Below, one piece after another: positions 1 to 64,000 of a DNA stretch of 64,000 nucleotides. The position numbers and the translations under genes are program-made. How positions within the stretch are numbered: the first letter of the stretch is position 1; every line of letters starts with the position of its first letter. This stretch comes from Luteolibacter flavescens (GTDB lineage Bacteria > Verrucomicrobiota > Verrucomicrobiia > Verrucomicrobiales > Akkermansiaceae), in contig NZ_JAPDDS010000012.1 of NCBI RefSeq assembly GCF_025950085.1, positions 62,001-126,000 of the forward strand. The letters are read 5' to 3'. Under the pieces are notes generated by a model. It made no database searches and had not been told where the DNA came from. It saw only the letters and a program-made list of their open reading frames with translations.

Positions 1-619
1 ACATCAGGCTCACCTGGATAAGGTCCGTCCATACCACCGCCTTGATGCCGCCGAGCGTGGTGTAGAGGGCGGTGAGGAAGGTGATCACCACCACCGCGCC
101 GACGTAGATGAAGAGCTCCTGCTGGAAGCGTGCCGCTCCCTCAAGCTGGCGGAACTCCGGATGCATCACTTCCCACGCCAGCACGAGAAGGATGGCGGCG
201 ACGAAGATCCGCGAGCCGCTCGCCAGCGAGCGCGTGAGGAGGAAGACGAATGACGACAGCCTGCGGGTGACTCGCCCGAAGCGGATCTCGAGGAACTCGT
301 AGATGCTGACGACCTTCAGGTCGTAGAAGGGCTTGATGAAAATCCCCGCAACGAGCAAGCGCGCGAGGATGGTACCGATGACGAGCTGCGCGTAGAGGAA
401 GTTCAGCTTCGCGTAGCCTTCGCTCGGTGTGCCGAGGAAGGTGCCGGCGGAAATCTCGGACGCGAGGATCGACGCGAGCACCGCCCACCATGGCATCGAG
501 CGATTGCCCAGCGCGTAGGTCTCCATCGTCTTCTGACCTCGCGCGGCATACAGCCCGATCCCGATGATCACCACGAAGTAAATGACGATGATGGCAAGGT
601 CGAGGCCGGCTCCGGACAT
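1..619 (-). CDS. Sodium:solute symporter (SSS family), N-terminal part, cut by window edge
   Basis: Reading the minus strand from the ATG at 619 gives about 206 residues of a multi-spanning membrane protein that runs off the left edge, so the C-terminal two thirds are missing. The first helix is close to the start and is followed by a loop with the family pattern ending in GNRSMPWW, a second hydrophobic stretch with ASEISAGTFLG, and later LYTTLGGIKAVVWTDLIQ, a strongly conserved SSS segment. Family members import sugars, amino acids, vitamins or sialic acid with Na+ across the inner membrane. The substrate cannot be told from this fragment. It is transcribed away from dnaA, and its promoter must lie in the 620-1040 gap. 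Confidence 0.88.
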   Translation of the reverse strand, partial: MSGAGLDLAIIVIYFVVIIGIGLYAARGQKTMETYALGNRSMPWWAVLASILASEISAGTFLGTPSEGYAKLNFLYAQLVIGTILARLLVAGIFIKPFYDLKVVSIYEFLEIRFGRVTRRLSSFVFLLTRSLASGSRIFVAAILLVLAWEVMHPEFRQLEGAARFQQELFIYVGAVVVITFLTALYTTLGGIKAVVWTDLIQVSLM

Positions 620-1040
620 GAGGCGGAGTCTTTCCCGTCACGTGCCCGGCGACAAGCGAAAGGCGGGTTTGCGCTGCTTTCCTTTCGCATGTAAGGACTT
701 CCGTGAACGGGGCGTATCGGAATGGAATTTTATGCCCCGCGGGATGCGTGGAAATCCGTTGATTCCAAGCGGGGAAGCGCTTGTTGGATGGTGGTTTCGA
801 CCTCGGATAGTTCGGGGTGATTAACTAAAATTCCGGTCAAGGTTTTAAAAAATTTTGGGCGTGGAACCCTTGTGGAAAGGGGAGGAAAAGTGGCGGCTGT
901 TAGATGAGGTAAAATTTGAATCCCCCTCCGTCCCCGGGACGCTGTATCCCTCCTTCCCGCCGCGCTCCGAGAGGCTCCCACAAACCCTCCGGAGGTCAGT
1001 CAGGCGCAAAAACCTTTTTTTGAAAAAGCACGTGACAAAC
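620..1040. other. Intergenic region upstream of dnaA; no clear origin elements
   Basis: This 421-base gap separates the divergent symporter and dnaA genes and must hold both promoters. It has an AT-rich patch at about 819-860 and another at 907-920. I looked for DnaA boxes (TTATCCACA or its complement) and found only weak look-alikes, such as TGTGGAAAG near 871. An origin here is neither shown nor excluded. The last 35 bases before dnaA are A/T-rich with no Shine-Dalgarno motif before the ATG at 1041. Confidence 0.4.
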
Positions 1041-2462
1041 ATGGAGTCTGAGGAGTTCGAGGAGGATGCAATGAAGGCGGTCGCTGACGTGGCCGCCCAA
1101 TGGGAAGCAACCTGCGAAGTTCTCGGCGGCCTGGTGAGCAAGGATGCTTACCAGCGCTGGTTCCGGGCTTCGAGGTTGGTGGCGGTGGATGATTCGAAGG
1201 CGGTGATCGCCGTTCCGAATGACATCCACCAGGTGTGGATCGAGACGAACTACATGCCGGAACTCGCTACCGCCGTGGCGGAGACGATGGAAGGTGTGCG
1301 CGGGGTGAGACTCGTGGTGGAGGACAAGCTCCAGGAGATTCTGAAGGCCGAGGCTCCGGCAGCCGATCAGGCAGCACCGGCCCGCACGGCACCGGCTGTC
1401 CAGGCAGGCGGAGAGGTCAGCTTTGAGAAGCGGCTCAAGACGAGCGGTCTCCAGCCTCAGTTCACGCTGGAGAACTTCGTGGTCGGCGCGAACAGCCAGT
1501 TCGCCCACGCGGCTTGCGAGGCTGTCGGCAAGCGCAAGGGACCGGGCTACAACCCGCTCTTCATCCACGGCGGCTCCGGTCTCGGGAAGACTCACCTGAT
1601 GCAGGCCATCGGCCAGGAGTGGCTGCGCGGCGTGCCTGCCTCGCGCGTGGTCTATCTCACCTGCGAAAAGTTCACGAACGAGTTCATCGACGCCGTCCGC
1701 AAGGGCGACCTTGAGCGCTTCCGCAAGCGCTACCGCTCCGCCGAGCTGATGCTGATCGATGACGTGCAGTTCATCGGCGGCAAGGAGCGTTCGCAGGAGG
1801 AATTCTTCCACACCTTCAACTCGCTGCTCGACGGGCGCTGCCAGGTGATCCTGACGAGCGACCGCCCGGCAAGCGAGATCAAGAACCTGGAGCCGCGCCT
1901 CGTCTCCCGCTTCGAGTGCGGCCTGACGGTGGAGATCCAGCCGCCGGTCTTCGAGACCCGCCTGGCGATCCTCCAGAAAAAGCGCGACGAGTGGAAGGTG
2001 AAGGTGGAGGAGGGGATCGTCCGCTTCCTCGCCGAGCGCATCCGCAGCAATGTCCGCCGCCTGGAAGGCGCGCTGATGCGCGTGGCCACCTTTGCCTCGC
2101 TGGCAGGCGAGCGGGTGACCGAGGAGCGCGTGGAGCACCTGCTGCGCGACCTCCTGCGCGAGGAGACGGGCAAGCAGGTGACCGTGGACGCCATCCAGCG
2201 CGCCGTGGCGGATCACTTCGACGTGCGCCTGGCCGACATGACCAGCCGCCGCCGCCCGGCCAGCATCGCCTTCCCCCGCCAGATCGCCATGTATCTGAGC
2301 CGCACGCTCACGAAGCAGTCGCTGATGGAGATCGGCGAGGCCTTCGGCGGACGGGACCACGGCACGGTGATCCATGCGGTGAAGCGCATCACCTCGCAGA
2401 TGGAGACGGACTCCTCCACCCGCGATGCTGTGGGGATCATCGAGACCTCGCTGCGGCGCTGA
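1041..2462 (+). CDS. dnaA: Chromosomal replication initiator protein DnaA
   Basis: DnaA binds origin DnaA boxes, forms an ATP-dependent filament and opens the duplex. The 473-residue product has all the family domains. The N-terminal domain I contains the pattern QWEATCEVL...YQRWF. A short Ala/Pro linker follows, then the AAA+ domain with Walker A GGSGLGKTH near residue 177 and Walker B LMLIDDVQF near residue 237. The C-terminal DNA-binding domain carries the signature RDHGTVIHAVKRI near residue 438. The reading frame stays open upstream to a TTG at 855, but that extension is not DnaA-like. The ATG at 1041 is chosen. The ATG at 1071 is a real alternative because GAGGAGG lies five bases before it. 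dnaN follows 141 bases downstream in the usual order. Confidence 0.97.
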   Translation: MESEEFEEDAMKAVADVAAQWEATCEVLGGLVSKDAYQRWFRASRLVAVDDSKAVIAVPNDIHQVWIETNYMPELATAVAETMEGVRGVRLVVEDKLQEILKAEAPAADQAAPARTAPAVQAGGEVSFEKRLKTSGLQPQFTLENFVVGANSQFAHAACEAVGKRKGPGYNPLFIHGGSGLGKTHLMQAIGQEWLRGVPASRVVYLTCEKFTNEFIDAVRKGDLERFRKRYRSAELMLIDDVQFIGGKERSQEEFFHTFNSLLDGRCQVILTSDRPASEIKNLEPRLVSRFECGLTVEIQPPVFETRLAILQKKRDEWKVKVEEGIVRFLAERIRSNVRRLEGALMRVATFASLAGERVTEERVEHLLRDLLREETGKQVTVDAIQRAVADHFDVRLADMTSRRRPASIAFPRQIAMYLSRTLTKQSLMEIGEAFGGRDHGTVIHAVKRITSQMETDSSTRDAVGIIETSLRR

Positions 2463-2491
2463 TAAAGCCGGGGAATTTTTGAAATTCCGGG

Positions 2492-2514
2492 AGGCCGTCC
2501 TACGTGGACGGCCT
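2492..2514. repeat. Perfect 9-bp inverted repeat between dnaA and dnaN
   Basis: AGGCCGTCC and GGACGGCCT flank a five-base loop (TACGT). A second shorter dyad, GGAATTT/AAATTCC, lies just upstream at 2472-2488. Neither is followed by a T-run, so a classical terminator is not supported. They could be an attenuating hairpin or a regulatory site between dnaA and dnaN. Confidence 0.45.
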
Positions 2515-2603
2515 TCCTTGGCATATCCCGATAGATTGGCTTGCCAAGGATCGGAGATTGCGGAGAGCATCGCCCTCAGCCAACGCGTTCTCCGTTTATC
2601 CCC

Positions 2604-3701
2604 ATGAAGTTCAGCATTTCCAAAGAAGCCCTGCTCGAGGGGCTGCAGAAGGTCCAGCACGTGGTCAGCACTCGCACGACCCTGCCGATTCTTTCGAACG
2701 TGCTGCTGGTGGCGAAGAATGGTCGCCTGACCTTCACCACCACCGACCTCGACGTGGGCATCACCGGCTCGGTCGAGGCAAAGATCGAGCGGGAAGGCGC
2801 GACCACGCTGCCTGCCAAGCGCCTCGTCAATATCGTCCGCGAGCTGCCAGCCAGCGAGGTGGAGATCACCGTCGATGCCAAGAACATCGCCTCCATCCAG
2901 AGCGGCCCGTCCTTCTTCAAGATCATCGGCCTCGGCCAGGATGACTTCCCGCCGCTCCCGGACTTCGAGGGTGCGAAGGAATTCCGCATGCCGCAGCAGC
3001 TCCTCCGCGACGGCCTGAAGAAGACTTCCTACGCGATCTCGACCGACGAGACCCGCTACGTGCTGAATGGCATCTACACCTCCTTCCGCGATGGCAAGCT
3101 GACGCTGGTCGCCACCGACGGCCGCCGCCTCGCGATGGTGGAAAACGACCTCGATTTCCCGGCCACCCACGAGACCGACGTGATCGTCCCGACGAAGGCC
3201 GTGCAGGAGCTCCAGCGCCTCCTCGGCGAGGCGGGCGAAGTGCTCATCCGCCTCTCGGACAGCCAGATCTCCTTCTCCATCGGCGAGCACCTGCTGATCA
3301 GCAAGCTGATCGAGGGCAACTACCCGAACTACCGCCAGGTGATCCCGGGCGACTCGACCGAGCGCGTCGAGCTGCCGCGCGAGTCCACCCTCGACACCGT
3401 CCGCCGTGTCTCTCTCCTGTCCTCGGACAAGTCGAACTCGGTGAAGCTCGTCTTCGGCGAGAACGTCGTGGAAGTGACCGCCAACTCGCCGGACGTGGGT
3501 GAAGCCCGCGAAACGATGGAAGTCGCCTACGGTGGCAAGGCGATGCAGATCGCTTTCAATCCCGAGTTCCTGATGGCCCCGCTCCGCAACCTCGAGAGCG
3601 AGACCGTTTACCTTGACCTCATCGACGAGATGAGTCCGGGCGTCGTCCGCATCGATGGCAGCTTCCTCTACGTCATCATGCCGATGCGCGTGACGGGCTG
3701 A
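2604..3701 (+). CDS. dnaN: DNA polymerase III beta subunit (sliding clamp)
   Basis: The 365-residue product is the beta clamp, which encircles DNA and tethers DNA polymerase III. The N-terminus MKFSISKEALLEGLQKVQHVVSTRTTLPIL is the typical opening, and it fixes the start at the ATG at 2604; the frame is open further upstream without clamp-like sequence. The three repeated clamp domains are present over the usual length, including the internal ETRYVLNGIY segment and the C-terminal VRIDGSFLYVIMPMR, which ends in the normal LPMR-like tail. It lies directly downstream of dnaA, and a strong terminator follows at 3729-3765. The bases TTTATCCCC just before the start differ from a DnaA box by one base, which may be chance. 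Confidence 0.98.
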   Translation: MKFSISKEALLEGLQKVQHVVSTRTTLPILSNVLLVAKNGRLTFTTTDLDVGITGSVEAKIEREGATTLPAKRLVNIVRELPASEVEITVDAKNIASIQSGPSFFKIIGLGQDDFPPLPDFEGAKEFRMPQQLLRDGLKKTSYAISTDETRYVLNGIYTSFRDGKLTLVATDGRRLAMVENDLDFPATHETDVIVPTKAVQELQRLLGEAGEVLIRLSDSQISFSIGEHLLISKLIEGNYPNYRQVIPGDSTERVELPRESTLDTVRRVSLLSSDKSNSVKLVFGENVVEVTANSPDVGEARETMEVAYGGKAMQIAFNPEFLMAPLRNLESETVYLDLIDEMSPGVVRIDGSFLYVIMPMRVTG

Positions 3702-3728
3702 TTCTTCGATCACTGACTCGATTTTCCC

Positions 3729-3765
3729 AAGCCCGGACGCCGCAAGGTGCTCCGGGCTTCTTCTT
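3729..3765 (+). terminator. Rho-independent terminator after dnaN
   Basis: The arms AAGCCCGGA (3729-3737) and TCCGGGCTT (3751-3759) pair perfectly around a 13-base loop and are followed by a T-rich stretch (CTTCTTTCT). Confidence 0.8.
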
Positions 3766-3803
3766 TCTCCGGGAATCTTTTTGTTCCGGGTTCTGCGGAT
3801 TTC

Positions 3804-3839
3804 AAAAATAACGGCCCGCCCGGAGATCCGGACGGGCCG
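3804..3839 (-). terminator. Rho-independent terminator for the minus-strand dehydrogenase gene
   Basis: The arms CGGCCCGCCCGG (3812-3823) and CCGGACGGGCCG (3828-3839) form a stem with one mismatch and a loop containing AGAT. On the minus strand the stem is followed by TTATTTTTG. It lies 23 bases past the stop codon of the gene ending at 3863. Confidence 0.8.
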
Positions 3840-3862
3840 CGAAAGTCGGAGGGAGAGGCCGG

Positions 3863-6157
3863 TTACTTCAGCTCGCCCGCGGTCCACGGCTTGCCGCCGC
3901 GGTCCTTGTTGTCGTCGCGCACCTTCTTGACGGTGGACTCGGTCACGGCGGGTGCCTTGTTGCTCCACTCGTTGCGGACGTAGGTCGCGATGTCGGCCAG
4001 CTTCTGGTCGGTGAACATGGGATTCATCCCCAGCGACGGCATGTCGGCGGTCGGCGCGTAGTCCACGCCCGCGACCGTCACCGGGCCCGTCATGCCGTGG
4101 AGCATGATCTTGATGAGCACGTCGGGCTTGCCCGTCACCCATTCGGAATTGTCGAGCGGCGGGCCGAGGCCCACGACGCCGCTGCCGTCCGGACCGTGGC
4201 AACTGAAGCACACGGCCTCGCCGGCGAAGAGTGCCTTGCCGCGATTGAAGGACGCGAGTTGCTCGCCCTTGAGCGCCGGGCCGACCGGGCCCTTCGCCGA
4301 GGCATTCTTCGCGCCCTGGTCGAGCCATGCCATCAGCCCCTTGTCCTTCGGGTCGGCGAGCTTCACGAATTCCGCCTCGTGACCGTGCAGGCCGGAGACC
4401 GCGGCTTCTCTGATGAAGCGGGCCTTCGGCTCGTCCTTCAGCAGCGCGGCGAGGGCGTCGAGCGATTTCGCGGTGCCCAGCGAACCCAGCACGCGGGCGA
4501 GGTAGGGGGCGACTTCCGGTGCGGCGGGCTTGATCGCCACGAGACCGGATTCCAGCTTGGAAAGCTCCGCCGCATCGAGCCGCGTGCACGCCCACAGGGC
4601 GGACGCCTGCACCTTCGCGTCCTTGTCCTTCAGCGCGGGGATGAGGTGTTCGGACTTCAGCGCGCCCATGCCTTCGAGGGTCCAGAAGGCATGCACGCGT
4701 GCGACCGGCGAGCCATTGGCAGCGAGCTTGGCCAGCAGCGGCACCAGTTCCGCATCCTTGCGGTCCACCATTACGCGCTGCGCCGTCTCGCGGTGCCACG
4801 AGTTCGCGTGCATCAGCATCTTCACCAGGTCGAGACCCTTCAGGCTGGAGATGTCCACCTGCGGCTCCAGCTTCCCGGAAGTACTACGGATACGGTAGAT
4901 GCGGCCGTGGCCGAAGCCCGGCTTGTCCAGCCCGCGCGACAGGTGCTGCTCGCGCAGGTAGCTGGTCTGGTAGGTCTTGTGCTGGATGATTCCGTGATAC
5001 ATGTCCAGCAGGTAGAGCGAGCCATCCGGCGCGGTGTAAACGTTCACCGGGCGGAAGCGCTCGTCGGTGGAAGCCAGGAATTCCTTTTCGCCGAAGGGGT
5101 GGCTGCCGCTCAGCTTGCCGTCCTTTTCCGCGATCTTGATGGCCTTCACGAGATTCACCGAGGACTCGGTCGAGAATCCCATGCCGTACCAATCCTTCGG
5201 CAGGTTCGTCCCGCGATAGACGGTCAGGCCGGCGGCGGCGGTGCAGTTGATCAGCTTGTGGGTCTTCGGATCGAGCGTCTGCTCGCCGTAGCCGTTCGCC
5301 TTCGAGAGATAGGCGCGGTTCACGCCGGGCGTCACGCGGATCGGCCAGGTGCGGTTGTTGCCCAGCCCCTCGGTGTCGTTGTACTTCATCTTCACCGCGG
5401 CATTTCCCTGCAGCAGGTTCGGCGCGAGGGATTCGCCGAACATGAAGGCGGAGTTGTGATTGTGGTAGAGGCGGCCCCAGTCGTCGCGGGCGATGCCCCA
5501 CTGGCCGCGGAAGGAGGTGGGCTCGATCTCCCACTTGCCGTTCACGCGGCGGATGCGCTTGTCCGACTTCGCGAGGTAGAGCCAGTTGTCCAAGTTCGGC
5601 ATCAGGCCGTTCGGCTTGTGCTCCACGTTGCCGCCGCCGTTGAATTTCGAATCGATCACCTCGGGCTGGCCGACCATTTTCAGGCCGTCGCGCTTCGCCC
5701 AGCAGAGCCGGTTTTCGTCGAGGAAGAGGATGCCGTCGTCAAACACGGCCACCGCGCGCGGCAGCAGCACCTTGTCGAGGAAGACGGTCTTCTTGTCCGC
5801 CTTGCCGTCGCCATCGGTGTCTTCGAGCACGGAGATGCGGCCTTCCGGGACGTTCTCGCCCTTGCCGTCGATGTCCGGCATGTAGCCGCGCATCTCGCAG
5901 ACCCACATGCGGCCAGCAGCGTCGAAGTCGAGGCAGACCGGCTTTTCCACCAGCGGCTCGGCGACCACCGGCTCGATGACGAAGCCCGGTGCGATCTGGA
6001 AGCTCTTCAGCGCATCCGCCACGGACAGCACGGGGGAGGGCGGGACCTCGCTCTCCGGCACCACCGGATCCATCTTGGTGTGCTCCTTTCGATCGCCCTG
6101 CTGGGCGGCAAGCGGGAGGGTGCCGAGCAAGGCGGCGGCTAGAATTTGATGACGCAT
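3863..6157 (-). CDS. Secreted PVC-type dehydrogenase with HEAT-like region and C-terminal cytochrome c domain
   Basis: The 764-residue product starts with a signal peptide (MRHQILAAALLGTLPLAAQQ). Residues of about 40-430 resemble the beta-propeller membrane-bound dehydrogenase domain common in Planctomycetes and Verrucomicrobia (PGFVIEPVVAEPLVEKPVCLDFDAAGRMWV, then LEDTDGDGKAD and LYLLDMYHGIIQHKTY). A helical HEAT-like region follows (repeated ALKDKDAKVQASALWA-type units). The C-terminal third is a c-type cytochrome with one haem site, CFSCHGPDGSG, and a distal Met candidate in the MNPMF segment. It probably oxidises a sugar or polyol in the periplasm and passes electrons to its haem, but the substrate is unknown. 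It stands 123 bases behind the formylglutamate-amidohydrolase-like gene and has its own terminator. Confidence 0.85.
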   Translation of the reverse strand: MRHQILAAALLGTLPLAAQQGDRKEHTKMDPVVPESEVPPSPVLSVADALKSFQIAPGFVIEPVVAEPLVEKPVCLDFDAAGRMWVCEMRGYMPDIDGKGENVPEGRISVLEDTDGDGKADKKTVFLDKVLLPRAVAVFDDGILFLDENRLCWAKRDGLKMVGQPEVIDSKFNGGGNVEHKPNGLMPNLDNWLYLAKSDKRIRRVNGKWEIEPTSFRGQWGIARDDWGRLYHNHNSAFMFGESLAPNLLQGNAAVKMKYNDTEGLGNNRTWPIRVTPGVNRAYLSKANGYGEQTLDPKTHKLINCTAAAGLTVYRGTNLPKDWYGMGFSTESSVNLVKAIKIAEKDGKLSGSHPFGEKEFLASTDERFRPVNVYTAPDGSLYLLDMYHGIIQHKTYQTSYLREQHLSRGLDKPGFGHGRIYRIRSTSGKLEPQVDISSLKGLDLVKMLMHANSWHRETAQRVMVDRKDAELVPLLAKLAANGSPVARVHAFWTLEGMGALKSEHLIPALKDKDAKVQASALWACTRLDAAELSKLESGLVAIKPAAPEVAPYLARVLGSLGTAKSLDALAALLKDEPKARFIREAAVSGLHGHEAEFVKLADPKDKGLMAWLDQGAKNASAKGPVGPALKGEQLASFNRGKALFAGEAVCFSCHGPDGSGVVGLGPPLDNSEWVTGKPDVLIKIMLHGMTGPVTVAGVDYAPTADMPSLGMNPMFTDQKLADIATYVRNEWSNKAPAVTESTVKKVRDDNKDRGGKPWTAGELK

Positions 6158-6280
6158 GGGTTGTCGGGTTACGGGTTTGCTTCCCCGACTTTTCCCAATC
6201 TGCGGCGGAAAGTCAAAATTTGTATGACAGCACGCAAAGACGGCTCTGACCGCCGGGGTGCCGTTTTTGACCGCCTGCTG

Positions 6281-6958
6281 CTACGAAGGCACCGTTGGCT
6301 GGGGCTGCGGGAGCGTCGCCAGCAGGGTCTTCTTCAGTTGCTCCCAGCGGACCGGCTTCCCATCGAGGAAGCAGGAGCGTGCGACAACGACGTTCACGCT
6401 GCCGAAGCCCGTGGCGAATTCCTCGCGGAGAAAGCGGGACAGCCCGTAGCTCTGGTCGATGCGAGACGAGACCTTCAGGTCCGGGGCTGCCGCCTGAAGC
6501 GCGGTGCGCCAGCGCTCGACGAATTTCGTCTCGATGTCCCGCTCGCCGGAGTGGAGGAGTTCCACGGTGGGCATGCCCGGTTCATCTTCTGCGCGTAGCG
6601 TCAGGTGCAGCGCCTCGCCGGTCCGCTGCTGCTCGGCGAGTATGCGCTGCTTCAGGGTATTCAGATGGGCGCGGTGGTGCCGCTCGTCGAGCTTCTGCTT
6701 CTGCTCGTCCGTGAGCTTTTTCGAGAAGCGGCTGAAGCGCTCGGGATCATCCGGATGGCGGGAGAAATCGATGAGCAGGCGGGTGATATCGCCGTGGGCG
6801 AGCAGGCTCCGCAATTTCGTCGCGAACGCCTGGGCGAGATTGAGCGAACCCGGTGACCAGCCCTCGGTGGAGCTGACGATCTCCTCGTGTCCGCGGAAAA
6901 GCTCCCGGTGCCACTCGGGAACGGCGGACGTGGCGGGCTCGCAAGACAGGACAAACAT
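6281..6958 (-). CDS. N-formylglutamate amidohydrolase-like protein, probably lacking catalytic metal ligands
   Basis: The 225-residue product follows the N-formylglutamate amidohydrolase fold pattern along its length: an N-terminal FVLSCE..TSAVP, LFRGHEEIVSSTEGW, ITRLLIDFSRHPDDPERFSRF, RHHRAHL and a C-terminal SYGLSRFLREEFATGFGSV. In characterised relatives the first motif is CEHxxxxxP and a later one is HLSxHSF, with the histidines binding zinc. Here the first histidine is proline (residue 8) and the second region reads LHLTLRAEDEP. Activity is therefore doubtful. It lies 50 bases downstream of tamA on the same strand and may be co-transcribed with tamB-tamA. Family assignment is fairly sure; function is not. 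Confidence 0.7.
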   Translation of the reverse strand: MFVLSCEPATSAVPEWHRELFRGHEEIVSSTEGWSPGSLNLAQAFATKLRSLLAHGDITRLLIDFSRHPDDPERFSRFSKKLTDEQKQKLDERHHRAHLNTLKQRILAEQQRTGEALHLTLRAEDEPGMPTVELLHSGERDIETKFVERWRTALQAAAPDLKVSSRIDQSYGLSRFLREEFATGFGSVNVVVARSCFLDGKPVRWEQLKKTLLATLPQPQPTVPS

Positions 6959-7008
6959 GGTGGGCAGAAGATAGCGCGAAAGGGATGGGCGTGTCGAATC
7001 ACCGGCGA

Positions 7009-9045
7009 TCAGAACGCGGTGCCGATGGCGAAGTGCCAGGTGCCGGACGACTCATTGCCGTCCTGGGTGAGATTGTGGCCGTATTCGATGCGGATTGGGC
7101 CAACCGGCAGGTCGATGCGGAGGCCCATGCCGACCGCGAGTTCCGGCGAGTCGAAGCTGAAGCCGTCTTCCAGCGCGGACATGCTGCCCGCATCGATGAA
7201 GCCGACTCCTTTCACCGGGCCGAAGAGGACGTGGACATACTCGGCATTCGCCACCCAGTAGGTGGCACCGCCGAGCGGGTCATTCGTCACGGAGCGGGGA
7301 CCGAGTTCATTGTAGCGGAAGGACCGCACGGTATCCGCGCCGCCGGTGAAGAGGCGCAGGTCGATGGGGAACTCGCTGATGCCGGTGGAAGGGGAGAGCA
7401 TGCTGGCACGCGCGCCCAGGTTCACCTGACCTTTCTTGCCCACGGGAATGTAGCTCGCGCCGGAGAGGTCCACGCGGAAGTAGCTCGACGAGACATCACC
7501 GGCGATGAGTCCGCCCTGTGCCGCGGCATTCAGGTGGTAGCCTTTGCCGGGAGTGACCGGATCATCGCGGCGGTCGTAGGTGACGTCGGCGCGGATGTAG
7601 TGGTGCCCGTAAACCGTCTCGCCGAGCTGCGTGACCGGGATATTGTTGCTGCTCGTGTTCACGATCGACGAGCCGAGCATGATGCTGGCGTCGAGATATT
7701 GGCCGAAGTCATCGCGGGAGAATTCCGCGGATACGCCGGTCTCGAATTTGTCGTAGCCTTCCAGGGCGCGGGTCACCGAGAAGAGCCGCAGGCCGAGATA
7801 GGTGTCGGTGTCGAAAAGCCACGGATCGGAAAGCCGGATATCCCCGAGCACGCCGCGCGAGCTGACTTCCACACCAGTGCTGAAGTTCCAGAGGTTTCCC
7901 CCGAAATTCCGGTCGTGGTATTTCAGGCCGAGCACGCCGCCTTCGTAGCTGCCGAAGCCGCCATAGACCGAGGCACCGCGTGCCCTGCCCTCGACGACCT
8001 GCAGGGTGGCGTCGAGCATGCCGTTTTCATCCGTTGCATTCTCGATGCGCATCGAGGCGAAGGCCCCGGTGGCGAGGAGCTTCTTGAGCCGCTTGTCGAA
8101 TTCCTCCGCGTCGAACCACTCGCCGCGCAGGTCATCGAAGCGCTTCGTGATGCGCTCCGTCTTGGTTTTCTCCGTCCCCGCGACCAGCACTTCGCTGAGG
8201 CGCTGGCGCTCGCCGAACTTGATGATGAAGCGCGGCGTGAGCGTGGCGTCGCCGAGGATACGGTTCATCTTGTAGGTCTCCAGCGGATAGCCGGTGGAGC
8301 GGAAGACGCTCTCGATCTCGCTGCGCAGCGTGGTGAGCAGGTCGGTATTTGCCACCTTGCCGACATGCGGGGCGGCAGTCGCTTGGAGCCGGGCCATCAG
8401 CTCCTGCGGTGCGCCATCGAAGCGCGGCGCGCCGAGGTGATGCAGCGGGCCGGGAGTGATGCGGATCATGAAGGCGATCTCGCCATTCGTCTCGCCGCGC
8501 TTTTCCACCACCGCCTTCGCCCGCCAGTAGCCGCGCGAACGGAAGTCCGCCTCCAGCAGCGACAAGCCCTCCGGCACGTCGGCCTCGCGGAAGGGAGGCT
8601 CCTGGCCGGGGCGCAGCACACGCTCTTGCCCGGGCAACTTGAATAGCCGCGAAAGGCGCTCCTGGTCTTCCTTCTCGAAGCCGGGCACGGCCACGGAGCC
8701 GATCTTGATGCGCGGTCCTTCATTCACCACGAGGCGGATGGCATTGCCGGAAATGACGGGCCTCACGTCGGGACGCTGGAAGCCCTGTCGCTTCATCAGG
8801 TTCTCTAACAGGAAGGCCGCATCCGCCGCCCGCGAGGTGGACGGGGGCTTGGTCCGGATGAGTTCCAGCCGGTCGCCGAGCAGGTCGAGCGCTTCGCCCT
8901 CGCTCATGGAGTGCAGGCCCTCGATGCGGAGGTCCGCACCGAGCGACACGAGGCTGGAGGACGTCAGGCAAAGGACCGGGACCAGGACGGACCGCAGCCC
9001 TCCGGATTTCCATGTCCTGACTTCGCGTGTGAAAGCTTTCCTCAT
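7009..9045 (-). CDS. tamA: Outer-membrane assembly protein of the BamA/TamA (Omp85) family
   Basis: The 678-residue product has an N-terminal signal-like segment and about three POTRA-like regions (for example VVNEGPRIKIGSVAVPGFEKED and ITPGPLHHLGAPRFDGAPQELM). A 16-strand-type beta-barrel domain follows from about residue 330, beginning near ARGASVYGGFGSYEGG. Conserved barrel features include RLFTGGADTVRSFRYNELGPRS, an L6-loop-type motif, and a terminal phenylalanine (FAIGTAF), the usual sorting signal for barrel insertion. The start at 9045 is supported by an ATGA overlap with the stop codon of tamB; the frame is open further upstream but reads as antisense to tamB. With TamB next door, TamA rather than BamA is the better call. 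Confidence 0.88.
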   Translation of the reverse strand: MRKAFTREVRTWKSGGLRSVLVPVLCLTSSSLVSLGADLRIEGLHSMSEGEALDLLGDRLELIRTKPPSTSRAADAAFLLENLMKRQGFQRPDVRPVISGNAIRLVVNEGPRIKIGSVAVPGFEKEDQERLSRLFKLPGQERVLRPGQEPPFREADVPEGLSLLEADFRSRGYWRAKAVVEKRGETNGEIAFMIRITPGPLHHLGAPRFDGAPQELMARLQATAAPHVGKVANTDLLTTLRSEIESVFRSTGYPLETYKMNRILGDATLTPRFIIKFGERQRLSEVLVAGTEKTKTERITKRFDDLRGEWFDAEEFDKRLKKLLATGAFASMRIENATDENGMLDATLQVVEGRARGASVYGGFGSYEGGVLGLKYHDRNFGGNLWNFSTGVEVSSRGVLGDIRLSDPWLFDTDTYLGLRLFSVTRALEGYDKFETGVSAEFSRDDFGQYLDASIMLGSSIVNTSSNNIPVTQLGETVYGHHYIRADVTYDRRDDPVTPGKGYHLNAAAQGGLIAGDVSSSYFRVDLSGASYIPVGKKGQVNLGARASMLSPSTGISEFPIDLRLFTGGADTVRSFRYNELGPRSVTNDPLGGATYWVANAEYVHVLFGPVKGVGFIDAGSMSALEDGFSFDSPELAVGMGLRIDLPVGPIRIEYGHNLTQDGNESSGTWHFAIGTAF

Positions 9046-12000
9046 TTGAACCGGAGAACGAATGCGCCGAGGACGCGGGTGTTGCTTTGTTTGTCCACGG
9101 AGCCGCTGACGTAGATTTTTTCGGTCACCTCGATGGTGGCGGAATTCAGGCGCTTGCCGGTGAGCGGGTCGTCCTCGCCGATGCGGACGTCCACGCGATT
9201 GATGACTTCGAGCACCTTGGCGACCTGCTCGGCGAAGGGCAGTCGTCCCTTCCGCCATTCCTCGATGAGGAGCTGCGCGGCCTTCATCGTCGCGGCTTGC
9301 CCGTCCTCCAGTCCATCGGACGTGGTGCCGGTGGCGAGCAGGGTCATGATCTCGCTCTCCGGCAGCGGCGGATCCGAGGTCAGCGCGGTCTTCGGCGCAT
9401 TCACCGGGCCGTAGAAATAGACGTTCACCTCATAGCGGCCGATGTTCGAGGTGCCGCGGATGTTCAGTTCGGGATTCAATCCTCCGGCCGATGTGAAGGT
9501 GATCGCGCCATTGCTCACCTTGAGGGTGCTGAAGGGCAGCTTTGCCTCCGCCTCGCCGATGATGGCATTTCCCTGTGGCTGGATGTTCGAGAGGGTGCCG
9601 CCGAAGCGGATGTTCGCGATGGCTTCACCCTTGGCCAGGTTGCCGCGGATGAAGAGCGGATCGCGCGTGCGGACCATCACGTCGAGCGTCCAATTGGCGA
9701 AGGGCTCGGGGAAGTCCGCCGCTTTTTCGTCAGGATCGATCGAGGGCAGGCTCGGTCGCGAGGGCGCGGTGAAGGGCACGCGCACCGGCAGGATCTCAAA
9801 GTCGCGGTAAAAGAGGCTGTCCACGATATCGACCGTTCCGGAGATGCCTGCCTGCTCGAGATTCCCGCGCAGGGTGAGATTCGCATCGGCCCGCACGATC
9901 ATCGACTCATCGCGCTGGAGCGGCAGCGCGGTGCCCCGCAGGTTCACGTCAAAGGTGGGATTTGCCGCGTCGGCGAGCCCGACATTTCCGGTGCCGGTCA
10001 GGGTGCCACCGGCGGCTTCCAGCGAGAGGGTCTGCAGCCGGACCTCCTTGCCTACGAGTCGGATCAGCGCGTTCGCATTTGTGACCGGCGGGACAGGGGA
10101 GTCTTTCAAGGAAAAGACGCCTTGGGACAACCGGAGTTCCCCGGCGAGGTCGGGTTCGCCGATGGTGCCGGTCGCGGTGAAGTTCCCCTCGACCGTGCCG
10201 GATAGCTGGTCAGCGGTGGGGACGAATTTCGCGAAGGTCGCCAGATTGAGGCGGGGGATATTGGCGCGCGCCTCGAGCTTCTCTTTGAGTGCGGTTTCCG
10301 GATTCTCCGCCCACTCGCCGGGCTTGAAGGCGGTCTTGCCGGTGATCACGACGGGCTCGTAGCCTGCGGGCTTGATCTGGCCGTTTATGGCCAGCGTTCC
10401 GTCCGCGCCGTCGAGCGTGATGCTCGCATCCGTCACCGGCACGTCGGGTTGATCGGGCAGGCTCACGCCACGCACGTCTGCATCCAGATCGATCTTCGGA
10501 GCGGCGGGCGTGCCGGTCACGACGAGGCGGACCCGGCCGCTGCCGCTGGCGAGCGGCGATTTCTTCTCGGGCAGCCATGCGGAGAGCCGGGCGTGATCGA
10601 TCCAGTCCGTTTCGAGGAAGACATTCAGCGGGATCTCCTGCTTGAGGAAATCCTTCGTGGTCTTCATTTCCTCCGGCACGGGGATCTCCGCCTGGCCGCC
10701 GACCAGCTTTTGCTCGCCATCCTTCCACTCGATGCGCGGGATCTTGAGGATCCGGTCGGCGAAGGTGGCGCTGGCATTGATGGTCTGTCCTTCCGCAATC
10801 GCGGTCACGTCATCGAGCACCACCTCCTGAGGCCAGTTGTAGTTGCCCTTCGTTCGGACGATCAGCGGCGGGGTGTCCTCCCGCACCATTTCGAAGGACG
10901 GGATGTCGAAAGTGCCGCGATGGGGCTTCGGGCCGAATTCCCCGCTGCCTTGCCAGGTCGCGGTGGCATTCATCCCGGTTGGCAGCGTGACGCCCGCCGG
11001 AGCCGCCCAGGCGGCAAGTCGCTCTGGCTGGAAGGCATCGAGCACTGCGGATGCCTCGTAGTTCTTCGCCGTCAGATCGAGCGCATAGGTGGCGCGCAGC
11101 CCGTCGGTGCCGAGCGTGCCGCCCAGCTTGCCATCGGGCGTCCATTTGTTCTCCCCGGCGAGCGATGGCGCGTCCTTCTCCGCGGAGAGCAGCCACTTTG
11201 CGGTGGCCGAGCGGATGCCTTCCGGGCCCATGTCCGCGGTGGCATCCAGTGCGAGCGACGACGCGGGCAGCGGCGGCGCTTCCTTCGGCGCGAATTCGAA
11301 TTTCTCCTTCATTACCGCATAGATTGGCGAGAGCTGCGGGACCGTGGCCTTCGCGGTGGCTTCGAAGTCGGTCCACTGCCCGGCGGAGAGATTCCGCCAC
11401 GTCAGCGCGGCATTGCCAGCGACGCTGGAATCGAGCGCCGCGAGCGAAAAGTTCACGGTGCCTTGGCTGCCATCTTTCTCGGCATCCAGCACGAGCGTCT
11501 CCGCCTGCCAGTCCTCATAGCGGATGGCCCCGATTTCCGCAGTCGCGGTGGCCTGCCATTGGTCGGGCGTCTTGTCGAAGCCCTCGATGCTCGCTTCCAA
11601 TCGCCGGACGGTGGCCTCGGCGGGGAGTTCGAGCGCGAAATTCTTCACGGCTTCCTGCACCACCAGCGGGTCGCCCTCCAGCTTCACCGTGGCGGACGAT
11701 TGGTTCCCGGCAAGGATGAGCCGCGAATCCTCGATCTGCACCACGCCCGTGCCGGAAATCTGGCCACCGGTGCCGATCTCCACCTGCACGTCGCGGACGC
11801 CGAGACGCGGGGTGACGTCGAAGCGATCCAGCGAAAGATCGTTTTCTCCCCACACGATCACCGACTCCTGCGCCTCGAAAGAGTAGCCGGAGGTGACGCC
11901 GAGCTGGCCCAGCGACAGCCGGAATTCATCGCTGCCCGGCGCATGGGAAAACGTGCTGGTATCCAGCACCACGAGGCTCTCCTCGCCGCGCACGAGCTGG

Positions 12001-12479
12001 AAGCGCAGGTCCGCGGCCCGCAGGTCCATCGGCAGCAGCATCGCGCGGATCTTTTTCAGCGTGGTCGGCAGGTCGTCGGGATTTTCTTCCTTCGGCCCGC
12101 CGCGGGAGGGCAGGGGATCGGCCGCGAGGTCGATGATCGCGTCGATCTTCTCCACCGCCACGCCGTCGAGTTCGCCTCGGACGATTTTCTTGAGTTGGTA
12201 AAGCGGGCCGACGGAGCCGATCTCCAGCTTGCGGATCGGTCCTCCGGAAACGGAGAGCCGTTCAACACGAATCCCGCCGAGCAGGGTGCCCTTGAGGTCG
12301 AAATCCGCGGTGAGTCCGCTGCCTTCGAGGGCCTTGCGCGCGCCGATCCCGCCGAGCCATCGCCAGCCCGGGCCATTCAGCCAGACCAGCCCGCCGGAGA
12401 TCACCACGAGTGCTATCAATGACTTGCGGCCACGGCGGCGCTTCTTCTTCTGGGGTGGGGCGTCTCCGTCGGTACTCAT
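9042..12479 (-). CDS. tamB: Translocation and assembly module protein TamB (DUF490)
   Basis: The 1145-residue product has a short basic N-terminus (KKKRRRGRK), one membrane anchor at about residues 20-38, and then a long region of repetitive beta-strands typical of the AsmA/TamB superfamily of bridge-like lipid-transfer and assembly proteins. The C-terminal DUF490 region is clear: GTLSNIQPQGNAIIGEAEAKLPFSTLKVSNGAITF, then PEIN-like LNIRGTSNIGRYEVNVYFYGPVNAPKTALTSDPPLPESEIMTLLATG. The ATG at 12479 is used; the frame opens three codons earlier with TTG. It overlaps tamA by four bases, so the two are translationally coupled. It probably spans the periplasm from the inner membrane to TamA. Confidence 0.9.
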   Translation of the reverse strand: MSTDGDAPPQKKKRRRGRKSLIALVVISGGLVWLNGPGWRWLGGIGARKALEGSGLTADFDLKGTLLGGIRVERLSVSGGPIRKLEIGSVGPLYQLKKIVRGELDGVAVEKIDAIIDLAADPLPSRGGPKEENPDDLPTTLKKIRAMLLPMDLRAADLRFQLVRGEESLVVLDTSTFSHAPGSDEFRLSLGQLGVTSGYSFEAQESVIVWGENDLSLDRFDVTPRLGVRDVQVEIGTGGQISGTGVVQIEDSRLILAGNQSSATVKLEGDPLVVQEAVKNFALELPAEATVRRLEASIEGFDKTPDQWQATATAEIGAIRYEDWQAETLVLDAEKDGSQGTVNFSLAALDSSVAGNAALTWRNLSAGQWTDFEATAKATVPQLSPIYAVMKEKFEFAPKEAPPLPASSLALDATADMGPEGIRSATAKWLLSAEKDAPSLAGENKWTPDGKLGGTLGTDGLRATYALDLTAKNYEASAVLDAFQPERLAAWAAPAGVTLPTGMNATATWQGSGEFGPKPHRGTFDIPSFEMVREDTPPLIVRTKGNYNWPQEVVLDDVTAIAEGQTINASATFADRILKIPRIEWKDGEQKLVGGQAEIPVPEEMKTTKDFLKQEIPLNVFLETDWIDHARLSAWLPEKKSPLASGSGRVRLVVTGTPAAPKIDLDADVRGVSLPDQPDVPVTDASITLDGADGTLAINGQIKPAGYEPVVITGKTAFKPGEWAENPETALKEKLEARANIPRLNLATFAKFVPTADQLSGTVEGNFTATGTIGEPDLAGELRLSQGVFSLKDSPVPPVTNANALIRLVGKEVRLQTLSLEAAGGTLTGTGNVGLADAANPTFDVNLRGTALPLQRDESMIVRADANLTLRGNLEQAGISGTVDIVDSLFYRDFEILPVRVPFTAPSRPSLPSIDPDEKAADFPEPFANWTLDVMVRTRDPLFIRGNLAKGEAIANIRFGGTLSNIQPQGNAIIGEAEAKLPFSTLKVSNGAITFTSAGGLNPELNIRGTSNIGRYEVNVYFYGPVNAPKTALTSDPPLPESEIMTLLATGTTSDGLEDGQAATMKAAQLLIEEWRKGRLPFAEQVAKVLEVINRVDVRIGEDDPLTGKRLNSATIEVTEKIYVSGSVDKQSNTRVLGAFVLRFK

Positions 12480-12573
12480 GAATCGCAAGGCGGCGCATGA
12501 TTCATGGCCCCCGACACCCGTGCGGTCAACGAAAGCTCTTTCCGCAGGTCATTTCTTCCTCTCCAGTCGTGGC

Positions 12574-13389
12574 ATGTCCGAGCCGTCCCAGCCCTCTCGC
12601 CGCGAGCGGATCAGGGAGATTATCTTCGAGGCGGAGACGCCGGCGGGGAGGCGGTTCGACGTGACGCTGCTCTGGCTCATCGGCCTGAGCGTCATCTGCG
12701 TGATGCTGGAAAGCGTGCCCGCCATCAAGCGGGACTATGCCGGGCCGCTGCAGGTGGTCGAGTGGTCGTTCACGATCCTCTTCACGCTGGAGTATCTGCT
12801 GAGGCTCAGCGTGGTGCGCCATCCCCTGCGCTACGCGCGGAGCTTCTACGGCATCATCGACGTGCTCTCGGTGCTGCCCACCTACCTGATGGTATTCTTC
12901 CCGGGCATGCAGGCGCTGTTGGTCATCCGGGTGCTGCGCATGCTGCGGATGTTCCGGGTTTTCAAGATGGTGCGTCACGTGAATGGCGCCGAGCTGCTGG
13001 TGCGGGCGCTCTATGGCGCGCGGGCGAAGATCACGGTGTTCTTCTCCTTCATGGTGGCGATCTCGGTGATCGCCGGGACGCTGATGTACTTGGTGGAGGG
13101 GCCGCACGGAGACTTCACCAGCATCCCGACGAGCGTCTATTGGGCCGTCGTCACCATCACCACGCTGGGATTTGGCGACATCACGCCGGTCACGGCATTC
13201 GGGCGCTTCCTCACCTCCGCGCTCGCGCTGACCGGCTATGCGGTGATCGCGGTGCCCACCGGTATCCTGACGACGGAACTGGCGAAGCTCGACGGGGACG
13301 ACAGCTCGGAGGCCTGCCCCTCCTGCGGGGTCCACGGGCACCTGCCGGACGCTCGATTTTGCCGCCGGTGTGGTGCTCCGATGAGCTGA
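12574..13389 (+). CDS. Voltage-gated-type potassium channel with C-terminal zinc ribbon
   Basis: The 271-residue protein has six predicted membrane segments. S4 carries regularly spaced arginines and lysines (IRVLRMLRMFRVFKMVRH), and the pore loop has the filter TLGFGD near residue 198, a K+ channel signature. After S6 comes a short C-terminal extension with four cysteines, CPSCG...FCRRCGAPM, a zinc-ribbon pattern ending at the last residues. It probably passes K+ across the inner membrane in response to voltage. The zinc ribbon is unusual and might bind a partner or sense metal. It is divergent from tamB, with 94 bases between them. The ATG at 12574 starts directly before the hydrophilic N-terminus; the frame is open upstream without channel-like sequence. 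Confidence 0.85.
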   Translation: MSEPSQPSRRERIREIIFEAETPAGRRFDVTLLWLIGLSVICVMLESVPAIKRDYAGPLQVVEWSFTILFTLEYLLRLSVVRHPLRYARSFYGIIDVLSVLPTYLMVFFPGMQALLVIRVLRMLRMFRVFKMVRHVNGAELLVRALYGARAKITVFFSFMVAISVIAGTLMYLVEGPHGDFTSIPTSVYWAVVTITTLGFGDITPVTAFGRFLTSALALTGYAVIAVPTGILTTELAKLDGDDSSEACPSCGVHGHLPDARFCRRCGAPMS

Positions 13390-13577
13390 ATTATCAAGCT
13401 CTGGCGGTCGTCGCCACCGCATCGTCAATACGCCGTGCCTACCCCCGGCGGATTACTCCATCGATGTTTTGGCGGTAGGTTGACAAAGCGGGAGCAGCTT
13501 GACCAGTGTGTGAGCGCCGGGTCGTGCGACACGTCCCGCGTTTCTTTCATTCGATTTCCAAAAAGGCCCGAAAACCC

Positions 13578-15227
13578 GTGTTCTCCAACGAAGATTACTT
13601 GGCCGACCTGCTGGTGGAAGCCGGCGTGGTCGATCCCGACGTGCTTGATCAAGCCCGCAGCAAGGGCGGTTCCGTGATCGAGCGTCTGCTCAGCGATACC
13701 GACCTCTCGGAAAACACGGTTTGCGCCGTGCTTGCCCAGAATGCGGGCATCGAGGCGATCGACCTCGCCCAGATGACCCTCTCCTCGGAGATCCTGGGTG
13801 CCATCCCGGACGAGATCGCCCGCCGCTACAAGGTGGTGCCGGTCGCGGACGATGGCGTTTTCCTCACCGTGGCGGTCGGGGATCCTTTCGAGTTCGAGAC
13901 GATGGACAGCCTGCCGCACGTGCTGCGCCGGGAAGTCAGCTTCGTCTGCGCGCCGGTCAATGCGATCGACGTGCTGCTCAAGCAGTTCTACGGAGCCACC
14001 GAGTCCGGATCGATGATCAATCCCGGCGGCCATGACGTGGAAGTCACCGACGGCGACGCGCCGATCATCCGCCTCGTGCAGAACCTGCTCGTGGACGCGA
14101 TGAAGATGCGCTGCTCCGACATCCACATCGAGCCGCTGGAAACCTCCGTCCGTATCCGCAACCGCGTGGACGGCAAGCTGGTGATCGTGGACGAGCACCC
14201 GAAGAAGCTGCTCCCCGCCATCATCGCCCGTCTGAAGGTGATGAGCGGCACGATGTCCATCGCCGAGAAGCGCCTTCCGCAGGACGGACGTATCCAGGTG
14301 AAGACGGCGGAGAAGGAGATCGACCTCCGTGTTTCCTCCGTCCCCTCGAACCACGGCGAATCGATCGTCATGCGTATCCTCGACAAGTCGGCCCTCGTGC
14401 TCGGCTTGCCGGAGCTCGGGTTCTTCTCCGATGACCAGTCCACCTTCGAGAAGTTGATCGGCCTGCCGGACGGCATCATCCTCGTCACCGGTCCCACGGG
14501 TTCCGGCAAGACGACGACGCTCTACGCCTGCTTGAACGTCATCAACAAGCCGGACAAGAAGATCATCACCGTGGAAGACCCGGTCGAGTATGAGCTTCCC
14601 GGCATCAACCAGGTGATGGTGAAGACGGACATCGGCATGACCTTCGCCGCTGCCCTCCGCGCGATGCTCCGCCAGGCGCCGAACATCATCATGATCGGGG
14701 AAATTCGTGACGCGGAGACGGCGAACATCGCCATCAACGCGTCGCTCACCGGTCACTTGGTGCTTTCCACGCTCCACACGAATGATGCGCCCTCCGCCGT
14801 CGCCCGTCTCGCGGACATCGGCATCAAGCGCTTCCTCATCGCCTCCGCCGTCCGTGCCGTGCTGGCCCAGCGTCTGGTCCGCAAGCTCTGCCCGGTCTGC
14901 AAGCAGCCGCACACGCTCACCGACAAGGAAGCGCGCTCGCTGCGCTTCGACACCAGCCGCGGCGACAGCTCGCAGGTCATGGGGCCGGTCGGTTGCGACA
15001 AGTGCCGCCGCAATGGTTTCCGCGGTCGTATCGGCCTCTTCGAGCTTTTCCAGATCGATGACGAGGTGCGTCACATGATCAACGAGAACCTCACCTCCAG
15101 CCAGCTTCGCCGCCGCGCCCGCGAGCTAGGCATGCGCACGCTGCGCGATGACGGTATCCGCAAGGTGCTCGCCGGCCTGACCTCCGCGGACGAGGTCATC
15201 CACGTGACGATGTCGGACTTCGACTGA
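13578..15227 (+). CDS. GspE/PilB-type secretion or pilus-assembly ATPase, first copy
   Basis: The 549-residue protein is a hexameric ATPase of the GspE/PulE/PilB family, which powers pilus or pseudopilus extension at the inner membrane. An N-terminal MshEN/T2SSE_N-like domain (YLADLLVEAGVVDPDVLDQA) is followed by the catalytic core: Asp-box SDIHIEP, Walker A GPTGSGKTTT near residue 305, Walker B IIMIGEIRD and the His-box TGHLVLSTLHTNDA. The zinc-binding pair CPVC (about 438) and CDKC (about 473) is present. The GTG at 13578 is chosen because the text before it (an A-rich run ending in CCC) matches that before the next genes; a GTG at 13506 is possible. It heads a four-gene block with 53 to 81 bases between genes. 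Confidence 0.93.
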   Translation: MFSNEDYLADLLVEAGVVDPDVLDQARSKGGSVIERLLSDTDLSENTVCAVLAQNAGIEAIDLAQMTLSSEILGAIPDEIARRYKVVPVADDGVFLTVAVGDPFEFETMDSLPHVLRREVSFVCAPVNAIDVLLKQFYGATESGSMINPGGHDVEVTDGDAPIIRLVQNLLVDAMKMRCSDIHIEPLETSVRIRNRVDGKLVIVDEHPKKLLPAIIARLKVMSGTMSIAEKRLPQDGRIQVKTAEKEIDLRVSSVPSNHGESIVMRILDKSALVLGLPELGFFSDDQSTFEKLIGLPDGIILVTGPTGSGKTTTLYACLNVINKPDKKIITVEDPVEYELPGINQVMVKTDIGMTFAAALRAMLRQAPNIIMIGEIRDAETANIAINASLTGHLVLSTLHTNDAPSAVARLADIGIKRFLIASAVRAVLAQRLVRKLCPVCKQPHTLTDKEARSLRFDTSRGDSSQVMGPVGCDKCRRNGFRGRIGLFELFQIDDEVRHMINENLTSSQLRRRARELGMRTLRDDGIRKVLAGLTSADEVIHVTMSDFD

Positions 15228-15280
15228 TCCCAGGATCCGAGTTATAAATCCCAGATTTCCAATTTCTTAAAACCCGATCC

Positions 15281-16954
15281 ATGGACAACAACCAGATCGT
15301 AGAACTTTTCATCAGCCGCGGGCTGATCGACCGCTCGCTCGGTCAGGACATCCTTCACGAAGTCGAGAACAGCGGCAAGGAGGCTGCTGAGATCCTCGCC
15401 GACTTCCAGGTCATCAATCACCGCGACGACGTCTGGCCGGTGGTCGCGTCCGAGCTGGGCGCACCGGTGGTGGACATCCGCGAGTGGACCCCGCCGGACC
15501 AACTGCTGGCCCTGCTGCCCGCCGGCATGGCCCGCCTGCACGGCGCGCTGCCGGTGAACTACGACAATGACGGCCTGCACGTCGTGCTCGTGGACCCGAT
15601 GAACCCGCAGACCATCGAGGACCTGCGCTTCGCCCTCGGCCGCGAGGTCGTGCTGGCGATCGCCCCCGACTACGTCGTCGAGGCGAAGATCAACGAGTGC
15701 TACGGCGGCGAGGGCAAGGCGATGGATGACATCCTCCAGCAGCTCGAGCACGGCGTGAATGCCAATCTCAGCGCTGCCGAGATGGAAGCCGAGGCGAACT
15801 CTGCACCGATCATCCGCTATGTGGACTTGGTGCTCTTCCAGGCCATCAAGGAGCGCGCATCGGACATCCACTTCGAGCCCTTCGAAAAGGACTTCAAGAT
15901 CCGCTACCGTGTGGACGGCTCGCTCTACGAGATGGCACCGCCGCCGGTGCACCTTTCCGTGGCGATCATTTCGCGTATCAAGGTGATGTCGAACATGAAC
16001 ATCGCCGAGCGCCGCGTCCCGCAGGACGGTCGTATCGTGAAGCAGGTCGGCGACCGCCAGGTGGACATGCGTGTCTCCACGCTGCCGACCCAGTACGGTG
16101 AGTCCGTCGTGCTCCGCGTTCTCGACCGCTCGTCGGTGAATCTCTCGCTGGAGAATCTCCACCTGCCGGAGTCGATCTACGAATACATCTGCGACACCAT
16201 CGAGAAGCCGAACGGCATCTTCATCGTCACCGGCCCCACGGGTGCCGGCAAGACGACCACGCTCTACGCCGCGCTGGCCCGGATCAATACCACCGACTCG
16301 AAGCTGCTGACCGCGGAAGACCCGGTTGAATACGACATCGACGGCATCATCCAGATCCCGGTGCATGAGAGCATCGGCCTCACCTTCCCGCGGGTGCTGC
16401 GCGCCTTCCTCCGTCAGGACCCCGACCGTATCATGGTGGGAGAGATGCGTGACATGGATACCGCGCAGATTGCCATCCAGGCATCGCTCACGGGTCACTT
16501 GGTGCTCTCCACGCTCCACACGAACGATGCCCCCGGTGCCGTGACCCGTCTGGTGGACATGGGCTGCGAGCCCTTCCTCGTGGCGGCATCGCTGGAGGGC
16601 GTGCTCGCCCAGCGTCTCGTCCGGACCATCTGCAAGAACTGCAAGGCGTCCTACGAGCCGAACGAGAGCATTCTCATGCAGCTCGGCGTGGCGGTCCACG
16701 AGCTGGGCGACAAGGACTTCTACACCGGCCGCGGCTGCGACGTCTGCGGCAAGAGCGGCTACAAGGGCCGGAAAGGCCTCTACGAGCTGCTCGACATCAC
16801 CGACCCGCTCCGTGAGCTCATCACGGACCGCGCTCCGACGGTGGTGCTGAAGCAGAAGGCCATGGAGCTGGGCATGCAGACCCTCCGCGAGGACGGCCTG
16901 CGGAACATCTACCTCGGCCACACCACCATCGAGGAGGTCCTGAAATACACCTGA
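15281..16954 (+). CDS. GspE/PilB-type secretion or pilus-assembly ATPase, second copy
   Basis: This 557-residue ATPase is a full-length paralogue of its upstream neighbour, not a PilT-type retraction ATPase: it keeps the N-terminal domain (VELFISRGLIDRSLGQDIL). Its core has SDIHFEP, Walker A GPTGAGKTTT near residue 318, DRIMVGEMRDMDTA and TGHLVLSTLHTNDA, and the zinc pair CKNC (about 450) and CDVC (about 486). Two adjacent GspE-type ATPases could form alternating motors or serve two machines. The start ATG at 15281 has no Shine-Dalgarno sequence; the leader is AATTTCTTAAAACCCGATCC. The conserved C-terminus (TLREDGLRNIYLGHTTIEEVLKYT) is complete. Confidence 0.93.
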   Translation: MDNNQIVELFISRGLIDRSLGQDILHEVENSGKEAAEILADFQVINHRDDVWPVVASELGAPVVDIREWTPPDQLLALLPAGMARLHGALPVNYDNDGLHVVLVDPMNPQTIEDLRFALGREVVLAIAPDYVVEAKINECYGGEGKAMDDILQQLEHGVNANLSAAEMEAEANSAPIIRYVDLVLFQAIKERASDIHFEPFEKDFKIRYRVDGSLYEMAPPPVHLSVAIISRIKVMSNMNIAERRVPQDGRIVKQVGDRQVDMRVSTLPTQYGESVVLRVLDRSSVNLSLENLHLPESIYEYICDTIEKPNGIFIVTGPTGAGKTTTLYAALARINTTDSKLLTAEDPVEYDIDGIIQIPVHESIGLTFPRVLRAFLRQDPDRIMVGEMRDMDTAQIAIQASLTGHLVLSTLHTNDAPGAVTRLVDMGCEPFLVAASLEGVLAQRLVRTICKNCKASYEPNESILMQLGVAVHELGDKDFYTGRGCDVCGKSGYKGRKGLYELLDITDPLRELITDRAPTVVLKQKAMELGMQTLREDGLRNIYLGHTTIEEVLKYT

Positions 16955-17035
16955 CCCATTTTTCACCGCGAAATTTGAGTGGCCAGCTCCCTCGGGCCCG
17001 CTCACACTTGTTCCACTCGATTTAAAAACAACCCC

Positions 17036-18325
17036 ATGCCTCAGTTCCAATTCACCGCCGCCGATGCCAAGGGCGAGCAGATGTCCGGCACGATCGAATC
17101 CACCAGCGAAGCCGAAGCCATCCAGCAGCTCCGGTCGCAAGGTTACTACCCCCTGCAGGTTGTCGAGGCCGGCAAGGGCAAGCTCGCCGCGAAAAAGGGT
17201 GCCAAGAAAGGCAAGGCACCTGCAGGCAAAAAGAAGGAAAAGTCAGCCGTCGGTGGCCGCATCAAGCCGAAGCTGCTGATGATCTTCACCCGTCAGCTCG
17301 CGACGCTGATCGACTCCGGCCTGCCGCTTCTCCGTGGCCTGACCGTGCTTGCCAAGCAGGAGCCGAATCCGGTGCTGAAGGGCACCATTGCCGCCCTCGC
17401 GGATTCGGTCCAGTCCGGCTCCACTTTCTCCGAGTCGCTCGCGCAGCACCCGAAGATCTTCAACAAGTTGTATGTCAACATGGTGAAGGCCGGCGAGCTG
17501 GGCGGTGTGCTTGAAGTCGTCCTCGTCCGTCTGGCCGAGTACCAGGAAAAGGCCCACAAGCTGAAGAACAAGATCGTCTCGGCGATGGTCTATCCGGTGA
17601 TCGTCATGTTCATCGCGGTCGGCATCCTTGTCTTCCTGATGCTGTTCATCGTTCCGAAGTTCGAGTCGATGTTCGCGGAGCTTGGCAATGCCGAGCTGCC
17701 CGCCATCTCGCGGATCGTCTTCGGCACCTCGAAGTTCTTCCTGAATGCGACGCTGGTCCCGCCGATCCCGAACGTGGTCTGGTTCGCCGTCCTCATCGTC
17801 CTCATCGGCGTGGGCTTCAATGCCTGGGGCAAGACGAAGAAGGGCCGCCGCTCTCTCGACACCCTGAAGCTGCGCCTGCCGATCTTCGGTGACATCCAGC
17901 TCAAGTCGGCCGTCGCCCGCTTCTCCCGCACCCTGGGCACCCTGGTCACCTCCGGTGTGCCGATCCTCCAGGCCCTTAACATCACCCGTGACACCGCCGG
18001 CAACGTGGTCGTGTCCGACGCGATCGAGAAGGTCCACGAGGCGGTCAAGGAAGGTGAATCGATCGTCAGCCCGCTCCAGTCCTCCAAGATCTTCCCAGCG
18101 ATGGTGATTTCGATGGTGGACGTGGGTGAAGAGACCGGCCAACTCCCGGAAATGCTCCTGAAGGTGGCGGACGTCTATGACGATGAAGTGGACAATGCCG
18201 TGACCGCGCTTACTTCTATCCTTGAGCCGATCATGATCGTCGTCCTCGCACTTGTCGTCGGTGCGGTGGTGTTCGCGCTCTTCCTGCCGCTGATCAAGAT
18301 CATCTCCGAAATGGGCAACATGTAA
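17036..18325 (+). CDS. PilC/GspF-family inner-membrane platform protein
   Basis: The 429-residue protein is the membrane platform that couples the ATPase to pilin polymerisation. The N-terminus MPQFQFTAADAKGEQMSGTIES is the usual GspF/PilC opening. A Lys/Ala-rich linker follows at about residues 45-70. Two T2SSF domains come next, with the motif FTRQLATLIDSGLPLLRGL and its repeat FSRTLGTLVTSGVPILQALNI, three membrane segments and the conserved VGEETGQLPEML. The ATG at 17036 matches the family start; the frame is open 19 codons further upstream. The leader is CGATTTAAAAACAACCCC with no Shine-Dalgarno motif. Confidence 0.93.
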   Translation: MPQFQFTAADAKGEQMSGTIESTSEAEAIQQLRSQGYYPLQVVEAGKGKLAAKKGAKKGKAPAGKKKEKSAVGGRIKPKLLMIFTRQLATLIDSGLPLLRGLTVLAKQEPNPVLKGTIAALADSVQSGSTFSESLAQHPKIFNKLYVNMVKAGELGGVLEVVLVRLAEYQEKAHKLKNKIVSAMVYPVIVMFIAVGILVFLMLFIVPKFESMFAELGNAELPAISRIVFGTSKFFLNATLVPPIPNVVWFAVLIVLIGVGFNAWGKTKKGRRSLDTLKLRLPIFGDIQLKSAVARFSRTLGTLVTSGVPILQALNITRDTAGNVVVSDAIEKVHEAVKEGESIVSPLQSSKIFPAMVISMVDVGEETGQLPEMLLKVADVYDDEVDNAVTALTSILEPIMIVVLALVVGAVVFALFLPLIKIISEMGNM

Positions 18326-18378
18326 GCGGATGCGGGCGGACCCCGTGTCCGCCCGATTCACCAACCCTTCAGACACCC

Positions 18379-18909
18379 ATGAAAATCCAAGGTATCCGCC
18401 GCCGCCATGCGGGCTTCAGCTTGATGGAGCTTGTCGTGGTCGTCGCCATCATCCTCGCCCTTGCCGGCCTCACCCTCGGAGCCTTCGGCTTCGTAAACCA
18501 GAAGAACGCCCGTACGAAGGCGAAGCTTCAGGTGGACCTGCTTTCCGGTGCTCTTCAGAAGTACCACTCCGAGAACAAGTCCTACCCCGACAGCCCGGAT
18601 GCCAATGGCGACCGTGGCGACGAAGTCCTCTACAAGGCGCTGTATTGGGACGCCGTCGAGGCGGACAAGAGCTCCGAGATCTACCTCGACTCGCTTGACC
18701 CCCAGAACAACACCAAGGGCGGTCAGGCATGGATACAGGGCACGAACGGCCAGGCACGCATCGTCGATCCATGGGGTAACTTCTACCGCTACCGCACCGG
18801 ATCCCAGGCCCGGAATCCTGACTTCGACCTGTGGTCGGCCGGACCGGATGGCAAGACCAACACCGATCCGAAGCACAAGGATAGCCTCGACGATATCCGG
18901 AACTTCTAA
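18379..18909 (+). CDS. GspG-like type II secretion pseudopilin
   Basis: The 176-residue protein has a class III prepilin leader. After the basic N-terminus comes GFSLMELVVVVAII, with cleavage expected after the glycine and Glu at position 5 of the mature protein. The C-terminal part has the GspG calcium-site signature, VDPWGNFYRYR...NPDFDLWSAGPDGKTNT. It is expected to be the major pseudopilin handled by the ATPase/PilC proteins encoded just upstream. It ends the block, with a strong terminator at 18930-18975. No prepilin peptidase or secretin gene lies in the window. Confidence 0.92.
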   Translation: MKIQGIRRRHAGFSLMELVVVVAIILALAGLTLGAFGFVNQKNARTKAKLQVDLLSGALQKYHSENKSYPDSPDANGDRGDEVLYKALYWDAVEADKSSEIYLDSLDPQNNTKGGQAWIQGTNGQARIVDPWGNFYRYRTGSQARNPDFDLWSAGPDGKTNTDPKHKDSLDDIRNF

Positions 18910-18929
18910 GTTATCCGTCTGATTTGCCG

Positions 18930-18975
18930 AAGGGCGTCCGGTTGGTGCTTCATTGCACGCCGGGCGCCCTTTTTT
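18930..18975 (+). terminator. Rho-independent terminator of the pilus/secretion block
   Basis: The arms GGGCGTCCGG and CCGGGCGCCC (18960-18969) pair with one G-U, with AAGGG/CCCTT extending the stem, and are followed by six T residues. Confidence 0.85.
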
Positions 18976-19044
18976 GTGACTTCGTGCATCGCCGGGGCTT
19001 TGCGCTCGACGCCGCAGCGCTGTCCGTTCTTCTTGGCATCGCAC

Positions 19045-19737
19045 ATGAGCGAAGAGTTCCAAGAGCCGCCTGCGGCCGAAGAAGTTCCGGCCACGAAGAC
19101 CGCGCGCAAACGGCCCGCTGTCCGCAAGTCCGCAAAGCCAAAGCCGGAAGCGGCAAGCGAGGAGAAGGCCCCGGCAGCACCTGCCGAAGTTGAAGCGCCA
19201 GCGGCCCCGCGCGAGTCCGAGGCTCCTGCTGCCCGTTCCGAGGCTCCTGCCGACCGTGAGTCCGAGGCCGTTGAGCGCGATGCCGACAGCTCGCCGCGCG
19301 AACAGGGCCAGGACGTGATTCCTTTCGTGGTGGAAACCGCCGGTGGCGAGCCTCCGGGCAATCCGAAGAAGCGCCGTCGCCGGAAGAAGAAGGGCCCGGG
19401 TCAAGGCCAAGGCGGCCAGCAAGGTCAGGGTGGCTTCCAGCAGTCGCCTCCGCAGCACCAGCATCCGCACGCTGTGGCCGCGCCATCCGAGGCTCCCGCA
19501 CCGGCTGTCCCATTGCAGCAGCCTGAAGGCAATCACGCCCCGGCCATGCACGCGCCCCAGCGTCCGAAGCTCGATCCCGAGCAGGTGGCCAAGAAGGCGT
19601 GGAAGATCTTCCAGTCGGAAGTCGGTGAGGAAGGCCTCGCCCTGATCGACGATCACGACGCCCGCGAGATTTCGCGCCGTTGCTTCCGCCTTGCGGAGAT
19701 CTTCCTGGAAGAAGCCGCGCGTCGCAGCAGCCGCTGA
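19045..19737 (+). CDS. Disordered basic protein with short conserved helical tail, function unknown
   Basis: I do not recognise this 230-residue protein. Residues 1-90 are Ala/Pro/Glu-rich with repeated SEAPA-like units. A strongly basic patch follows (NPKKRRRRKKKG), then a Gly/Gln-rich stretch (GQGQGGQQGQGG), a Pro/His/Ala stretch, and finally about 60 residues that look folded and helical (KLDPEQVAKKAWKIFQSEVGEEGLALI...FRLAEIFLEEAARR). The architecture suggests RNA or DNA binding through a flexible basic region with a small C-terminal partner-binding domain. That is inference. The ATG at 19045 was chosen because upstream codons overlap the preceding terminator. Its own terminator follows at 19767. 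Confidence 0.75.
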   Translation: MSEEFQEPPAAEEVPATKTARKRPAVRKSAKPKPEAASEEKAPAAPAEVEAPAAPRESEAPAARSEAPADRESEAVERDADSSPREQGQDVIPFVVETAGGEPPGNPKKRRRRKKKGPGQGQGGQQGQGGFQQSPPQHQHPHAVAAPSEAPAPAVPLQQPEGNHAPAMHAPQRPKLDPEQVAKKAWKIFQSEVGEEGLALIDDHDAREISRRCFRLAEIFLEEAARRSSR

Positions 19738-19766
19738 TCGCGGACAGTATCGACCGTCTCTTTTAG

Positions 19767-19802
19767 CCGCCGGACGAGCCCAGCTTGCCCGGCGGTTTTT
19801 TT
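19767..19802 (+). terminator. Rho-independent terminator after the disordered basic protein gene
   Basis: CCGCCGG (19767-19773) and CCGGCGG (19789-19795) pair perfectly around a 15-base loop and are followed by seven T residues. Confidence 0.85.
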
Positions 19803-19827
19803 GCGGCTGCCCGCGGGATTCCGAGGT

Positions 19828-20187
19828 TCAAGGCCGCGAAGTCCGGCCTGCATCCACCGTGCCCGGGATCTCCCGGTGGGCAGATGGGAGGTCGCCAGAC
19901 TCGGAGGGAGCCGCGGAGGTGGCGTTCAGCTCGTCCAGATACACGAACTCATCGCCATCCCGGTGACGTCGCCAGGAGTTGATGAGGATCACCAAAGTGA
20001 AGCCGGCGAAGATCAGTGAACCTTCCAGCAGGAAAGGGGAGGTAAGGAAGCCGACGACCTTCGTGAAAACTTCTCCGATCAGCCCGGGAAGGGTGGTGCC
20101 GATCACCAGTATCAGCCCGACAAGACCCATGAAGGCGATGACCAGCATCCCCGCTACCAAGTGGCGCTTTCGTTCGTCGCGTGCCAT
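19828..20187 (-). CDS. Small two-helix membrane protein, function unknown
   Basis: The 119-residue product has a charged N-terminus (MARDERKRHLVAG), two hydrophobic helices (about residues 12-33 and 52-75) and a hydrophilic tail (SWRRHRDGDEFVYLDELNATS). No family is recognised. The ATG at 20187 is preferred; the frame begins with TTG at 20202. It is divergent from the small gene at 20290, with an AT-rich 102-base region between them. Confidence 0.55.
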   Translation of the reverse strand: MARDERKRHLVAGMLVIAFMGLVGLILVIGTTLPGLIGEVFTKVVGFLTSPFLLEGSLIFAGFTLVILINSWRRHRDGDEFVYLDELNATSAAPSESGDLPSAHREIPGTVDAGRTSRP

Positions 20188-20289
20188 TCCGGCAGGGAAC
20201 AAAACATGCGGGAAGGGTATAGGCGAATGGTAAAAGTTTTTAATAAATCTTGATATTTTCCAAAAACTTCCTTTTTGTTCCCGCGACTC

Positions 20290-20487
20290 ATGGCAGCTGG
20301 TCGCTTCAAGAACCTTGGGATCGCGTTGGTCTGTGTCGCCTTCACGTTGGCGGCATGGAAGCTGCGGACCCGTGGGCAGGAGGCGGTCCCGATTTCCAGT
20401 GTGCCGATGGGCGAGCTGACGATCCCGGTGGAAATCGTGGAGGCCGGTCAGGCACCCCGGGTAAGGGAGATCCGTGTGAGCCGCTGA
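20290..20487 (+). CDS. Small single-helix membrane or exported protein upstream of cysS
   Basis: The 65-residue product has a basic start (MAAGRFKNLG), one hydrophobic helix at about residues 9-26 and a short acidic-to-basic tail (PISSVPMGELTIPVEIVEAG). An unusually AT-rich segment (20231-20280) precedes it and probably holds its promoter. The ATG at 20290 is taken; the frame opens five codons earlier. No family is recognised. It ends 58 bases before cysS, which appears to have its own promoter. Confidence 0.45.
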   Translation: MAAGRFKNLGIALVCVAFTLAAWKLRTRGQEAVPISSVPMGELTIPVEIVEAGQAPRVREIRVSR

Positions 20488-20508
20488 GGCTTTGTGCTGT
20501 GATCGCGG

Positions 20509-20537
20509 TTGAATTCGCGGGAGCCTCCCGCTAGACC
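20509..20537 (+). promoter_or_regulatory. Putative promoter of cysS
   Basis: TTGAAT (20509-20514), a 17-base spacer and TAGACC (20532-20537) fit a sigma-70-type promoter. The spacer contains a perfect dyad, GCGGGAG-C-CTCCCGC (20517-20531), a possible operator. Transcription would begin only a base or two before the ATG at 20546, implying a leaderless or nearly leaderless mRNA. Confidence 0.45.
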
Positions 20538-20545
20538 CCGTGGCG

Positions 20546-21934
20546 ATGCGGCTTTACGACACGCTGGCCCGCGAGCTCAAGGAGCTCCGCCCCCTCGACG
20601 GTTCTACCTTCCGGTTCTACTGCTGCGGTCCCACCGTGTACGGTCCCGCGCACATCGGGAATTTCCGCACCTTCGTGCTGCAGGATGTCTTCCGCCGCAC
20701 GCTGGAGACCGGCGGCATGCGGACCTTCCACGTGCGGAACATCACCGACGTGGACGACAAGACGATCCGCGACTCGATGGCTGCCGGGCAGACGCTGAAG
20801 GACTTCACCGGCCGCTGGACGGAGAAATTCCATGCCGACTGCGAGGAACTCGGAACGCTGCAGCCGCACGTGGAGCCGGGAGCGGTGGACCACATCGAGC
20901 AACAGGTGGCCATGATCGCGACGCTGGTCGAAAAGGGCCACGCCTACCCCTCCGAGGACGGCTCCGTTTATTTCAACATCGGCTCCTATCCCGAGTATGG
21001 CCGCCTTTCCCGCCTCGACACGCGCGAACTGGACCTGGGCAAGACCCAGAACGAGCGGGCGAATGCCGACGAGTACGAGAAGGATAGTATTTCCGACTTC
21101 GTGCTGTGGAAGGGCCGGAAGCCGGAGGACGGCGACAATTACTGGCCCTCGCCCTGGGGCGACGGCAGGCCGGGCTGGCACCTCGAGTGCTCGGCGATGA
21201 TCCAGGAGTATCTCGGCTCGGACTTCGACCTGCACGGCGGTGGCGAGGACCTGATGTTCCCGCATCACGAGAATGAGATTGCGCAGAGCAAGTGCGCGTG
21301 CGGCGGGCACTTCGCGGCGCACTGGTTCCACTCGACGCACCTGCTGGTGGACGGCGGCAAGATGTCGAAGTCGAAGCTGAATTTCTACACCCTCGACGAC
21401 CTGAAGGCAAAGGGCTTCACGGCGATGGAGGTGCGCTATGTGCTGATTGGCGCACACTACCGGAAGCAGCTCAATTTCACCTTGGACTCGCTGCATGCTT
21501 CCCGCGAGGCGATGGCGAAGCTGGCAAAGGGCGCGCGCAATCTGGCCGCGAAGGCTCCGGCCGAGGTGCGCTTCGATGCGGTGGACTTCGGGCCATTCCA
21601 AGGCGCGTGGGACTCGCTCACCGACGACCTGAATACGCCGGGCTGCCTCGGCGGTCTCTTCACGGGCCTGCGCGAGGCTGTGAAGCTGGAAGGCGAGGAG
21701 GCCGCGAAGGCGCTCGCTGCCTTCAACCGCGTGCTGCGCGCGCTCGGTCTGACGCTGCCGGAGGAAGAACCGGAAGCCGAGGTCCCCGCGGAGATCCGTG
21801 CGCTGGCGGAGGAACGCTGGGCCGCCCGCACCGCGAAGGACTGGGCAAAGGCGGACCTGATGCGCGGCCAACTCACGGAGAAAGGCTGGGTGATGAAGGA
21901 TGGCAAGGAAGGCTACGAACTCTCGCCAGTGTGA
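20546..21934 (+). CDS. cysS: Cysteinyl-tRNA synthetase
   Basis: CysRS attaches cysteine to tRNA-Cys in the cytosol. The 462-residue product is a class I synthetase of normal length, with the HIGH-type motif GPAHIGNF near residue 34, zinc-site residues CGPTVYG (about 28) and the distal [10 protein letters not shown] segment, and the KMSKS loop at about residue 271. The C-terminal DALR-type helical domain is present ([19 protein letters not shown]). The ATG at 20546 is used; the GTG at 20540 is in frame but would lie upstream of the transcription start inferred from the promoter. It is followed 53 bases later by the DUF1287 gene. Confidence 0.97.
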
Positions 21935-21987
21935 GAAGACGGTCACGGCTTGATAGGGAAGCGCTGGCTTCTCATGTATCTATCGTG

Positions 21988-22554
21988 ATGCGAATCCTCC
22001 TGCTCCTCTGCCTTTCCCTGCTGCCGCTGTCCGCGCAGGACACCGGTGCGAAGATCGTCGCCGCGGCCCGCAAGCAGATCGGCGTGACGCTTTCCTACGA
22101 TCCCGCCTACGTCTCGCTGGCATATCCCGGCGGCGACGTGCCGCGCGAAAAGGGTGTCTGCACGGACGTGGTGATCCGCGCGCTGCGCGACGGGCTTTCC
22201 CAGGATCTCCAGAAGCTCGTCCACGAGGACATGAAGGCGAACTTCGCCGCCTACCCGAAGAACTGGGGGCTCTCCCGTCCGGACAAGAACATCGACCACC
22301 GCCGCGTGCCGAACCTGAAGACCTACTTCAAGCGCAGCGGCTACAAGGTGGCCGATACGAAGGAGACATCAAAATTCCTGCCGGGCGATCTGGTCACCTG
22401 CACGGTGCCGCCGCATCTGCCCCACGTGATGATCGTGAGCGACAAGAAGACGGCGGAGGGCGTACCGCTGGTGATCCACAATATCGGCGGCGGTGCGCGG
22501 GAGGAGGACGTGCTTTTCACCTACCCGCTGACCGGCCACTATCGGTGGAAGTGA
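21988..22554 (+). CDS. DUF1287 secreted protein, NlpC/P60-like
   Basis: The 188-residue product starts with a signal peptide (MRILLLLCLSLLPLSAQD). It has the DUF1287 pattern: AARKQIGVTLSYDPAYVSLAYPGGDVP, then GVCTDVVIRALRDG with a possible catalytic cysteine, then FLPGDLVTCTVPPHLPHVMIVS with a possible catalytic histidine. The fold is related to NlpC/P60 peptidases, and a role in cell-wall hydrolysis is plausible but unproven. It runs in the direction of cysS and ends 11 bases from the stop of the convergent delta-60-repeat gene. Confidence 0.8.
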   Translation: MRILLLLCLSLLPLSAQDTGAKIVAAARKQIGVTLSYDPAYVSLAYPGGDVPREKGVCTDVVIRALRDGLSQDLQKLVHEDMKANFAAYPKNWGLSRPDKNIDHRRVPNLKTYFKRSGYKVADTKETSKFLPGDLVTCTVPPHLPHVMIVSDKKTAEGVPLVIHNIGGGAREEDVLFTYPLTGHYRWK

Positions 22555-22565
22555 AGTGAGCCGAC

Positions 22566-25331
22566 TCACGGCGTCTGCGGCAGGATCTGGACGCGGCCGA
22601 AACCCTTCGCCCCGTTCGCCACGGAGTCGCGGAACTTCACGCGCTCGCGGTCGCTGCTGACGCTCACGGCGTTTCCGACCTGCACGCCGTTGCGCGGCCA
22701 GCTCACCAGATTGTCGCTGAATTGCGGGGTGGCGACCGCGCCGGCATTCGCGGAGGCCTTCCAGCGCGTGTATTCCACGGTGAGGTAAAATTGTCCGCCG
22801 ATGTTTTCCCGCACGATCAGCGGCAGGCCGGAGGTGCCGGTGCCCGCGGCGTGGTAGCTCTTCCGCGGGTCCTTCGGATTCGTGTTGAACATGGCCTCCA
22901 CGAGGTTGCTGTCGCCATCGCCATCCAGATCCTGGAAGGGCGCGGTGTAGCCGGAGTCCGCCAGTTCGTTGCTGGTGAGATAGGTGGCGAGCCAGGTTTG
23001 GTAGGAGGTGCTGAAGGGCGTGAGAATCACCGGACCGTCCACGAATTCCCCGCCGATCTCGGTGAAGGTGCCGTAGGTCCAGAGATTCTGCCCCTCGAAG
23101 GCCATGCGGCTGACCGGTCCGTCCGGGTAGGGATACCACGAGTAGTCGAGCATGCCGCTGCTCGCGCTGACGCGTGCGATGTAGGGCGATGCCTCGAAGG
23201 GATTCGGTGCGATGCCGGTGAAAACGTGCGTGAAGGAACCGCCGACGTAGAGGTGGCTGCCGGATGCCGCGAGGGTGCTCACCTTGAAGGAGCCGTAGGG
23301 ATCATCGTAATCGAGCGGCGAGACGTCGAAGGCCAGGTCCTGTGCGCCGGTCACCGGATTGAGCTTCGCGACGTAGTAATACTCGTTGTTGTTCACGAAC
23401 TGGAAGTCTCCCGCGACGTAGAGCGCGCCATTGTGAAGGAGCAGCCGGGAGATGGTGCCGACATCGCCGACGGCATCGAAGTAGATGTCACCCCACCCGC
23501 TGACTGGCTGGCCCCAGGTATTCGTGGTCAGGGCGGCGACGCACACCCGCTGGTAGGGAGTCGAGATATCGAGCGGATTGACCACGAAGATGAAGTGGCC
23601 GCCGATGATGAGATTGCTTCCGGAGAAGACCATGTCGTTCACCGAGGCGATCGCGGGGTTGCCATTTTCCGCCGCGATGTAGGGCTTCCAATTTGGGTCC
23701 ACGGTTGCGGTGCCGCCCTTGGAAAGGCGGGCGAGGTTGTTCACTTCGACCGGGACGTTCGGCGCGATCTCGATGTATCTCAGCCCGGCCGAGCCGATGT
23801 AGACGTAGTTCGCATCGGTCTCCAGGCAGAGGATAGGCGTGAGCGGCTTGGTGAACCACCCGGCGTCCACCGCTCCAGTGGTGGCATTCACGCGGGCGAC
23901 ATGCTGGGTTGGTGCGCCGCCCGCGGTGAGGAAGTCGCCGCAGAAGTAGAGCGTGGAGCCATCGAGCTTCATGTCGCTCACCAGGCGATTGAAGCCGACG
24001 AGAGGCACGTTGAAGGAAGGATCGAGCGTTCCGTTCGAGAGGATCTTCGCGATGCTCGTGCGCGGCACACCGTTCACCGAGTCGAAGACGCCGCCGATGA
24101 TCATGCCGCCGGACACGGGCTGCATCGAGTAGATCTGCCCCTCCGTGGTGATGGTCCCGGCGAAGGCGGGAAGCGCGGAGCCGCTGGTGCCGCTCATCAT
24201 CGCATATCCGGCGGAGGCGCTGCCCACGGTGGTATTGAAGCGGCCGCCCGCGACCACGTTTCCGGCCACCACCTTGAGGTCTTCGATGGAGCCATTTGGC
24301 TCGGGCACGAATGCCCCGTCCAGCCCGCCGGTGCCGCCGGAGTTCACCTTGGCCATGAAGCGCCGCGGGGTATTCGCCACGCGAGTGAAGACTCCGCCGA
24401 TGTAGAGCGTGCTGCCGGAGAGGGCCATGCTGCTGACCTCGCCATCCGGGTCCGGCTTCCACGTGGCGTCAAAGGTGGGCGTCGTCCCGGCGAGTGAGAA
24501 ACGACCGAGCGAGCGATGCACGGCACCATTCACGACGGTGAAGTCCCCGCCGAAGTAGAGATGGGTGGCGCTGGCTTCCAGTGCGCCCACCGGGCGGTTG
24601 ATCGTGGGCGTCCAAGCCGAGTCTCCGGCTCCATTGCCACTCGTGGAGAGCCGGAGCAGGTAGTTGTTCGACATGCCGCCTGCGGATGAGAAGTTCCCGC
24701 TGACGTAGAGCCACGGCGAGACAAAGGCGAGGTCCTCCACCGTGTTGTTCGCGCCCGGATTCCATGTGCTGTCGAGCGCATCGGGATCGGCACCGCCGGT
24801 CAGGATCTTCGCCAGCCGGTTGCGGGCCGTGCCATTCACACCGGAGAAGCTGCCGGAGATGAAAAGGCTGGTGCCGTCGGTTTCCAGCCGGCTGACCGGA
24901 GCATTCGGCACCGACACCCAGGTGGTGTCGATCTTCCCCTCGTTTGCACCGGTCAGGTGGATGCGCATGAGATACGGGCGGTTGATCCTGCCGGCGGAGA
25001 GCGTGCGGACCGTCGTGAAAGAACCGCCGACGTAGAGGAAATTCCCGCTGACCATCAGGTCATTCACGCCATCGACGAAGCCGATGTCCCACGTGGCGTG
25101 CTGCGCCCCGCCGGGAGTGAGGCGCAGCAGGCCCATGCCTGCGCCGGAGGTACCGTTGAATTCATTGAAGCTGCCGGCGAGATAGACATTCCCGGCGGTG
25201 TCGGATTCCACGGAGCTGACGAAGCCGTTCAGCCGTAACTCGGGTCCTTTCACCACGAATTGCGCATGGAGGCTGGAGAGCGGGAGCAATGCGACGGCAA
25301 GCCCACGGAGGAGGAGGGAGCGGAGTGTCAT
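22566..25331 (-). CDS. Secreted delta-60-repeat beta-propeller-like protein
   Basis: The 921-residue product starts with a signal peptide (MTLRSLLLRGLAVALLPLSSLHAQ). Most of the protein is a series of repeats of about 55-60 residues around the pattern YVGGSFTTVxG...RLxxxGxxDxxWxP, as in delta-60-repeat proteins (examples: LFISGSFSGVNGTARNRLAKI, LYVSGNFSSAGG, LYFGGDFTVVNGAVHRSLGRF, LYIGGVFTRVANTPRRFMAKV). Near the C-terminus is a calcium-type motif, DLDGDGDSNLVEAMFNTNP, and a beta-rich module (LTVEYTRWKASANAG). No enzyme motif was seen. It is likely a surface or extracellular adhesive or structural protein. It is convergent with the DUF1287 gene. The ATG at 25331 is fixed by the signal peptide. 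Confidence 0.82.
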   Translation of the reverse strand: MTLRSLLLRGLAVALLPLSSLHAQFVVKGPELRLNGFVSSVESDTAGNVYLAGSFNEFNGTSGAGMGLLRLTPGGAQHATWDIGFVDGVNDLMVSGNFLYVGGSFTTVRTLSAGRINRPYLMRIHLTGANEGKIDTTWVSVPNAPVSRLETDGTSLFISGSFSGVNGTARNRLAKILTGGADPDALDSTWNPGANNTVEDLAFVSPWLYVSGNFSSAGGMSNNYLLRLSTSGNGAGDSAWTPTINRPVGALEASATHLYFGGDFTVVNGAVHRSLGRFSLAGTTPTFDATWKPDPDGEVSSMALSGSTLYIGGVFTRVANTPRRFMAKVNSGGTGGLDGAFVPEPNGSIEDLKVVAGNVVAGGRFNTTVGSASAGYAMMSGTSGSALPAFAGTITTEGQIYSMQPVSGGMIIGGVFDSVNGVPRTSIAKILSNGTLDPSFNVPLVGFNRLVSDMKLDGSTLYFCGDFLTAGGAPTQHVARVNATTGAVDAGWFTKPLTPILCLETDANYVYIGSAGLRYIEIAPNVPVEVNNLARLSKGGTATVDPNWKPYIAAENGNPAIASVNDMVFSGSNLIIGGHFIFVVNPLDISTPYQRVCVAALTTNTWGQPVSGWGDIYFDAVGDVGTISRLLLHNGALYVAGDFQFVNNNEYYYVAKLNPVTGAQDLAFDVSPLDYDDPYGSFKVSTLAASGSHLYVGGSFTHVFTGIAPNPFEASPYIARVSASSGMLDYSWYPYPDGPVSRMAFEGQNLWTYGTFTEIGGEFVDGPVILTPFSTSYQTWLATYLTSNELADSGYTAPFQDLDGDGDSNLVEAMFNTNPKDPRKSYHAAGTGTSGLPLIVRENIGGQFYLTVEYTRWKASANAGAVATPQFSDNLVSWPRNGVQVGNAVSVSSDRERVKFRDSVANGAKGFGRVQILPQTP

Positions 25332-25433
25332 GGATTCACGGGAGGAGTGAATGGTCGTGCCAGTGGCACAGGGGGGAGCACTGGATTGCCTATCATCCCG
25401 GGCGGCGGGGGGCAAGAAAGCGCGTCGGGCGAA

Positions 25434-25463
25434 TTGCCTTCGGATGGGGAGATGATCTAGCGT
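25434..25463 (+). promoter_or_regulatory. Putative promoter of the YdjM-like gene, leaderless
   Basis: TTGCCT (25434-25439), an 18-base spacer and TAGCGT (25458-25463). The ATG at 25470 starts six bases after the -10 element, so the mRNA would start at or next to the start codon. Confidence 0.4.
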
Positions 25464-25469
25464 CGTGAA

Positions 25470-25985
25470 ATGCTGATCGGCACCCATGTCCTGCTGCCCG
25501 TGTGCATCGCCCTGACGGCCGAGTGCGTTTCGCTGGCGAAGGGCCGCGGGCACGTCTTCCCTCCGTGGGGACTTGTGTTGGTCGGGGCCTTCGGCGCGCT
25601 TCCGGACGTGTGTACGCCACACATCTCGCTGGCGGACCGGCATGCTAGCTGGTCACACACGGTGTGGTTCCTTGCCGGGATGGCCCCCTTTGCCGCGATG
25701 GTTGTGACGCTTTTTGAAAAGCAGGGCCGCTGGTGGCTGGCCCTCGCGTGCTGGCTGGCCGTGCTGCTCCACCTCATCGGCGATGCCGTGGCGGGCGGGA
25801 TCGCTCCGCTCTATCCATGGCGGACGGAGGTGGTCGGGGACTACTACATTGCCGTGCCGGACTGGATGTGGTATGAGATCGGCTTCGTCTTGCTGACCTG
25901 GGTCTTGGTCCGCTTCCGGCCCTTCTGCGAGGCCCGCGGCATTGGGGCGGGCGTGATGCCAAGCAGCCCGTCGAACCAAGCGTGA
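25470..25985 (+). CDS. YdjM-like (DUF457) membrane-bound metal-dependent hydrolase
   Basis: The 171-residue protein has about four membrane segments and the family signatures GTHVLLP, GALPDVCTPH, RHASWSHTVWF and LLHLIGDAVAGGIAPLYPW. Conserved His/Asp pairs are the presumed metal ligands. Relatives such as YdjM are inner-membrane proteins, one of them LexA-regulated, with unknown substrate. Its last 142 bases overlap the convergent unknown gene at 25844-26440. The membrane segment IGFVLLTWVLVRF shows this frame is coding at least to about 25920. Confidence 0.82.
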   Translation: MLIGTHVLLPVCIALTAECVSLAKGRGHVFPPWGLVLVGAFGALPDVCTPHISLADRHASWSHTVWFLAGMAPFAAMVVTLFEKQGRWWLALACWLAVLLHLIGDAVAGGIAPLYPWRTEVVGDYYIAVPDWMWYEIGFVLLTWVLVRFRPFCEARGIGAGVMPSSPSNQA

Positions 25986-26440
25986 AGGCTCCGCTCGAAG
26001 ACGGCGGGCACCCCGCGGGCTTTCCACCCGGCAGCGAGGCGCTTGGCCAACCGCTTCTCGCCCGAGCGCATCAGGGCGGCGAATGACACGCCCTTCTCGC
26101 CCCGCAGCCAGCGGGCAAAGGGCGTCTTCTTCGACTCGGCTGCCGCGCCGAAGTGCTGGAGCAGGTAGGCGCGGGGGACGATCAGGATCTCCCCGGCGTG
26201 GTAACCCGGAAGCCTTGTCCACTTCCAGTCCTCGCCCTCCTGACCGCCAAAGCACCCGAAAAGCCCCGGCTTCAGGAAGATCCGGTGGTCCTTTCCCCAC
26301 ACGACGCCGTCGCCGGAGTCATTGAGCCACAGCCACAATTCGTCATGCAGGCGGTGCTGCCAGCGGCGCGATGCCCCGCGCAGGTCGCCCCGCAAGTGCC
26401 ACGCCTCAAAGCCTTCGTGTTGCCACCAGCATTCGAACAT
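25844..26440 (-). CDS. Unknown tryptophan-rich cytosolic protein
   Basis: The 198-residue product opens with MFECWWQHEGFEAWHLRGDLRG and contains LHDELWLWLNDSGDGVVWG and LPGYHAGEILIVPRAYLLQHFG. It has no signal peptide or membrane segment. I do not recognise a family. The C-terminal 45 residues are basic (RASQKGRKRTKTQ) and are read antisense to the YdjM-like gene, so the tail may be incidental read-through. It lies 54 bases downstream of the beta-lactamase-family gene on the same strand, and the two may be co-transcribed. Confidence 0.6.
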   Translation of the reverse strand: MFECWWQHEGFEAWHLRGDLRGASRRWQHRLHDELWLWLNDSGDGVVWGKDHRIFLKPGLFGCFGGQEGEDWKWTRLPGYHAGEILIVPRAYLLQHFGAAAESKKTPFARWLRGEKGVSFAALMRSGEKRLAKRLAAGWKARGVPAVFERSLHAWFDGLLGITPAPMPRASQKGRKRTKTQVSKTKPISYHIQSGTAM

Positions 26441-26494
26441 GCGCAGAACCTATTGCGAATCGTTCGCAACAACAAGGCGCCAATTCCGAAATCC

Positions 26495-28102
26495 TTAGCG
26501 CTTCTTTGCGCTGTGTTTTCCGTTCTGGTGCAATGTCAGGCCGGTGACTTGGCCTTTTTCATCCCTCTCGAACTCGATGGCGGCCTTCACCACGTCATAC
26601 TCGAAACGGTCGGCTTTCGTGGAAAAGACAGGCATGGCCGGTTGGCCGGTGAGTTGCACCATGAGCGATTCATCGCGACGCGTGACGGTGAGGGTCTGAC
26701 CGAGCAGGGAGTATTCGCCGGTGTAGGCGTCGAGTTCTTGGGCGGTGGGGAATTCCATATGCGGGGCATCGCCGGTGCGCTTGGCCAGATACTGGCGGCC
26801 ATTCTGGTGGAGCACCACGGAGGTCACGGCATCCTCTTCACGGGCGAAGCGCAACTCGGCGACCACGACGTCGTAGCGGAAGCGATCCTCGCCGATGCAC
26901 TTCACCGGATAGAAGGGCTGGCCGGTGAGGCGGACGTGGAGGTGCTCGCCGCGGTGGAGGACGGTGAGGCTGGATTGCCCCGAGGAATACACGCCGGTGA
27001 AGGCGTCGAGTTGCTCCGCGGTAAGCTTGATCTCGGGGGCTTCGGAATGCTTTTCATCGCGGGTTTTGCCGAAGAGCAACGCAGGCTCAAGCGAGGTTGT
27101 ATTCACCAGTCCGACGCGGACGATCTTTAGGTCCGGGATCACCTGCAGCGCGGAGCGATAGCCGCCAGTGCCGCCGCTGTGGCTGTACTCGGTGTGCCCG
27201 TCCAGCTTGCCGATCATGATGCCCAGCCCGATCTCACCGTTTCCTTCATAGGGCGCGTGGATCTTCATCATGGTCTTGATCGCCGGGGCGATGGGAGTCT
27301 TGTCCGGATCCAGTAAGGCATTGCCAAAGGTGACGAGATCCGCCGCGGTGGAGCGCAGGGCACCGGCCGCGGCCATCGCCTGGAAGGTCCACGAGTGCCC
27401 CGGCTTTCCTGCGTCGTGCGGCGGGGCCAGCCGTGCCTGCTGGTCCTCGCCCGGGACGATCATCGTGTCCTTCAGGCCAAGCGGGCCGGTGATCTTCTCT
27501 TCTAACAGATCGGCATAGCTCTTCCCGTGGACGCCCGCCAGCAGCTCGCCCAACAGGCCGATGGCATAGTTCGAGTAGGCGGCAGGGAAGGGCGGCGCGT
27601 GGGGCAGTTCGGCCTTCGCTAGGAACTGCAGCGTATCCTCCCGGTCGTAGTTCTTGTAGGGATCTTCCGAGATAGCTTCGGAGGCGGCCATGTTGTCCGG
27701 CAGCCGGGGCAGCCCGCTGGTGTGCGTGGAAAGCTGCACCAGCGTGATCGCGGCCACGTCGGGATCGGCGAAGGTGATTTCGTCGCCGAGCAGTTCCTTC
27801 AGCGTCGTGTCCAGGCGGACCTTCTTCGACTCCACTGCATCGGCGAGCAGCAGGCCGGTGAAGACCTTCGTGATGGAGCCGATCTCGAAGACGCGCTTCT
27901 CCGGCGCGATGTCTCCCGCAGGCTCAGCCTTGCCGGCGACGGCATAGCGGACGGCACCATCGATCTGCTCCGCCGTGACGATACACCCTGCCGGCAAGTC
28001 AGCCGCGGCTTTCTCCGCGATCTCATGCAAGGGGTGCGCGGCGCACGACACGCCAGCCACCGTGATGAAGCTCAGAAGACTCCGGATGAACATGCCCCGC
28101 AT
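26495..28102 (-). CDS. Beta-lactamase-family serine hydrolase with duplicated C-terminal domain
   Basis: The 535-residue exported protein (signal peptide MFIRSLLSFITVAGVSCAA) is a class C beta-lactamase/DD-peptidase-like hydrolase. The active-site motifs are SITK (about residue 77), YSN in FPAAYSNYAIGLLG, and HSGGTGGY. After the catalytic domain come two tandem copies of an 85-residue module, at about 27036-26780 and 26755-26498. Both open with TA-(E/Q)-LDA-(F/Y)-TG-(V/E)-YS and end with LHQNG. Such tails resemble the lipocalin-like DUF3471 domain. It may act on peptidoglycan, D-amino-acid peptides or esters in the periplasm. The ATG at 28102 or 28093 is the start. Confidence 0.87.
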   Translation of the reverse strand: MRGMFIRSLLSFITVAGVSCAAHPLHEIAEKAAADLPAGCIVTAEQIDGAVRYAVAGKAEPAGDIAPEKRVFEIGSITKVFTGLLLADAVESKKVRLDTTLKELLGDEITFADPDVAAITLVQLSTHTSGLPRLPDNMAASEAISEDPYKNYDREDTLQFLAKAELPHAPPFPAAYSNYAIGLLGELLAGVHGKSYADLLEEKITGPLGLKDTMIVPGEDQQARLAPPHDAGKPGHSWTFQAMAAAGALRSTAADLVTFGNALLDPDKTPIAPAIKTMMKIHAPYEGNGEIGLGIMIGKLDGHTEYSHSGGTGGYRSALQVIPDLKIVRVGLVNTTSLEPALLFGKTRDEKHSEAPEIKLTAEQLDAFTGVYSSGQSSLTVLHRGEHLHVRLTGQPFYPVKCIGEDRFRYDVVVAELRFAREEDAVTSVVLHQNGRQYLAKRTGDAPHMEFPTAQELDAYTGEYSLLGQTLTVTRRDESLMVQLTGQPAMPVFSTKADRFEYDVVKAAIEFERDEKGQVTGLTLHQNGKHSAKKR

Positions 28103-28210
28103 CGTGGCGGGCAGATGACATGGAGGCGAGTTGGATGTATGTCCGGTTTTGGAACCGGCGTCCAAGCTGGTGCGGCTATCCGGCGAGAGACCCTGCCGAC
28201 CAAGGCGACA

Positions 28211-29344
28211 TCAGAGGAACAGCGGCACGCCCGGCTTGCTTGAATCCAAAAACTCAAGACGCGTGTCGTCCGGCATACCTGCCTTGCTAGCCGCGTCGCG
28301 AATGAGCGCGATGCTGTGATCTCCGTCGAAAATCAGGAAGTCCATGTAGGCGAGCCGGTCACCGATCGCTCCGCCCAAGGGGATGCCGCCGCGGTGCTGC
28401 TCGAGGGCCGAGGTGATCAAATCCGCCATGTCTTCGCGGGCGTCTACCTGATTACCCTTTGGCAGAAAGGAGGAGGGAAAGGACAGGTAAACCCAAGCCG
28501 CACCGAGTTTAAGGAAGGGATCTTCAAATGCATCTGAATCCCGAAGAAAGGAGTTCAGCACCGGCCAGCATCCCGAAGTCCCGCCGATGGTATCCTTGCG
28601 AGGTCCGTCAGTGCGCTTTTCTGCTGATGTGGAGTAGTTGACCCATGAGTCAATGGGTGACTTCATCTTCCAGCCGCGGGATGCGCGAGCCTCCTCGATG
28701 AACTCCTTGATCTCCGTGATGGGCATCGATTCGGCGAGTCGCTTCTGGCTGAAATCGACCGAGCCGATCCAGCAGGTGGTGTCGAATTCACCGTTGAGTT
28801 CGTCGAGGACGAGGAACAAGGCTAGAGAGCACAAGCTCTCCTCGACTTCTGCAACCAGCGGATGCCAGAGCACGAGATCCACTTCCTCTGCCTCTTCGTC
28901 GATCTCCGGTGTGACCCAGAATTCGATCGGGCGGAATTTCAGGTCACGGACCTTTATCGTGAAGTCTTTAACCGTGCCGGAAGGTTGTCGCGAGGCATGG
29001 AAGGTCCAGTTCTCGACACCGGGCGAGCGCTGCAGCCATTGATCCGCGAGAATCTGGCGACACATGATTCCCTCACCGGAAAGCGTGAAGGAGTGAAAGC
29101 CTTCCCCCATACCCGGCCCGAAAACCCAGGCCATACCGGGCAGGAACTCATCGACCTTTGGCGCGACGATTGAAGGGATATCTCCCGAGTCCCTGTCGTT
29201 CTGAATGGCCCTTAATTCCTCCGATACGGATGAGAACCATTCCCAGAAGGCGGCCGCGCGCTGGTTGAAGGTGAACTCTGCCGGCGTCTGTGTCGGATCG
29301 GCCGGTTGCGGCGCATTTCCGGAGGTTTTACGCGAAGACGACAT
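28211..29344 (-). CDS. Unknown acidic cytosolic protein, two-gene unit with its upstream neighbour
   Basis: The 377-residue product has no signal peptide. Notable segments are FNQRAAAFWEWFSSVSEELRAI near the N-terminus, GFHSFTLSGEGI, IEFWVTPEIDEEAEEVDLVLWHP, CSLALFLVLDELNGE and RLAYMDFLIFDGDHSIALI. The pattern of FWxWF followed by a beta-rich core with an acidic middle is shared, as I recall, with widespread uncharacterised bacterial proteins, but I cannot name the family. It lies 12 bases downstream of the gene at 29357, so the two are probably co-transcribed. Codon choice here is less GC-biased than in neighbouring housekeeping genes. Confidence 0.72.
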   Translation of the reverse strand: MSSSRKTSGNAPQPADPTQTPAEFTFNQRAAAFWEWFSSVSEELRAIQNDRDSGDIPSIVAPKVDEFLPGMAWVFGPGMGEGFHSFTLSGEGIMCRQILADQWLQRSPGVENWTFHASRQPSGTVKDFTIKVRDLKFRPIEFWVTPEIDEEAEEVDLVLWHPLVAEVEESLCSLALFLVLDELNGEFDTTCWIGSVDFSQKRLAESMPITEIKEFIEEARASRGWKMKSPIDSWVNYSTSAEKRTDGPRKDTIGGTSGCWPVLNSFLRDSDAFEDPFLKLGAAWVYLSFPSSFLPKGNQVDAREDMADLITSALEQHRGGIPLGGAIGDRLAYMDFLIFDGDHSIALIRDAASKAGMPDDTRLEFLDSSKPGVPLFL

Positions 29345-29356
29345 GGCCCGTGCTTG

Positions 29357-29770
29357 TCAGGAATCAACCGCGACGAAAGCACCCTTCTGATACTTGCAGC
29401 GGAACGGGGCCTCGCGCTTGAGCGGGTCCCAGCCATTGGCTCGGGCGTAGTCGATGGCGAGCGGGATCATCTCCAGGTTCACCACGCGCGGGACGTCGGC
29501 GATGAGGTATTGTCCGGCGGCGGAGGCGCTCATTTCCACCCACAGCTCGTTCTTGCCCGCGCGGTTGCGGTAGATCCAGCGGTAGTGCGTGTCGCGGTGG
29601 TTGATGGCCTTGAGGCCTTTGGATGGGAAGGACATGACGTGTTCGGCGATGGGGCTCGGGAGGAGCGGGGCCGGGCGGGCGGCCGCGAGTTTGCCCGAAA
29701 GAATGGGCGACGGGAAGCCCGCGTCAATCGACGAGGTGGGAAGTGTGGCGGCTGCCTCGCGGCGCACCAT
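29357..29770 (-). CDS. Unknown small protein
   Basis: The 137-residue product ends with a compact region of about 90 residues, GLKAINHRDTHYRWIYRNRAGKN...VVNLEMIPLAIDYARANGWDP, and a final KYQKGAFVAVDS. Two starts are possible. The ATG at 29770 gives a Pro/Ala-rich N-terminal extension whose third codon positions look coding. The ATG at 29635 gives only the compact part (92 residues). No family is recognised. It precedes the 377-residue unknown gene by 12 bases. Confidence 0.6.
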   Translation of the reverse strand: MVRREAAATLPTSSIDAGFPSPILSGKLAAARPAPLLPSPIAEHVMSFPSKGLKAINHRDTHYRWIYRNRAGKNELWVEMSASAAGQYLIADVPRVVNLEMIPLAIDYARANGWDPLKREAPFRCKYQKGAFVAVDS

Positions 29771-30028
29771 GGGAGGTGGGATCAGGCAGCCGGTGGGAGG
29801 TCAACCTAACGGCTGGCGGGGGATCAAAGGAGTGCGGAAGAAATCTTCAAAATGACGATAATTTTCTAACAGGAGACTTTCCTCATTTACCACGGGAAAT
29901 GGGTCTGAGTGTGCGAATTGCAAGAAAGTTTTTCCTCGACCATTTTGCGTATTAACTCGTAGTCACGGATACCTGAACATTCGGCTTCCATCGTGAAGCC
30001 CTGATCGGAGTCACCCCCCTCCCAGGCC
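29771..30028 (+). promoter_or_regulatory. Leader and promoter region of the giant secreted-protein operon
   Basis: This gap between divergent units holds an island of low GC (about 29845-29960) in a GC-rich setting, the likely place of the promoter for the 12.4-kb operon that starts at 30029. TATTAA at 29950-29955 could be a -10 element, but no -35 element stands at a good distance. No Shine-Dalgarno motif precedes the ATG at 30029. Confidence 0.35.
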
Positions 30029-33000
30029 ATGAAAACTCTGTTGACCCGAATAGCGGGGGGCGTCCGGCGTATGCCGTGCGTAGCCCGAAACGTGCTCTGC
30101 TCCCTGTCGCTCGTCCTCACGGCGACCGCGCAGACGATCACCGCGGACATCCAGTCGATCTCGGCTCCGACCGGCACGCTGGCGAGTCCGCGGTATGTGG
30201 TGGACTCCGACGGGAACAATCCCGCCGCAGGCTACACGCGGGAGGCGATGACCGTGACCACGTCGGTGCGCTTCACGAAAAACACGGCCGATGCCACGGC
30301 ACAAGGCGACTTCCGTCTCAGTGCCCAGCTCATCGACGTGGAGACGGGACTCCCCGTGACGCTGGAGGCAGGCCTGAATGTGGCGCCGGGGACCAGCCAG
30401 ACGATCACGGTGAGCAATGCGGCCCCGACCGCCACCGTGAATCTCAGCACCTCGGTCGATCCCGGGGTCGATCTCGGTGCGGGGAAGGCTTACCTGATGC
30501 GCGTGACGGTCCAGCGGCTGGGAACGCTGACGCTGCCGGGCGGCGGGGGATCGCTGCCGATCTGGCTGACGGCGGACGGGCCGGAAGACTCCGGGGCATT
30601 CAGGGTAATCCATTTCACGGATGCCGCCGCGGGTGCGGAGCGCTGGGTGAGGGGATATGCCACGGGCGTCACGAGCTGGACGCGCTCCTACCGCATGGCG
30701 ACGGATCCGGCGAAGAACCGTTTCCACGCCACAGTCCCGTATTTCATGGCCCGCTACGATCTGGGCGGGACCACCACTTCCATTCCCTTCCGCATTACCG
30801 CGACGGTCACGGATGACACCGGGGCAAACGTGCCGCTCGTGAATGGCGGCGTGACGACCCTCAACGTCAGCATGGCAGCCACCGTGGTGGGAATCCCCGC
30901 GCAGCCCTCGACGAGCACGGGCACCTTCACCGCGACCTTCGCGCCGGTGAACCAACTCGACTCCCGCGGTCGCACCTACAAGGTCCGCCTCGCCATCGAG
31001 CACCAGGAGAATCCCCCGCTGGTCTATCACAGCGATGGCGAGACCGGTGACACGCCATTATCACGCCTGATGGATTTCAATGGGACGCTGCGCTTCAGTG
31101 GCGTGGCCGCGCAAATCAACACGCTGGCGAACAATCCCATCGCGACATCGCTGGGCGCGGACTTCGTGAACACCACGATCCAGGTATCCGCGGGAAGCGT
31201 GCCCGGCCGGCCCTACACCTTCGGCAGCAGCGCCTCGCTCGGCGTGCGGCTGGAGACGGATGGCGATGCCGTGGTGGTATCCGGATCGGAGACGATCGCG
31301 CAGACTCCCGAGGCGACCTATGGCGGAGTGAAGGTCACCTATCCCTCCACCTGGCTCTCTGCGTCCGGAGCGACGGCGGGCTCGGCGATCCTTCACCTGC
31401 CGCAAGGGCTCGGCATGACCCCGAACCGCGCCACATCGAACAATCGCTACCGGTCCTCGATCAACTTCGGCAGCACCTTGCCGCTGACCTCGTCCTTCCG
31501 TCACACCGGTGCGCTTTCGCTGGGCTTTGGCTCGAATGCGTGGGTCTTCGACGAGGCGAGGCCGATGCTTTACCAAGCGAGCGATGTGACCTTCGAGACA
31601 AGCGGAGAGATGCGCTTCAAGTCCGTCGCGGCGGAGTGGGCACACGTCGCGGCCTTCAGCCGGTTGGAGACGAACCAGGCCACCGGCTTGCACGAATCGC
31701 CGGAGATGTCCTATCGCCTGACGAATGACGGGGTGCTCCGCTTTGCCAAGATCCTGTCGGCAAGTGATACGGTCTTCACCGCTGCCTCCGATGGCTCGGC
31801 CCGGACAAAGGAAGCGGGGCTTGAGATCGCGGACGGTTCCTTCCACACGCACTTCCCGCGCGGCGCCGAGGTGAAGTGGGATGGCGGCGGTGCCGGGAAG
31901 ATCGCCGACGGAGTCTTTGGCCCGGGCAGCGAGCTCGCGGACGTGAAAACCGTGAAGCTGAACTACGACGGCTCCTGCACGGACGACGCCTGCGGTCCTG
32001 CGGGGGGCGCGGTGGATGGCGTGGCAGGGATCACACAGTCGGGACGGATGCTGATCACTCCCGATGGCGGGCTTCATGCGCTGTCCGACCTTGATCCGCT
32101 CACGCTGAAGTGGGGCATCAAGGGCGATGGGGCAGGGGGATCGGGACCGCACACGCATCGCTCGGACAAGTTCGAGACCGGTGATTTCTTCATGCCCGGC
32201 CACCAGTTGTATGATGCGGAAAACGCGCTGATGAAGAGCCCGGCCTTTGCGGCAAAGGGAGCCGTGCTGGCTCCCGGCGCGCTGCTTCTGGCCGGCTACG
32301 ACAGCTCCAGCCAGAAGTCCGTCCAGCCGGAGACGCCTGAGTATCGCAAGGGCACGGGTGCCTATGCCGGCTACACGATGACGGTCGAGAAGCCATCGGA
32401 AGGTGCGAGCCAGATCGCCGACATGACATCGGAGTATCGCTACGATCTCCAGGAACAAGTGACGAAATACTATGTGCGTAGTAGCGGGATCTCCGGCCGC
32501 CACGTGGCGATGGAGGGTGGCTTCGATCCCGAGGTGGTGATGTACGGGTATCCCTTCCGCCTGAATCTCTTCCAGCTCACCTACCTCTCGAACGAGAACG
32601 AGGATTCCTGGATCAATGGCGAGGTGACCGTGCCGTACCCCTCGGACTTCACCCTGCTATTCTCGAATCTCATGCTGTCCTGCTCCGGTGCGCTGGAGCA
32701 GGCGACGCTGGACCCGAAGGACGATGGTGCGAAGACGCTGGCCTACTGGAACGGCAGCTTCAAGCCGATGGCCATGGACTTCCGCCCGCCGGTGGGCGCG
32801 AGCTGCTACTCGGAGCGCTTCCTCACGCTGGGCCTGGTGACCGGCGCGGCGAATATCACGACGCCCCTCGCGGGCACCCTGGCCTTCAGGCCCAATGGGA
32901 ACATCGCAACCCTAGCGGACCAGATCGTGGGTGCGGACGGACGGCTCGGCCTGCCGGGAAAGGTTTACATGAAGGGCCCCGGGAACGAGCGCTACCCGCT

Positions 33001-35602
33001 CTATCCGGTCAACAAGCTCTACTTCAACAACCCGAACATCTCCGGTGCCCCCTCGAGCGGCTACGTGAACTTCGCAGCCACCTGCAACGTCCCGTTCTTC
33101 GAGGACCTGAAGGTTCACTGCATGACGAGTGCGCAGGCCGACATCCCGGCACCGCTCTACATCGCGGGAGGTTGGACTGGCGGCGGTGATACCTTCTTCA
33201 CGAATACGAAGTTCGACGAGACGCACCGCGGGTTTCCGGTGTCAGGTATCGCGGTGGGAGACTACCAGAACCCCGGCTCGCAAACCAGCTTCGTGGTGAA
33301 TGCCTCGCAGTCGATCTTCGGCTTGGTGCCGCTGAATTACCCGCTGCGCTGGAATGCTTCCTCGCGCTTTTTCACCTCGTGGGGGCCGTCGAAGAACGAC
33401 CTGCTGGTGGTGAACGTGGAGCATCAGGTGGACTACCTGAGCGCGGAGAATGCGGAGCTTTCCTTCGGTGCCCAGTATGACGGGCTGCCGCAGATCAACC
33501 TGGTGAGCACCGCTTATGATGCAGTGGAGGAGCAACTAGGCGCGGCACGCGCGCTGACCGATGCCGCGAGCCAATTCGTCACCGACACGCTGAACGAAGG
33601 CGTGGACCAGATCGGCCAGCTCGCCTCGGACAATGTCGAGCTGCTGCTCGACGAGACGCTCGGCAGGATCGAGGGAGAGGTGATCGACCCGCTTTATGAG
33701 GCGGTCGTGGATTCCTATCAGGATGCAGTCGCCGCGAACGAGCAATATGGCGACTGGGTGAATGCCTCGAGCGGCGATTTGAAGGTGGTCTTCGACCGCT
33801 ATCTGGACGGCAGCATCGGAGCGCCCGCGGAGAGCATCAAGGGCCGCCTCGACGACCTCGCGGACGCGGCAACGAGCGCTTCGAATCTGGTGGGCCGTGT
33901 GGACAAGGCATTGCTGCGCGGCATCCTCGCCATCGACTCGGTCACCGGAGAGATCCGCACCTTCCGGAATGGCGGCAGCGTGGTCGTGGATCTCACCGCC
34001 CCGCCGGGATACTCGCCGGACAAGGTGATCAATGGCATCTTGAAAAAGGTCGCCGGCCCCGGTGGCACGCAGGAGCGCCAGATCGTGCAGGCACTGGTGC
34101 GCGTGCTGATTTCAGAGCTGGCCCCGGACGACATCGCCTCGGTCCTGGAGCCGTTGCTGAATGACCTGAGCTCGGAACTGAATGGCGAACTCAACGAGCT
34201 GCTGCATGAGTTCGATCCCACGTTGGACCGCGTGACCGAGGCGTTGCTGGAGGCGCGTGGCTATCTGGTGACGCTGCGGTCGAAGCTGCAGGTCGGCCAG
34301 GAACTCATCACGAATTTCCAACAGATCGTCGCGGGTGCCTCCGCGGAGATCACGGCGATCATCAATGGCATCCGCGCGACCACATATGACTTCATCGACC
34401 GGATGGCGGCAGGCGCGACCTACCTGCCGAATACGGTGCTCGGCACGGCGGGCAACCTGCTCCATGAATTCGACAAGGAGGAATTCATGGCGATGATCCG
34501 CGCGGAGCTGCGCGACCGCCTGTTGGGAGCCGGATTCATCCAGCAGATCCAGTACACGCTGAGGCAGTACATTTCGGAGTTGGACCTGGCGATGAAGTCG
34601 GCGATCGACTCCGCCTTCGCCGAGGTGAACCGGATGTGCAAGGAGCTCATCAAGGAAGCACTCGGGCCGATTGACGATGCGATCAACGGGCTGATCGGCG
34701 ACGTGAATGCCTTCCTCGGCGCGGGCTCTATCGATGGCTATGCCCACATCCAGGGCGATACGCTGAGGAAGCTGAGGCTGGATGCAGAGGTGCAATTCAA
34801 GATCCCGGAGGAGATGAAGCTGCACGCCTTCTTCGAGATGAATTGCTACGACTCGCGGAGCGACGGCGGCGGATGCGTCGGGCCGGGCGAGATGCAGGTC
34901 GAGGTGAAGATCGGTGCGCTGGACGTGCCGCTGGACTGGGTGAGCCCAGATGTCCGCGCGGACCTGGAGGTGCGCTTCACGATGCAGACCGCTCCGGTGA
35001 TCAAGCCGATAGGAGTCGGCGGATCGCTGGCGATGACTTCCGGCGAGATCAATTTCCAGAGCATCAAGATCACGGAATTCGCCGCCAGCGTCGGCGTGGG
35101 CATCCAGGAGTGTTACCTCGCCGCGACGGCGCGCGTGGAGATCTCCAGCTACGAAGCGGCGGGCGGCATCTTCTTCGGCCGCACCTGCACGTTGGCTCCG
35201 TTGCTCCTGGTGGACCCCGATGTCGGGGACCTGCTAGGCACGCCGCCCTTCACCGGGGCGTATGTGTATGGAGAAGTGTGGATCCCGATTTCAGAGGTGG
35301 TGCTGGGCATTCCGGCGAGCTGCTTCTTCCGGATCTCCGCCGGTGTCGGTGCCGGGGCATTCTACTTCGTCGAGGGGCCCACCTTCGGCGGGAAGATGCT
35401 GCTGGGCGTGAGCGGCGAGGCTCTCTGCGTGGTCTCGATCAAGGGCCAGGTGAAGATGACCGGCGTGATGAACGGCGGCAGCCTGCGCTTCCGCGGCAAG
35501 GGCACACTGAGCGGCAAGGCCGGCTGGTGTCCCTTCTGTGTCGAATTCAGTGAAAGTGCGACCGTCACCTACCAGGACGGATCGTGGTCGGTGGATCTCT
35601 AA
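30029..35602 (+). CDS. Giant secreted protein 1 of 3: beta-rich ends, long helical middle
   Basis: The 1857-residue product has a signal peptide (cleavage near TATAQ, about residue 35). Residues of about 36-1150 are beta-rich with no recognised domain. Residues of about 1160-1570 switch to a long amphipathic helical region, for example QFVTDTLNEGVDQIGQLASDN, LEPLLNDLSSELNGELNELLHEFD and ISELDLAMKSAIDSAFAEVNRMCKELIKEA, suggesting coiled coils or a helical stalk. The last 280 residues return to beta-structure and are rich in cysteine (NCYDSRSDGGGC, ECYLAA, RTCTLAP, ASCFFRI, WCPFC), so disulfides are likely. No enzyme, anchor or sorting motif was seen. It is first in a three-gene operon; the next gene starts 13 bases after its stop. 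Confidence 0.85.
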   Translation: MKTLLTRIAGGVRRMPCVARNVLCSLSLVLTATAQTITADIQSISAPTGTLASPRYVVDSDGNNPAAGYTREAMTVTTSVRFTKNTADATAQGDFRLSAQLIDVETGLPVTLEAGLNVAPGTSQTITVSNAAPTATVNLSTSVDPGVDLGAGKAYLMRVTVQRLGTLTLPGGGGSLPIWLTADGPEDSGAFRVIHFTDAAAGAERWVRGYATGVTSWTRSYRMATDPAKNRFHATVPYFMARYDLGGTTTSIPFRITATVTDDTGANVPLVNGGVTTLNVSMAATVVGIPAQPSTSTGTFTATFAPVNQLDSRGRTYKVRLAIEHQENPPLVYHSDGETGDTPLSRLMDFNGTLRFSGVAAQINTLANNPIATSLGADFVNTTIQVSAGSVPGRPYTFGSSASLGVRLETDGDAVVVSGSETIAQTPEATYGGVKVTYPSTWLSASGATAGSAILHLPQGLGMTPNRATSNNRYRSSINFGSTLPLTSSFRHTGALSLGFGSNAWVFDEARPMLYQASDVTFETSGEMRFKSVAAEWAHVAAFSRLETNQATGLHESPEMSYRLTNDGVLRFAKILSASDTVFTAASDGSARTKEAGLEIADGSFHTHFPRGAEVKWDGGGAGKIADGVFGPGSELADVKTVKLNYDGSCTDDACGPAGGAVDGVAGITQSGRMLITPDGGLHALSDLDPLTLKWGIKGDGAGGSGPHTHRSDKFETGDFFMPGHQLYDAENALMKSPAFAAKGAVLAPGALLLAGYDSSSQKSVQPETPEYRKGTGAYAGYTMTVEKPSEGASQIADMTSEYRYDLQEQVTKYYVRSSGISGRHVAMEGGFDPEVVMYGYPFRLNLFQLTYLSNENEDSWINGEVTVPYPSDFTLLFSNLMLSCSGALEQATLDPKDDGAKTLAYWNGSFKPMAMDFRPPVGASCYSERFLTLGLVTGAANITTPLAGTLAFRPNGNIATLADQIVGADGRLGLPGKVYMKGPGNERYPLYPVNKLYFNNPNISGAPSSGYVNFAATCNVPFFEDLKVHCMTSAQADIPAPLYIAGGWTGGGDTFFTNTKFDETHRGFPVSGIAVGDYQNPGSQTSFVVNASQSIFGLVPLNYPLRWNASSRFFTSWGPSKNDLLVVNVEHQVDYLSAENAELSFGAQYDGLPQINLVSTAYDAVEEQLGAARALTDAASQFVTDTLNEGVDQIGQLASDNVELLLDETLGRIEGEVIDPLYEAVVDSYQDAVAANEQYGDWVNASSGDLKVVFDRYLDGSIGAPAESIKGRLDDLADAATSASNLVGRVDKALLRGILAIDSVTGEIRTFRNGGSVVVDLTAPPGYSPDKVINGILKKVAGPGGTQERQIVQALVRVLISELAPDDIASVLEPLLNDLSSELNGELNELLHEFDPTLDRVTEALLEARGYLVTLRSKLQVGQELITNFQQIVAGASAEITAIINGIRATTYDFIDRMAAGATYLPNTVLGTAGNLLHEFDKEEFMAMIRAELRDRLLGAGFIQQIQYTLRQYISELDLAMKSAIDSAFAEVNRMCKELIKEALGPIDDAINGLIGDVNAFLGAGSIDGYAHIQGDTLRKLRLDAEVQFKIPEEMKLHAFFEMNCYDSRSDGGGCVGPGEMQVEVKIGALDVPLDWVSPDVRADLEVRFTMQTAPVIKPIGVGGSLAMTSGEINFQSIKITEFAASVGVGIQECYLAATARVEISSYEAAGGIFFGRTCTLAPLLLVDPDVGDLLGTPPFTGAYVYGEVWIPISEVVLGIPASCFFRISAGVGAGAFYFVEGPTFGGKMLLGVSGEALCVVSIKGQVKMTGVMNGGSLRFRGKGTLSGKAGWCPFCVEFSESATVTYQDGSWSVDL

Positions 35603-35615
35603 CCAACTTCCCGTC

Positions 35616-38600
35616 ATGTTCCGGAAACTCTTCCTGACGCTGGCCGCGTCCTGCCTGTCGCTCATTGCCCCGCTGTCCGCCCAGGGCACGGATCCCTTGC
35701 TCACCACCGTGGGCACCACCGTCTCTGCCGATGGTAAGACGCATGCCTACGTGCTATGGCAGCCGGGCAATGCGGCGAGCACCTTCGGCAAGCGCTTCGC
35801 CATCTATTCGAAGCCCGGACCGATCGGTGCCGCGGGCAATTTCACGCGGCTGGGAATCCAGACGCTGCAGACCTCCCCGGCCACCATTCGCGCGCTGCTG
35901 GTGCTGGGTGAGAAGATCGACGTGGCAGGCGAGCATGCACCGGAGCGCATCGACGGCCTCTACCGCGATGTCACCTTCAATGCCGCCGAGCCTCCTGCCA
36001 CCCCGGCGGATCCGAATCTGGATGCCGCTGGCAAGCTGGCCTACCTGATCGCCTCGGCGGTCGATGACCCGAAGCTCCTGGGCAGGCTCTTCTTCCTCGG
36101 TCGCGCGCATCCAGGCGTGATGATGTGCCTCGGCCATGCCTTCGCCATCCAGGTGACTGCGGGTGCCGCCACCTACGAGGTGCGCGAGGTTGGCGGGAAT
36201 GACCAGGATCTCCAGGTGGTGGGTCGCGTGGTGCTCGATCCCGCGACCCCGGTGGTGCTGGACGCGCCGGCGTCCCCGATCCAGGTGCCGCACCCCGTCA
36301 CCGCGGGCTCGCAGTATCCCATCAATCCGAAGGACAATCTCAACGCTCGTTTCCGCTGGGGCGTTGGCCCGGTCCTCAAGGCGAAGATGCCTTACTCCTT
36401 CGGCTTCGATCTTTTCCGCGTGAAGGAAAGCGTGGCCGTTTCGCTGGGATGGCACACGACGGCTCCCGATCCGGCGGTGATGCTGGATGCGGTGGAGGGC
36501 GAAGATCCCACCGACCCCACTCCGGATTTCGGACGGGTGAACATGCTGCCGGTGATGATCGGCGACCTGCTCGACCCGGCGGCTGCTGCGGACCTCTCGA
36601 ACAAGGAGCGCTTCGACCTCGCCGACGATGGCGTGTGGTACCGGGGTGAGGATGGCCGCCAGATCCGGCGTCCTTTTGCGGATGGCGAGAGCTTCTACTA
36701 CTACGTGGCGGCGCGCGGCATCACCGGTCTGCCGGGCAAGCTCTCGCCGGGATCGCTGGTGCGCATGTGCGACCGCATGCCCCCGGACCCGCCGTCGATC
36801 ATCTCGGTTCAGAGCACATTCGTCCCCGCTCCCGTGCCCGCCGGGCAGAATGGATCGCAATTCCTGCGCGTGAAGTTCCGCCAGGTGAATGGCGAGGAAA
36901 TGTCCGACACCGCGACGGGCTACTATGTTTATCGTTGGTCCACGTCCAACGACTACCTCGCCAGCGCGGGAAATCCCATGACGGGGCGCATCGGCTACGT
37001 GGCACACACGCCGGGGCAGACCTACGCCACCTTTGACGACAAGGGTGCGGGCGCTCCCACGATCACGACGCACCCTGACCGCGCGGTGTGGTACACCATC
37101 CGTGCGGTGGGAAATTCCGCCTGCCCGGGAGAAACGCTCGGTGGCCATGGTGCTCCGGCATCAGGAGTGCTGCGCGACTTCAAGGCTCCGGATGGTCCCA
37201 CGGGCAGCTTCCTGGTTTGCCGCACGTTGCCGGGAATCGAGTTCGTCCGTCGCAGCGGCGAGAAGCCGAAGGATGGAAGCATCCCGCGGGAATACGAGGG
37301 CATCACCGTGGACGTGGCCCGCGAGCATTCCACCGTGGTCGGTGCGGACATCCAGATCCTGCTCGGCAAGTCGCAGGAATCCTCCGTGACGCTGTATGAA
37401 AAGCGCCACTACTTCCAGCGCACGGACCTGATCCGCGTCACGCTGCCCTTCCGCGAGCCGATGGGAAAATCCGAGTTCCTCTTCGTCCGCGTGCGTGCCC
37501 TGGGCGGGAATGGCATGGTGTCCGGCTATACGCAGGGCACATCCCCCGAGAGCCAGGGGCTTCCGTATGCTCGGTATGAATTCAAGACGTCGGCGACGCG
37601 CCGGTGCAGCCCCATCGGCTCGGTCCCGGACAATCCGCCGAAGCATGACTCCTTCAATCCCGATGGAACCGCGAATCCCATCGGAGGCTCGATCGAGGTT
37701 CCTCCGAACCAAGGCGTGAAGGAGTGGCGCATCTACCGCCGCGTCGGCGATGGTGGCGAACTCTCCCTGATCGCGAAGCAGGAGGGCAGCATCCCGCCGT
37801 CCTCCGTGTGGGAAGACGATGCGCTGCCCGCGCAGAATGGCGTGCAGGTCTGCTACTACGCTCAGGTCTTCGACCAGAATGCGAATCCGAGCCCGCTGAT
37901 CCCGCTGGGCTGCGTGGTACTCACGAATCCCGACCTGCCGACGCCGATGCTTTCGCCGGTGGAGTTGCTGGACGAGTCCGGCGGCGTGGCCCAAGCGCAG
38001 CTCGAGTGGTTCTGCGATCCGGTGGGCGTGGACCGCTTTGAAATCCTCATCGCCCAGGAGGGCGGGGGAGTGCCGGAAATCACCGGCCTGTCGGAAGTCC
38101 TCGGCGAGTCGCCGGTGGCGGGCATCCCGAGCGAGGATCCGGATCTTTCTTTCTACCCCTTCCAGACGCCCCGGGTCACTTCGGTCTTCGGCCCGGGTCC
38201 GGCCTTCGGCTACAAGATCGGCGTGCCGGCGGACAAGGTGCTGCACTTCGCGGTGCGCGCCTGTGGGCCAGGTCCCTTTCCGCGGCCCGGCGGTGCGGCG
38301 AGCAATGTGGTGCGTACCCGCTGGCAGACCACGGAGAGCGGTCCGCAGCCCATCATCCCGTGGCCCGCACGGCCGATACCCGGGACCTACGAGATGCGTC
38401 GTACCATCGAGACCTACGCTCCGGGCGAGGGCCCGCTGTGGACGATGAAAATGCCTGCCAACAGCGACGTTGCCACGTGCGTCCTCGTCGGTCTCGTGCG
38501 GGGTGCCATCGAAAGCTCCGGACAAGGGAAGTCCACCATGATTCAAGGCAGCACTCCTCCGGAGGACCGGCTTTTCCGCCTGCGGAACTCGCTGGAGAGC

Positions 38601-39035
38601 GGCGGCAGCACGCGCCCGCTGATGGACTTCATGATCTATCGCTACCAGCTTCCGAGTGCCGCCTTCCCGACGGCCAGGCCGAATCTCGTCCAATGCACCC
38701 CGCTGCTCGACCGCATGTCTTGGCGACGCGTCACCTTTGGCAAGGACCCCGGCATCCAGCTCTCGGATCCCTTCTTCCGCGTGGTGAATCTTCGCGAGAA
38801 TTACAACATCCCGCTCGCCGGGCCTTGGACCGATACCGTCCTGCCCACCATCGGTAATCCTATCACCTCGGGTCTCGCGCGTCCTCCCTACATCCCTGCC
38901 GATGTCACCGCGGCGATCCTTGTCGATGATCCTTTGCCGGTCATTGAGGGAGCCCGCTATCGCCACCTCATCGTCACCTTCACCGAACGCGGCGAGATCC
39001 GGAACGTGATCCCGCTCGAACCCGTCCAGCACTAA
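35616..39035 (+). CDS. Giant secreted protein 2 of 3: fibronectin-III-like modules
   Basis: The 1139-residue product starts with a signal peptide (MFRKLFLTLAASCLSLIAPLSAQ), which fixes the start at 35616; the longer open frame upstream overlaps the preceding gene. Several segments look like fibronectin type III or related beta-sandwich modules, such as SDTATGYYVYRWSTSND, VKEWRIYRRVGDGGELSLIAKQ...QVCYYAQVFDQNANPSP and VAQAQLEWFCDPVGVDRFEILIAQ. These modules usually mediate protein or carbohydrate contacts in secreted proteins. No catalytic motif or membrane anchor was found. It is the middle gene of the operon, 13 bases after the first and 19 before the third. Confidence 0.85.
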   Translation: MFRKLFLTLAASCLSLIAPLSAQGTDPLLTTVGTTVSADGKTHAYVLWQPGNAASTFGKRFAIYSKPGPIGAAGNFTRLGIQTLQTSPATIRALLVLGEKIDVAGEHAPERIDGLYRDVTFNAAEPPATPADPNLDAAGKLAYLIASAVDDPKLLGRLFFLGRAHPGVMMCLGHAFAIQVTAGAATYEVREVGGNDQDLQVVGRVVLDPATPVVLDAPASPIQVPHPVTAGSQYPINPKDNLNARFRWGVGPVLKAKMPYSFGFDLFRVKESVAVSLGWHTTAPDPAVMLDAVEGEDPTDPTPDFGRVNMLPVMIGDLLDPAAAADLSNKERFDLADDGVWYRGEDGRQIRRPFADGESFYYYVAARGITGLPGKLSPGSLVRMCDRMPPDPPSIISVQSTFVPAPVPAGQNGSQFLRVKFRQVNGEEMSDTATGYYVYRWSTSNDYLASAGNPMTGRIGYVAHTPGQTYATFDDKGAGAPTITTHPDRAVWYTIRAVGNSACPGETLGGHGAPASGVLRDFKAPDGPTGSFLVCRTLPGIEFVRRSGEKPKDGSIPREYEGITVDVAREHSTVVGADIQILLGKSQESSVTLYEKRHYFQRTDLIRVTLPFREPMGKSEFLFVRVRALGGNGMVSGYTQGTSPESQGLPYARYEFKTSATRRCSPIGSVPDNPPKHDSFNPDGTANPIGGSIEVPPNQGVKEWRIYRRVGDGGELSLIAKQEGSIPPSSVWEDDALPAQNGVQVCYYAQVFDQNANPSPLIPLGCVVLTNPDLPTPMLSPVELLDESGGVAQAQLEWFCDPVGVDRFEILIAQEGGGVPEITGLSEVLGESPVAGIPSEDPDLSFYPFQTPRVTSVFGPGPAFGYKIGVPADKVLHFAVRACGPGPFPRPGGAASNVVRTRWQTTESGPQPIIPWPARPIPGTYEMRRTIETYAPGEGPLWTMKMPANSDVATCVLVGLVRGAIESSGQGKSTMIQGSTPPEDRLFRLRNSLESGGSTRPLMDFMIYRYQLPSAAFPTARPNLVQCTPLLDRMSWRRVTFGKDPGIQLSDPFFRVVNLRENYNIPLAGPWTDTVLPTIGNPITSGLARPPYIPADVTAAILVDDPLPVIEGARYRHLIVTFTERGEIRNVIPLEPVQH

Positions 39036-39054
39036 TCCAACGAAGACGGTCGCC

Positions 39055-42000
39055 ATGAAAGCATCCATCACCCTTGCCCTGCTGGCCCCCGCGCTCCTCC
39101 GTGCCGAGCCCGTCTCACGCCTCGCGGCGGAGTGGTTCGTGCCGAGTCCATCCTCGCCAAAGGATTTCGCCCTCGTCGATTCCGCCACCGGCACCGTGCG
39201 CCTCGGCTCCACGGGGAGCGATGGCCAGACGAGCTTTTCGCCTCCGGTCAGCACAGGCATCTCGAATGTAGCGGATACCGCGTGGGCCATCTATGGCGGC
39301 ACAGGCGTGCTGTCGCTGGCGTCTCCGGATACGAACCGCGTCGCGCTGGTGCTGCCCGGCCAGCCGATACCGGTGGCCCGCACCTTCACCTCGCACACCG
39401 GCATCGGTCCGTCCGGCGTCGGCGAGATCGACGGAGGCAGCGGCATGGAGTGGGCGCTGTCCACGATCCACAATGGCGGGGCGAATGGCGCACGGCAGGA
39501 GGTATTCAATGTGCTTGCGACGACGCCCGTTTCGCTCGGCAGCGGCTCGACGAATGTCCCCATCCATCGCCTTGAGCCGCTCCGTGATTCGTCGAATGGC
39601 CGCACCGTCGGTCTCTACGCCGCGGCGAGCGGGGCGAATACCGGCTTTGGCATCCTGCAGCGCAGCGGTGCCAGTGTGGTTCGCTCGACGCGCATCACTC
39701 TTTCCGGGACCGCGTATCCGGTGAGCAATGTGATCACCTCATCCGGCGAGACCATCGTGATGGGCTATCGTCAGGGCAATGCCACCGCGCACCTGCTGCG
39801 GGTGACCACGCCGGTCACCACCGCATCCACCTTCACGAATGCGACGATCACCCTGCCTTATCTCGTTTCGTCGGTCCTGCCCGTATTGCAGGGCGGCACG
39901 GGAAACATCACCGACGGCATCCTCGCCATCGCGGCGGACGGGTCGAAGGCCGAGTGGTTCCGCGTGAATGCGGCGGCGAATGCGCTGGTCACCACCGGCG
40001 TCACCTTTCCCGCGCCTGCGGGCGGCTTTGTTACCGGGCTGTTGCCGCTGCCAGGCATCGGTGTGGTGCGCCTGAGCGGAGCCACGGCAGGCGGTCCTTC
40101 GACGGCCTTCGAGACATCGCAGTGGAATGGCTCGGCGTGGACCGTAACGGACACCGGCGATTTGCCAGCGCTTCCTTCGGGCGCGGCGAATTTCGCGACG
40201 CTGCTTTTCTATTCGGCGAATCCACAGGCGGATGAGTCCGCGCGGTTGCTGGGCATCCAGAATGCCCCGCATTGGACGAGGCGCTCCGGTGCATTCTCAG
40301 CCGTGCCCGCGTCGGTGATGAAGGAGAGCTTCGTCTCCAGCACCGGCGGTCTCGGCAGTGCGGTGAGCGAGACGGTGTATGCTCCCTCCGGCACGAATTA
40401 CGTGGTGACGAATCAGGTGGAAGCGGGGCTCAGCATTTCTGCGGTGGGGAATTCCATCGCGGCGCTCTATACGCCTTCGCTCGTCGTGGAACCAGCCACC
40501 GGCAGCTATGAGCAGGCATTTCAGGTGACCGCACTGTATGATGCGGAGCGCTATGATCTGCTGTGGCGGCGCATGCCTTCCGGATCGTGGATGAGCTGGA
40601 ATGGTCCGCTCGGCGTGGGCTATGACATCGGCCTGCAATTCCGTCTGCGTGACGTGGCGACCGGTGCGAGCGGCGCGATCGTCACTCGCGACTACGACCT
40701 GCCCGCGGCGGCGCTCGCCAGCCAGGACTCGGATGGCGATGGCGTGCCGGACTACGTGGAGATCGGTCTCGCGCTCGATCCCTTCGCGGGTGCCGACAGC
40801 GATGGCGACGGTGTGTCGGATCTGGCGGAACTTCTCGCCAATACGGACCCGGGTTCCGCGGCGAGCTTTCCTGCCAATCCCGCCGACATCGGCGCGGCCA
40901 GTGGCATCGATCTCGTGGCGGTCCCGCGCAATGCCGCGGGCACGGAAATGGCCACGGGCGAGCAGATGAATGTCCGCCGTCAGGATGGCAGCCTCGTCGC
41001 GCAGGGACTGATGCAGGCCATCGCCCCGGCGCTCCCGGATGGTGGTGTTCGCGGGGCACGGCTGCGCGCGGACTCGAACCTGCCGACCGACGAGCTGATC
41101 GTGTTGGATTCCCCGCTCTACTTCGACCTGACGAATTCCACACGGAACGGTCGTGAGATCCTGCGGGTGATGCAGCCCGTGCTGCCGCCGAAATTCTCGC
41201 CTGTCTTCACGCCCTCCGGCACCGACCTCTCGGCAGATACGGCAGGATGGGTGGCGGCTGCCCAGGCTGCGGCCACGACCTACCGGCGCATCCCCGCGAG
41301 GACCACGCTGGACCCGGAGGACAGTGCCGTCGCTGTGCTCGTGGAGTCGCTGGTGCATGCCGGACTCGCCACGGCGCGACCGGCCGAACTGCCTGCCCCG
41401 CAGGTCTCGGAGTTCTCTTTCTTCCCCGGTCGCGCGTCGGACAGCACGCGGATCTATCTGGGTGCAGCGGATAGGGCATTGCTGGATGCCGCGGGATTCT
41501 CCATGCCCGCGGCGCTGACCGTTGCCACGGGAGCGAAGGCCGCGATGACCCCGCTGGCGGATGCGATTTATCAACGCCACGTCACCGGTGTAGCAGCGTC
41601 TCCGGGCATGATGCCGCCCTTCGATGCGCTGCGGATCATCCTCCGCGGGGGCGATGCACCCAACGGCTATGCTGGGGCTGCGACTCCTGCCGTGATCACC
41701 TCTGCCCGCACGGCTTTCAATACCGCGCTGGCCGCCACATCTTCGATCTATCGTCCGGTGCAGACCTGGACCGTGGAGATTCCAGTGACCTCACAGGGAC
41801 GCGCGATCTATCCGCGTGTCAGCGACGGCGTGCAAGTGATGCTGCTGGACGCGAGCGGGGATCGCTTCGCGCTGGAGCAGGGGATGGGATTGCGCCCCGG
41901 CTCCCGTTTCGCGGTGACGGGCTATACCGATTCGCCGCCTTTCAATGGCCGACCGACCCTCGTGGTCACCCGGGTCGCCGTCGCCTTGCTGCCCGCCTCG

Positions 42001-42429
42001 AGCGATCGCGATGATGATGGCAATCTTTTGGACGATGAATGGGAGCGCTTCTTCTTTGGCTCGACCGGTCAAGACGCCTTCAGCGAGCCACAACCTGGCT
42101 ACAGCCTGCTCCAGTATTTCCTCGACGGGCTCGATCCGCGCGGCGGTGACATCCCGGCAGGAGAAGCGGTCTCGCTGCTGCCGGTGTCGGTGGATTTCGC
42201 GCCATCGGCAGGTGGGAGCTTCGAGCTCCAGTTCGCCTTCCCCGCGAGCTACGCGGATCGCTTCGACTTCATCGTGGAAGCCAGCACCACGCTCGGTGCC
42301 GGGAGCTTCGCGAAGGTGAACAGCGCCACGATCAGCTCGCTAGGTGGCGATCTCTACCGCGCCACCGTCCCCGCTTCCGCCGCCACCGCCCCGGCCACCT
42401 TCTACCGCGTGCGCATCGCGCTGAAGTGA
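39055..42429 (+). CDS. Giant secreted protein 3 of 3: propeller-like N-terminus and calcium-type motifs
   Basis: The 1124-residue product has a short signal peptide (MKASITLALLAPALLRAEP). The N-terminal 400 residues are repetitive and beta-rich, with units such as GISNVADTAWAIYGGTGVLSLASPDTNRVALV that suggest a propeller. Near residues 560-600 are two calcium-type motifs, SQDSDGDGVPDYVEIGLALDP and ADSDGDGVSDLAELLANTDP, of the thrombospondin-3/dockerin-like kind, and a third, DRDDDGNLLDDEWERFFFG, lies near residue 985. The C-terminus ends in a beta-module closing with FYRVRIALK, a tail type I associate with secreted Verrucomicrobia proteins. It is the last gene of the operon. Confidence 0.85.
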   Translation: MKASITLALLAPALLRAEPVSRLAAEWFVPSPSSPKDFALVDSATGTVRLGSTGSDGQTSFSPPVSTGISNVADTAWAIYGGTGVLSLASPDTNRVALVLPGQPIPVARTFTSHTGIGPSGVGEIDGGSGMEWALSTIHNGGANGARQEVFNVLATTPVSLGSGSTNVPIHRLEPLRDSSNGRTVGLYAAASGANTGFGILQRSGASVVRSTRITLSGTAYPVSNVITSSGETIVMGYRQGNATAHLLRVTTPVTTASTFTNATITLPYLVSSVLPVLQGGTGNITDGILAIAADGSKAEWFRVNAAANALVTTGVTFPAPAGGFVTGLLPLPGIGVVRLSGATAGGPSTAFETSQWNGSAWTVTDTGDLPALPSGAANFATLLFYSANPQADESARLLGIQNAPHWTRRSGAFSAVPASVMKESFVSSTGGLGSAVSETVYAPSGTNYVVTNQVEAGLSISAVGNSIAALYTPSLVVEPATGSYEQAFQVTALYDAERYDLLWRRMPSGSWMSWNGPLGVGYDIGLQFRLRDVATGASGAIVTRDYDLPAAALASQDSDGDGVPDYVEIGLALDPFAGADSDGDGVSDLAELLANTDPGSAASFPANPADIGAASGIDLVAVPRNAAGTEMATGEQMNVRRQDGSLVAQGLMQAIAPALPDGGVRGARLRADSNLPTDELIVLDSPLYFDLTNSTRNGREILRVMQPVLPPKFSPVFTPSGTDLSADTAGWVAAAQAAATTYRRIPARTTLDPEDSAVAVLVESLVHAGLATARPAELPAPQVSEFSFFPGRASDSTRIYLGAADRALLDAAGFSMPAALTVATGAKAAMTPLADAIYQRHVTGVAASPGMMPPFDALRIILRGGDAPNGYAGAATPAVITSARTAFNTALAATSSIYRPVQTWTVEIPVTSQGRAIYPRVSDGVQVMLLDASGDRFALEQGMGLRPGSRFAVTGYTDSPPFNGRPTLVVTRVAVALLPASSDRDDDGNLLDDEWERFFFGSTGQDAFSEPQPGYSLLQYFLDGLDPRGGDIPAGEAVSLLPVSVDFAPSAGGSFELQFAFPASYADRFDFIVEASTTLGAGSFAKVNSATISSLGGDLYRATVPASAATAPATFYRVRIALK

Positions 42430-42447
42430 CGGGGTGGGGGCGGTTCC

Positions 42448-42471
42448 ACATGGGGGCAAACAGCCCCGTGT
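42448..42471 (+). terminator. Weak stem-loop after the giant-protein operon
   Basis: ACATGGGG and CCCCGTGT form an 8-bp stem with one T-G pair and an 8-base loop, 19 bases past the stop codon. The downstream bases (TGGATTTATGG) are only mildly T-rich, so this is a weak candidate. Confidence 0.3.
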
Positions 42472-42553
42472 TGGATTTATGGTTGGCGCGAGGGAATCGC
42501 TCGTCGCCCATGCCGACGGTAGATTTTGAAATCGGAGTCGGTCCGTCAGCTAT

Positions 42554-44704
42554 TCAGGGTGCCTTCAAATAGGGTGCAAGAACTTCGAAGATCTCCGGCG
42601 AAGGCTCGACCGGCGATAAAGTAGTCTCGCCGGCCTTTCGCCGCTTCACCAGACCGGCTGCCGCTGCGTTGAAATCGCAGCGCCCATCGCTGAGCAGAAC
42701 GACGGCCGCCCCGTCTTCGTGAACTCGGAGCCTTGCGACGAGCTTTCCGGACTCCGTGTCCCAGAGTCCTGCGTAGCTCTCATAGTCGTCCAATATACCC
42801 AATCCGGAATCTATCCAGACGCCGCGACCATTTGGCGTGAAGCCCTTCCATCTGGCCGTGGACTTTCCGAAATCCGCGACCGTTCTCGGGAGTTCGATGC
42901 AAGGTTTTTCGGGATCCAAGGGGATCAATACCGGATTCTTAAAGTCATTGCAGAGGGCTAGCAGCGACTTTCCGGAAGGCACGAGATAGATACTATTAAT
43001 ATCTCTCGGTAGTCCGTCCCTCAGCTTGGTGCTCTTGCCGGAGCGAGCATCGACGCGATGAAGCGATGCCGGGTGGGAAATCATCAGGAAGGTGTCGGCG
43101 TCTTCCGCAACTGCCCAGAGGGCGTCTTCCGATAGGCGCTCCGAGTCGTGCAAGACCCGGCACTTTCCTTCTGGCGTGATCTCGGAGATCCGGTAACGCG
43201 ATTTCTCATAGCCGGCGTCGAAGTGCATGATGAGTGGCTTCACCGGATGAAACGTAGGGAGTTCCTCTTCGTCGGTGAAGGAATCAAGAATCTCACCGTC
43301 TGAACGAATTACTTCCATTTGCATGTTCCCGGACCTTGCACCCGGAGCGTTTCGCACGATGAAGTCGCCGCACTTCCAAAAGACTTCGAAACTCTCGTCC
43401 ACTGCCCTCGCAGGACGTTGGCCAGCCCTGAGAAAAAAACCGTCGTTCTTCGTGCTCGCCATCATCCCGCCATCCGGAAACGCGATCACCTCCGTGACCT
43501 CAGCTTGCAGTTCGCCCTGCACTTTTCCTTGCAAGCCGTGCTCCATGGTAATCCCGTGGATGGCACCGGACTTGGAGCCATACAGCGCCGTCTTCCCGTC
43601 CGGATGAATGCTTGAAAGCGCGCGACTCAGGGGAACATCCGGGAATTCGCGAAGTTTCCATGAGTCCGCATTCTCCGGGTTCCCCTCGTAGCAAAACCAA
43701 CCTTTATCGGTAGCCGCGGCAATGAGACGCCCGGATCGATCCGTATCAAGTTTGGTGATGGTAACGCCGCGGGGAAAGGAGATCGAGAGCGCTTTAGTCT
43801 CGGAAGGCTTCGACGGATCGATAGCCTCCACTGTCTTCCGGCCGCTGCCCTTGTCCGTTTTGATCGACAGTAATTTCCCCGAGTCTCCGAACCATGACGT
43901 CGAGATGCGTTCCACTGATGACGGGTGAACCTCGAAGGTCTGGCGTCCGTCTGTGGAAAAGGTCCGCAGCCAAGGCTGATCACGGCTTTCAAATATCGTG
44001 AGGAATCGCGTCCCGCTTCGATCCGATTTGCCGGAGGCAAAGCCATTGACAACAGTGTGCCGCGCTAGTTCCGGATTCCTTGTAATACTCTCAGGACCCA
44101 TGATGGGCTTCCTGGGATAATTCAGATCAATGCGTTGGGTGACCTCGTTGCTCTCCGGATCGAAAAGGATCAACCCTGTCTTCCTGCACACGATCGTCAG
44201 CTTGCCGGAGTCGGTCAGGGAAATCGTGCCGATTTCCGCCTCACCCAGTTGAACTTTGGACAGCTCTTTTCCATCCTCAAGTGATCGCTGCCAAAGCGTG
44301 TCCCCCTCGCCGAGGAAGATCTTGCGCCGGGTAGAATCGACGGCTACGGCGGAAAGCCGCGAAGATTCACTGGAGGACCAGATGACACGTCGGTTCAGCC
44401 AGTCCCAAACCACGACTCCACTAGCGCACCAGTAGCTCACGTAGCGATTGTCGGAACTGAATGCCAGATCCATCAAAATGTGGCTGGGTTGACCTTCCAA
44501 GGTTTCGAGCAAGGCCCCTGATGCCGTGTCCCACACTGCCAGTTCACCTAAGAACTGCTGCGTGGCCGCGAAGCGCCCGTCGTCCGACAGGGCCACAGCA
44601 TTGGTCAGGCCCAGCCGGGTTTCTTGGATGACGATGTCGTTCGCCGCGAGCTCTTGCACCGGCGAGAACATGATGATTGAGGCAACGATCCAGAACTTGT
44701 GCAT
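42554..44704 (-). CDS. Secreted WD40-like repeat protein
   Basis: The 716-residue product has a signal peptide (MHKFWIVASIIMFSPVQELAA). It consists of WD40-like blades, for example LTNAVALSDDGRFAATQQFLGELAVWDTASGALLETLEG, HILMDLAFSSDNRYVSYWCASGVVVWDW and, near the end, YESYAGLWDTESGKLVARLRVHEDGAAVVLLSDGRCDFN. The blades in the middle are divergent. The protein is likely an exported beta-propeller of unknown partner. It starts three bases after the stop of hemL on the same strand, so both are probably on one mRNA, though no functional link is evident. Codon use is less GC-biased than in hemL. Confidence 0.8.
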   Translation of the reverse strand: MHKFWIVASIIMFSPVQELAANDIVIQETRLGLTNAVALSDDGRFAATQQFLGELAVWDTASGALLETLEGQPSHILMDLAFSSDNRYVSYWCASGVVVWDWLNRRVIWSSSESSRLSAVAVDSTRRKIFLGEGDTLWQRSLEDGKELSKVQLGEAEIGTISLTDSGKLTIVCRKTGLILFDPESNEVTQRIDLNYPRKPIMGPESITRNPELARHTVVNGFASGKSDRSGTRFLTIFESRDQPWLRTFSTDGRQTFEVHPSSVERISTSWFGDSGKLLSIKTDKGSGRKTVEAIDPSKPSETKALSISFPRGVTITKLDTDRSGRLIAAATDKGWFCYEGNPENADSWKLREFPDVPLSRALSSIHPDGKTALYGSKSGAIHGITMEHGLQGKVQGELQAEVTEVIAFPDGGMMASTKNDGFFLRAGQRPARAVDESFEVFWKCGDFIVRNAPGARSGNMQMEVIRSDGEILDSFTDEEELPTFHPVKPLIMHFDAGYEKSRYRISEITPEGKCRVLHDSERLSEDALWAVAEDADTFLMISHPASLHRVDARSGKSTKLRDGLPRDINSIYLVPSGKSLLALCNDFKNPVLIPLDPEKPCIELPRTVADFGKSTARWKGFTPNGRGVWIDSGLGILDDYESYAGLWDTESGKLVARLRVHEDGAAVVLLSDGRCDFNAAAAGLVKRRKAGETTLSPVEPSPEIFEVLAPYLKAP

Positions 44705-44707
44705 GGC

Positions 44708-46009
44708 TTAGATAGTAGAGAGCACCTCGTCGAAGACCGTGAGCGTGTCGTCCAGATCTGCCTCGGTGTGGGCGAGGCTGAGGAAGCCGGTTTCGTAGGG
44801 GCTGGGGGCGAGGTAGATGCCCTTGTCGAGGCAGCCCCAGAAGAACTTCTTAAACAGCTCCAGGTCCTGCTTTATCACGTCGTCCACGTTCACGATCTCG
44901 CGGTCGGTGAAGTAGAGACAGAACATCGAGCCGGTTCGATTGAACCGGTAGGGCAGTCCCTTACCATCGAGCAGGGAGCGCAGGCCGCTCTCGAAGTGCG
45001 CGCCGAGTTGTTCCAGGCGAGTGAAGCCATTCGGTGCACCTTCGCCGCCCGTTCCCGCGAGCTGCTTGAGCTGCGCGAGGCCGGCGGCCATGGCGAGCGG
45101 ATTCCCGGAAAGCGTGCCTGCCTGATAGACCGGGCCGATGGGCGCGAGCATGTCCATGACATCGGCACGGCCGCCGAAGGCACCCACGGGCAAGCCGCCG
45201 CCGATCACCTTGCCGAAGCAGCTCAGGTCCGGCGTGAGATTCTCGATGCCCTGCACGCCCGCCTTGCCGAGGCGGAAGCCGGTCATCACCTCGTCGAAGA
45301 TGAGCAGCGCGCCATGCTTCTTCGTGATTGAGGAGAGAAGGTCGAGGTATCCGGGCCGCGGGAAAACGAGGCCGGCATTCGCGGGATACGACTCCACGAT
45401 GATGGCGGCGATTTGCTCACCCTGCTCCGCGAAAAGCTTCTCCAAAGCCTCCACGTCATTGTAGGGCAGCACGATGGTCTTTTCGGCGAAGGACTTCGGC
45501 ACGCCCGCCGAGTCAGGCTCGCCGTGGGTCAGCGCACCGGAACCGGCTGCCACGAGCAGCGAATCGCTGTGGCCGTGGTAACAGCCGTCGAATTTCACGA
45601 TGTAGTCCCGCTTCGTGAAGCCGCGTGCGAGGCGGATGGCGGACATTGTGGCCTCGGTGCCGGAGGAGCACATGCGGACCTTCTCCACGGAGGGCACCCA
45701 GTCGGTGATGGTGCGGGCCATCTCCACCTCGTAGGGATTCGGGATGCCGAAGGAGATGCCGTCCTTGGCGACCTCGTGAATCGTGTTCGTGATCACGGCC
45801 GGGGCGTGGCCGAGGATATTCGGGCCCCAGGAGCCGATGTAGTCGATGTAGGTCTTGCCATCCACGTCCTCGATCCGGCTGCCCTTGGCGCGGCGGACGA
45901 AGAAGGGCTCGCCGCCGACATTGCGGAAGGCGCGGACGGGGGAATTCACACCGCCCGGGATCTTCTCCTTGGCGGCGGCGAAAAGTTTCTGGGAAAGCGG
46001 ACCGGTCAC
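44708..46009 (-). CDS. hemL: Glutamate-1-semialdehyde 2,1-aminomutase
   Basis: HemL converts glutamate-1-semialdehyde to 5-aminolevulinate, the tRNA-dependent C5 entry to haem. The 433-residue product matches the family throughout: AAKEKIPGGVNSPVRAF, YIDYIGSWGPNILGHAPAVI, the PLP phosphate-binding SSGTEATMSAIRLARG, DEVMTGFRLG with the PLP aspartate, and the Schiff-base lysine in CFGKVIGGGLPVGAFGG (about residue 266). Length and both ends are normal. It lies 57 bases downstream of the dienelactone-hydrolase-like gene and directly upstream of the WD40-like gene. Confidence 0.97.
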   Translation of the reverse strand: MTGPLSQKLFAAAKEKIPGGVNSPVRAFRNVGGEPFFVRRAKGSRIEDVDGKTYIDYIGSWGPNILGHAPAVITNTIHEVAKDGISFGIPNPYEVEMARTITDWVPSVEKVRMCSSGTEATMSAIRLARGFTKRDYIVKFDGCYHGHSDSLLVAAGSGALTHGEPDSAGVPKSFAEKTIVLPYNDVEALEKLFAEQGEQIAAIIVESYPANAGLVFPRPGYLDLLSSITKKHGALLIFDEVMTGFRLGKAGVQGIENLTPDLSCFGKVIGGGLPVGAFGGRADVMDMLAPIGPVYQAGTLSGNPLAMAAGLAQLKQLAGTGGEGAPNGFTRLEQLGAHFESGLRSLLDGKGLPYRFNRTGSMFCLYFTDREIVNVDDVIKQDLELFKKFFWGCLDKGIYLAPSPYETGFLSLAHTEADLDDTLTVFDEVLSTI

Positions 46010-46066
46010 GGGGGGAGGGTGAACGGGGAAGCCGGGTTCGCCAAGGATTCGATGGCGCTCCCAGGT

Positions 46067-46963
46067 TCAGCCGCCGGTGAGCTGCTTTTTGAAAAACTCC
46101 ACCGTCCGTTCCCACGCCAGCTTCGCGGCGGCCTCGTCGTAGCGCGGTGTGGTGTCGTTGTGGAAGCCGTGGTTCACGCCGGGGTAGATGTGGGCCTCGT
46201 ATTTCACGCCCGCCTTCTTCAGCGCCTCTTCCCAGGCGGGCCATCCAGCATTTACTCGCTCGTCGTGCTCGGCGAATTGCAGGAGCAGGGCACCCTTGAT
46301 CTTCGTGGCGTCCTCGGCGGGAGGCTGGCCGCCGTAGAAGGGCACCGCGGCTTTCACCAGATCCGGCAGCTTCACTGCCAGCGTGTTTGCCATGCCGCCG
46401 CCGAAGCAGAAGCCGACCACCCCGATCTTCCCGTCGCAGGCGGGGTGCGCGGCCATCCACTTGGTAGCGGCGATGAAATCCTGCTCCATCTGGCCCTTGT
46501 CGCGCTGGGCCTGGAGGTTCCGGCCCTCGTCGTCATTCCCGGGATAGCCGCCCAGCGGGGTGAGGGCATCCGGGGCGAAGGCGGCGAATCCGGCCACCGC
46601 GAGCCGCCGGGTGACGTCCTCGATGTAGGGATTCAGCCCGCGATTTTCATGCACCACGAGGATGAAGGGCAGCTTTCCCTCCACCTTCGCCGGGCGGGCG
46701 TAGTAGCCGCGCATTTTCCCGCCGCCCTGGGGCGAGTCATAGGTCTCGTAGGAAACGGTGATCCGTTCGTCGTCCTTCTCGACCTGGGCGGCGAGCGCAT
46801 ACTGCGGGCTCAGGGCGGCTAGCAGACCAGCAGCGGTCAGCCCGCCGACCGCGAATTGCGAGGCTCGCTCCAGGAATCCCCGCCGACCGACCTGCCCGTG
46901 CACGTATTCGTCGTAGAGATTCAGCAGCTCCTGCGGGAAGTCCTTCGCGGTTTTTCGGTCCAT
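46067..46963 (-). CDS. Dienelactone-hydrolase-family protein with Tat signal
   Basis: The 298-residue product is an alpha/beta hydrolase of the dienelactone hydrolase family. The nucleophile motif is [10 protein letters not shown] with an active-site cysteine, the acid lies in FAEHDERVN and the histidine in GVNHGFHND. The N-terminus has a twin-arginine motif, [16 protein letters not shown] (RR at residues 27-28), followed by a hydrophobic stretch, so export by the Tat pathway is likely. Substrates of such exported members are mostly unknown. The start at 46963 is used; the frame is open further upstream. It diverges from the BamE-like gene at 47109. Confidence 0.88.
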
Positions 46964-47108
46964 TCCGATGGAAGGGACCACGTTCGCGGGAAGTTGCGAG
47001 CGATCTCTGTCCGTGGCGGGTGAAATATTTCGTGAATACCCGCATGGCATTCTGCGTCGGAGAAAACGCGGAATTTCCTTTCCGCCTCAGACACGCTATC
47101 TTGATCCC

Positions 47109-47828
47109 ATGAAAGCCGCCCTGGTTTCCACGCTTCTGTTGTCGCTGCTCCTTCCCGTCTCGGCCCAAGTGAAACGAGTGGAGCGGAAATCCCTCATCGA
47201 CCGCGATCCGGACGTGGTCCACCTCACCTCGCTGGCCAAGGACCCGGTGGAGCTGAAGGTGATCAAGGAGGCCACCGTCTTTTCCGACAAAAACGGCAAG
47301 AGCAAGCTGGGCATCCTCCGCTCGGATCAGACCGTGATCCTCGAGGCCATGACCGAAAAGGCCTACAAGGTGCGCGGTCAGGGGGAAAAGAACGGAATTT
47401 CCGGTTGGGTGGGCCCGCACGCCTTCTCCTCGAAGGACCCGAATTTCGTCGAGAATCTCAAGAAGCTCCACGCTCGCCAGGTGGAGGTGCAGGCACTCAT
47501 CGAGGAAAAGGAGCTCGCCATCGGCATGACACCGGAAGAGGTCACACAATCCCGTGGCAAGCCCACGAAGACCTCCGTGAAGCGCACCGAAAAGGGCCAG
47601 ACCGGGAAGTGGGAATACATTGATTTCGAGCAAGTCCAGCACTTCACCTACTCGCGCGACCCCTACACCGGGCAGACCTACCGCCAGCTCTCCCATGTGA
47701 CGCAGGAGGAGAAGGAAAAGACCGTCGTGGAATTCGAAAACGGCGTGGTGAGTTCCCTCGAAGAGAGCGAGCAGCGCCGCCGGGCACCGGTGAAGATCGT
47801 CGTGCCGCCGCTCGTCTTTGCGTGGTGA
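47109..47828 (+). CDS. Exported protein with SH3-like and BamE/SmpA-like regions
   Basis: The 239-residue product begins with a signal peptide (MKAALVSTLLLSLLLPVSAQ). Residues of about 50-110 resemble a bacterial SH3 module (VFSDKNGKSKLGILRSDQTVILEAM...GISGWVGPHAF). Residues of about 135-220 have the SmpA/OmlA/BamE-like pattern IGMTPEEVTQSRGKPTKTS...WEYIDFEQ...VVEFENGVVSSLEE, but there is no lipobox cysteine. A periplasmic envelope role is plausible. The ATG at 47109 is fixed by the signal peptide. Confidence 0.7.
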   Translation: MKAALVSTLLLSLLLPVSAQVKRVERKSLIDRDPDVVHLTSLAKDPVELKVIKEATVFSDKNGKSKLGILRSDQTVILEAMTEKAYKVRGQGEKNGISGWVGPHAFSSKDPNFVENLKKLHARQVEVQALIEEKELAIGMTPEEVTQSRGKPTKTSVKRTEKGQTGKWEYIDFEQVQHFTYSRDPYTGQTYRQLSHVTQEEKEKTVVEFENGVVSSLEESEQRRRAPVKIVVPPLVFAW

Positions 47829-47912
47829 GCGGGACCGTGAGGGTGGATTTCTGCGGATATTCGCGGGAATGCCGGATTTCGGGTTGAATCCGGGGCCGGA
47901 CGTGTTGCCTTT

Positions 47913-47943
47913 CAGGGGCGGCAAGTCGCGCCTCGCGCCCCTG
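47913..47943. repeat. 8-bp inverted repeat upstream of a pseudopilin gene
   Basis: CAGGGGCG (47913-47920) and CGCCCCTG (47936-47943) are perfect complements around a 15-base loop, between the BamE-like gene and the pseudopilin gene. There is no T-run. It could end the upstream transcript or act as a regulatory dyad. Confidence 0.35.
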
Positions 47944-47975
47944 TCGGCTAGATTTCTCCCGAAGATCCCATTCAC

Positions 47976-48623
47976 ATGAAAAAACCAACATTCGGAAAAA
48001 GGGCAGCAGGCTTCACCCTGGTGGAGCTGATGGTCTGCGTCGTGATCGTCATTTCGCTGGCCGCTCTGGTCTTCGGCCTGACCAGAAACGCCATGGCAAA
48101 GGGCAACCTGTCCGCCTCCATGACCCGCGTCCGCGACCTCGGCGTGCGTGTCCAAGCCTACGCGCAGGACAATGCCGGCATCCTGCCGGTCTGGAAGGAC
48201 CAGTCGCAGGACCTCTACTGGTGGGGCGCGCTGATCAAGGACCCGCGCAACCCCACCGAGCTGGACATCTTCCGCAGCGATGCGCACAAGCAATTCGACA
48301 ACAATCCGTCGAATCCGAACCTCTCCTACGGCTGGAATGCCCGCGTGATGGGTCGCTCCGAGTCCTCCGAGGGTGACGACGGTCCGAAGCGCCTGGCGAA
48401 CTTCAAGGACGCTGCCCGCGCCTTGGTGCTGGCCGACGGGCCGGCCCGCAATCCGAACGCCCTGCTCGACGAGAGCAGCCTGCCTGACCCGGAGCGCTAC
48501 GATGGCAAGGCCGCCGGCCTGATGTTGGATGGCTCCGCCATCCAGCTCACCATCGAGAATGACTTCAAGGGCCAGTCCGTCTGGTTCATGACGGAGGAAG
48601 AGCGCGAGGCGCAGGGCAAGTAA
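47976..48623 (+). CDS. Type II secretion/type IV pilin-like protein (pseudopilin)
   Basis: The 215-residue product has a prepilin leader: a basic N-terminus, then GFTLVELMVCVVIVISLAAL with cleavage after glycine and Glu at mature position 5. The C-terminal domain (VQAYAQDNAGILPVWKDQSQDLYWWGALI, later YGWNARVMG and LDGSAIQL) resembles the secreted pilin-like proteins common in Verrucomicrobia and Lentisphaerae with H-X9-DG tails, but the DG(SA) part is short. It could be a minor pseudopilin for the machine encoded at 13.6-18.9 kb. A strong terminator follows. Confidence 0.85.
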   Translation: MKKPTFGKRAAGFTLVELMVCVVIVISLAALVFGLTRNAMAKGNLSASMTRVRDLGVRVQAYAQDNAGILPVWKDQSQDLYWWGALIKDPRNPTELDIFRSDAHKQFDNNPSNPNLSYGWNARVMGRSESSEGDDGPKRLANFKDAARALVLADGPARNPNALLDESSLPDPERYDGKAAGLMLDGSAIQLTIENDFKGQSVWFMTEEEREAQGK

Positions 48624-48652
48624 TCGCCCCACCGATCCCATCCAATCAATCT

Positions 48653-48686
48653 GCCGGAGCCGGTCTCGTACCGACTCCGGCTTTTT
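48653..48686 (+). terminator. Rho-independent terminator after the second pseudopilin gene
   Basis: GCCGGAGCCGGT and ACCGACTCCGGC form a 12-bp stem with one mismatch around CTCGT, followed by five T residues. Confidence 0.85.
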
Positions 48687-48701
48687 GTTGCCCGCAGGTG
48701 A

Positions 48702-49256
48702 TCACTTCTTCCGCTTGGAGGACGCGCTCATGATCTCGGTCCACTCGCCATCCTCGCCCTGGATGTGGCTGGTGAAGGTTTTGGTGTCCTTGTCCTTCAC
48801 CACGATGACTTCCTTGAAGTTGCAGATCTTACCGCCCTGCATCGGGCACGGGCCACGGCTTTCCAGAGTCAGGGTATTGGTCGCCTCGTCCAGCGTGCCG
48901 GTGTATTGCCACATGGTGCTGGTCATGGAATCGACCCAGGTGCCGACGAATTTTTCCTTCGCCGGGTCGTAGCCGATGGTGAGGACGCTGGAGAAGATTG
49001 AGCCCATCATCTCGCCCTGGCCCTCCGAGACGATCCAGAAGCCGCCCAGCAGGCGGGCCTTCTCGGTGCTCTTTCCTTCCATGGGCGGCTTGCCGGGCTC
49101 GATCACGCATTTCATGGAGGACTCCCACTCGCCTGCGAGTTGGGCCAGCCATTCGTGCTGCTTCACCGGCTTCGGCATTTCCGGCGGTGCCTCCTGGGCA
49201 CGGACGGAGATGGGCAGGAGAAGGAGTGCGGATGCAATCAAGGTCGTGAGTTTCAT
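48702..49256 (-). CDS. DUF1579-family exported protein
   Basis: The 184-residue product has a signal peptide (MKLTTLIASALLLLPISVRAQ). The body follows the DUF1579 pattern: HEWLAQLAGEWESSMKC, EKARLLGGFWIVSEGQGEMMG, LTIGYDPAKEKFVGTWVDSMTSTMWQYTG and TLTLESRGPCPM. The fold is a lipocalin-like beta-barrel of unknown ligand. The ATG at 49256 is fixed by the signal peptide; the longer open frame upstream is antisense to nothing recognisable and not coding-like. Confidence 0.8.
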   Translation of the reverse strand: MKLTTLIASALLLLPISVRAQEAPPEMPKPVKQHEWLAQLAGEWESSMKCVIEPGKPPMEGKSTEKARLLGGFWIVSEGQGEMMGSIFSSVLTIGYDPAKEKFVGTWVDSMTSTMWQYTGTLDEATNTLTLESRGPCPMQGGKICNFKEVIVVKDKDTKTFTSHIQGEDGEWTEIMSASSKRKK

Positions 49257-49322
49257 GGTAGATATCGATTGGTTCACCAGGACAACGAATGGACTCCCGC
49301 CAAAAGGACAGGGCAAGCGACG

Positions 49323-49348
49323 AAAAGGCCCGGCAACCGCAGCGGGCC
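49323..49348 (-). terminator. Terminator for the thioredoxin-like/SHD1 gene
   Basis: On the minus strand GGCCCG and CGGGCC pair around a 10-base loop and are followed by TTTTCG. It lies about 40 bases past the stop at 49388. Confidence 0.55.
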
Positions 49349-49387
49349 GTCCGGGCTGGATGATATGAAGTGACGCGAGAGGGAGGA

Positions 49388-50047
49388 TCAGCGGGCGTCC
49401 TCGATCTCCTCGCGGCTTTCCTTGGAGAGCTTGTCGAGCGCGTATTCCACGGTCTTCCCGTTCTCCAGCTTGAAGGTCGCCTTCGTGTCGGTGGAGGAGA
49501 CCAGCTCGGCCTTGATCTTCTTGCCCTCGGCATTCGTCCACTCGCGCATGCCGCTGGATTTGTCCGCGTCTTTGGTTTCGGCTGCCTTGGCCGGGACACT
49601 GGCGGCGGCCTTTTCGACCTCGGCGTCGAGGTTCTTGAAGGCCTTCCGGCTGTCCTCGCCGATCTGCTTGTAGCACATGCCGCCGAGGATCTTGTTGTCG
49701 GCTTCCGAGGAGAAGACGGTCACGATCGGGATGACGTTGCCCTTGGTCTTGTAGGTCTCGTAGGTGGCCTGCTTGATGTTTCCGGGCAGCTTGTCCTTCC
49801 GGGCCTCGTCCTCGATCACGAGGATGTAGTCCGAGCGCATCTGCTTGAAGATCGCCTCATTCCCGGACTGGCACATCGGGCAGGTGGACTCGGTGTCGGT
49901 GACGACCACGGCAATCGGCTTGCCGGTTTCCTTCGATTTCGCCCGGGCCGCCTCATAGTCGGCACCGGTGAATGAACCGCGAGGGGCTTCCGCCGCGAAG
50001 GCGGCACCGGCGAGAAGCGTGAAGAGGAGGAATGCTTTTGTCTTCAT
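49388..50047 (-). CDS. Exported thioredoxin-like protein with C-terminal SHD1 domain
   Basis: The 219-residue product has a signal peptide (MKTKAFLLFTLLAGAAFAAEAP). Residues of about 28-130 look like a thioredoxin-fold module (GADYEAARAKSKETGKPIAVVVTDTESTCPMCQ with CPMC at 56-59, and NVIPIVTVFSS). After a linker, residues of about 168-215 form an SHD1-like (SLA1 homology 1) domain, REWTNAEGKKIKAELVS...ATFKLENGKTVEYALDKLSKESRE. SHD1 domains are common in exported proteins of Planctomycetes and Verrucomicrobia. A periplasmic redox or adaptor function is plausible. Confidence 0.78.
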   Translation of the reverse strand: MKTKAFLLFTLLAGAAFAAEAPRGSFTGADYEAARAKSKETGKPIAVVVTDTESTCPMCQSGNEAIFKQMRSDYILVIEDEARKDKLPGNIKQATYETYKTKGNVIPIVTVFSSEADNKILGGMCYKQIGEDSRKAFKNLDAEVEKAAASVPAKAAETKDADKSSGMREWTNAEGKKIKAELVSSTDTKATFKLENGKTVEYALDKLSKESREEIEDAR

Positions 50048-50223
50048 GTCGTGCAGAATGATATGTTTGAAAACAACGGCGTGTTACGTGAATCGATGAT
50101 GATTTCTTCGTGAAATCTCGAAAAATCCGGCGATTTCTTTCAGGGGCGTGAAAACCTGCCGGTCGAGTCTGGCCAATGCGAAATGTTGTTGAATGCCGAG
50201 CCCTCACATGTTCACAGCATGAC

Positions 50224-50685
50224 ATGAGTTGGCGATGCAAGGAGTGCGGGGCGCTGAATGACGATCTCCACCCGAAGTGCTGGAAATGCGGGAGCGGCGG
50301 GATTTACCAAGCCGGGCAAGCGGCTGCCGCGAAGAACGGCAAGATCATCCACTGCTCGACGACCGTGGGGATTCCCGGCCGTGAGGTCGCATCGTCCCTA
50401 GGCGTGGTCTTCGGGGAAATGGTCCTCGGGACAAGCGTCTTCCGGGACCTGCTGGCCGGTCTTCAGGATCTCGTCGGAGCCAGATCCGGCACCTATGAGA
50501 ACAAGCTGAAGGAGGGCAGGGACATCGCATTCCGGGAACTCATGCGCGAGGCGGAATCCCTCGGCGCAGACGCCGTGATCGGCATCGACGTGGACTACGA
50601 GACCGTCGCCCAGACGATGCTCATGATCTGCGTCTCCGGAACCGCCGTCACCTTGAAGCCTGAGCCGACGGCTGAGAAAATGTGA
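50224..50685 (+). CDS. YbjQ-family protein with N-terminal zinc finger
   Basis: The 153-residue product begins with a small zinc finger, WRCKECGALNDDLHPKCWKCG, with cysteines at residues 5, 8, 19 and 22 in the C-x2-C-x10-C-x2-C (RanBP2-like) spacing. The rest is a YbjQ/DUF74 domain (IIHCSTTVGIPGREVASSLGVVFGEMVLGT, then ALREL-type RDIAFRELMREAESLGADAVIGIDVDYETV). YbjQ proteins form pentamers of unknown function, annotated as heavy-metal-binding. The ATG at 50224 gives the finger at the very N-terminus; the frame is open 16 codons upstream. Confidence 0.8.
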   Translation: MSWRCKECGALNDDLHPKCWKCGSGGIYQAGQAAAAKNGKIIHCSTTVGIPGREVASSLGVVFGEMVLGTSVFRDLLAGLQDLVGARSGTYENKLKEGRDIAFRELMREAESLGADAVIGIDVDYETVAQTMLMICVSGTAVTLKPEPTAEKM

Positions 50686-50699
50686 TCGGTATTCTCGAT

Positions 50700-50724
50700 C
50701 CGGCAGGCCTTAGATAGCTGCCGG
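50700..50724. terminator. Inverted repeat between convergent genes, possible bidirectional terminator
   Basis: CCGGCAG (50700-50706) and CTGCCGG (50718-50724) pair perfectly around an 11-base loop between the ends of the YbjQ and Nudix genes. No clear T-run follows on either side. Confidence 0.4.
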
Positions 50725-50741
50725 GTCTTGAAATCGCTGCC

Positions 50742-51359
50742 TTACAAGTTCCCCACGTTCTCGATCACGAATTTCGACCAGCTTTCGAGATTCGGGAGCA
50801 GCGGGCCTTGGAGTTCGGCGAGTTCGCTGAAGCAAAGATTCGATAGCGCGTCCTCGCGAGCGGCGACGCGGGTGCTGTCGAGGTCGATCACGTGGACGAT
50901 GCCGAGGTGGACGCGGCCCACGTCGTTGCTGTCGTCATTGATGAGCGCGGCGATGCGGTTGGTGTGGGCGGTCTCGAAGATGAGTTCTTCATTCAGCTCG
51001 CGCTCGACGGCGGCGAAGTAGGCGTCGCGACCGGTGCGGCCGCCGCCGGTGTCCACCGGGTTGATGTGGCCGCCCACGCCCACGGAGAGCTTCGAGTGCA
51101 GGCGATCCTCGCCGCCGGACTTTCCGCGGGTGTAGTTCAGGATCGAGGTGCCGCAGCGGATCAGGCAATACGGGATGAGCTGCTTGTGCGTCGGGTCCTC
51201 CTCGGCCTCGGCACGATCCATGAAAAGGTGATTCTCCGGGTCGAGCAGCTTTTCCAGCGCCTCCTCCAGCCCGTGCGTGCGGATGCCATGGAAGGTGCCG
51301 ATGGCATCAAAGAGAGGGCGGGGGACCACGAGGACTTGCTCACCGGCGTATTTCGACAT
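50742..51359 (-). CDS. Nudix-type predicted phosphoesterase
   Basis: The 205-residue product resembles the predicted phosphoesterase branch of the Nudix superfamily: VLVVPRPLFDAIGTFHGI near the N-terminus, YCLIRCGTSILNYTRGKSGGEDRLHSKLSVGVGGHINP, then the Nudix-box remnant AAVERELNEELIFE. The family acts on nucleoside-diphosphate-linked compounds; the substrate is unknown. The ATG at 51359 is used; a longer frame begins at 51395. It lies downstream of prfA on the same strand, 75 bases after it. Confidence 0.8.
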   Translation of the reverse strand: MSKYAGEQVLVVPRPLFDAIGTFHGIRTHGLEEALEKLLDPENHLFMDRAEAEEDPTHKQLIPYCLIRCGTSILNYTRGKSGGEDRLHSKLSVGVGGHINPVDTGGGRTGRDAYFAAVERELNEELIFETAHTNRIAALINDDSNDVGRVHLGIVHVIDLDSTRVAAREDALSNLCFSELAELQGPLLPNLESWSKFVIENVGNL

Positions 51360-51434
51360 GCCGGGGAGGGTGAAGTTCCCGGCGGGAAGTGCCAAGTTCC
51401 AACGCTTGGTAGCGTCGAAGGGATTTCGCCTCCG

Positions 51435-52511
51435 TCAGCGGATCCCGGCCTCGGTCATCCGCTCGGCCATTTCCGCCTTTTGCAGCTCGGCAGTGAATTC
51501 GCTGAGGTCGCCGGCCATGATGCCGGTCAGGTTGTGCGAGGTGTGGCTGATCCGGTGGTCGGTCACCCGGCTCTGCGGGAAATTGTAGGTGCGGATCTTT
51601 TCCGAGCGGTCGCCGGAGCCGATCTGGGCGCGGCGGTGGGCGCTGTGTTTCTCCTGCTCCTCGCGCAGCTTCATTTCGTAGAGCCGCGTCCGCATGATCT
51701 GGAGCGCGCGCTCCTTGTTCTGCCCCTGCGAACGACCGTCCTCGCAGCGGACGTAGAGGCCGGTGGGCAGGTGGAAGACCTGCACGGCGGACTCGGTCCG
51801 GTTCACGTGCTGGCCACCGGCACCACCCGCGCGGCAGACCTCGATGCGGAGGTCGTCCGGCTTCAGCTCCACGTCCACTTCCTCCGCCTCAGGCATCACG
51901 GCCACGGTCACGGTGGAGGTGTGGATGCGGCCCTGCGTTTCCGTGGCGGGCACGCGCTGCACGCGATGGACGCCGGACTCGTACTTCAGGATGCGGAAAA
52001 CCTCATCGCCGGTCACGCGGAGGAAGACTTCCTTGAAGCCTCCGACTTCGGACGGACTGCTGGAGAGGTGCTCGGTCTTCCACCCGCGGGTCTCCGAGTA
52101 GCGCTGGTAGAGGCGCAGCAGTTCGGCGGCGAAAAGCGATGCCTCGTCACCTCCGGCTCCGGCGCGGATTTCCACGATCGCGTCGCGGTCCTCATTCGGA
52201 TCGGCGGGAAGCAAGGCATACTGGATGTCCTCGGAAAGCTGCGCGATTTCCGCCTGCAGGCCAGGGATTTCCTCACGGGCCATCTCGGCCATCTCCGCGT
52301 CGTCGCCGCGGGAAAGCTCGTCGTTTTCCTCAAGCTGGCGCTTCGCCGTCCCCAGCCGCTCCCACAGATCCAGCGTCTGCTTGATCTTGCGGTGCTCTCG
52401 GACGATCTCGCCGGCTTTCTTCGGGTCGCTGAAGAAAGCTCCGTCCGCCATCATGTCGTCGATCTCGCCGAGACGGCGGCGGCGCTGGTGGATGAGGGCG
52501 GAGTAGTCCAT
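51435..52511 (-). CDS. prfA: Peptide chain release factor 1
   Basis: RF1 recognises UAA and UAG stop codons and triggers peptide release. The 358-residue product has the GGQ motif in GGAGGQHVNRTESAVQ near residue 232 and the codon-recognition tripeptide PAT in RVPATETQGRIHTS, which marks RF1 rather than RF2 (SPF). The helical N-terminal domain, RAGAGGDEASLFAAELLRLY and the C-terminal YNFPQSRVTDHRI are all present, and length is normal. It is transcribed in the direction of rpsP, 89 bases downstream, behind a hairpin that should terminate or attenuate the rpsP transcript. Confidence 0.96.
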   Translation of the reverse strand: MDYSALIHQRRRRLGEIDDMMADGAFFSDPKKAGEIVREHRKIKQTLDLWERLGTAKRQLEENDELSRGDDAEMAEMAREEIPGLQAEIAQLSEDIQYALLPADPNEDRDAIVEIRAGAGGDEASLFAAELLRLYQRYSETRGWKTEHLSSSPSEVGGFKEVFLRVTGDEVFRILKYESGVHRVQRVPATETQGRIHTSTVTVAVMPEAEEVDVELKPDDLRIEVCRAGGAGGQHVNRTESAVQVFHLPTGLYVRCEDGRSQGQNKERALQIMRTRLYEMKLREEQEKHSAHRRAQIGSGDRSEKIRTYNFPQSRVTDHRISHTSHNLTGIMAGDLSEFTAELQKAEMAERMTEAGIR

Positions 52512-52545
52512 GGCTGGAGAGCAGGGTGGGGAGAATCAGGGCACG

Positions 52546-52577
52546 AAAAAGCCGCAACTCCGTGGAGCTGCGGCTTT
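52546..52577 (-). terminator. Rho-independent terminator of rpsP
   Basis: On the minus strand AAAGCCGCAGCTCC and GGAGTTGCGGCTTT form a 14-bp stem with one mismatch and a two-base loop, followed by TTTCG. It lies 24 bases after the rpsP stop and before prfA. Confidence 0.8.
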
Positions 52578-52600
52578 GAAAAAGCAATGACGGGAAAGGA

Positions 52601-52852
52601 CTAAGCCTTCGCCGCGGTGCGGGCCTTGCGCACGATGCTGTTCACGGTCTCGGAGACCTGGGCACCGACGCCGATCCACTTGTCGGCCTTCTCGAGGTCG
52701 AGCGTGTAGTTCACACCTTCCTTGAGCGGGTCGTAGGTGCCGACTTGCTCGATGTAACGGCCATCGCGGCGCTTGCGGCTGTCGACAGCAACGATCTTGT
52801 AGTAGGGACGGTCCTTGGTTCCCTGGCGGTTGAGGCGGAGTGCGACGGCCAT
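52601..52852 (-). CDS. rpsP: 30S ribosomal protein S16
   Basis: The 83-residue product is a complete S16: [42 protein letters not shown] is the canonical opening, and the helix [19 protein letters not shown] follows. It is a primary assembly protein of the 30S body. The usual rpsP-rimM-trmD-rplS order is not kept here; the next genes are prfA and a hypothetical. Confidence 0.97.
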
Positions 52853-52949
52853 GTGCGTGAAATTCGTTCTGAAAGGTCACCTGCCGGGTGGCAGGGGCGG
52901 GGAAGCTGCATGACTCACAGCGGCTTGCCAAGTAGAATCTCGGGTAAAT

Positions 52950-53450
52950 TCATCGAGCCGTCTCTTTTGCGGAAACCGAGGAGAGCACCCACTTCTTCTC
53001 GATCTTCTTCCACTCCATGTCCAGCCGGAGCATGCCATCGACCGGGCGCTCGCCATTCTGGAGCTCGATGATGGTGTCCACGCTCACCTTGGCTTTGGCA
53101 ACGTCCCCATTGAGGGTCAGCTCCTCGATCACCGGTGCCTCAAAGGAAATCCGGCGGCTGCCGCGGGCGGCGGCGGTGTAGCTGGCCACCAGGCTGTCCC
53201 GGGACTGTGGGCCTTCCACGTATTTATTCGTCTCGTCCGTGCCGTGGATGGTCACATTTGGCGCGAGATAGCCCTCGATGGAGCTGCCGCGGGTGGTGCG
53301 GGCGATTTCGCTGGTGGTCTCCTCGACGGCTGCCGATTCGATGAACGAGGTGATGCGTCGGGCGAGCACACGCTCGGGCTGATACCACCACCAGCCGAAG
53401 CCACCGGCGAGAACGAGGAAGAGAACCAAGGGCAGGAGGAGTCGGCGCAT
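52950..53450 (-). CDS. Membrane-anchored NTF2/DUF4440-like protein
   Basis: The 166-residue product has one N-terminal membrane helix (MRRLLLPLVLFLVLAGGFGWWWY), then an NTF2-like alpha+beta domain: ITSFIESAAVEETTSEIARTTR, APNVTIHGTDE, LVASYTAAARGSRRISFE, VDGMLRLDMEWKKIEKKWVLSSVSA. No catalytic residue is recognised. The ATG at 53450 is chosen for the position of the helix; in-frame ATGs lie at 53462 and further up. It is divergent from rodA. Confidence 0.65.
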   Translation of the reverse strand: MRRLLLPLVLFLVLAGGFGWWWYQPERVLARRITSFIESAAVEETTSEIARTTRGSSIEGYLAPNVTIHGTDETNKYVEGPQSRDSLVASYTAAARGSRRISFEAPVIEELTLNGDVAKAKVSVDTIIELQNGERPVDGMLRLDMEWKKIEKKWVLSSVSAKETAR

Positions 53451-53504
53451 GGGGCGCAGCATCACGGCGAAATGCGGGATTCGCAAGTCTGCGCGGGACT
53501 CCTC

Positions 53505-53532
53505 TTGTCACCCGTGGCCTGACCGGTATGGT
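53505..53532 (+). promoter_or_regulatory. Putative rodA promoter
   Basis: TTGTCA (53505-53510), a 16-base spacer and TATGGT (53527-53532). The start codon at 53547 is 14 bases past the -10 element, leaving a leader of only about seven bases. Confidence 0.4.
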
Positions 53533-53546
53533 CGCAGGCCCACGCG

Positions 53547-54767
53547 ATGACGCCGCTGCTCCGCAAACTGCTCGGCTTGAACTGGCCGCTCATCCTCACG
53601 ATGTACGGGCTGCTCGTATTCGGCGTTTTCACGATCGAAAGCGCCGCCCGCCACTTGCCCCAAGGCGGGGAGCACTACGCCAATCTCCAGCGGAACTGGA
53701 TCGTGATCGGCTCCGTAGCCTACTTCGCTGCCGCCCTGATCGATTACAAATGGATCAAGTGGCTGGCCATTCCCCTGTATGGTGGGGCGCTCGGCCTCTG
53801 CGCTGCCTTGTTTGGCAAGGACCGCAGCGAGGTGCACCAGGTGGATGCCGGTCTCCTGAAATTCCAGCCCGCGCCACTGGCCCTGATGGCGGGCATTATC
53901 CTGCTGGCCTGGCTGCTGCAGGACCTGCCGCGGCTGGGAAAACGCATCCCGAAGGTCGGCTGGATACTCGAGGAGCCGATCGTGAAGGTGGGCCTCATCG
54001 GCCTGCTGACCGGCATTCCCTTCCTGCTGGTGGTCGGCATGGGCGACATGGGCTCGGCGCTCGTGTGGATACCCTTCGCCGCGGTGTGCCTGCTGGTGGC
54101 CGGGATACCCTTCCGCTACCTGAGCTGCATGGCGCTGCTGGCGGCGGCTGTCATTCCCATCGCGTATTTCGTGGTGCTGCCGAGCGTCTCGGAGACGGGG
54201 ACGAAGCGCATCCAGCTCTTCCTCGATATTGCCCAGAACAAGCCCGTGGACATCACCGGCGATGCCTGGGCACCGCACAATATCGCCGTGGCCATCGGGA
54301 AATCCGGCTGGTCAGGCGTGGGGTGGAATGCCACCGCTACCGAGGGTTCGCTTCACGACAAGAAATTCGTGCCGTGGGAAACGGCGCACAATGACTACAT
54401 CTTCCCGGTGATCGCGGAGGAGCAGGGCTTCCGCGGGAGCCTGTTGCTCCTTACCGCCTACGCGTTGCTACTGGTCCTGTGCCTCTTCGTGGGGGCATAT
54501 GCGAGGGACCCCATGGGACGGATCATCGTCGGCGGTGTGGTGGCCGTCTTCTTCGCCCACATCTTCGAGGGGATCGGCATGTGCGTGCAGCTCATGCCGA
54601 TCACCGGTATTCCGCTGCCGCTGGTGAGCTACTCCGGCACCTTCGCCGTGATCTGCATGACCATGCTGGGTCTGGTGCAGAGCGTCTGGATCCACCGCGA
54701 CGTGGACCGCATCCGGGCAGAGGAGGAGGAAGCAGCGGCTGCGCTCAAATCGATTTCCACGCGTTGA
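53547..54767 (+). CDS. rodA: Rod-shape-determining protein RodA (SEDS glycosyltransferase)
   Basis: RodA polymerises lipid II during cell elongation, together with a class B PBP. The 406-residue product is a SEDS protein with about ten membrane segments. Conserved segments are GDMGSALVWIPFA (with the SEDS aspartate loop), WETAHNDYIFPVIAEEQGFRG and the terminal MCVQLMPITGIPLPLVSYSGT. Its short N-terminus, DYKWIKWLA and IHRDVDRI tail favour RodA over FtsW. No mre or pbp gene lies next to it. Its last 23 bases overlap the convergent moeB gene. Confidence 0.92.
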   Translation: MTPLLRKLLGLNWPLILTMYGLLVFGVFTIESAARHLPQGGEHYANLQRNWIVIGSVAYFAAALIDYKWIKWLAIPLYGGALGLCAALFGKDRSEVHQVDAGLLKFQPAPLALMAGIILLAWLLQDLPRLGKRIPKVGWILEEPIVKVGLIGLLTGIPFLLVVGMGDMGSALVWIPFAAVCLLVAGIPFRYLSCMALLAAAVIPIAYFVVLPSVSETGTKRIQLFLDIAQNKPVDITGDAWAPHNIAVAIGKSGWSGVGWNATATEGSLHDKKFVPWETAHNDYIFPVIAEEQGFRGSLLLLTAYALLLVLCLFVGAYARDPMGRIIVGGVVAVFFAHIFEGIGMCVQLMPITGIPLPLVSYSGTFAVICMTMLGLVQSVWIHRDVDRIRAEEEEAAAALKSISTR

Positions 54768-55857
54768 TCCCGCCTTCCACGTTCACGGCATGGGGGAATC
54801 CGGCTTCAGTGAGAAAAGTCACGGCGCGCGCCGAGCGACCACCCGAGCGGCAGTGGACGAGGATTTCCCTGTCCGCCGGGAGCTCGCCGATCCGCTCCGG
54901 CAGAGTGGCCAGCGGGATGAGGATGGCGCCGGGGATGGTGCCTTCCGCCTCTTCCTCCGGCTGGCGGACGTCGATGATGTAGGGCGTTTCACCCGCGGCG
55001 AGGCGGGCGGCGAGGTCTTGGACGGTGATGGTGAGCATGCCGGGGATGGTGCAGGAGTCTGAGGCGGTGGTTTCGTCGTTCTTGACGGAGAAAACGGAGG
55101 GGCTGTCGCCGCACAGGCGGCAGGAGGGATCGCGGCGCAGGCGCAGCGCGCGGAAGCTGGTATTCAGTGCATCGTAGCAAGTCAACTTGCCCAGCGGCGG
55201 CTCGCCGATGCCCAGCATCAGCTTGATCGCCTCCATCGCCTGCAGCGAGCCGATCACCCCGGGCAGCACGCCCAGCACGCCCGCCTCCTCGCACGATGGC
55301 GCGGCCCCGGGGGCAGGCATCGTCGGCAGCATGCAGCGGTAGCACGGTCCGCCGAGGTGCGGGGCGAAGACCGTCACCTGGCCCTCAAAGCGGAAGATCG
55401 AGCCATAGACGCACGGCTTCTTCAGGAAAAAGCATGCGTCATTCGACAGGAAGCGCGTCGGGAAATTGTCGCAGCCGTCCAGCACCACGTCGTAGCGGGA
55501 GACGAGGTCCATCGCATTCTCCGGGGTGAAGCGGACGGAGTGGAGCTCCAGCTCCACGTGCGGATTGATCTCGCGCAGGCGGTCCGCCGCGCTCTCCAGC
55601 TTCGGCTTTCCGACCCACGACTCGCCGTGAAGGATCTGCCGCTGGAGATTCGAGCGGTCCACGGTGTCCGGATCGATCAGGCCGATCCGCCCGACCCCCG
55701 CCGCAGCGAGGTAGAGAGCCGCCGGTGAACCGAGCCCCCCCGTGCCGATCATGAGGACCGAGGCACCCTTCAGCCTGAGCTGGCCCTCCTCGCCTACATT
55801 CGGGATCGAAAGATGGCGGGCATAGCGCTGGCGTTCTTCCGGAGTCAGGTCGGGCAT
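54745..55857 (-). CDS. moeB: MoeB/ThiF-type adenylyltransferase fused to rhodanese domain
   Basis: The 370-residue product adenylates the C-terminus of a ubiquitin-like sulfur carrier, and its rhodanese domain may then supply sulfur. The nucleotide site GTGGLGSPAALYLAAAGVGRIGLID lies near residue 39, and DGCDNFPTRFLSNDACF follows. The catalytic-cysteine region and zinc cysteines (CYRCMLP and CRLCG) are present. The C-terminal rhodanese domain (about residues 275-370) has PYIIDVRQPEEEAEGTIPGAILIPL and the active-site loop CRSGGRS near residue 334. Fusion of this type is common. The ATG at 55857 was chosen; it overlaps rodA at its 3' end. Confidence 0.92.
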   Translation of the reverse strand: MPDLTPEERQRYARHLSIPNVGEEGQLRLKGASVLMIGTGGLGSPAALYLAAAGVGRIGLIDPDTVDRSNLQRQILHGESWVGKPKLESAADRLREINPHVELELHSVRFTPENAMDLVSRYDVVLDGCDNFPTRFLSNDACFFLKKPCVYGSIFRFEGQVTVFAPHLGGPCYRCMLPTMPAPGAAPSCEEAGVLGVLPGVIGSLQAMEAIKLMLGIGEPPLGKLTCYDALNTSFRALRLRRDPSCRLCGDSPSVFSVKNDETTASDSCTIPGMLTITVQDLAARLAAGETPYIIDVRQPEEEAEGTIPGAILIPLATLPERIGELPADREILVHCRSGGRSARAVTFLTEAGFPHAVNVEGGINAWKSI

Positions 55858-55909
55858 CGCGGGGGGAAGGTAGCGACCGGCGGGCCGCTGGCAATGGCCG
55901 GGCCACATC

Positions 55910-57196
55910 TCATTTCGTCAGCCTGCTCAAGCGAACCCTTTCTCCGATCAAGGTAAGGAATTCCTTCGACCCCGAATGATAGCCGATTGGATTCAAGCCC
56001 GGATCTTCCAGCAGTTGGCAGCCATCCCCGACATCCCATACTGACATCCCGTTTTCTCCGTCCGTGGAGAAGAGCAGTTCGTCGAAAAACAGGGATGGCC
56101 AATCCTTGGCGCGGGGCCACCGAGGCTTTCTCCCGGATGGGCCCGGGAACCAGCCCAACTCCTGTCCTGTAGCGATGTCGAACAGGCAAACACCCGGAAG
56201 TAGCCACTCATCATCATTACCCCAGCCCCAAACCGCCAAGGTGGTCCGGTCGATCCAGCACGATGGCCCGTCCCAGAAGTAATCCCGCTGGGCGAGGTTC
56301 CGGACGGAGGCTCCGTCTTCGCTCTCCCACGGATTTTCCCCGAGCCACCTTTCGATGCTCCATGTCCGGATGATCCCGGCGGGATGCCAGGCCCAGCCTC
56401 CATCTGCGATCCAGCGATTGTCGGGAGAGATCGACAGGCCGCCGTGAAAGTAGTCCAGACCGTGAGGTCGGGCCTTGCCCCCGGTCGTTTTCTCGAATTC
56501 GCGCGTCGTAAGCACCTCTCCATTCGAGGGGTCAAAGATGTCGAGCCTGCACCATGCGGTCGCGGACACGAGCAAGGTTCTTCCATCAATCGGTGATCGG
56601 AAAAATGTGATCGGAAAGTGGCTTGTCTCAGGCCGGTAGTTTCCTCGATCCAACGATGTGGTGCAGGCTTGCGTGCGAAGGTCGAAGACTCTGCCCATCC
56701 TGCCGTGGCTCTCGAATATGGCGACAAACCCTCCGTCCGGCGAGACACGCACACTAATAGCGGGGGACATGGGAAAGCCCAAGTCTCCCGGCTCCAAAAT
56801 CGTCACGAGTTCCCCTGAATCCGCAGAGAATCGCCCGACCGAGCCCGTGAGGAGCAGTATCCACCAGAACCCGGGTGCCACCGGATCTGGCTGCACGTCG
56901 ATCCAGGCATCCGTGCTCCCTGAGATTGGAACCTCCTTGTGGGAAAAGGAGAGTCCGGTTTCTGAGGAGCGGACTCCCGGAGTTCCTCGCACGCCGTCCC
57001 AGCAGCCTTCATCCTCGATCTCTTTGAGCAACTCATCGGAAGCGGCCTCCATCCGGGTAGGAGGTGAAACGACCTCTTTGCAATTCTCGCAGACCCACCA
57101 GCAAGCGATGCCATCTCCAGTGAACCACACATGGAAGTTGTCGGCAGGCGTGGTGTGCAGGTGTGGGCAGACCGAGACGGGGCGAGGGGGGCGCAT
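55910..57196 (-). CDS. Cytosolic WD40-like protein with N-terminal cysteine cluster
   Basis: The 428-residue product has no signal peptide. Near residues 8-42 are SVCPHLHTTP and WWVCENCKEVV, a possible zinc site. The rest is beta-propeller-like with WD40-type lines: MSPAISVRVSPDGGFVAIFESHGRMGRVFDL, GGLSISPDNRWIADGG, LLVSATAWCRLDIFDPSNGEVLTTREF and ELLFSTDGENGMSVWDV. The binding partner is unknown. A stretch rich in tryptophan runs through it (WDGVRG, FWWILLLTG, WAWHPAG). Start at 57196; an ATG at 57211 adds five residues. Codon use is more relaxed than in neighbouring genes. Confidence 0.68.
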   Translation of the reverse strand: MRPPRPVSVCPHLHTTPADNFHVWFTGDGIACWWVCENCKEVVSPPTRMEAASDELLKEIEDEGCWDGVRGTPGVRSSETGLSFSHKEVPISGSTDAWIDVQPDPVAPGFWWILLLTGSVGRFSADSGELVTILEPGDLGFPMSPAISVRVSPDGGFVAIFESHGRMGRVFDLRTQACTTSLDRGNYRPETSHFPITFFRSPIDGRTLLVSATAWCRLDIFDPSNGEVLTTREFEKTTGGKARPHGLDYFHGGLSISPDNRWIADGGWAWHPAGIIRTWSIERWLGENPWESEDGASVRNLAQRDYFWDGPSCWIDRTTLAVWGWGNDDEWLLPGVCLFDIATGQELGWFPGPSGRKPRWPRAKDWPSLFFDELLFSTDGENGMSVWDVGDGCQLLEDPGLNPIGYHSGSKEFLTLIGERVRLSRLTK

Positions 57197-57304
57197 GACT
57201 GCGCGTCTCATTATCCCAACCCGGGATGACTGGAAAGCTTCCGGGTGTCGCGGGTTGGTGGGGATTGCTTGACCCTGTTTCCCGATTTCGTGAAACGAAT
57301 CGCC

Positions 57305-57892
57305 ATGGCCGAAGTCCGCTCCACCTTTTCCCTCCGTCCGGGCGATTCCGCCCCGGCTTTCCGGCTGCCCGCTCCGGACGGGGCGATGCACGATCTCCAG
57401 GAAATCCGCGGGACAGAGGGGCTCTTGGTGATCTTCGCCTGTAATCACTGCCCGTTCGTCATCCACCTCGCCGCCGAGGTTGCCAGCTTGGCGAGGGAGA
57501 TCGGGGCCTCGGGCGTGAAGACCGTGGCGATTTCCTCGAACGACATCTCGCGCTACCCGCAGGATGCGCCGGAGCACATGTCGAGCTTCGCCACGGAGTA
57601 TGGCTGGGATTTCCCGTATCTCTTCGATGAGACGCAGGCAGTGGCAAAGGCCTACAGCGCGGCCTGCACGCCGGATTTCTTCCTCTTCGACAGCGAGCTG
57701 CGCCTCTACTACTCGGGTCAATTCGACGACTCGCGGCCAAAGTCCGGCACACCGGTGACCGGGGCCGACCTGCGCGCGGCGGTGAAATCGATGCTCGCCG
57801 GCGAACCTGCCCCGGAGCGCCCGTATCCCAGCAGCGGATGTAGCATCAAGTGGAAGATCGGCAGCGAGCCCTCGTGGTTTGCCCCGCGCTGA
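57305..57892 (+). CDS. Thioredoxin-family (AhpC/TSA-like) protein with CNHC motif
   Basis: The 195-residue product has a peroxiredoxin/TlpA-like thioredoxin fold: PGDSAPAFRLPAPDGAMHDLQEIRG and LLVIFACNHCPFVIHLAAEVASLAREIG, with cysteines at 46 and 49 (CNHC), then KTVAISSNDISRYPQDAPEHM and ACTPDFFLFDSELRLYYSGQFDDSRP. It has no signal peptide. It belongs to the thioredoxin-family group with a CNHCP motif often annotated as peroxiredoxin-like; its substrate is not known. The start ATG at 57305 opens the fold; an earlier in-frame start at 57245 exists. Confidence 0.85.
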   Translation: MAEVRSTFSLRPGDSAPAFRLPAPDGAMHDLQEIRGTEGLLVIFACNHCPFVIHLAAEVASLAREIGASGVKTVAISSNDISRYPQDAPEHMSSFATEYGWDFPYLFDETQAVAKAYSAACTPDFFLFDSELRLYYSGQFDDSRPKSGTPVTGADLRAAVKSMLAGEPAPERPYPSSGCSIKWKIGSEPSWFAPR

Positions 57893-57898
57893 GGGCGC

Positions 57899-57929
57899 AA
57901 AAAAGGCCCGGTCGAGATCCGACCGGGCC
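57899..57929 (-). terminator. Terminator of the sugar porter gene
   Basis: GGCCCGGTC (57905-57913) and GACCGGGCC (57921-57929) form a perfect 9-bp stem. On the minus strand it is followed by TTTTTT and lies 20 bases past the stop at 57950. It sits between convergent genes and may end both transcripts. Confidence 0.85.
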
Positions 57930-57949
57930 GTGATGGTTTTCGCGGGGTT

Positions 57950-59767
57950 TCAGGCGGCCTTCGATTTCTTGCCTTCGAAGTGCTCTTCGATTTCCTCTAG
58001 GGTCTTGCCCTTCGTTTCCGGGAGGAAGAAGGCCGCGGTGATGAAGTAGATCACCGTGCATCCCGCCCAGAAGAAGAACATGGTGGAGTAGCCGTAGCTG
58101 CCCACGGTGGGCAGGAAGACCGCGGCGATGGTGGCCGAGACGCCTTGGTTCACCATAAGGGCGATCGACATGCCATTCGAGCGGATGCGGGTAGGCATGA
58201 GTTCGGACAGCGCGAGCCACACGCAAACGCCCGGTCCTGAGGCAAAGGAGGCGATGAAAAGGATGAAGCAGCCCGCAACCATCCATCCGGTGCCTTGTCC
58301 GGGGATGGCCCCGTATTTCACTGACACGATTTCCAGCGGCTTGCCCTCGGCCTGCGTCATGTCGGCGAAGGGATTCAGGTGCAGCTTGCGGAAGAACTCG
58401 CCGATGATGTTGTCCTTGAGTTCATCGTACTTCGGCGGAGTGATCTCGATGACGGCGGGCGTGTGGGAGCCGGTGTGGGCGGCGACGTATTTGACGTTCG
58501 TGTAGGGGCCGTATTTGTAGGAGACGACGACCTGGGTGCCATTCGGCGAGGAGGTGGACGGGATGGCGGAGTCGAAGACGGAGGCCAACGCGGGATCGCG
58601 GAGATCGAGGCGGAAGCTCCGGTTGGCTTGGTCGAGCGAGGACTCGACCTTCTCGCGGATATCGACGCGCTTGGACTCGATCCCGAGGAAGGTGGTGGCG
58701 GCGCCGAGCAGGGCGACGATGATGCCGGCGGTGCCCATCTTGAGGAGGAATGTGCGACCCTTCTTGTCCACCAGTGCGACGGCGACGACGGTCATCACGC
58801 AGTTGACGATTGTGAGGAGCACATTGCCCTGGTTGCCGATTTTTCCTGTGAGGCCGGCCTGTTGGAAGATGTTCACCGCGTAGGCGAGCACCGAGTTGAC
58901 CCCGGTGGCCTGGGTGCAGGCGAGGGTGATGAGGGCCAGTACGAAGGGCAGGACGTACTTCCGCTGGAGGAGGGAATCGGTGGGGGAGGTGCTGCGCTTG
59001 TCGGTGGCGGTGGCATCGGCTTGCTTCATTTCCTCTAGGATGACCTGGGCACCCTGCTGCCCGCTGGAGCGGGTGAGGGCGGCGAGGGCGTCATCCTTGC
59101 GGCCCTTGCGGAACAGCCAGCGTGGCGACTCCGAGACAAAGAAGGCCCCGACGAGGAAGGCAATGCCGGGAGCGATCGAGACCCAGAAGATCATGCGCCA
59201 GGCATTGTCCTTCGCGGAGAAAATGGTAGCCGGATCAATGCCGACGATTTCCTCGAGCTTGCCGACTTGGCTGGCAAAAAAGAGTCCGATGAAGGCGGAG
59301 GCAACCAGCCCGACGGTGAGCATGAGCTGGAACATGCCGGTGCCCTTGCCCCGGGAATTCGCGCCGAGGCACTCCGCCAGATAGAGAGGGATAACCACGC
59401 CGATGAGGCCGCCGCTGATACCCTGCAGGAGGCGACCGGCAATCAGCATATTGATCCCTTGGGAGAGGGTGATGATGGGGATGCTCGCCACGAAAAGCAC
59501 CGCGCTGAGGAGCATGATGGCCTTCCGGCCGAAAAGATCTGCCAGCAGCCCGGCGAAGAGGGATGAGAAGAAACTACCGAGCAAAACGGCCGCGACCACG
59601 GTGGAAAGCTGGCCCGGTGTGTAGCCGGAGGTCGCCTCCAGATAGGGCAGGGCACCCGCAATGATCCCGACATCGATGCCGTAGAGGAGGCCCCCGAGCC
59701 CTGCGATCAAGAGCAGGTATTTGTTGTAAAAGGTCGGACTACCGGTCGTCGGGGTATTTTGTGCCAT
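57950..59767 (-). CDS. Sugar porter family MFS transporter with large inserted loop
   Basis: The 605-residue product belongs to the sugar porter family. Signatures: GLLYGIDVGIIAGALPYL in the first helix, LAGLLADLFGRKAIML, RLLQGISGGLIGVVIPLYLAECLG, SESPRWLFRKGR, and the C-terminal PETKGKTLEEIEEHFEGKK. Typical family members have 460-490 residues. Here about 130 extra residues (about 360-490) sit in the loop between helices 9 and 10, a hydrophilic region containing VDIREKVESSLDQANRSFRLD and HLNPFADMTQAEG. That loop would face the periplasm. The substrate is probably a hexose or related sugar. The ATG at 59767 is used; it lies upstream of the divergent trpD gene. Confidence 0.88.
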   Translation of the reverse strand: MAQNTPTTGSPTFYNKYLLLIAGLGGLLYGIDVGIIAGALPYLEATSGYTPGQLSTVVAAVLLGSFFSSLFAGLLADLFGRKAIMLLSAVLFVASIPIITLSQGINMLIAGRLLQGISGGLIGVVIPLYLAECLGANSRGKGTGMFQLMLTVGLVASAFIGLFFASQVGKLEEIVGIDPATIFSAKDNAWRMIFWVSIAPGIAFLVGAFFVSESPRWLFRKGRKDDALAALTRSSGQQGAQVILEEMKQADATATDKRSTSPTDSLLQRKYVLPFVLALITLACTQATGVNSVLAYAVNIFQQAGLTGKIGNQGNVLLTIVNCVMTVVAVALVDKKGRTFLLKMGTAGIIVALLGAATTFLGIESKRVDIREKVESSLDQANRSFRLDLRDPALASVFDSAIPSTSSPNGTQVVVSYKYGPYTNVKYVAAHTGSHTPAVIEITPPKYDELKDNIIGEFFRKLHLNPFADMTQAEGKPLEIVSVKYGAIPGQGTGWMVAGCFILFIASFASGPGVCVWLALSELMPTRIRSNGMSIALMVNQGVSATIAAVFLPTVGSYGYSTMFFFWAGCTVIYFITAAFFLPETKGKTLEEIEEHFEGKKSKAA

Positions 59768-59902
59768 GGGAGCAGGGATGCTCACTGGAAACTAGGGCCG
59801 CATCGGAGCCCGACAATCCTGAAAAAGCGCGGGAAAATGGCGTTTTTGCGCATGGGGGAAGGCTCGCTTTCAATGATGGCGCGGGTTTTGGCAGAGAATC
59901 CC

Positions 59903-59933
59903 TTGGCAAACTTGGTGAAACGCGTGCTATGGT
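59903..59933 (+). promoter_or_regulatory. Putative trpD promoter
   Basis: TTGGCA (59903-59908) and TATGGT (59928-59933) are spaced by 19 bases. The GTG start at 59943 is nine bases past the -10 element, so the transcript would be leaderless or nearly so. The same -10 sequence is seen before rodA. Confidence 0.35.
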
Positions 59934-59942
59934 CTCACACCC

Positions 59943-60992
59943 GTGGACGCACTGATTCATCATCTGGAACGGAAGGAGGAGCTCTCGCCCCGCGAGATCA
60001 CCGTGGCTGCCGAGCTCTTGCTCGATCCCAATGCGCCTGATGAAAAGAAGGCGGCCCTCCTTGAAAACCTGTCGAAGAAGGGCGAGACGCCCGCCGAGAT
60101 CGCGGGCTTCGTCGAGGCCTTCCTCGAGCACGCCGTCGATCCCCATGTCGGGCTGCTGGATCTGGAAGGACCGACCATCGATGTCTGCGGGACGGGCGGC
60201 GACAAGCTGAACCTCTTCAACGTGTCCACCACGGCGATGTTCGTCGTGGCCGCGACCGGAGCGGTGGTGCTGAAGCACGGCAACCGCGGCATCACCTCGA
60301 AGAGCGGCGGCGCGGACGTGCTGGAAGCGCTCGGCATCCGCATCGATCTCCCGCCGGAAGGCTTCCGCGACTGTCTGGAAAAGGCGGGTGTCGGCTTCCT
60401 CTTTGCACCGAATTATCACCCCGCCTTCAAGGCCGTGGTGAATGTCCGCAAACAGCTCGCGGAGAAGGGTGTGCGGACCATTTTCAATCTCATCGGCCCG
60501 CTGATGAATCCGGCCAAGCCGCAGTGCCAGCTTGTCGGTGTCTTCGACCGCGAGATGTGCCCGGCCTTCGCCGAGATCCTCCAGCGGCTCGGTCGCGAGA
60601 GCGCATGGGCCGTGCACGGCACTACCGGCGACGGTCGTTGTGTCGATGAGGTCAGTCTTCTCGGCTCGACCCGTATCTGCAAGGCAGGGCTTTATCAGGA
60701 TCTGCAGGATGAGGAAGTCCGCCCGCGCGACTTCGGCATGAAGCACGCCGAGGTGGAGGAACTCCAGGGCGGCGACGCGGAAGTGAATGCCGCTATCTTG
60801 GAAAGCATCCTCACCGGCAAGGACACCGGCCCGAAGCGCGACATGGTGCTGCTCAATGCCGGCACCGCCATCGCCTGCTGCGGCCTCTCCGACGATATCG
60901 GCGACGGCATCGAGATCGCACGCAAGTTGATCGATGATGGCAGCGCACTTGATCGCCTGCGTCTCTTCCATGACGTGGCGAAAAAAGCGTAA
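59943..60992 (+). CDS. trpD: Anthranilate phosphoribosyltransferase
   Basis: TrpD transfers phosphoribosyl from PRPP to anthranilate in tryptophan biosynthesis. The 349-residue product has the family motifs VCGTGGDKLNLFNVSTTAMFV (PRPP loop near residue 83), KHGNRGITSKSGGADVLEALGI, ADVL and FNLIGPLMNPAKP, and the conserved Asp-Glu pair in GRCVDEVS. It starts with GTG, the only start compatible with the conserved N-terminus. No other trp gene lies nearby, so the trp pathway is scattered. It is followed by a long inverted repeat that can act as its terminator. Confidence 0.95.
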   Translation: MDALIHHLERKEELSPREITVAAELLLDPNAPDEKKAALLENLSKKGETPAEIAGFVEAFLEHAVDPHVGLLDLEGPTIDVCGTGGDKLNLFNVSTTAMFVVAATGAVVLKHGNRGITSKSGGADVLEALGIRIDLPPEGFRDCLEKAGVGFLFAPNYHPAFKAVVNVRKQLAEKGVRTIFNLIGPLMNPAKPQCQLVGVFDREMCPAFAEILQRLGRESAWAVHGTTGDGRCVDEVSLLGSTRICKAGLYQDLQDEEVRPRDFGMKHAEVEELQGGDAEVNAAILESILTGKDTGPKRDMVLLNAGTAIACCGLSDDIGDGIEIARKLIDDGSALDRLRLFHDVAKKA

Positions 60993-61006
60993 CGAGGGTA
61001 AGGGGG

Positions 61007-61085
61007 AAAAGTGGCTGCGGCATCCTGCCGCAAGCCTCTGCGCCTGCCCGTGGAAGGTTTGCGGCAGGATGCCGCAGCCACTTTT
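61007..61085. repeat. Long perfect inverted repeat (27-bp arms, dispersed-repeat-like)
   Basis: Arms at 61007-61033 and 61059-61085 are exact reverse complements (27 bp). The stem extends four more bases to 61037 and 61055 with one G-T pair, leaving a 17-base loop. Each arm contains its own short palindrome, TGCGGCA-TCC-TGCCGCA, so a cruciform or two small hairpins are possible alternatives. The outer end AAAAGTGGC...GCCACTTTTT would also work as a terminator for trpD. The shape is REP/BIME-like. Whether it recurs across the genome cannot be seen here. Confidence 0.85.
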
Positions 61086-61089
61086 TGGC

Positions 61090-61380
61090 TCACCTTCTTC
61101 GTAGCCCGTAGGAGGGATGACGGCGGTCATGGCGAATCACCAAGATCCGAGTTACATCCAAGTGCTCATCAAACAGAATGTGGTAGGGGAACTTCCGTAG
61201 GTTTGCCCGCCGCAGTCCTGAGTCGTCGAAATGGAATTGTGTCGGTGCCGATTCAATCATGTCCAGCGTAGCGTCCAGTTCGTGCCAGAAGCGCGTAACC
61301 AATTCTCCGGAAATCGATGAATAGGTATCCGCGATTTTGCGGGCATCCTTTGCGGCGAGAGGATGGATGCTTAATTCCAT
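61090..61380 (-). CDS. RelE/ParE-family toxin
   Basis: The 96-residue product has the compact ParE/RelE pattern: MELSIHPLAAKDARKIADTYSSISGELVTRFWHELDATLDMI, then a beta-rich end LRRANLRKFPYHILFDEHLDVTRILVIRHDRRHP, with the basic C-terminus common in these ribosome- or gyrase-directed toxins. The start ATG at 61380 is chosen; a GTG at 61392 follows directly on the antitoxin stop and is also possible. It forms a two-gene unit with the antitoxin gene immediately upstream. Confidence 0.85.
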   Translation of the reverse strand: MELSIHPLAAKDARKIADTYSSISGELVTRFWHELDATLDMIESAPTQFHFDDSGLRRANLRKFPYHILFDEHLDVTRILVIRHDRRHPSYGLRRR

Positions 61381-61392
61381 TCCTGCCGACAC

Positions 61393-61599
61393 TCAGCGAC
61401 CGCACGCCTTCCTGAATTCTTCCCTGCTCAACCCCGAGACTGCACCCGACACGAGTTCGTCACGGCGGCGCAGGGCTTCCTCGTCTGTGACGTGATGAGG
61501 GGCATCCTCTAGCCCGTCCAAAAGAAACACCGCCAGTTCCGCCCGCTCCTCGAGGGAGAGTCGGGATGCTGCCTGCCGGATGTCGCTGACCTGTGACAT
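61393..61599 (-). CDS. Addiction-module antitoxin
   Basis: The 68-residue product is a small acidic protein of the addiction-module component family: RQAASRLSLEERAELAVFLLDGLED followed by RRDELVSGAVSGLSREEF. It partners ParE/RelE toxins and represses its own promoter in known examples. Its stop codon is immediately before the GTG and 12 bases before the ATG of the toxin gene. The promoter should lie in 61600-61700. Confidence 0.82.
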   Translation of the reverse strand: MSQVSDIRQAASRLSLEERAELAVFLLDGLEDAPHHVTDEEALRRRDELVSGAVSGLSREEFRKACGR

Positions 61600-61850
61600 G
61601 GGACATCGATAGCATCATTGGATTTGCTCTGCCAGATCGGAATTCGATCCGAGAGCGTAGCATTCAGCGGTAGCCCGATCACCACCCTGTCCGAGGACGC
61701 AAGCACGTCACGCATTCCAGCGATGTAGGTGCAGAAGCTTGTTGCAATATATTGCACTCACACACCGGCAGGGCTCTGCCCGGCGCGCGAAGTCGTTGCG
61801 ATTCAGTCCGGGCATCGTGCTGGATGCCGGTTGGTTGCGGGGCGAATAAT

Positions 61851-62318
61851 CTACCGGTAGCTCACAAATTGCGCGTCGATTGCCAGAAGTGCAGAGCGAG
61901 CATGATAACCCCAATGAATGACGTAGGAATCTACCCACGTGGCGACCGCCTCATCGATATGCCCTGATTGGTAAGCTTGTAGGCCTTCCCAAAGATCTGC
62001 ATAAATGTCGGCGAAGTCAGCGTGTAGATCTCCCGTTACCGGTTCGTCGGTCGAATCGAGATCCAGTGGGTCAAAGACCACCCGATAGTATTTGAAAGGT
62101 AGATCTCCGAATCGAGCAAGGTCCTCGACCCATGCGGGGTGGCCACGCCGAGGGAATTCCAATTCGGTGTCACCTGAATAGCGGAGGTGTTTCACCTCGG
62201 CAATCAGCGCCATGAGATCGAGCAAGTTCCGGCGAGCGTCCGCAAGCGTATGATGATCACCCTCGGCCCAAAGGCAAAAACGTTCGACCGTTTTTCCGAA
62301 CTTGGTGCTTGGATCCAT
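61851..62318 (-). CDS. DUF5063-like protein
   Basis: The 155-residue acidic product starts FGKTVERFCLWAEGDHHTLADARRNLLDLMALIAEV and ends ATWVDSYVIHWGYHARSALLAIDAQFVSYR. The middle is YYRVVFDPLDLDSTDEPVTGDLHADFADIYADLWEGL. These are features of the DUF5063 family of unknown function. It has no signal peptide. It begins six bases after the stop of polX on the same strand, so the two share a transcript. Confidence 0.75.
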   Translation of the reverse strand: MDPSTKFGKTVERFCLWAEGDHHTLADARRNLLDLMALIAEVKHLRYSGDTELEFPRRGHPAWVEDLARFGDLPFKYYRVVFDPLDLDSTDEPVTGDLHADFADIYADLWEGLQAYQSGHIDEAVATWVDSYVIHWGYHARSALLAIDAQFVSYR

Positions 62319-62324
62319 GGCTTC

Positions 62325-64000
62325 CTAACGTTTGTTCTTCGGCAGCTTCAACCAAGCTTCCATATCTAACAGCGACTTCGTGTTCACTACGTCCTCGCGG
62401 CGCAGCCAGCCCTTCCTCGCGACGCTCGCGCCGAAGCGGAGGAACTGGAGCTGGTTCACCGAGTGGGCGTCGGGATTGATGGAGCAGAGCACGCCCTTGT
62501 CGCGGGCGCGGTGCCACCAGCGCCAGTCCATGTCGAAGCGCTTCGGGTTGCAATTCAGCTCGATGACGGTGCGCGTCTCCGCGGCGCAGTCGATGATCTT
62601 CTCGTGATTCACCGCATAGCCATCTCGGCGGAGGAGCAGGCGGCCGGTGAGGTGGCCGAGCATGGTGATGTGGGGATTCTCCATCGCCCGGATGATCCGC
62701 TTGGTCATCTCGTCCTCGTCCAGCGTGAGTGCGTTGTGGACCGATGCCACGGCGTAGTCGAGCGTGGCCAGCAGGTCGTCTTCGAAGTCGAGTTCGCCGC
62801 TTTTCAGGATGTCCACCTCGGAGCCCGCGAAGAGCCGGAAGTGCTCGCCACCGTGCTCGCGGTTCCACTCGGCGATGGTCCCGACCTGCGCGGCCAGCCG
62901 CTCGACGCTCAGGCCATTTGCCTGCGGCGAGGACTTCGAGTGATCGGCGATGCCCAAGTACTGCAACCCTAGTTCCCGCGCGCCCTCGGCCATCGCGTGG
63001 AGCGATGCCTTGCCGTCGGATTCCGTGGTGTGGTTGTGAAAGGTGCCGCGCAGGTTTTCCCATTCCAGAAGACGCGGCAGCTTGCCCTCATCCGCGGCCT
63101 CGATCTCGCCGCGGTTTTCACGCAGCTCGGGCGGCACGAAGTCGAGCCCCAGCGCCCGGTAGATGTCCGCCTCGTCGTGGATATTGGACGGCACGTTCTC
63201 GCCGGTGAAGGCATACTCGTTGAGCGACCAGCCTTTCTTCAGCGCACGAGAGCGGATGGCCACGTTGTGCTCCTTGCTGCCGGTGAAGTAGAAGAGCGCG
63301 AAGGGATACTGCTCGTTCGAGACCGCGCGCAGGTCGCACTGCATGCCGCTCTCCAGACGGATCGAGCACTTCGTGTCGCCCTGTGCGATGACTTCCTTGG
63401 CGAACTCCTGCGTCGCGAAAAAGGCCGTCAGCTCCGCGGGTTTCGGCGTGGCGACGATGAAATCGAGGTCATGCACGACTTCCTTCGACCGCCGGGTCGA
63501 GCCCGCCACGGATGCCCGCAGGACCTCCGGGTGCATGCGCAGGATCTCGAGAATTTCCTCCGATGCCTGGATCGCCACGTCGAGCCGGAATGCCTCGGCG
63601 GCCTGTTCCCTGCGGGCGAGCGATTCGAGGATCTTCGCCTGCGTCTTCGCGCCGAATCCGCTGAGGCCCGCCACCGTGCCCGCCTCGCAGGCGGCCTTGA
63701 GGGAGGCGAGCGAGTCCACTTTCAGCTCGCGATTCAGTATCGCTATCTTTTTCGGCCCCAGTCCGTCGAGGTCGAAGAGATCGAAAAAGGAATCCGGATA
63801 GCCGACTCGCAGCTTCTTGTGAAATTCCAGCTCACCGGTCGTCGCCAGCTCGTGCAGCTTGTCCCGCAGCGCCTCGCCCAGTCCCTTGATGCCCTCCAGC
63901 TTGTTGTCGCGGGCCAGCGCGACGATGTCGCCGTCGTAGCCGGAGACCACCTCGGCCCCTTGGCGGTAGGCGCGGATCTTGAAGGGATTCTCGCCTTGGA
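62325..64000 (-). CDS. polX: DNA polymerase/3'-5' exonuclease PolX, N-terminus cut by window edge
   Basis: About 558 residues are in the window, and the 5' end lies beyond 64000. The visible N-terminal part reads ENPFKIRAYRQGAEVVSGYDGDI, a PolX polymerase opening, followed by a helix-hairpin-helix region (IKGLGEALRDKLHELATTGELEFH, LDGLGPKKIAILNRELKVDSL and VAGLSGFGAKTQAKIL). The polymerase palm with VVHDLDFIVATP holds two catalytic aspartates. The C-terminal PHP domain has FHNHTTESDGKASLHAMAEGA, YLGIADHSKS, AGSEVDIL and ASVHNALTLDEDEMTKRI. It acts in gap filling and repair. An in-frame GTG at 63950 is internal, not the start. Confidence 0.95.
   Translation of the reverse strand, partial: QGENPFKIRAYRQGAEVVSGYDGDIVALARDNKLEGIKGLGEALRDKLHELATTGELEFHKKLRVGYPDSFFDLFDLDGLGPKKIAILNRELKVDSLASLKAACEAGTVAGLSGFGAKTQAKILESLARREQAAEAFRLDVAIQASEEILEILRMHPEVLRASVAGSTRRSKEVVHDLDFIVATPKPAELTAFFATQEFAKEVIAQGDTKCSIRLESGMQCDLRAVSNEQYPFALFYFTGSKEHNVAIRSRALKKGWSLNEYAFTGENVPSNIHDEADIYRALGLDFVPPELRENRGEIEAADEGKLPRLLEWENLRGTFHNHTTESDGKASLHAMAEGARELGLQYLGIADHSKSSPQANGLSVERLAAQVGTIAEWNREHGGEHFRLFAGSEVDILKSGELDFEDDLLATLDYAVASVHNALTLDEDEMTKRIIRAMENPHITMLGHLTGRLLLRRDGYAVNHEKIIDCAAETRTVIELNCNPKRFDMDWRWWHRARDKGVLCSINPDAHSVNQLQFLRFGASVARKGWLRREDVVNTKSLLDMEAWLKLPKNKR

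What the first reader, a model, noticed from the sequence alone, without database searches (positions are those of the whole stretch)
30029..42429. Operon of three giant exported proteins with no recognised function
Three adjacent plus-strand genes encode about 1857, 1139 and 1124 residues, each with a signal peptide, spaced by 13 and 19 bases. Together they cover 12.4 kb, nearly a fifth of the window. None shows an enzyme motif or membrane anchor. They differ in architecture (helical stalk plus Cys-rich end; fibronectin-III-like; propeller plus DGDG calcium motifs), which suggests parts of one extracellular assembly rather than duplicates. I name this as the best candidate for an undescribed system.
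Basis: partly seen in the sequence, partly recalled or inferred. Interest (0 to 1): 0.65.

Follow-up and report, generated by a model that had tools for sequence, protein, structure and literature searches.

The report
Conserved trio of giant exported proteins
Three very large exported proteins made from adjacent genes are inherited together across one bacterial phylum, match no known family as a set, and most likely form a cell-surface binding apparatus.

Summary
In detail: three plus-strand genes A (1857 aa), B (1139) and C (1124), spaced 13 and 19 bases. They form one module that I found described nowhere. In a phylum-wide draw of 387 genomes, 23 have full-scale A and the same 23 have strong B matches. 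Of 42 stretches holding all three genes, 41 read A-B-C and one B-C-A. One genome keeps a second A apart from B-C. Trees of A, B and C agree. This genome holds three copies. Four related genomes lack the block at the same chromosomal site.

B is predicted to be a chain of fibronectin-III domains. C has calcium repeats and, in relatives, FG-GAP propeller repeats. A has a fast-changing N-terminus that takes on other modules in some relatives, a long helical part, and a conserved C-terminal amphipathic sheet that resembles outer-membrane barrels, though not as a closed barrel.

Best reading: A is the envelope-attached base, stalk and tip; B and C are its exported partners; together they bind something outside the cell. 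Joint function is well supported. Anchor and adhesive role are inferred. A lipid-carrying sheet is the most novel reading not excluded.

The parts
30029..35602 (+). Gene A, 1857 aa: signal peptide, variable N-terminal part, beta-rich middle, helical stalk, conserved C-terminal amphipathic sheet
30029..30133 (+). A residues 1-35, probable signal peptide (by eye)
   Evidence: no prediction program run
30134..31999 (+). A residues 36-657, the least conserved stretch together with the helical part; some relatives carry LamG, beta-helix or DUF5122 propeller modules in their N-terminal parts. Not folded here
32000..33499 (+). A residues 658-1157, beta-rich middle; residues 1091-1157 are among the most conserved
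33500..34714 (+). A residues 1158-1562, mostly long helices (stalk-like), low model confidence in places, variable in sequence
34715..35599 (+). A residues 1563-1857, 15 long antiparallel strands and a short last one, 12 of the 15 clearly amphipathic; most conserved part; porin-like matches, not a closed barrel
35616..39035 (+). Gene B, 1139 aa, signal peptide plus a chain of fibronectin-III domains (window about 35685-38330) and a further beta-rich C-terminus
39055..42429 (+). Gene C, 1124 aa, signal peptide, region matching FG-GAP repeats in relatives, TSP3 calcium repeats, C-terminal domain. Not folded here
40705..40869 (+). C residues 551-605, two DSDGDG calcium motifs (558, 581), the most conserved part of C
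42112..42426 (+). C residues 1020-1124, C-terminal domain; in this genome only two matches at E <= 0.001, both in trio C proteins
29771..30028 (+). Leader region before A; no sigma-70 consensus match, no Rfam match in the window

Best explanation
A, B and C are the subunits of one exported, cell-surface binding apparatus of Verrucomicrobiota. Shown: the genes co-occur and co-diverge as a cassette. Shown by prediction: B is a fibronectin-III chain; A has a helical stalk and a conserved C-terminal amphipathic sheet. Shown by family matches: calcium repeats in C and FG-GAP repeats in some of its relatives. Inferred: all three leave the cytoplasm by Sec; A's C-terminal sheet is inserted in or attached to the outer membrane and anchors the complex; the helical region lifts the variable N-terminal domains off the surface; B and C dock on A as spacer and calcium-stabilised binding head; the whole binds a polymer, a particle or another cell.
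For: Co-occurrence: 23 of 387 genomes have full-scale A and the same 23 have strong B; all 29 B genomes among 116 relatives have A. Order A-B-C in 41 of 42 stretches that hold all three. Tree distances of A, B and C correlate over 47 loci: Spearman 0.755 A-B, 0.431 A-C, 0.637 B-C, 0 of 1000 permutations each. The block is absent from the same site in four relatives. Joint presence survives a changed order and a split locus. No other protein family recurs in more than 3 of 40 flank loci, from 20 trios. A's mean identity to the window protein rises from 24-27% in residues 36-657 to 48% in the C-terminal sheet. Recognition-type modules occur in the N-terminal parts of some relatives: LamG (E 6.8e-25), beta-helix (7e-8), DUF5122 propeller (8.1e-8). 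41 of 52 A proteins end in Y, F, L or W; the three Omp85-family proteins of this genome end in Y, F and F. Porin matches up to Z 14.4.
Against: The porin matches have rmsd of about 8-10 A, and among the 50 listed Foldseek rows no TM-score by target length exceeds 0.32, so the model is not a regular closed barrel. A's last strand is only about 5 residues, turns are short on both sides and the polar face is 30% charged. No anchor was found in B or C: Cys 13 of B sits in an AASC context but is kept in 1 of 32 relatives. The complex could be freely secreted. No binding partner, substrate or localisation is shown. C correlates less with A than B does. One genome has an A apart from B-C, and in G413 A and B are 6.6 kb apart.
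Confidence: 0.5

Rival explanations
1. A's C-terminal sheet is not a membrane barrel but a hydrophobic groove or belt that carries lipid or another hydrophobic ligand, so the trio is an exported lipid- or hydrophobe-handling complex.
For: The only three Foldseek matches of A 658-1857 at E <= 0.001 are ApoB100 (E 2.4e-6 and 2.1e-4) and microsomal triglyceride transfer protein (8.5e-4). 12 of 15 long strands alternate clearly between hydrophobic and polar residues. Parts of 8 of 32 relatives match the apolipoprotein Pfam model at E <= 0.1, best 9.9e-5.
Against: These superpositions have rmsd 38-62 A, so the match is local style only. Apolipoprotein, Phasin and Perilipin matches are what amphipathic helices often give. 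No profile link to TamB was found.
Confidence: 0.15
2. The trio is a secreted toxin or contact-dependent weapon, A delivering and B and C helping, in the manner of an insecticidal Tc complex.
For: Giant proteins, a coiled-coil part in A, FG-GAP repeats in C's relatives, patchy distribution and several copies per genome.
Against: No variable C-terminal toxin domain: A's C-terminus is its most conserved part. No recurring immunity-like neighbour. Tc chains match only at E 0.48, probability 0.02-0.03. No PADLOC match.
Confidence: 0.08
3. The trio is extracellular matrix or sheath material, made for cell covering or stalk formation rather than for specific binding.
For: Size, beta-rich domains, calcium motifs, no enzyme family matched.
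Against: Different recognition-type modules in the N-terminal parts of A relatives suggest targeting. Not excluded.
Confidence: 0.2
4. Three unrelated exported proteins that happen to be neighbours.
For: The three match different folds and families, and a few loci have a changed order or are split.
Against: A-B co-occurrence in the 387-genome draw, congruent trees, joint absence from the same site.
Confidence: 0.02

Closest known systems
Fibronectin type III arrays (Pfam PF00041)
   Same: B's predicted domains superpose on FnIII tandems: titin A77-A78 (3lpw_B) Z 10.3, rmsd 3.1 A over 189 residues
   Different: Only 2 of 32 B proteins reach even a weak Pfam fn3 match (best E 0.0031); the first domain has a helical insert; no listed structure covers B's full layout
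Integrin-type FG-GAP beta-propellers of bacteria (PMC3192720, passages read)
   Same: 8 of 27 C proteins match FG-GAP_3 (best E 6.7e-10), 6 of 27 match FG-GAP
   Different: The window's own C has no Pfam FG-GAP match; C also has TSP3 repeats and further domains
Outer-membrane beta-barrels (porins, OprD/Occ family)
   Same: Long amphipathic antiparallel strands; VIA-align Z up to 14.4 over 272 residues; last residues Y/F/L/W in 41 of 52 relatives
   Different: rmsd about 8-10 A, TM-score by target length at most 0.32 among listed rows, short last strand, short loops on both sides, conserved cysteines
Elongated MlaD of Veillonella: MCE domain, alpha-helical region, C-terminal barrel (PMC10665443, passages read)
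   Same: A long helical region next to a C-terminal barrel or barrel-like domain
   Different: No MCE family or inner-membrane helix was found in A (2 of 32 relatives weakly match Mce4_CUP1, best E 0.006); the paper says the barrel is absent in MlaD of the PVC group
ApoB100 / microsomal triglyceride transfer protein
   Same: The only Foldseek matches of A's last 1200 residues at E <= 0.001
   Different: No usable superposition (rmsd 38-62 A); A's helices are long and coiled-coil like

Membership tests
Fibronectin type III domain (B) | FnIII fold | tested here: met
   (pLDDT 82.9): e.g. 3lpw_B Z 10.3, rmsd 3.1 A over 189 residues; rows span model residues 214-906
Fibronectin type III domain (B) | Sequence match to Pfam fn3 | tested here: not met
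   none for the window's B; 2 of 32 relatives, best E 0.0031
Bacterial TSP3 repeat (C) | Match to PF18884 over its cut-off | tested here: met
   25.5 bits against 25; 22 of 27 relatives match at E <= 0.1
Integrin-type FG-GAP propeller (C) | FG-GAP sequence repeats | tested here: inconclusive
   not in the window's C, but in 8 of 27 relatives; C was not folded
Outer-membrane beta-barrel (A) | Closed barrel of long antiparallel strands | tested here: inconclusive
   long strands present, Z 14.4 but rmsd 9.4 A; TM-score by target length at most 0.32 among listed rows; coordinates not available
Outer-membrane beta-barrel (A) | C-terminal aromatic or hydrophobic beta-signal | tested here: inconclusive
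   41 of 52 A proteins end in Y/F/L/W and 33 of 52 fit the alternating pattern; the last strand is only about 5 residues
Outer-membrane beta-barrel (A) | Outer-membrane location | not testable with these tools
   needs fractionation
ApoB/MTP-like lipid carriers (A) | Superposable lipid-binding sheet architecture | tested here: inconclusive
   E 2.4e-6 but rmsd 61.6 A
TamB/AsmA-like proteins (A) | Profile similarity to TamB | tested here: not met
   hhalign probability 0.5% (A C-terminal sheet) and 1.1% (A 658-1157) against a TamB alignment of 17 sequences; A 1-657 not compared
Tc toxin complexes | TcA fold | tested here: inconclusive
   XptA2 and TcdA1 listed at E 0.48, probability 0.03 and 0.02
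Anti-phage defence systems | Match to a PADLOC model | tested here: not met
   0 families for A, B and C at E <= 0.1

The most novel reading that the evidence does not exclude
The trio is a bacterial exported particle or surface device of a new kind in which A wraps its continuous amphipathic beta sheet around lipid or another hydrophobic cargo (an ApoB-like principle evolved separately), B and C guiding it to a target outside the cell.
Probability: 0.1. Interest if true: 0.85.

Novelty: new variant of a known kind. Interest (0 to 1): 0.5.

Why it matters
A tightly co-inherited set of three giant exported proteins, found in at least 10 families of Verrucomicrobiota in one draw, about 12 kb per copy and three copies in this genome, has no family model over cut-off in Pfam or NCBIfam for A or B, and my paper searches found no account of it. 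It gives a concrete, testable handle on the cell surface of a phylum whose exported proteins are, to my knowledge, largely unexplained. If A's C-terminus is an outer-membrane anchor, it is an unrecognised barrel type; if it is a lipid belt, it would be a new principle in bacteria.

Tried and rejected
Rejected or not supported: defence system (no PADLOC match); phage or plasmid origin (A and B give no match in 72,556 plasmid records; B none in 50,697 phage records and none by peptide patterns in viral contigs; A was not searched in phages or viral contigs; PHROGs only at E >= 0.037); a mobile-element block with clear end repeats (the longest inverted pairs do not bracket the block; the one relative's junction compared is too diverged to show a target duplication); TamB relationship (16 of 22 fetched TamB loci gave a usable sequence, plus the window's own); similarity between A's middle and C-terminus (hhalign probability 0.4%); a conserved fourth gene (clusters needed BLAST E < 1e-10 and half-length cover, so remote kin could be missed).

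Led nowhere: sequence profiles against PDB chains (A: the 60 rows shown all lie in or at the helical part; B one at E 0.071; C two, at 0.021 over the TSP3 part and 0.33; A 36-657 nothing below E 0.16); viral structure library (best E 8.4e-4, probability 0.54, a phage tail fibre at rmsd 34.5 A); promoter and terminator scans, fewer hits than the shuffled means. The aromatic-girdle test on A's sheet is weak: 0.22 at strand ends against 0.11 in the middle, permutation p 0.018, almost no Trp.

Occurrence outside Verrucomicrobiota was not tested beyond plasmids, phages and viral contigs as above. The named genome collection was scanned once, with exact peptide patterns, and gave only Luteolibacter marinus.

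Limits of counts: two duplicate loci were dropped before the 47-locus correlation (49 with them). Those loci were chosen for having all three ORFs over 400 aa, so they say nothing about how often C is missing. In one search, 18 of the 60 stretches hold fewer than three genes; by my reading of the coordinates 16 are cut by contig ends and 2 (both G039) are a real split. Species are related and not independent. The names hemL, pilus-like and WD40-like are by eye or from sub-threshold matches.
Full report
What is there. Gene A (30029-35602, 1857 aa), gene B (35616-39035, 1139 aa) and gene C (39055-42429, 1124 aa) lie on the plus strand, 13 and 19 bases apart. The one named relative found for A is Luteolibacter marinus NBU1238, 71% identical over residues 1-1857, and it has B and C next to it. 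Pfam and NCBIfam name no family over cut-off for A or B; C passes only the TSP3 repeat cut-off.

It is one module. A was found in 30 of 116 relatives and B in 29 of 116. All 29 B genomes have A; in the remaining A genome the gene runs into the contig end. C is harder to count because its TSP3 repeats ring elsewhere (69 of 116). In a draw of 387 genomes over the phylum, A's profile rings in 36 and B's in 27. 23 of the 36 are full-scale (E at most 9.6e-207), and the same 23 genomes carry the strong B matches (E at most 4.5e-24, the weakest cut by a contig end). The 13 weaker A matches (E 5.9e-6 to 3.4e-4) cover only helical parts, and the 4 weaker B matches (E 2.0e-7 to 3.9e-4) are short. A recount over 60 fetched stretches finds all three genes in 42: 41 in the order A-B-C and 1 (G092 contig 23) in the order B-C-A. 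Stretches of G086 and G104 are consistent with B-C-A across contig breaks. In G413 A and B are 6.6 kb apart. In G039, besides a whole trio, an A stands on one contig and B-C on another. B is broken in G472 and in G092 contig 19.

Co-divergence. Over 47 distinct loci with all three genes, tree distances correlate (A-B 0.755, A-C 0.431, B-C 0.637; 0 of 1000 permutations each). Within 10 loci of the window's genus the values are 0.889 (0 of 1000), 0.401 (11 of 1000) and 0.556 (4 of 1000). There are two sub-types by the length of C: about 1050-1450 aa and about 680-850 aa. The window genome has one long-C trio (this one) and two short-C trios, at contig 12 about 36486-47810 and contig 1 about 787177-798254. 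On the trees the copies group with the same sub-type in other genomes, so the duplication is old. G092 has at least four A loci.

Gain and loss as a block. In G007 and G009 (hemL-like protein 95% and 94% identical to the window's) the small gene next to A and the hemL-like gene are separated by one gene of about 200 aa. In G003 they are adjacent. In G008 a homologue (49%) of the WD40-like gene that follows the trio in the window sits between them without the trio. In L. marinus the trio also lies next to that small gene. Across 40 flank loci of 20 trios no other protein family recurs in more than 3, so no dedicated regulator, enzyme or immunity gene was seen beside it.

Anatomy. B folds with good confidence (pLDDT 82.9) into a string of fibronectin-III domains with a helical insert in the first. 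C: 8 of 27 relatives match FG-GAP_3 and 22 of 27 TSP3; the two DSDGDG motifs lie in its most conserved part. A residues 658-1857 fold with middling confidence (pLDDT 76.8): a beta-rich middle, long helices at 1158-1562, then 15 strands of about 13 residues and a short last one; in 12 of the 15 one face is clearly hydrophobic and the other polar. Mean identity to the window protein over 31 relatives is 24-27% in residues 36-657, 36% in 658-1090, 47% in 1091-1157, 28% in the helical part and 48% in 1563-1857. Of 30 N-terminal parts scanned 2 match LamG. Single proteins scanned show LamG in G092, a beta-helix in G085 and a DUF5122 propeller in G267, and nothing in two others of four and one other of two.

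How it most likely works. A variable outer end, a variable stalk and a conserved base is the pattern of a surface-bound recognition protein (inference). The base resembles outer-membrane barrels: OprD/Occ porins at Z up to 14.4 (272 residues, rmsd 9.4 A); 41 of 52 A proteins end in Y, F, L or W, as do the three Omp85-family proteins of this genome. It is not a regular closed porin: TM-scores by target length reach at most 0.32 among the listed rows, the last strand is short, and turns are short on both sides. Foldseek's only matches at E <= 0.001 are ApoB100 and triglyceride transfer protein, without usable superposition; they point to an amphipathic sheet, not to kinship. I therefore take membrane anchoring as more likely than lipid carriage, but neither is shown. 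No anchor was found in B or C, which probably dock on A (inference from co-inheritance).

Novelty. In the open-access library searched, terms joining Verrucomicrobiota with FG-GAP and fibronectin III gave 0 papers. Searches on Luteolibacter with secreted proteins (1 paper) or with adhesin and outer membrane (1), on Verrucomicrobiota with giant proteins and operon (3), on a conserved three-gene set (8 listed of 3,578) and on outer-membrane barrel with FG-GAP (10 listed of 11) showed no account of this trio in titles and abstract starts. A search on apolipoprotein B and amphipathic sheets in bacteria (8 listed of 353) showed none either. I read passages of two papers only. The component folds of B and C are known; the trio and protein A are, as far as these searches go, undescribed.

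Noticed in passing
window 7009-9258 and 9042-12479, minus strand: An Omp85/POTRA protein (TamA-like) and a TamB protein lie side by side: a translocation and assembly module about 17.5 kb from the trio.
   Followed up: partly
window genome, contig 12 about 36486-47810 and contig 1 about 787177-798254 (outside the window; L109, L110): Two further copies of the trio, both of the short-C sub-type.
   Followed up: yes
window 13578-18909, plus strand: Two assembly-ATPase-like genes, a PilC/GspF-like gene and a pseudopilin-like gene by the look of their translations; no family search was run on them.
   Followed up: no
window 29357-29770, minus strand: A small conserved gene (about 93 aa in relatives) flanks the trio in both the window and Luteolibacter marinus and marks the empty site in relatives.
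   Followed up: partly
window 42554-44704, minus strand: A 716-aa protein with weak, sub-threshold WD40 propeller matches follows the trio; in G008 a 49% homologue is present at the same place without the trio.
   Followed up: partly
L074 2347-12188, minus strand: Two more giant genes (1380 and 1902 aa) lie just downstream of the trio in Luteolibacter marinus, with no match among the window's called genes.
   Followed up: no
L147 10495-13655 and L118 8301-11831: B is broken into two frames in G472 and in one copy of G092 while A and C stay open or nearly so; either decay or sequencing errors.
   Followed up: no
L149 5790-12388: In G413 a stretch of 6.6 kb lies between A and B; its content was not examined.
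   Followed up: no
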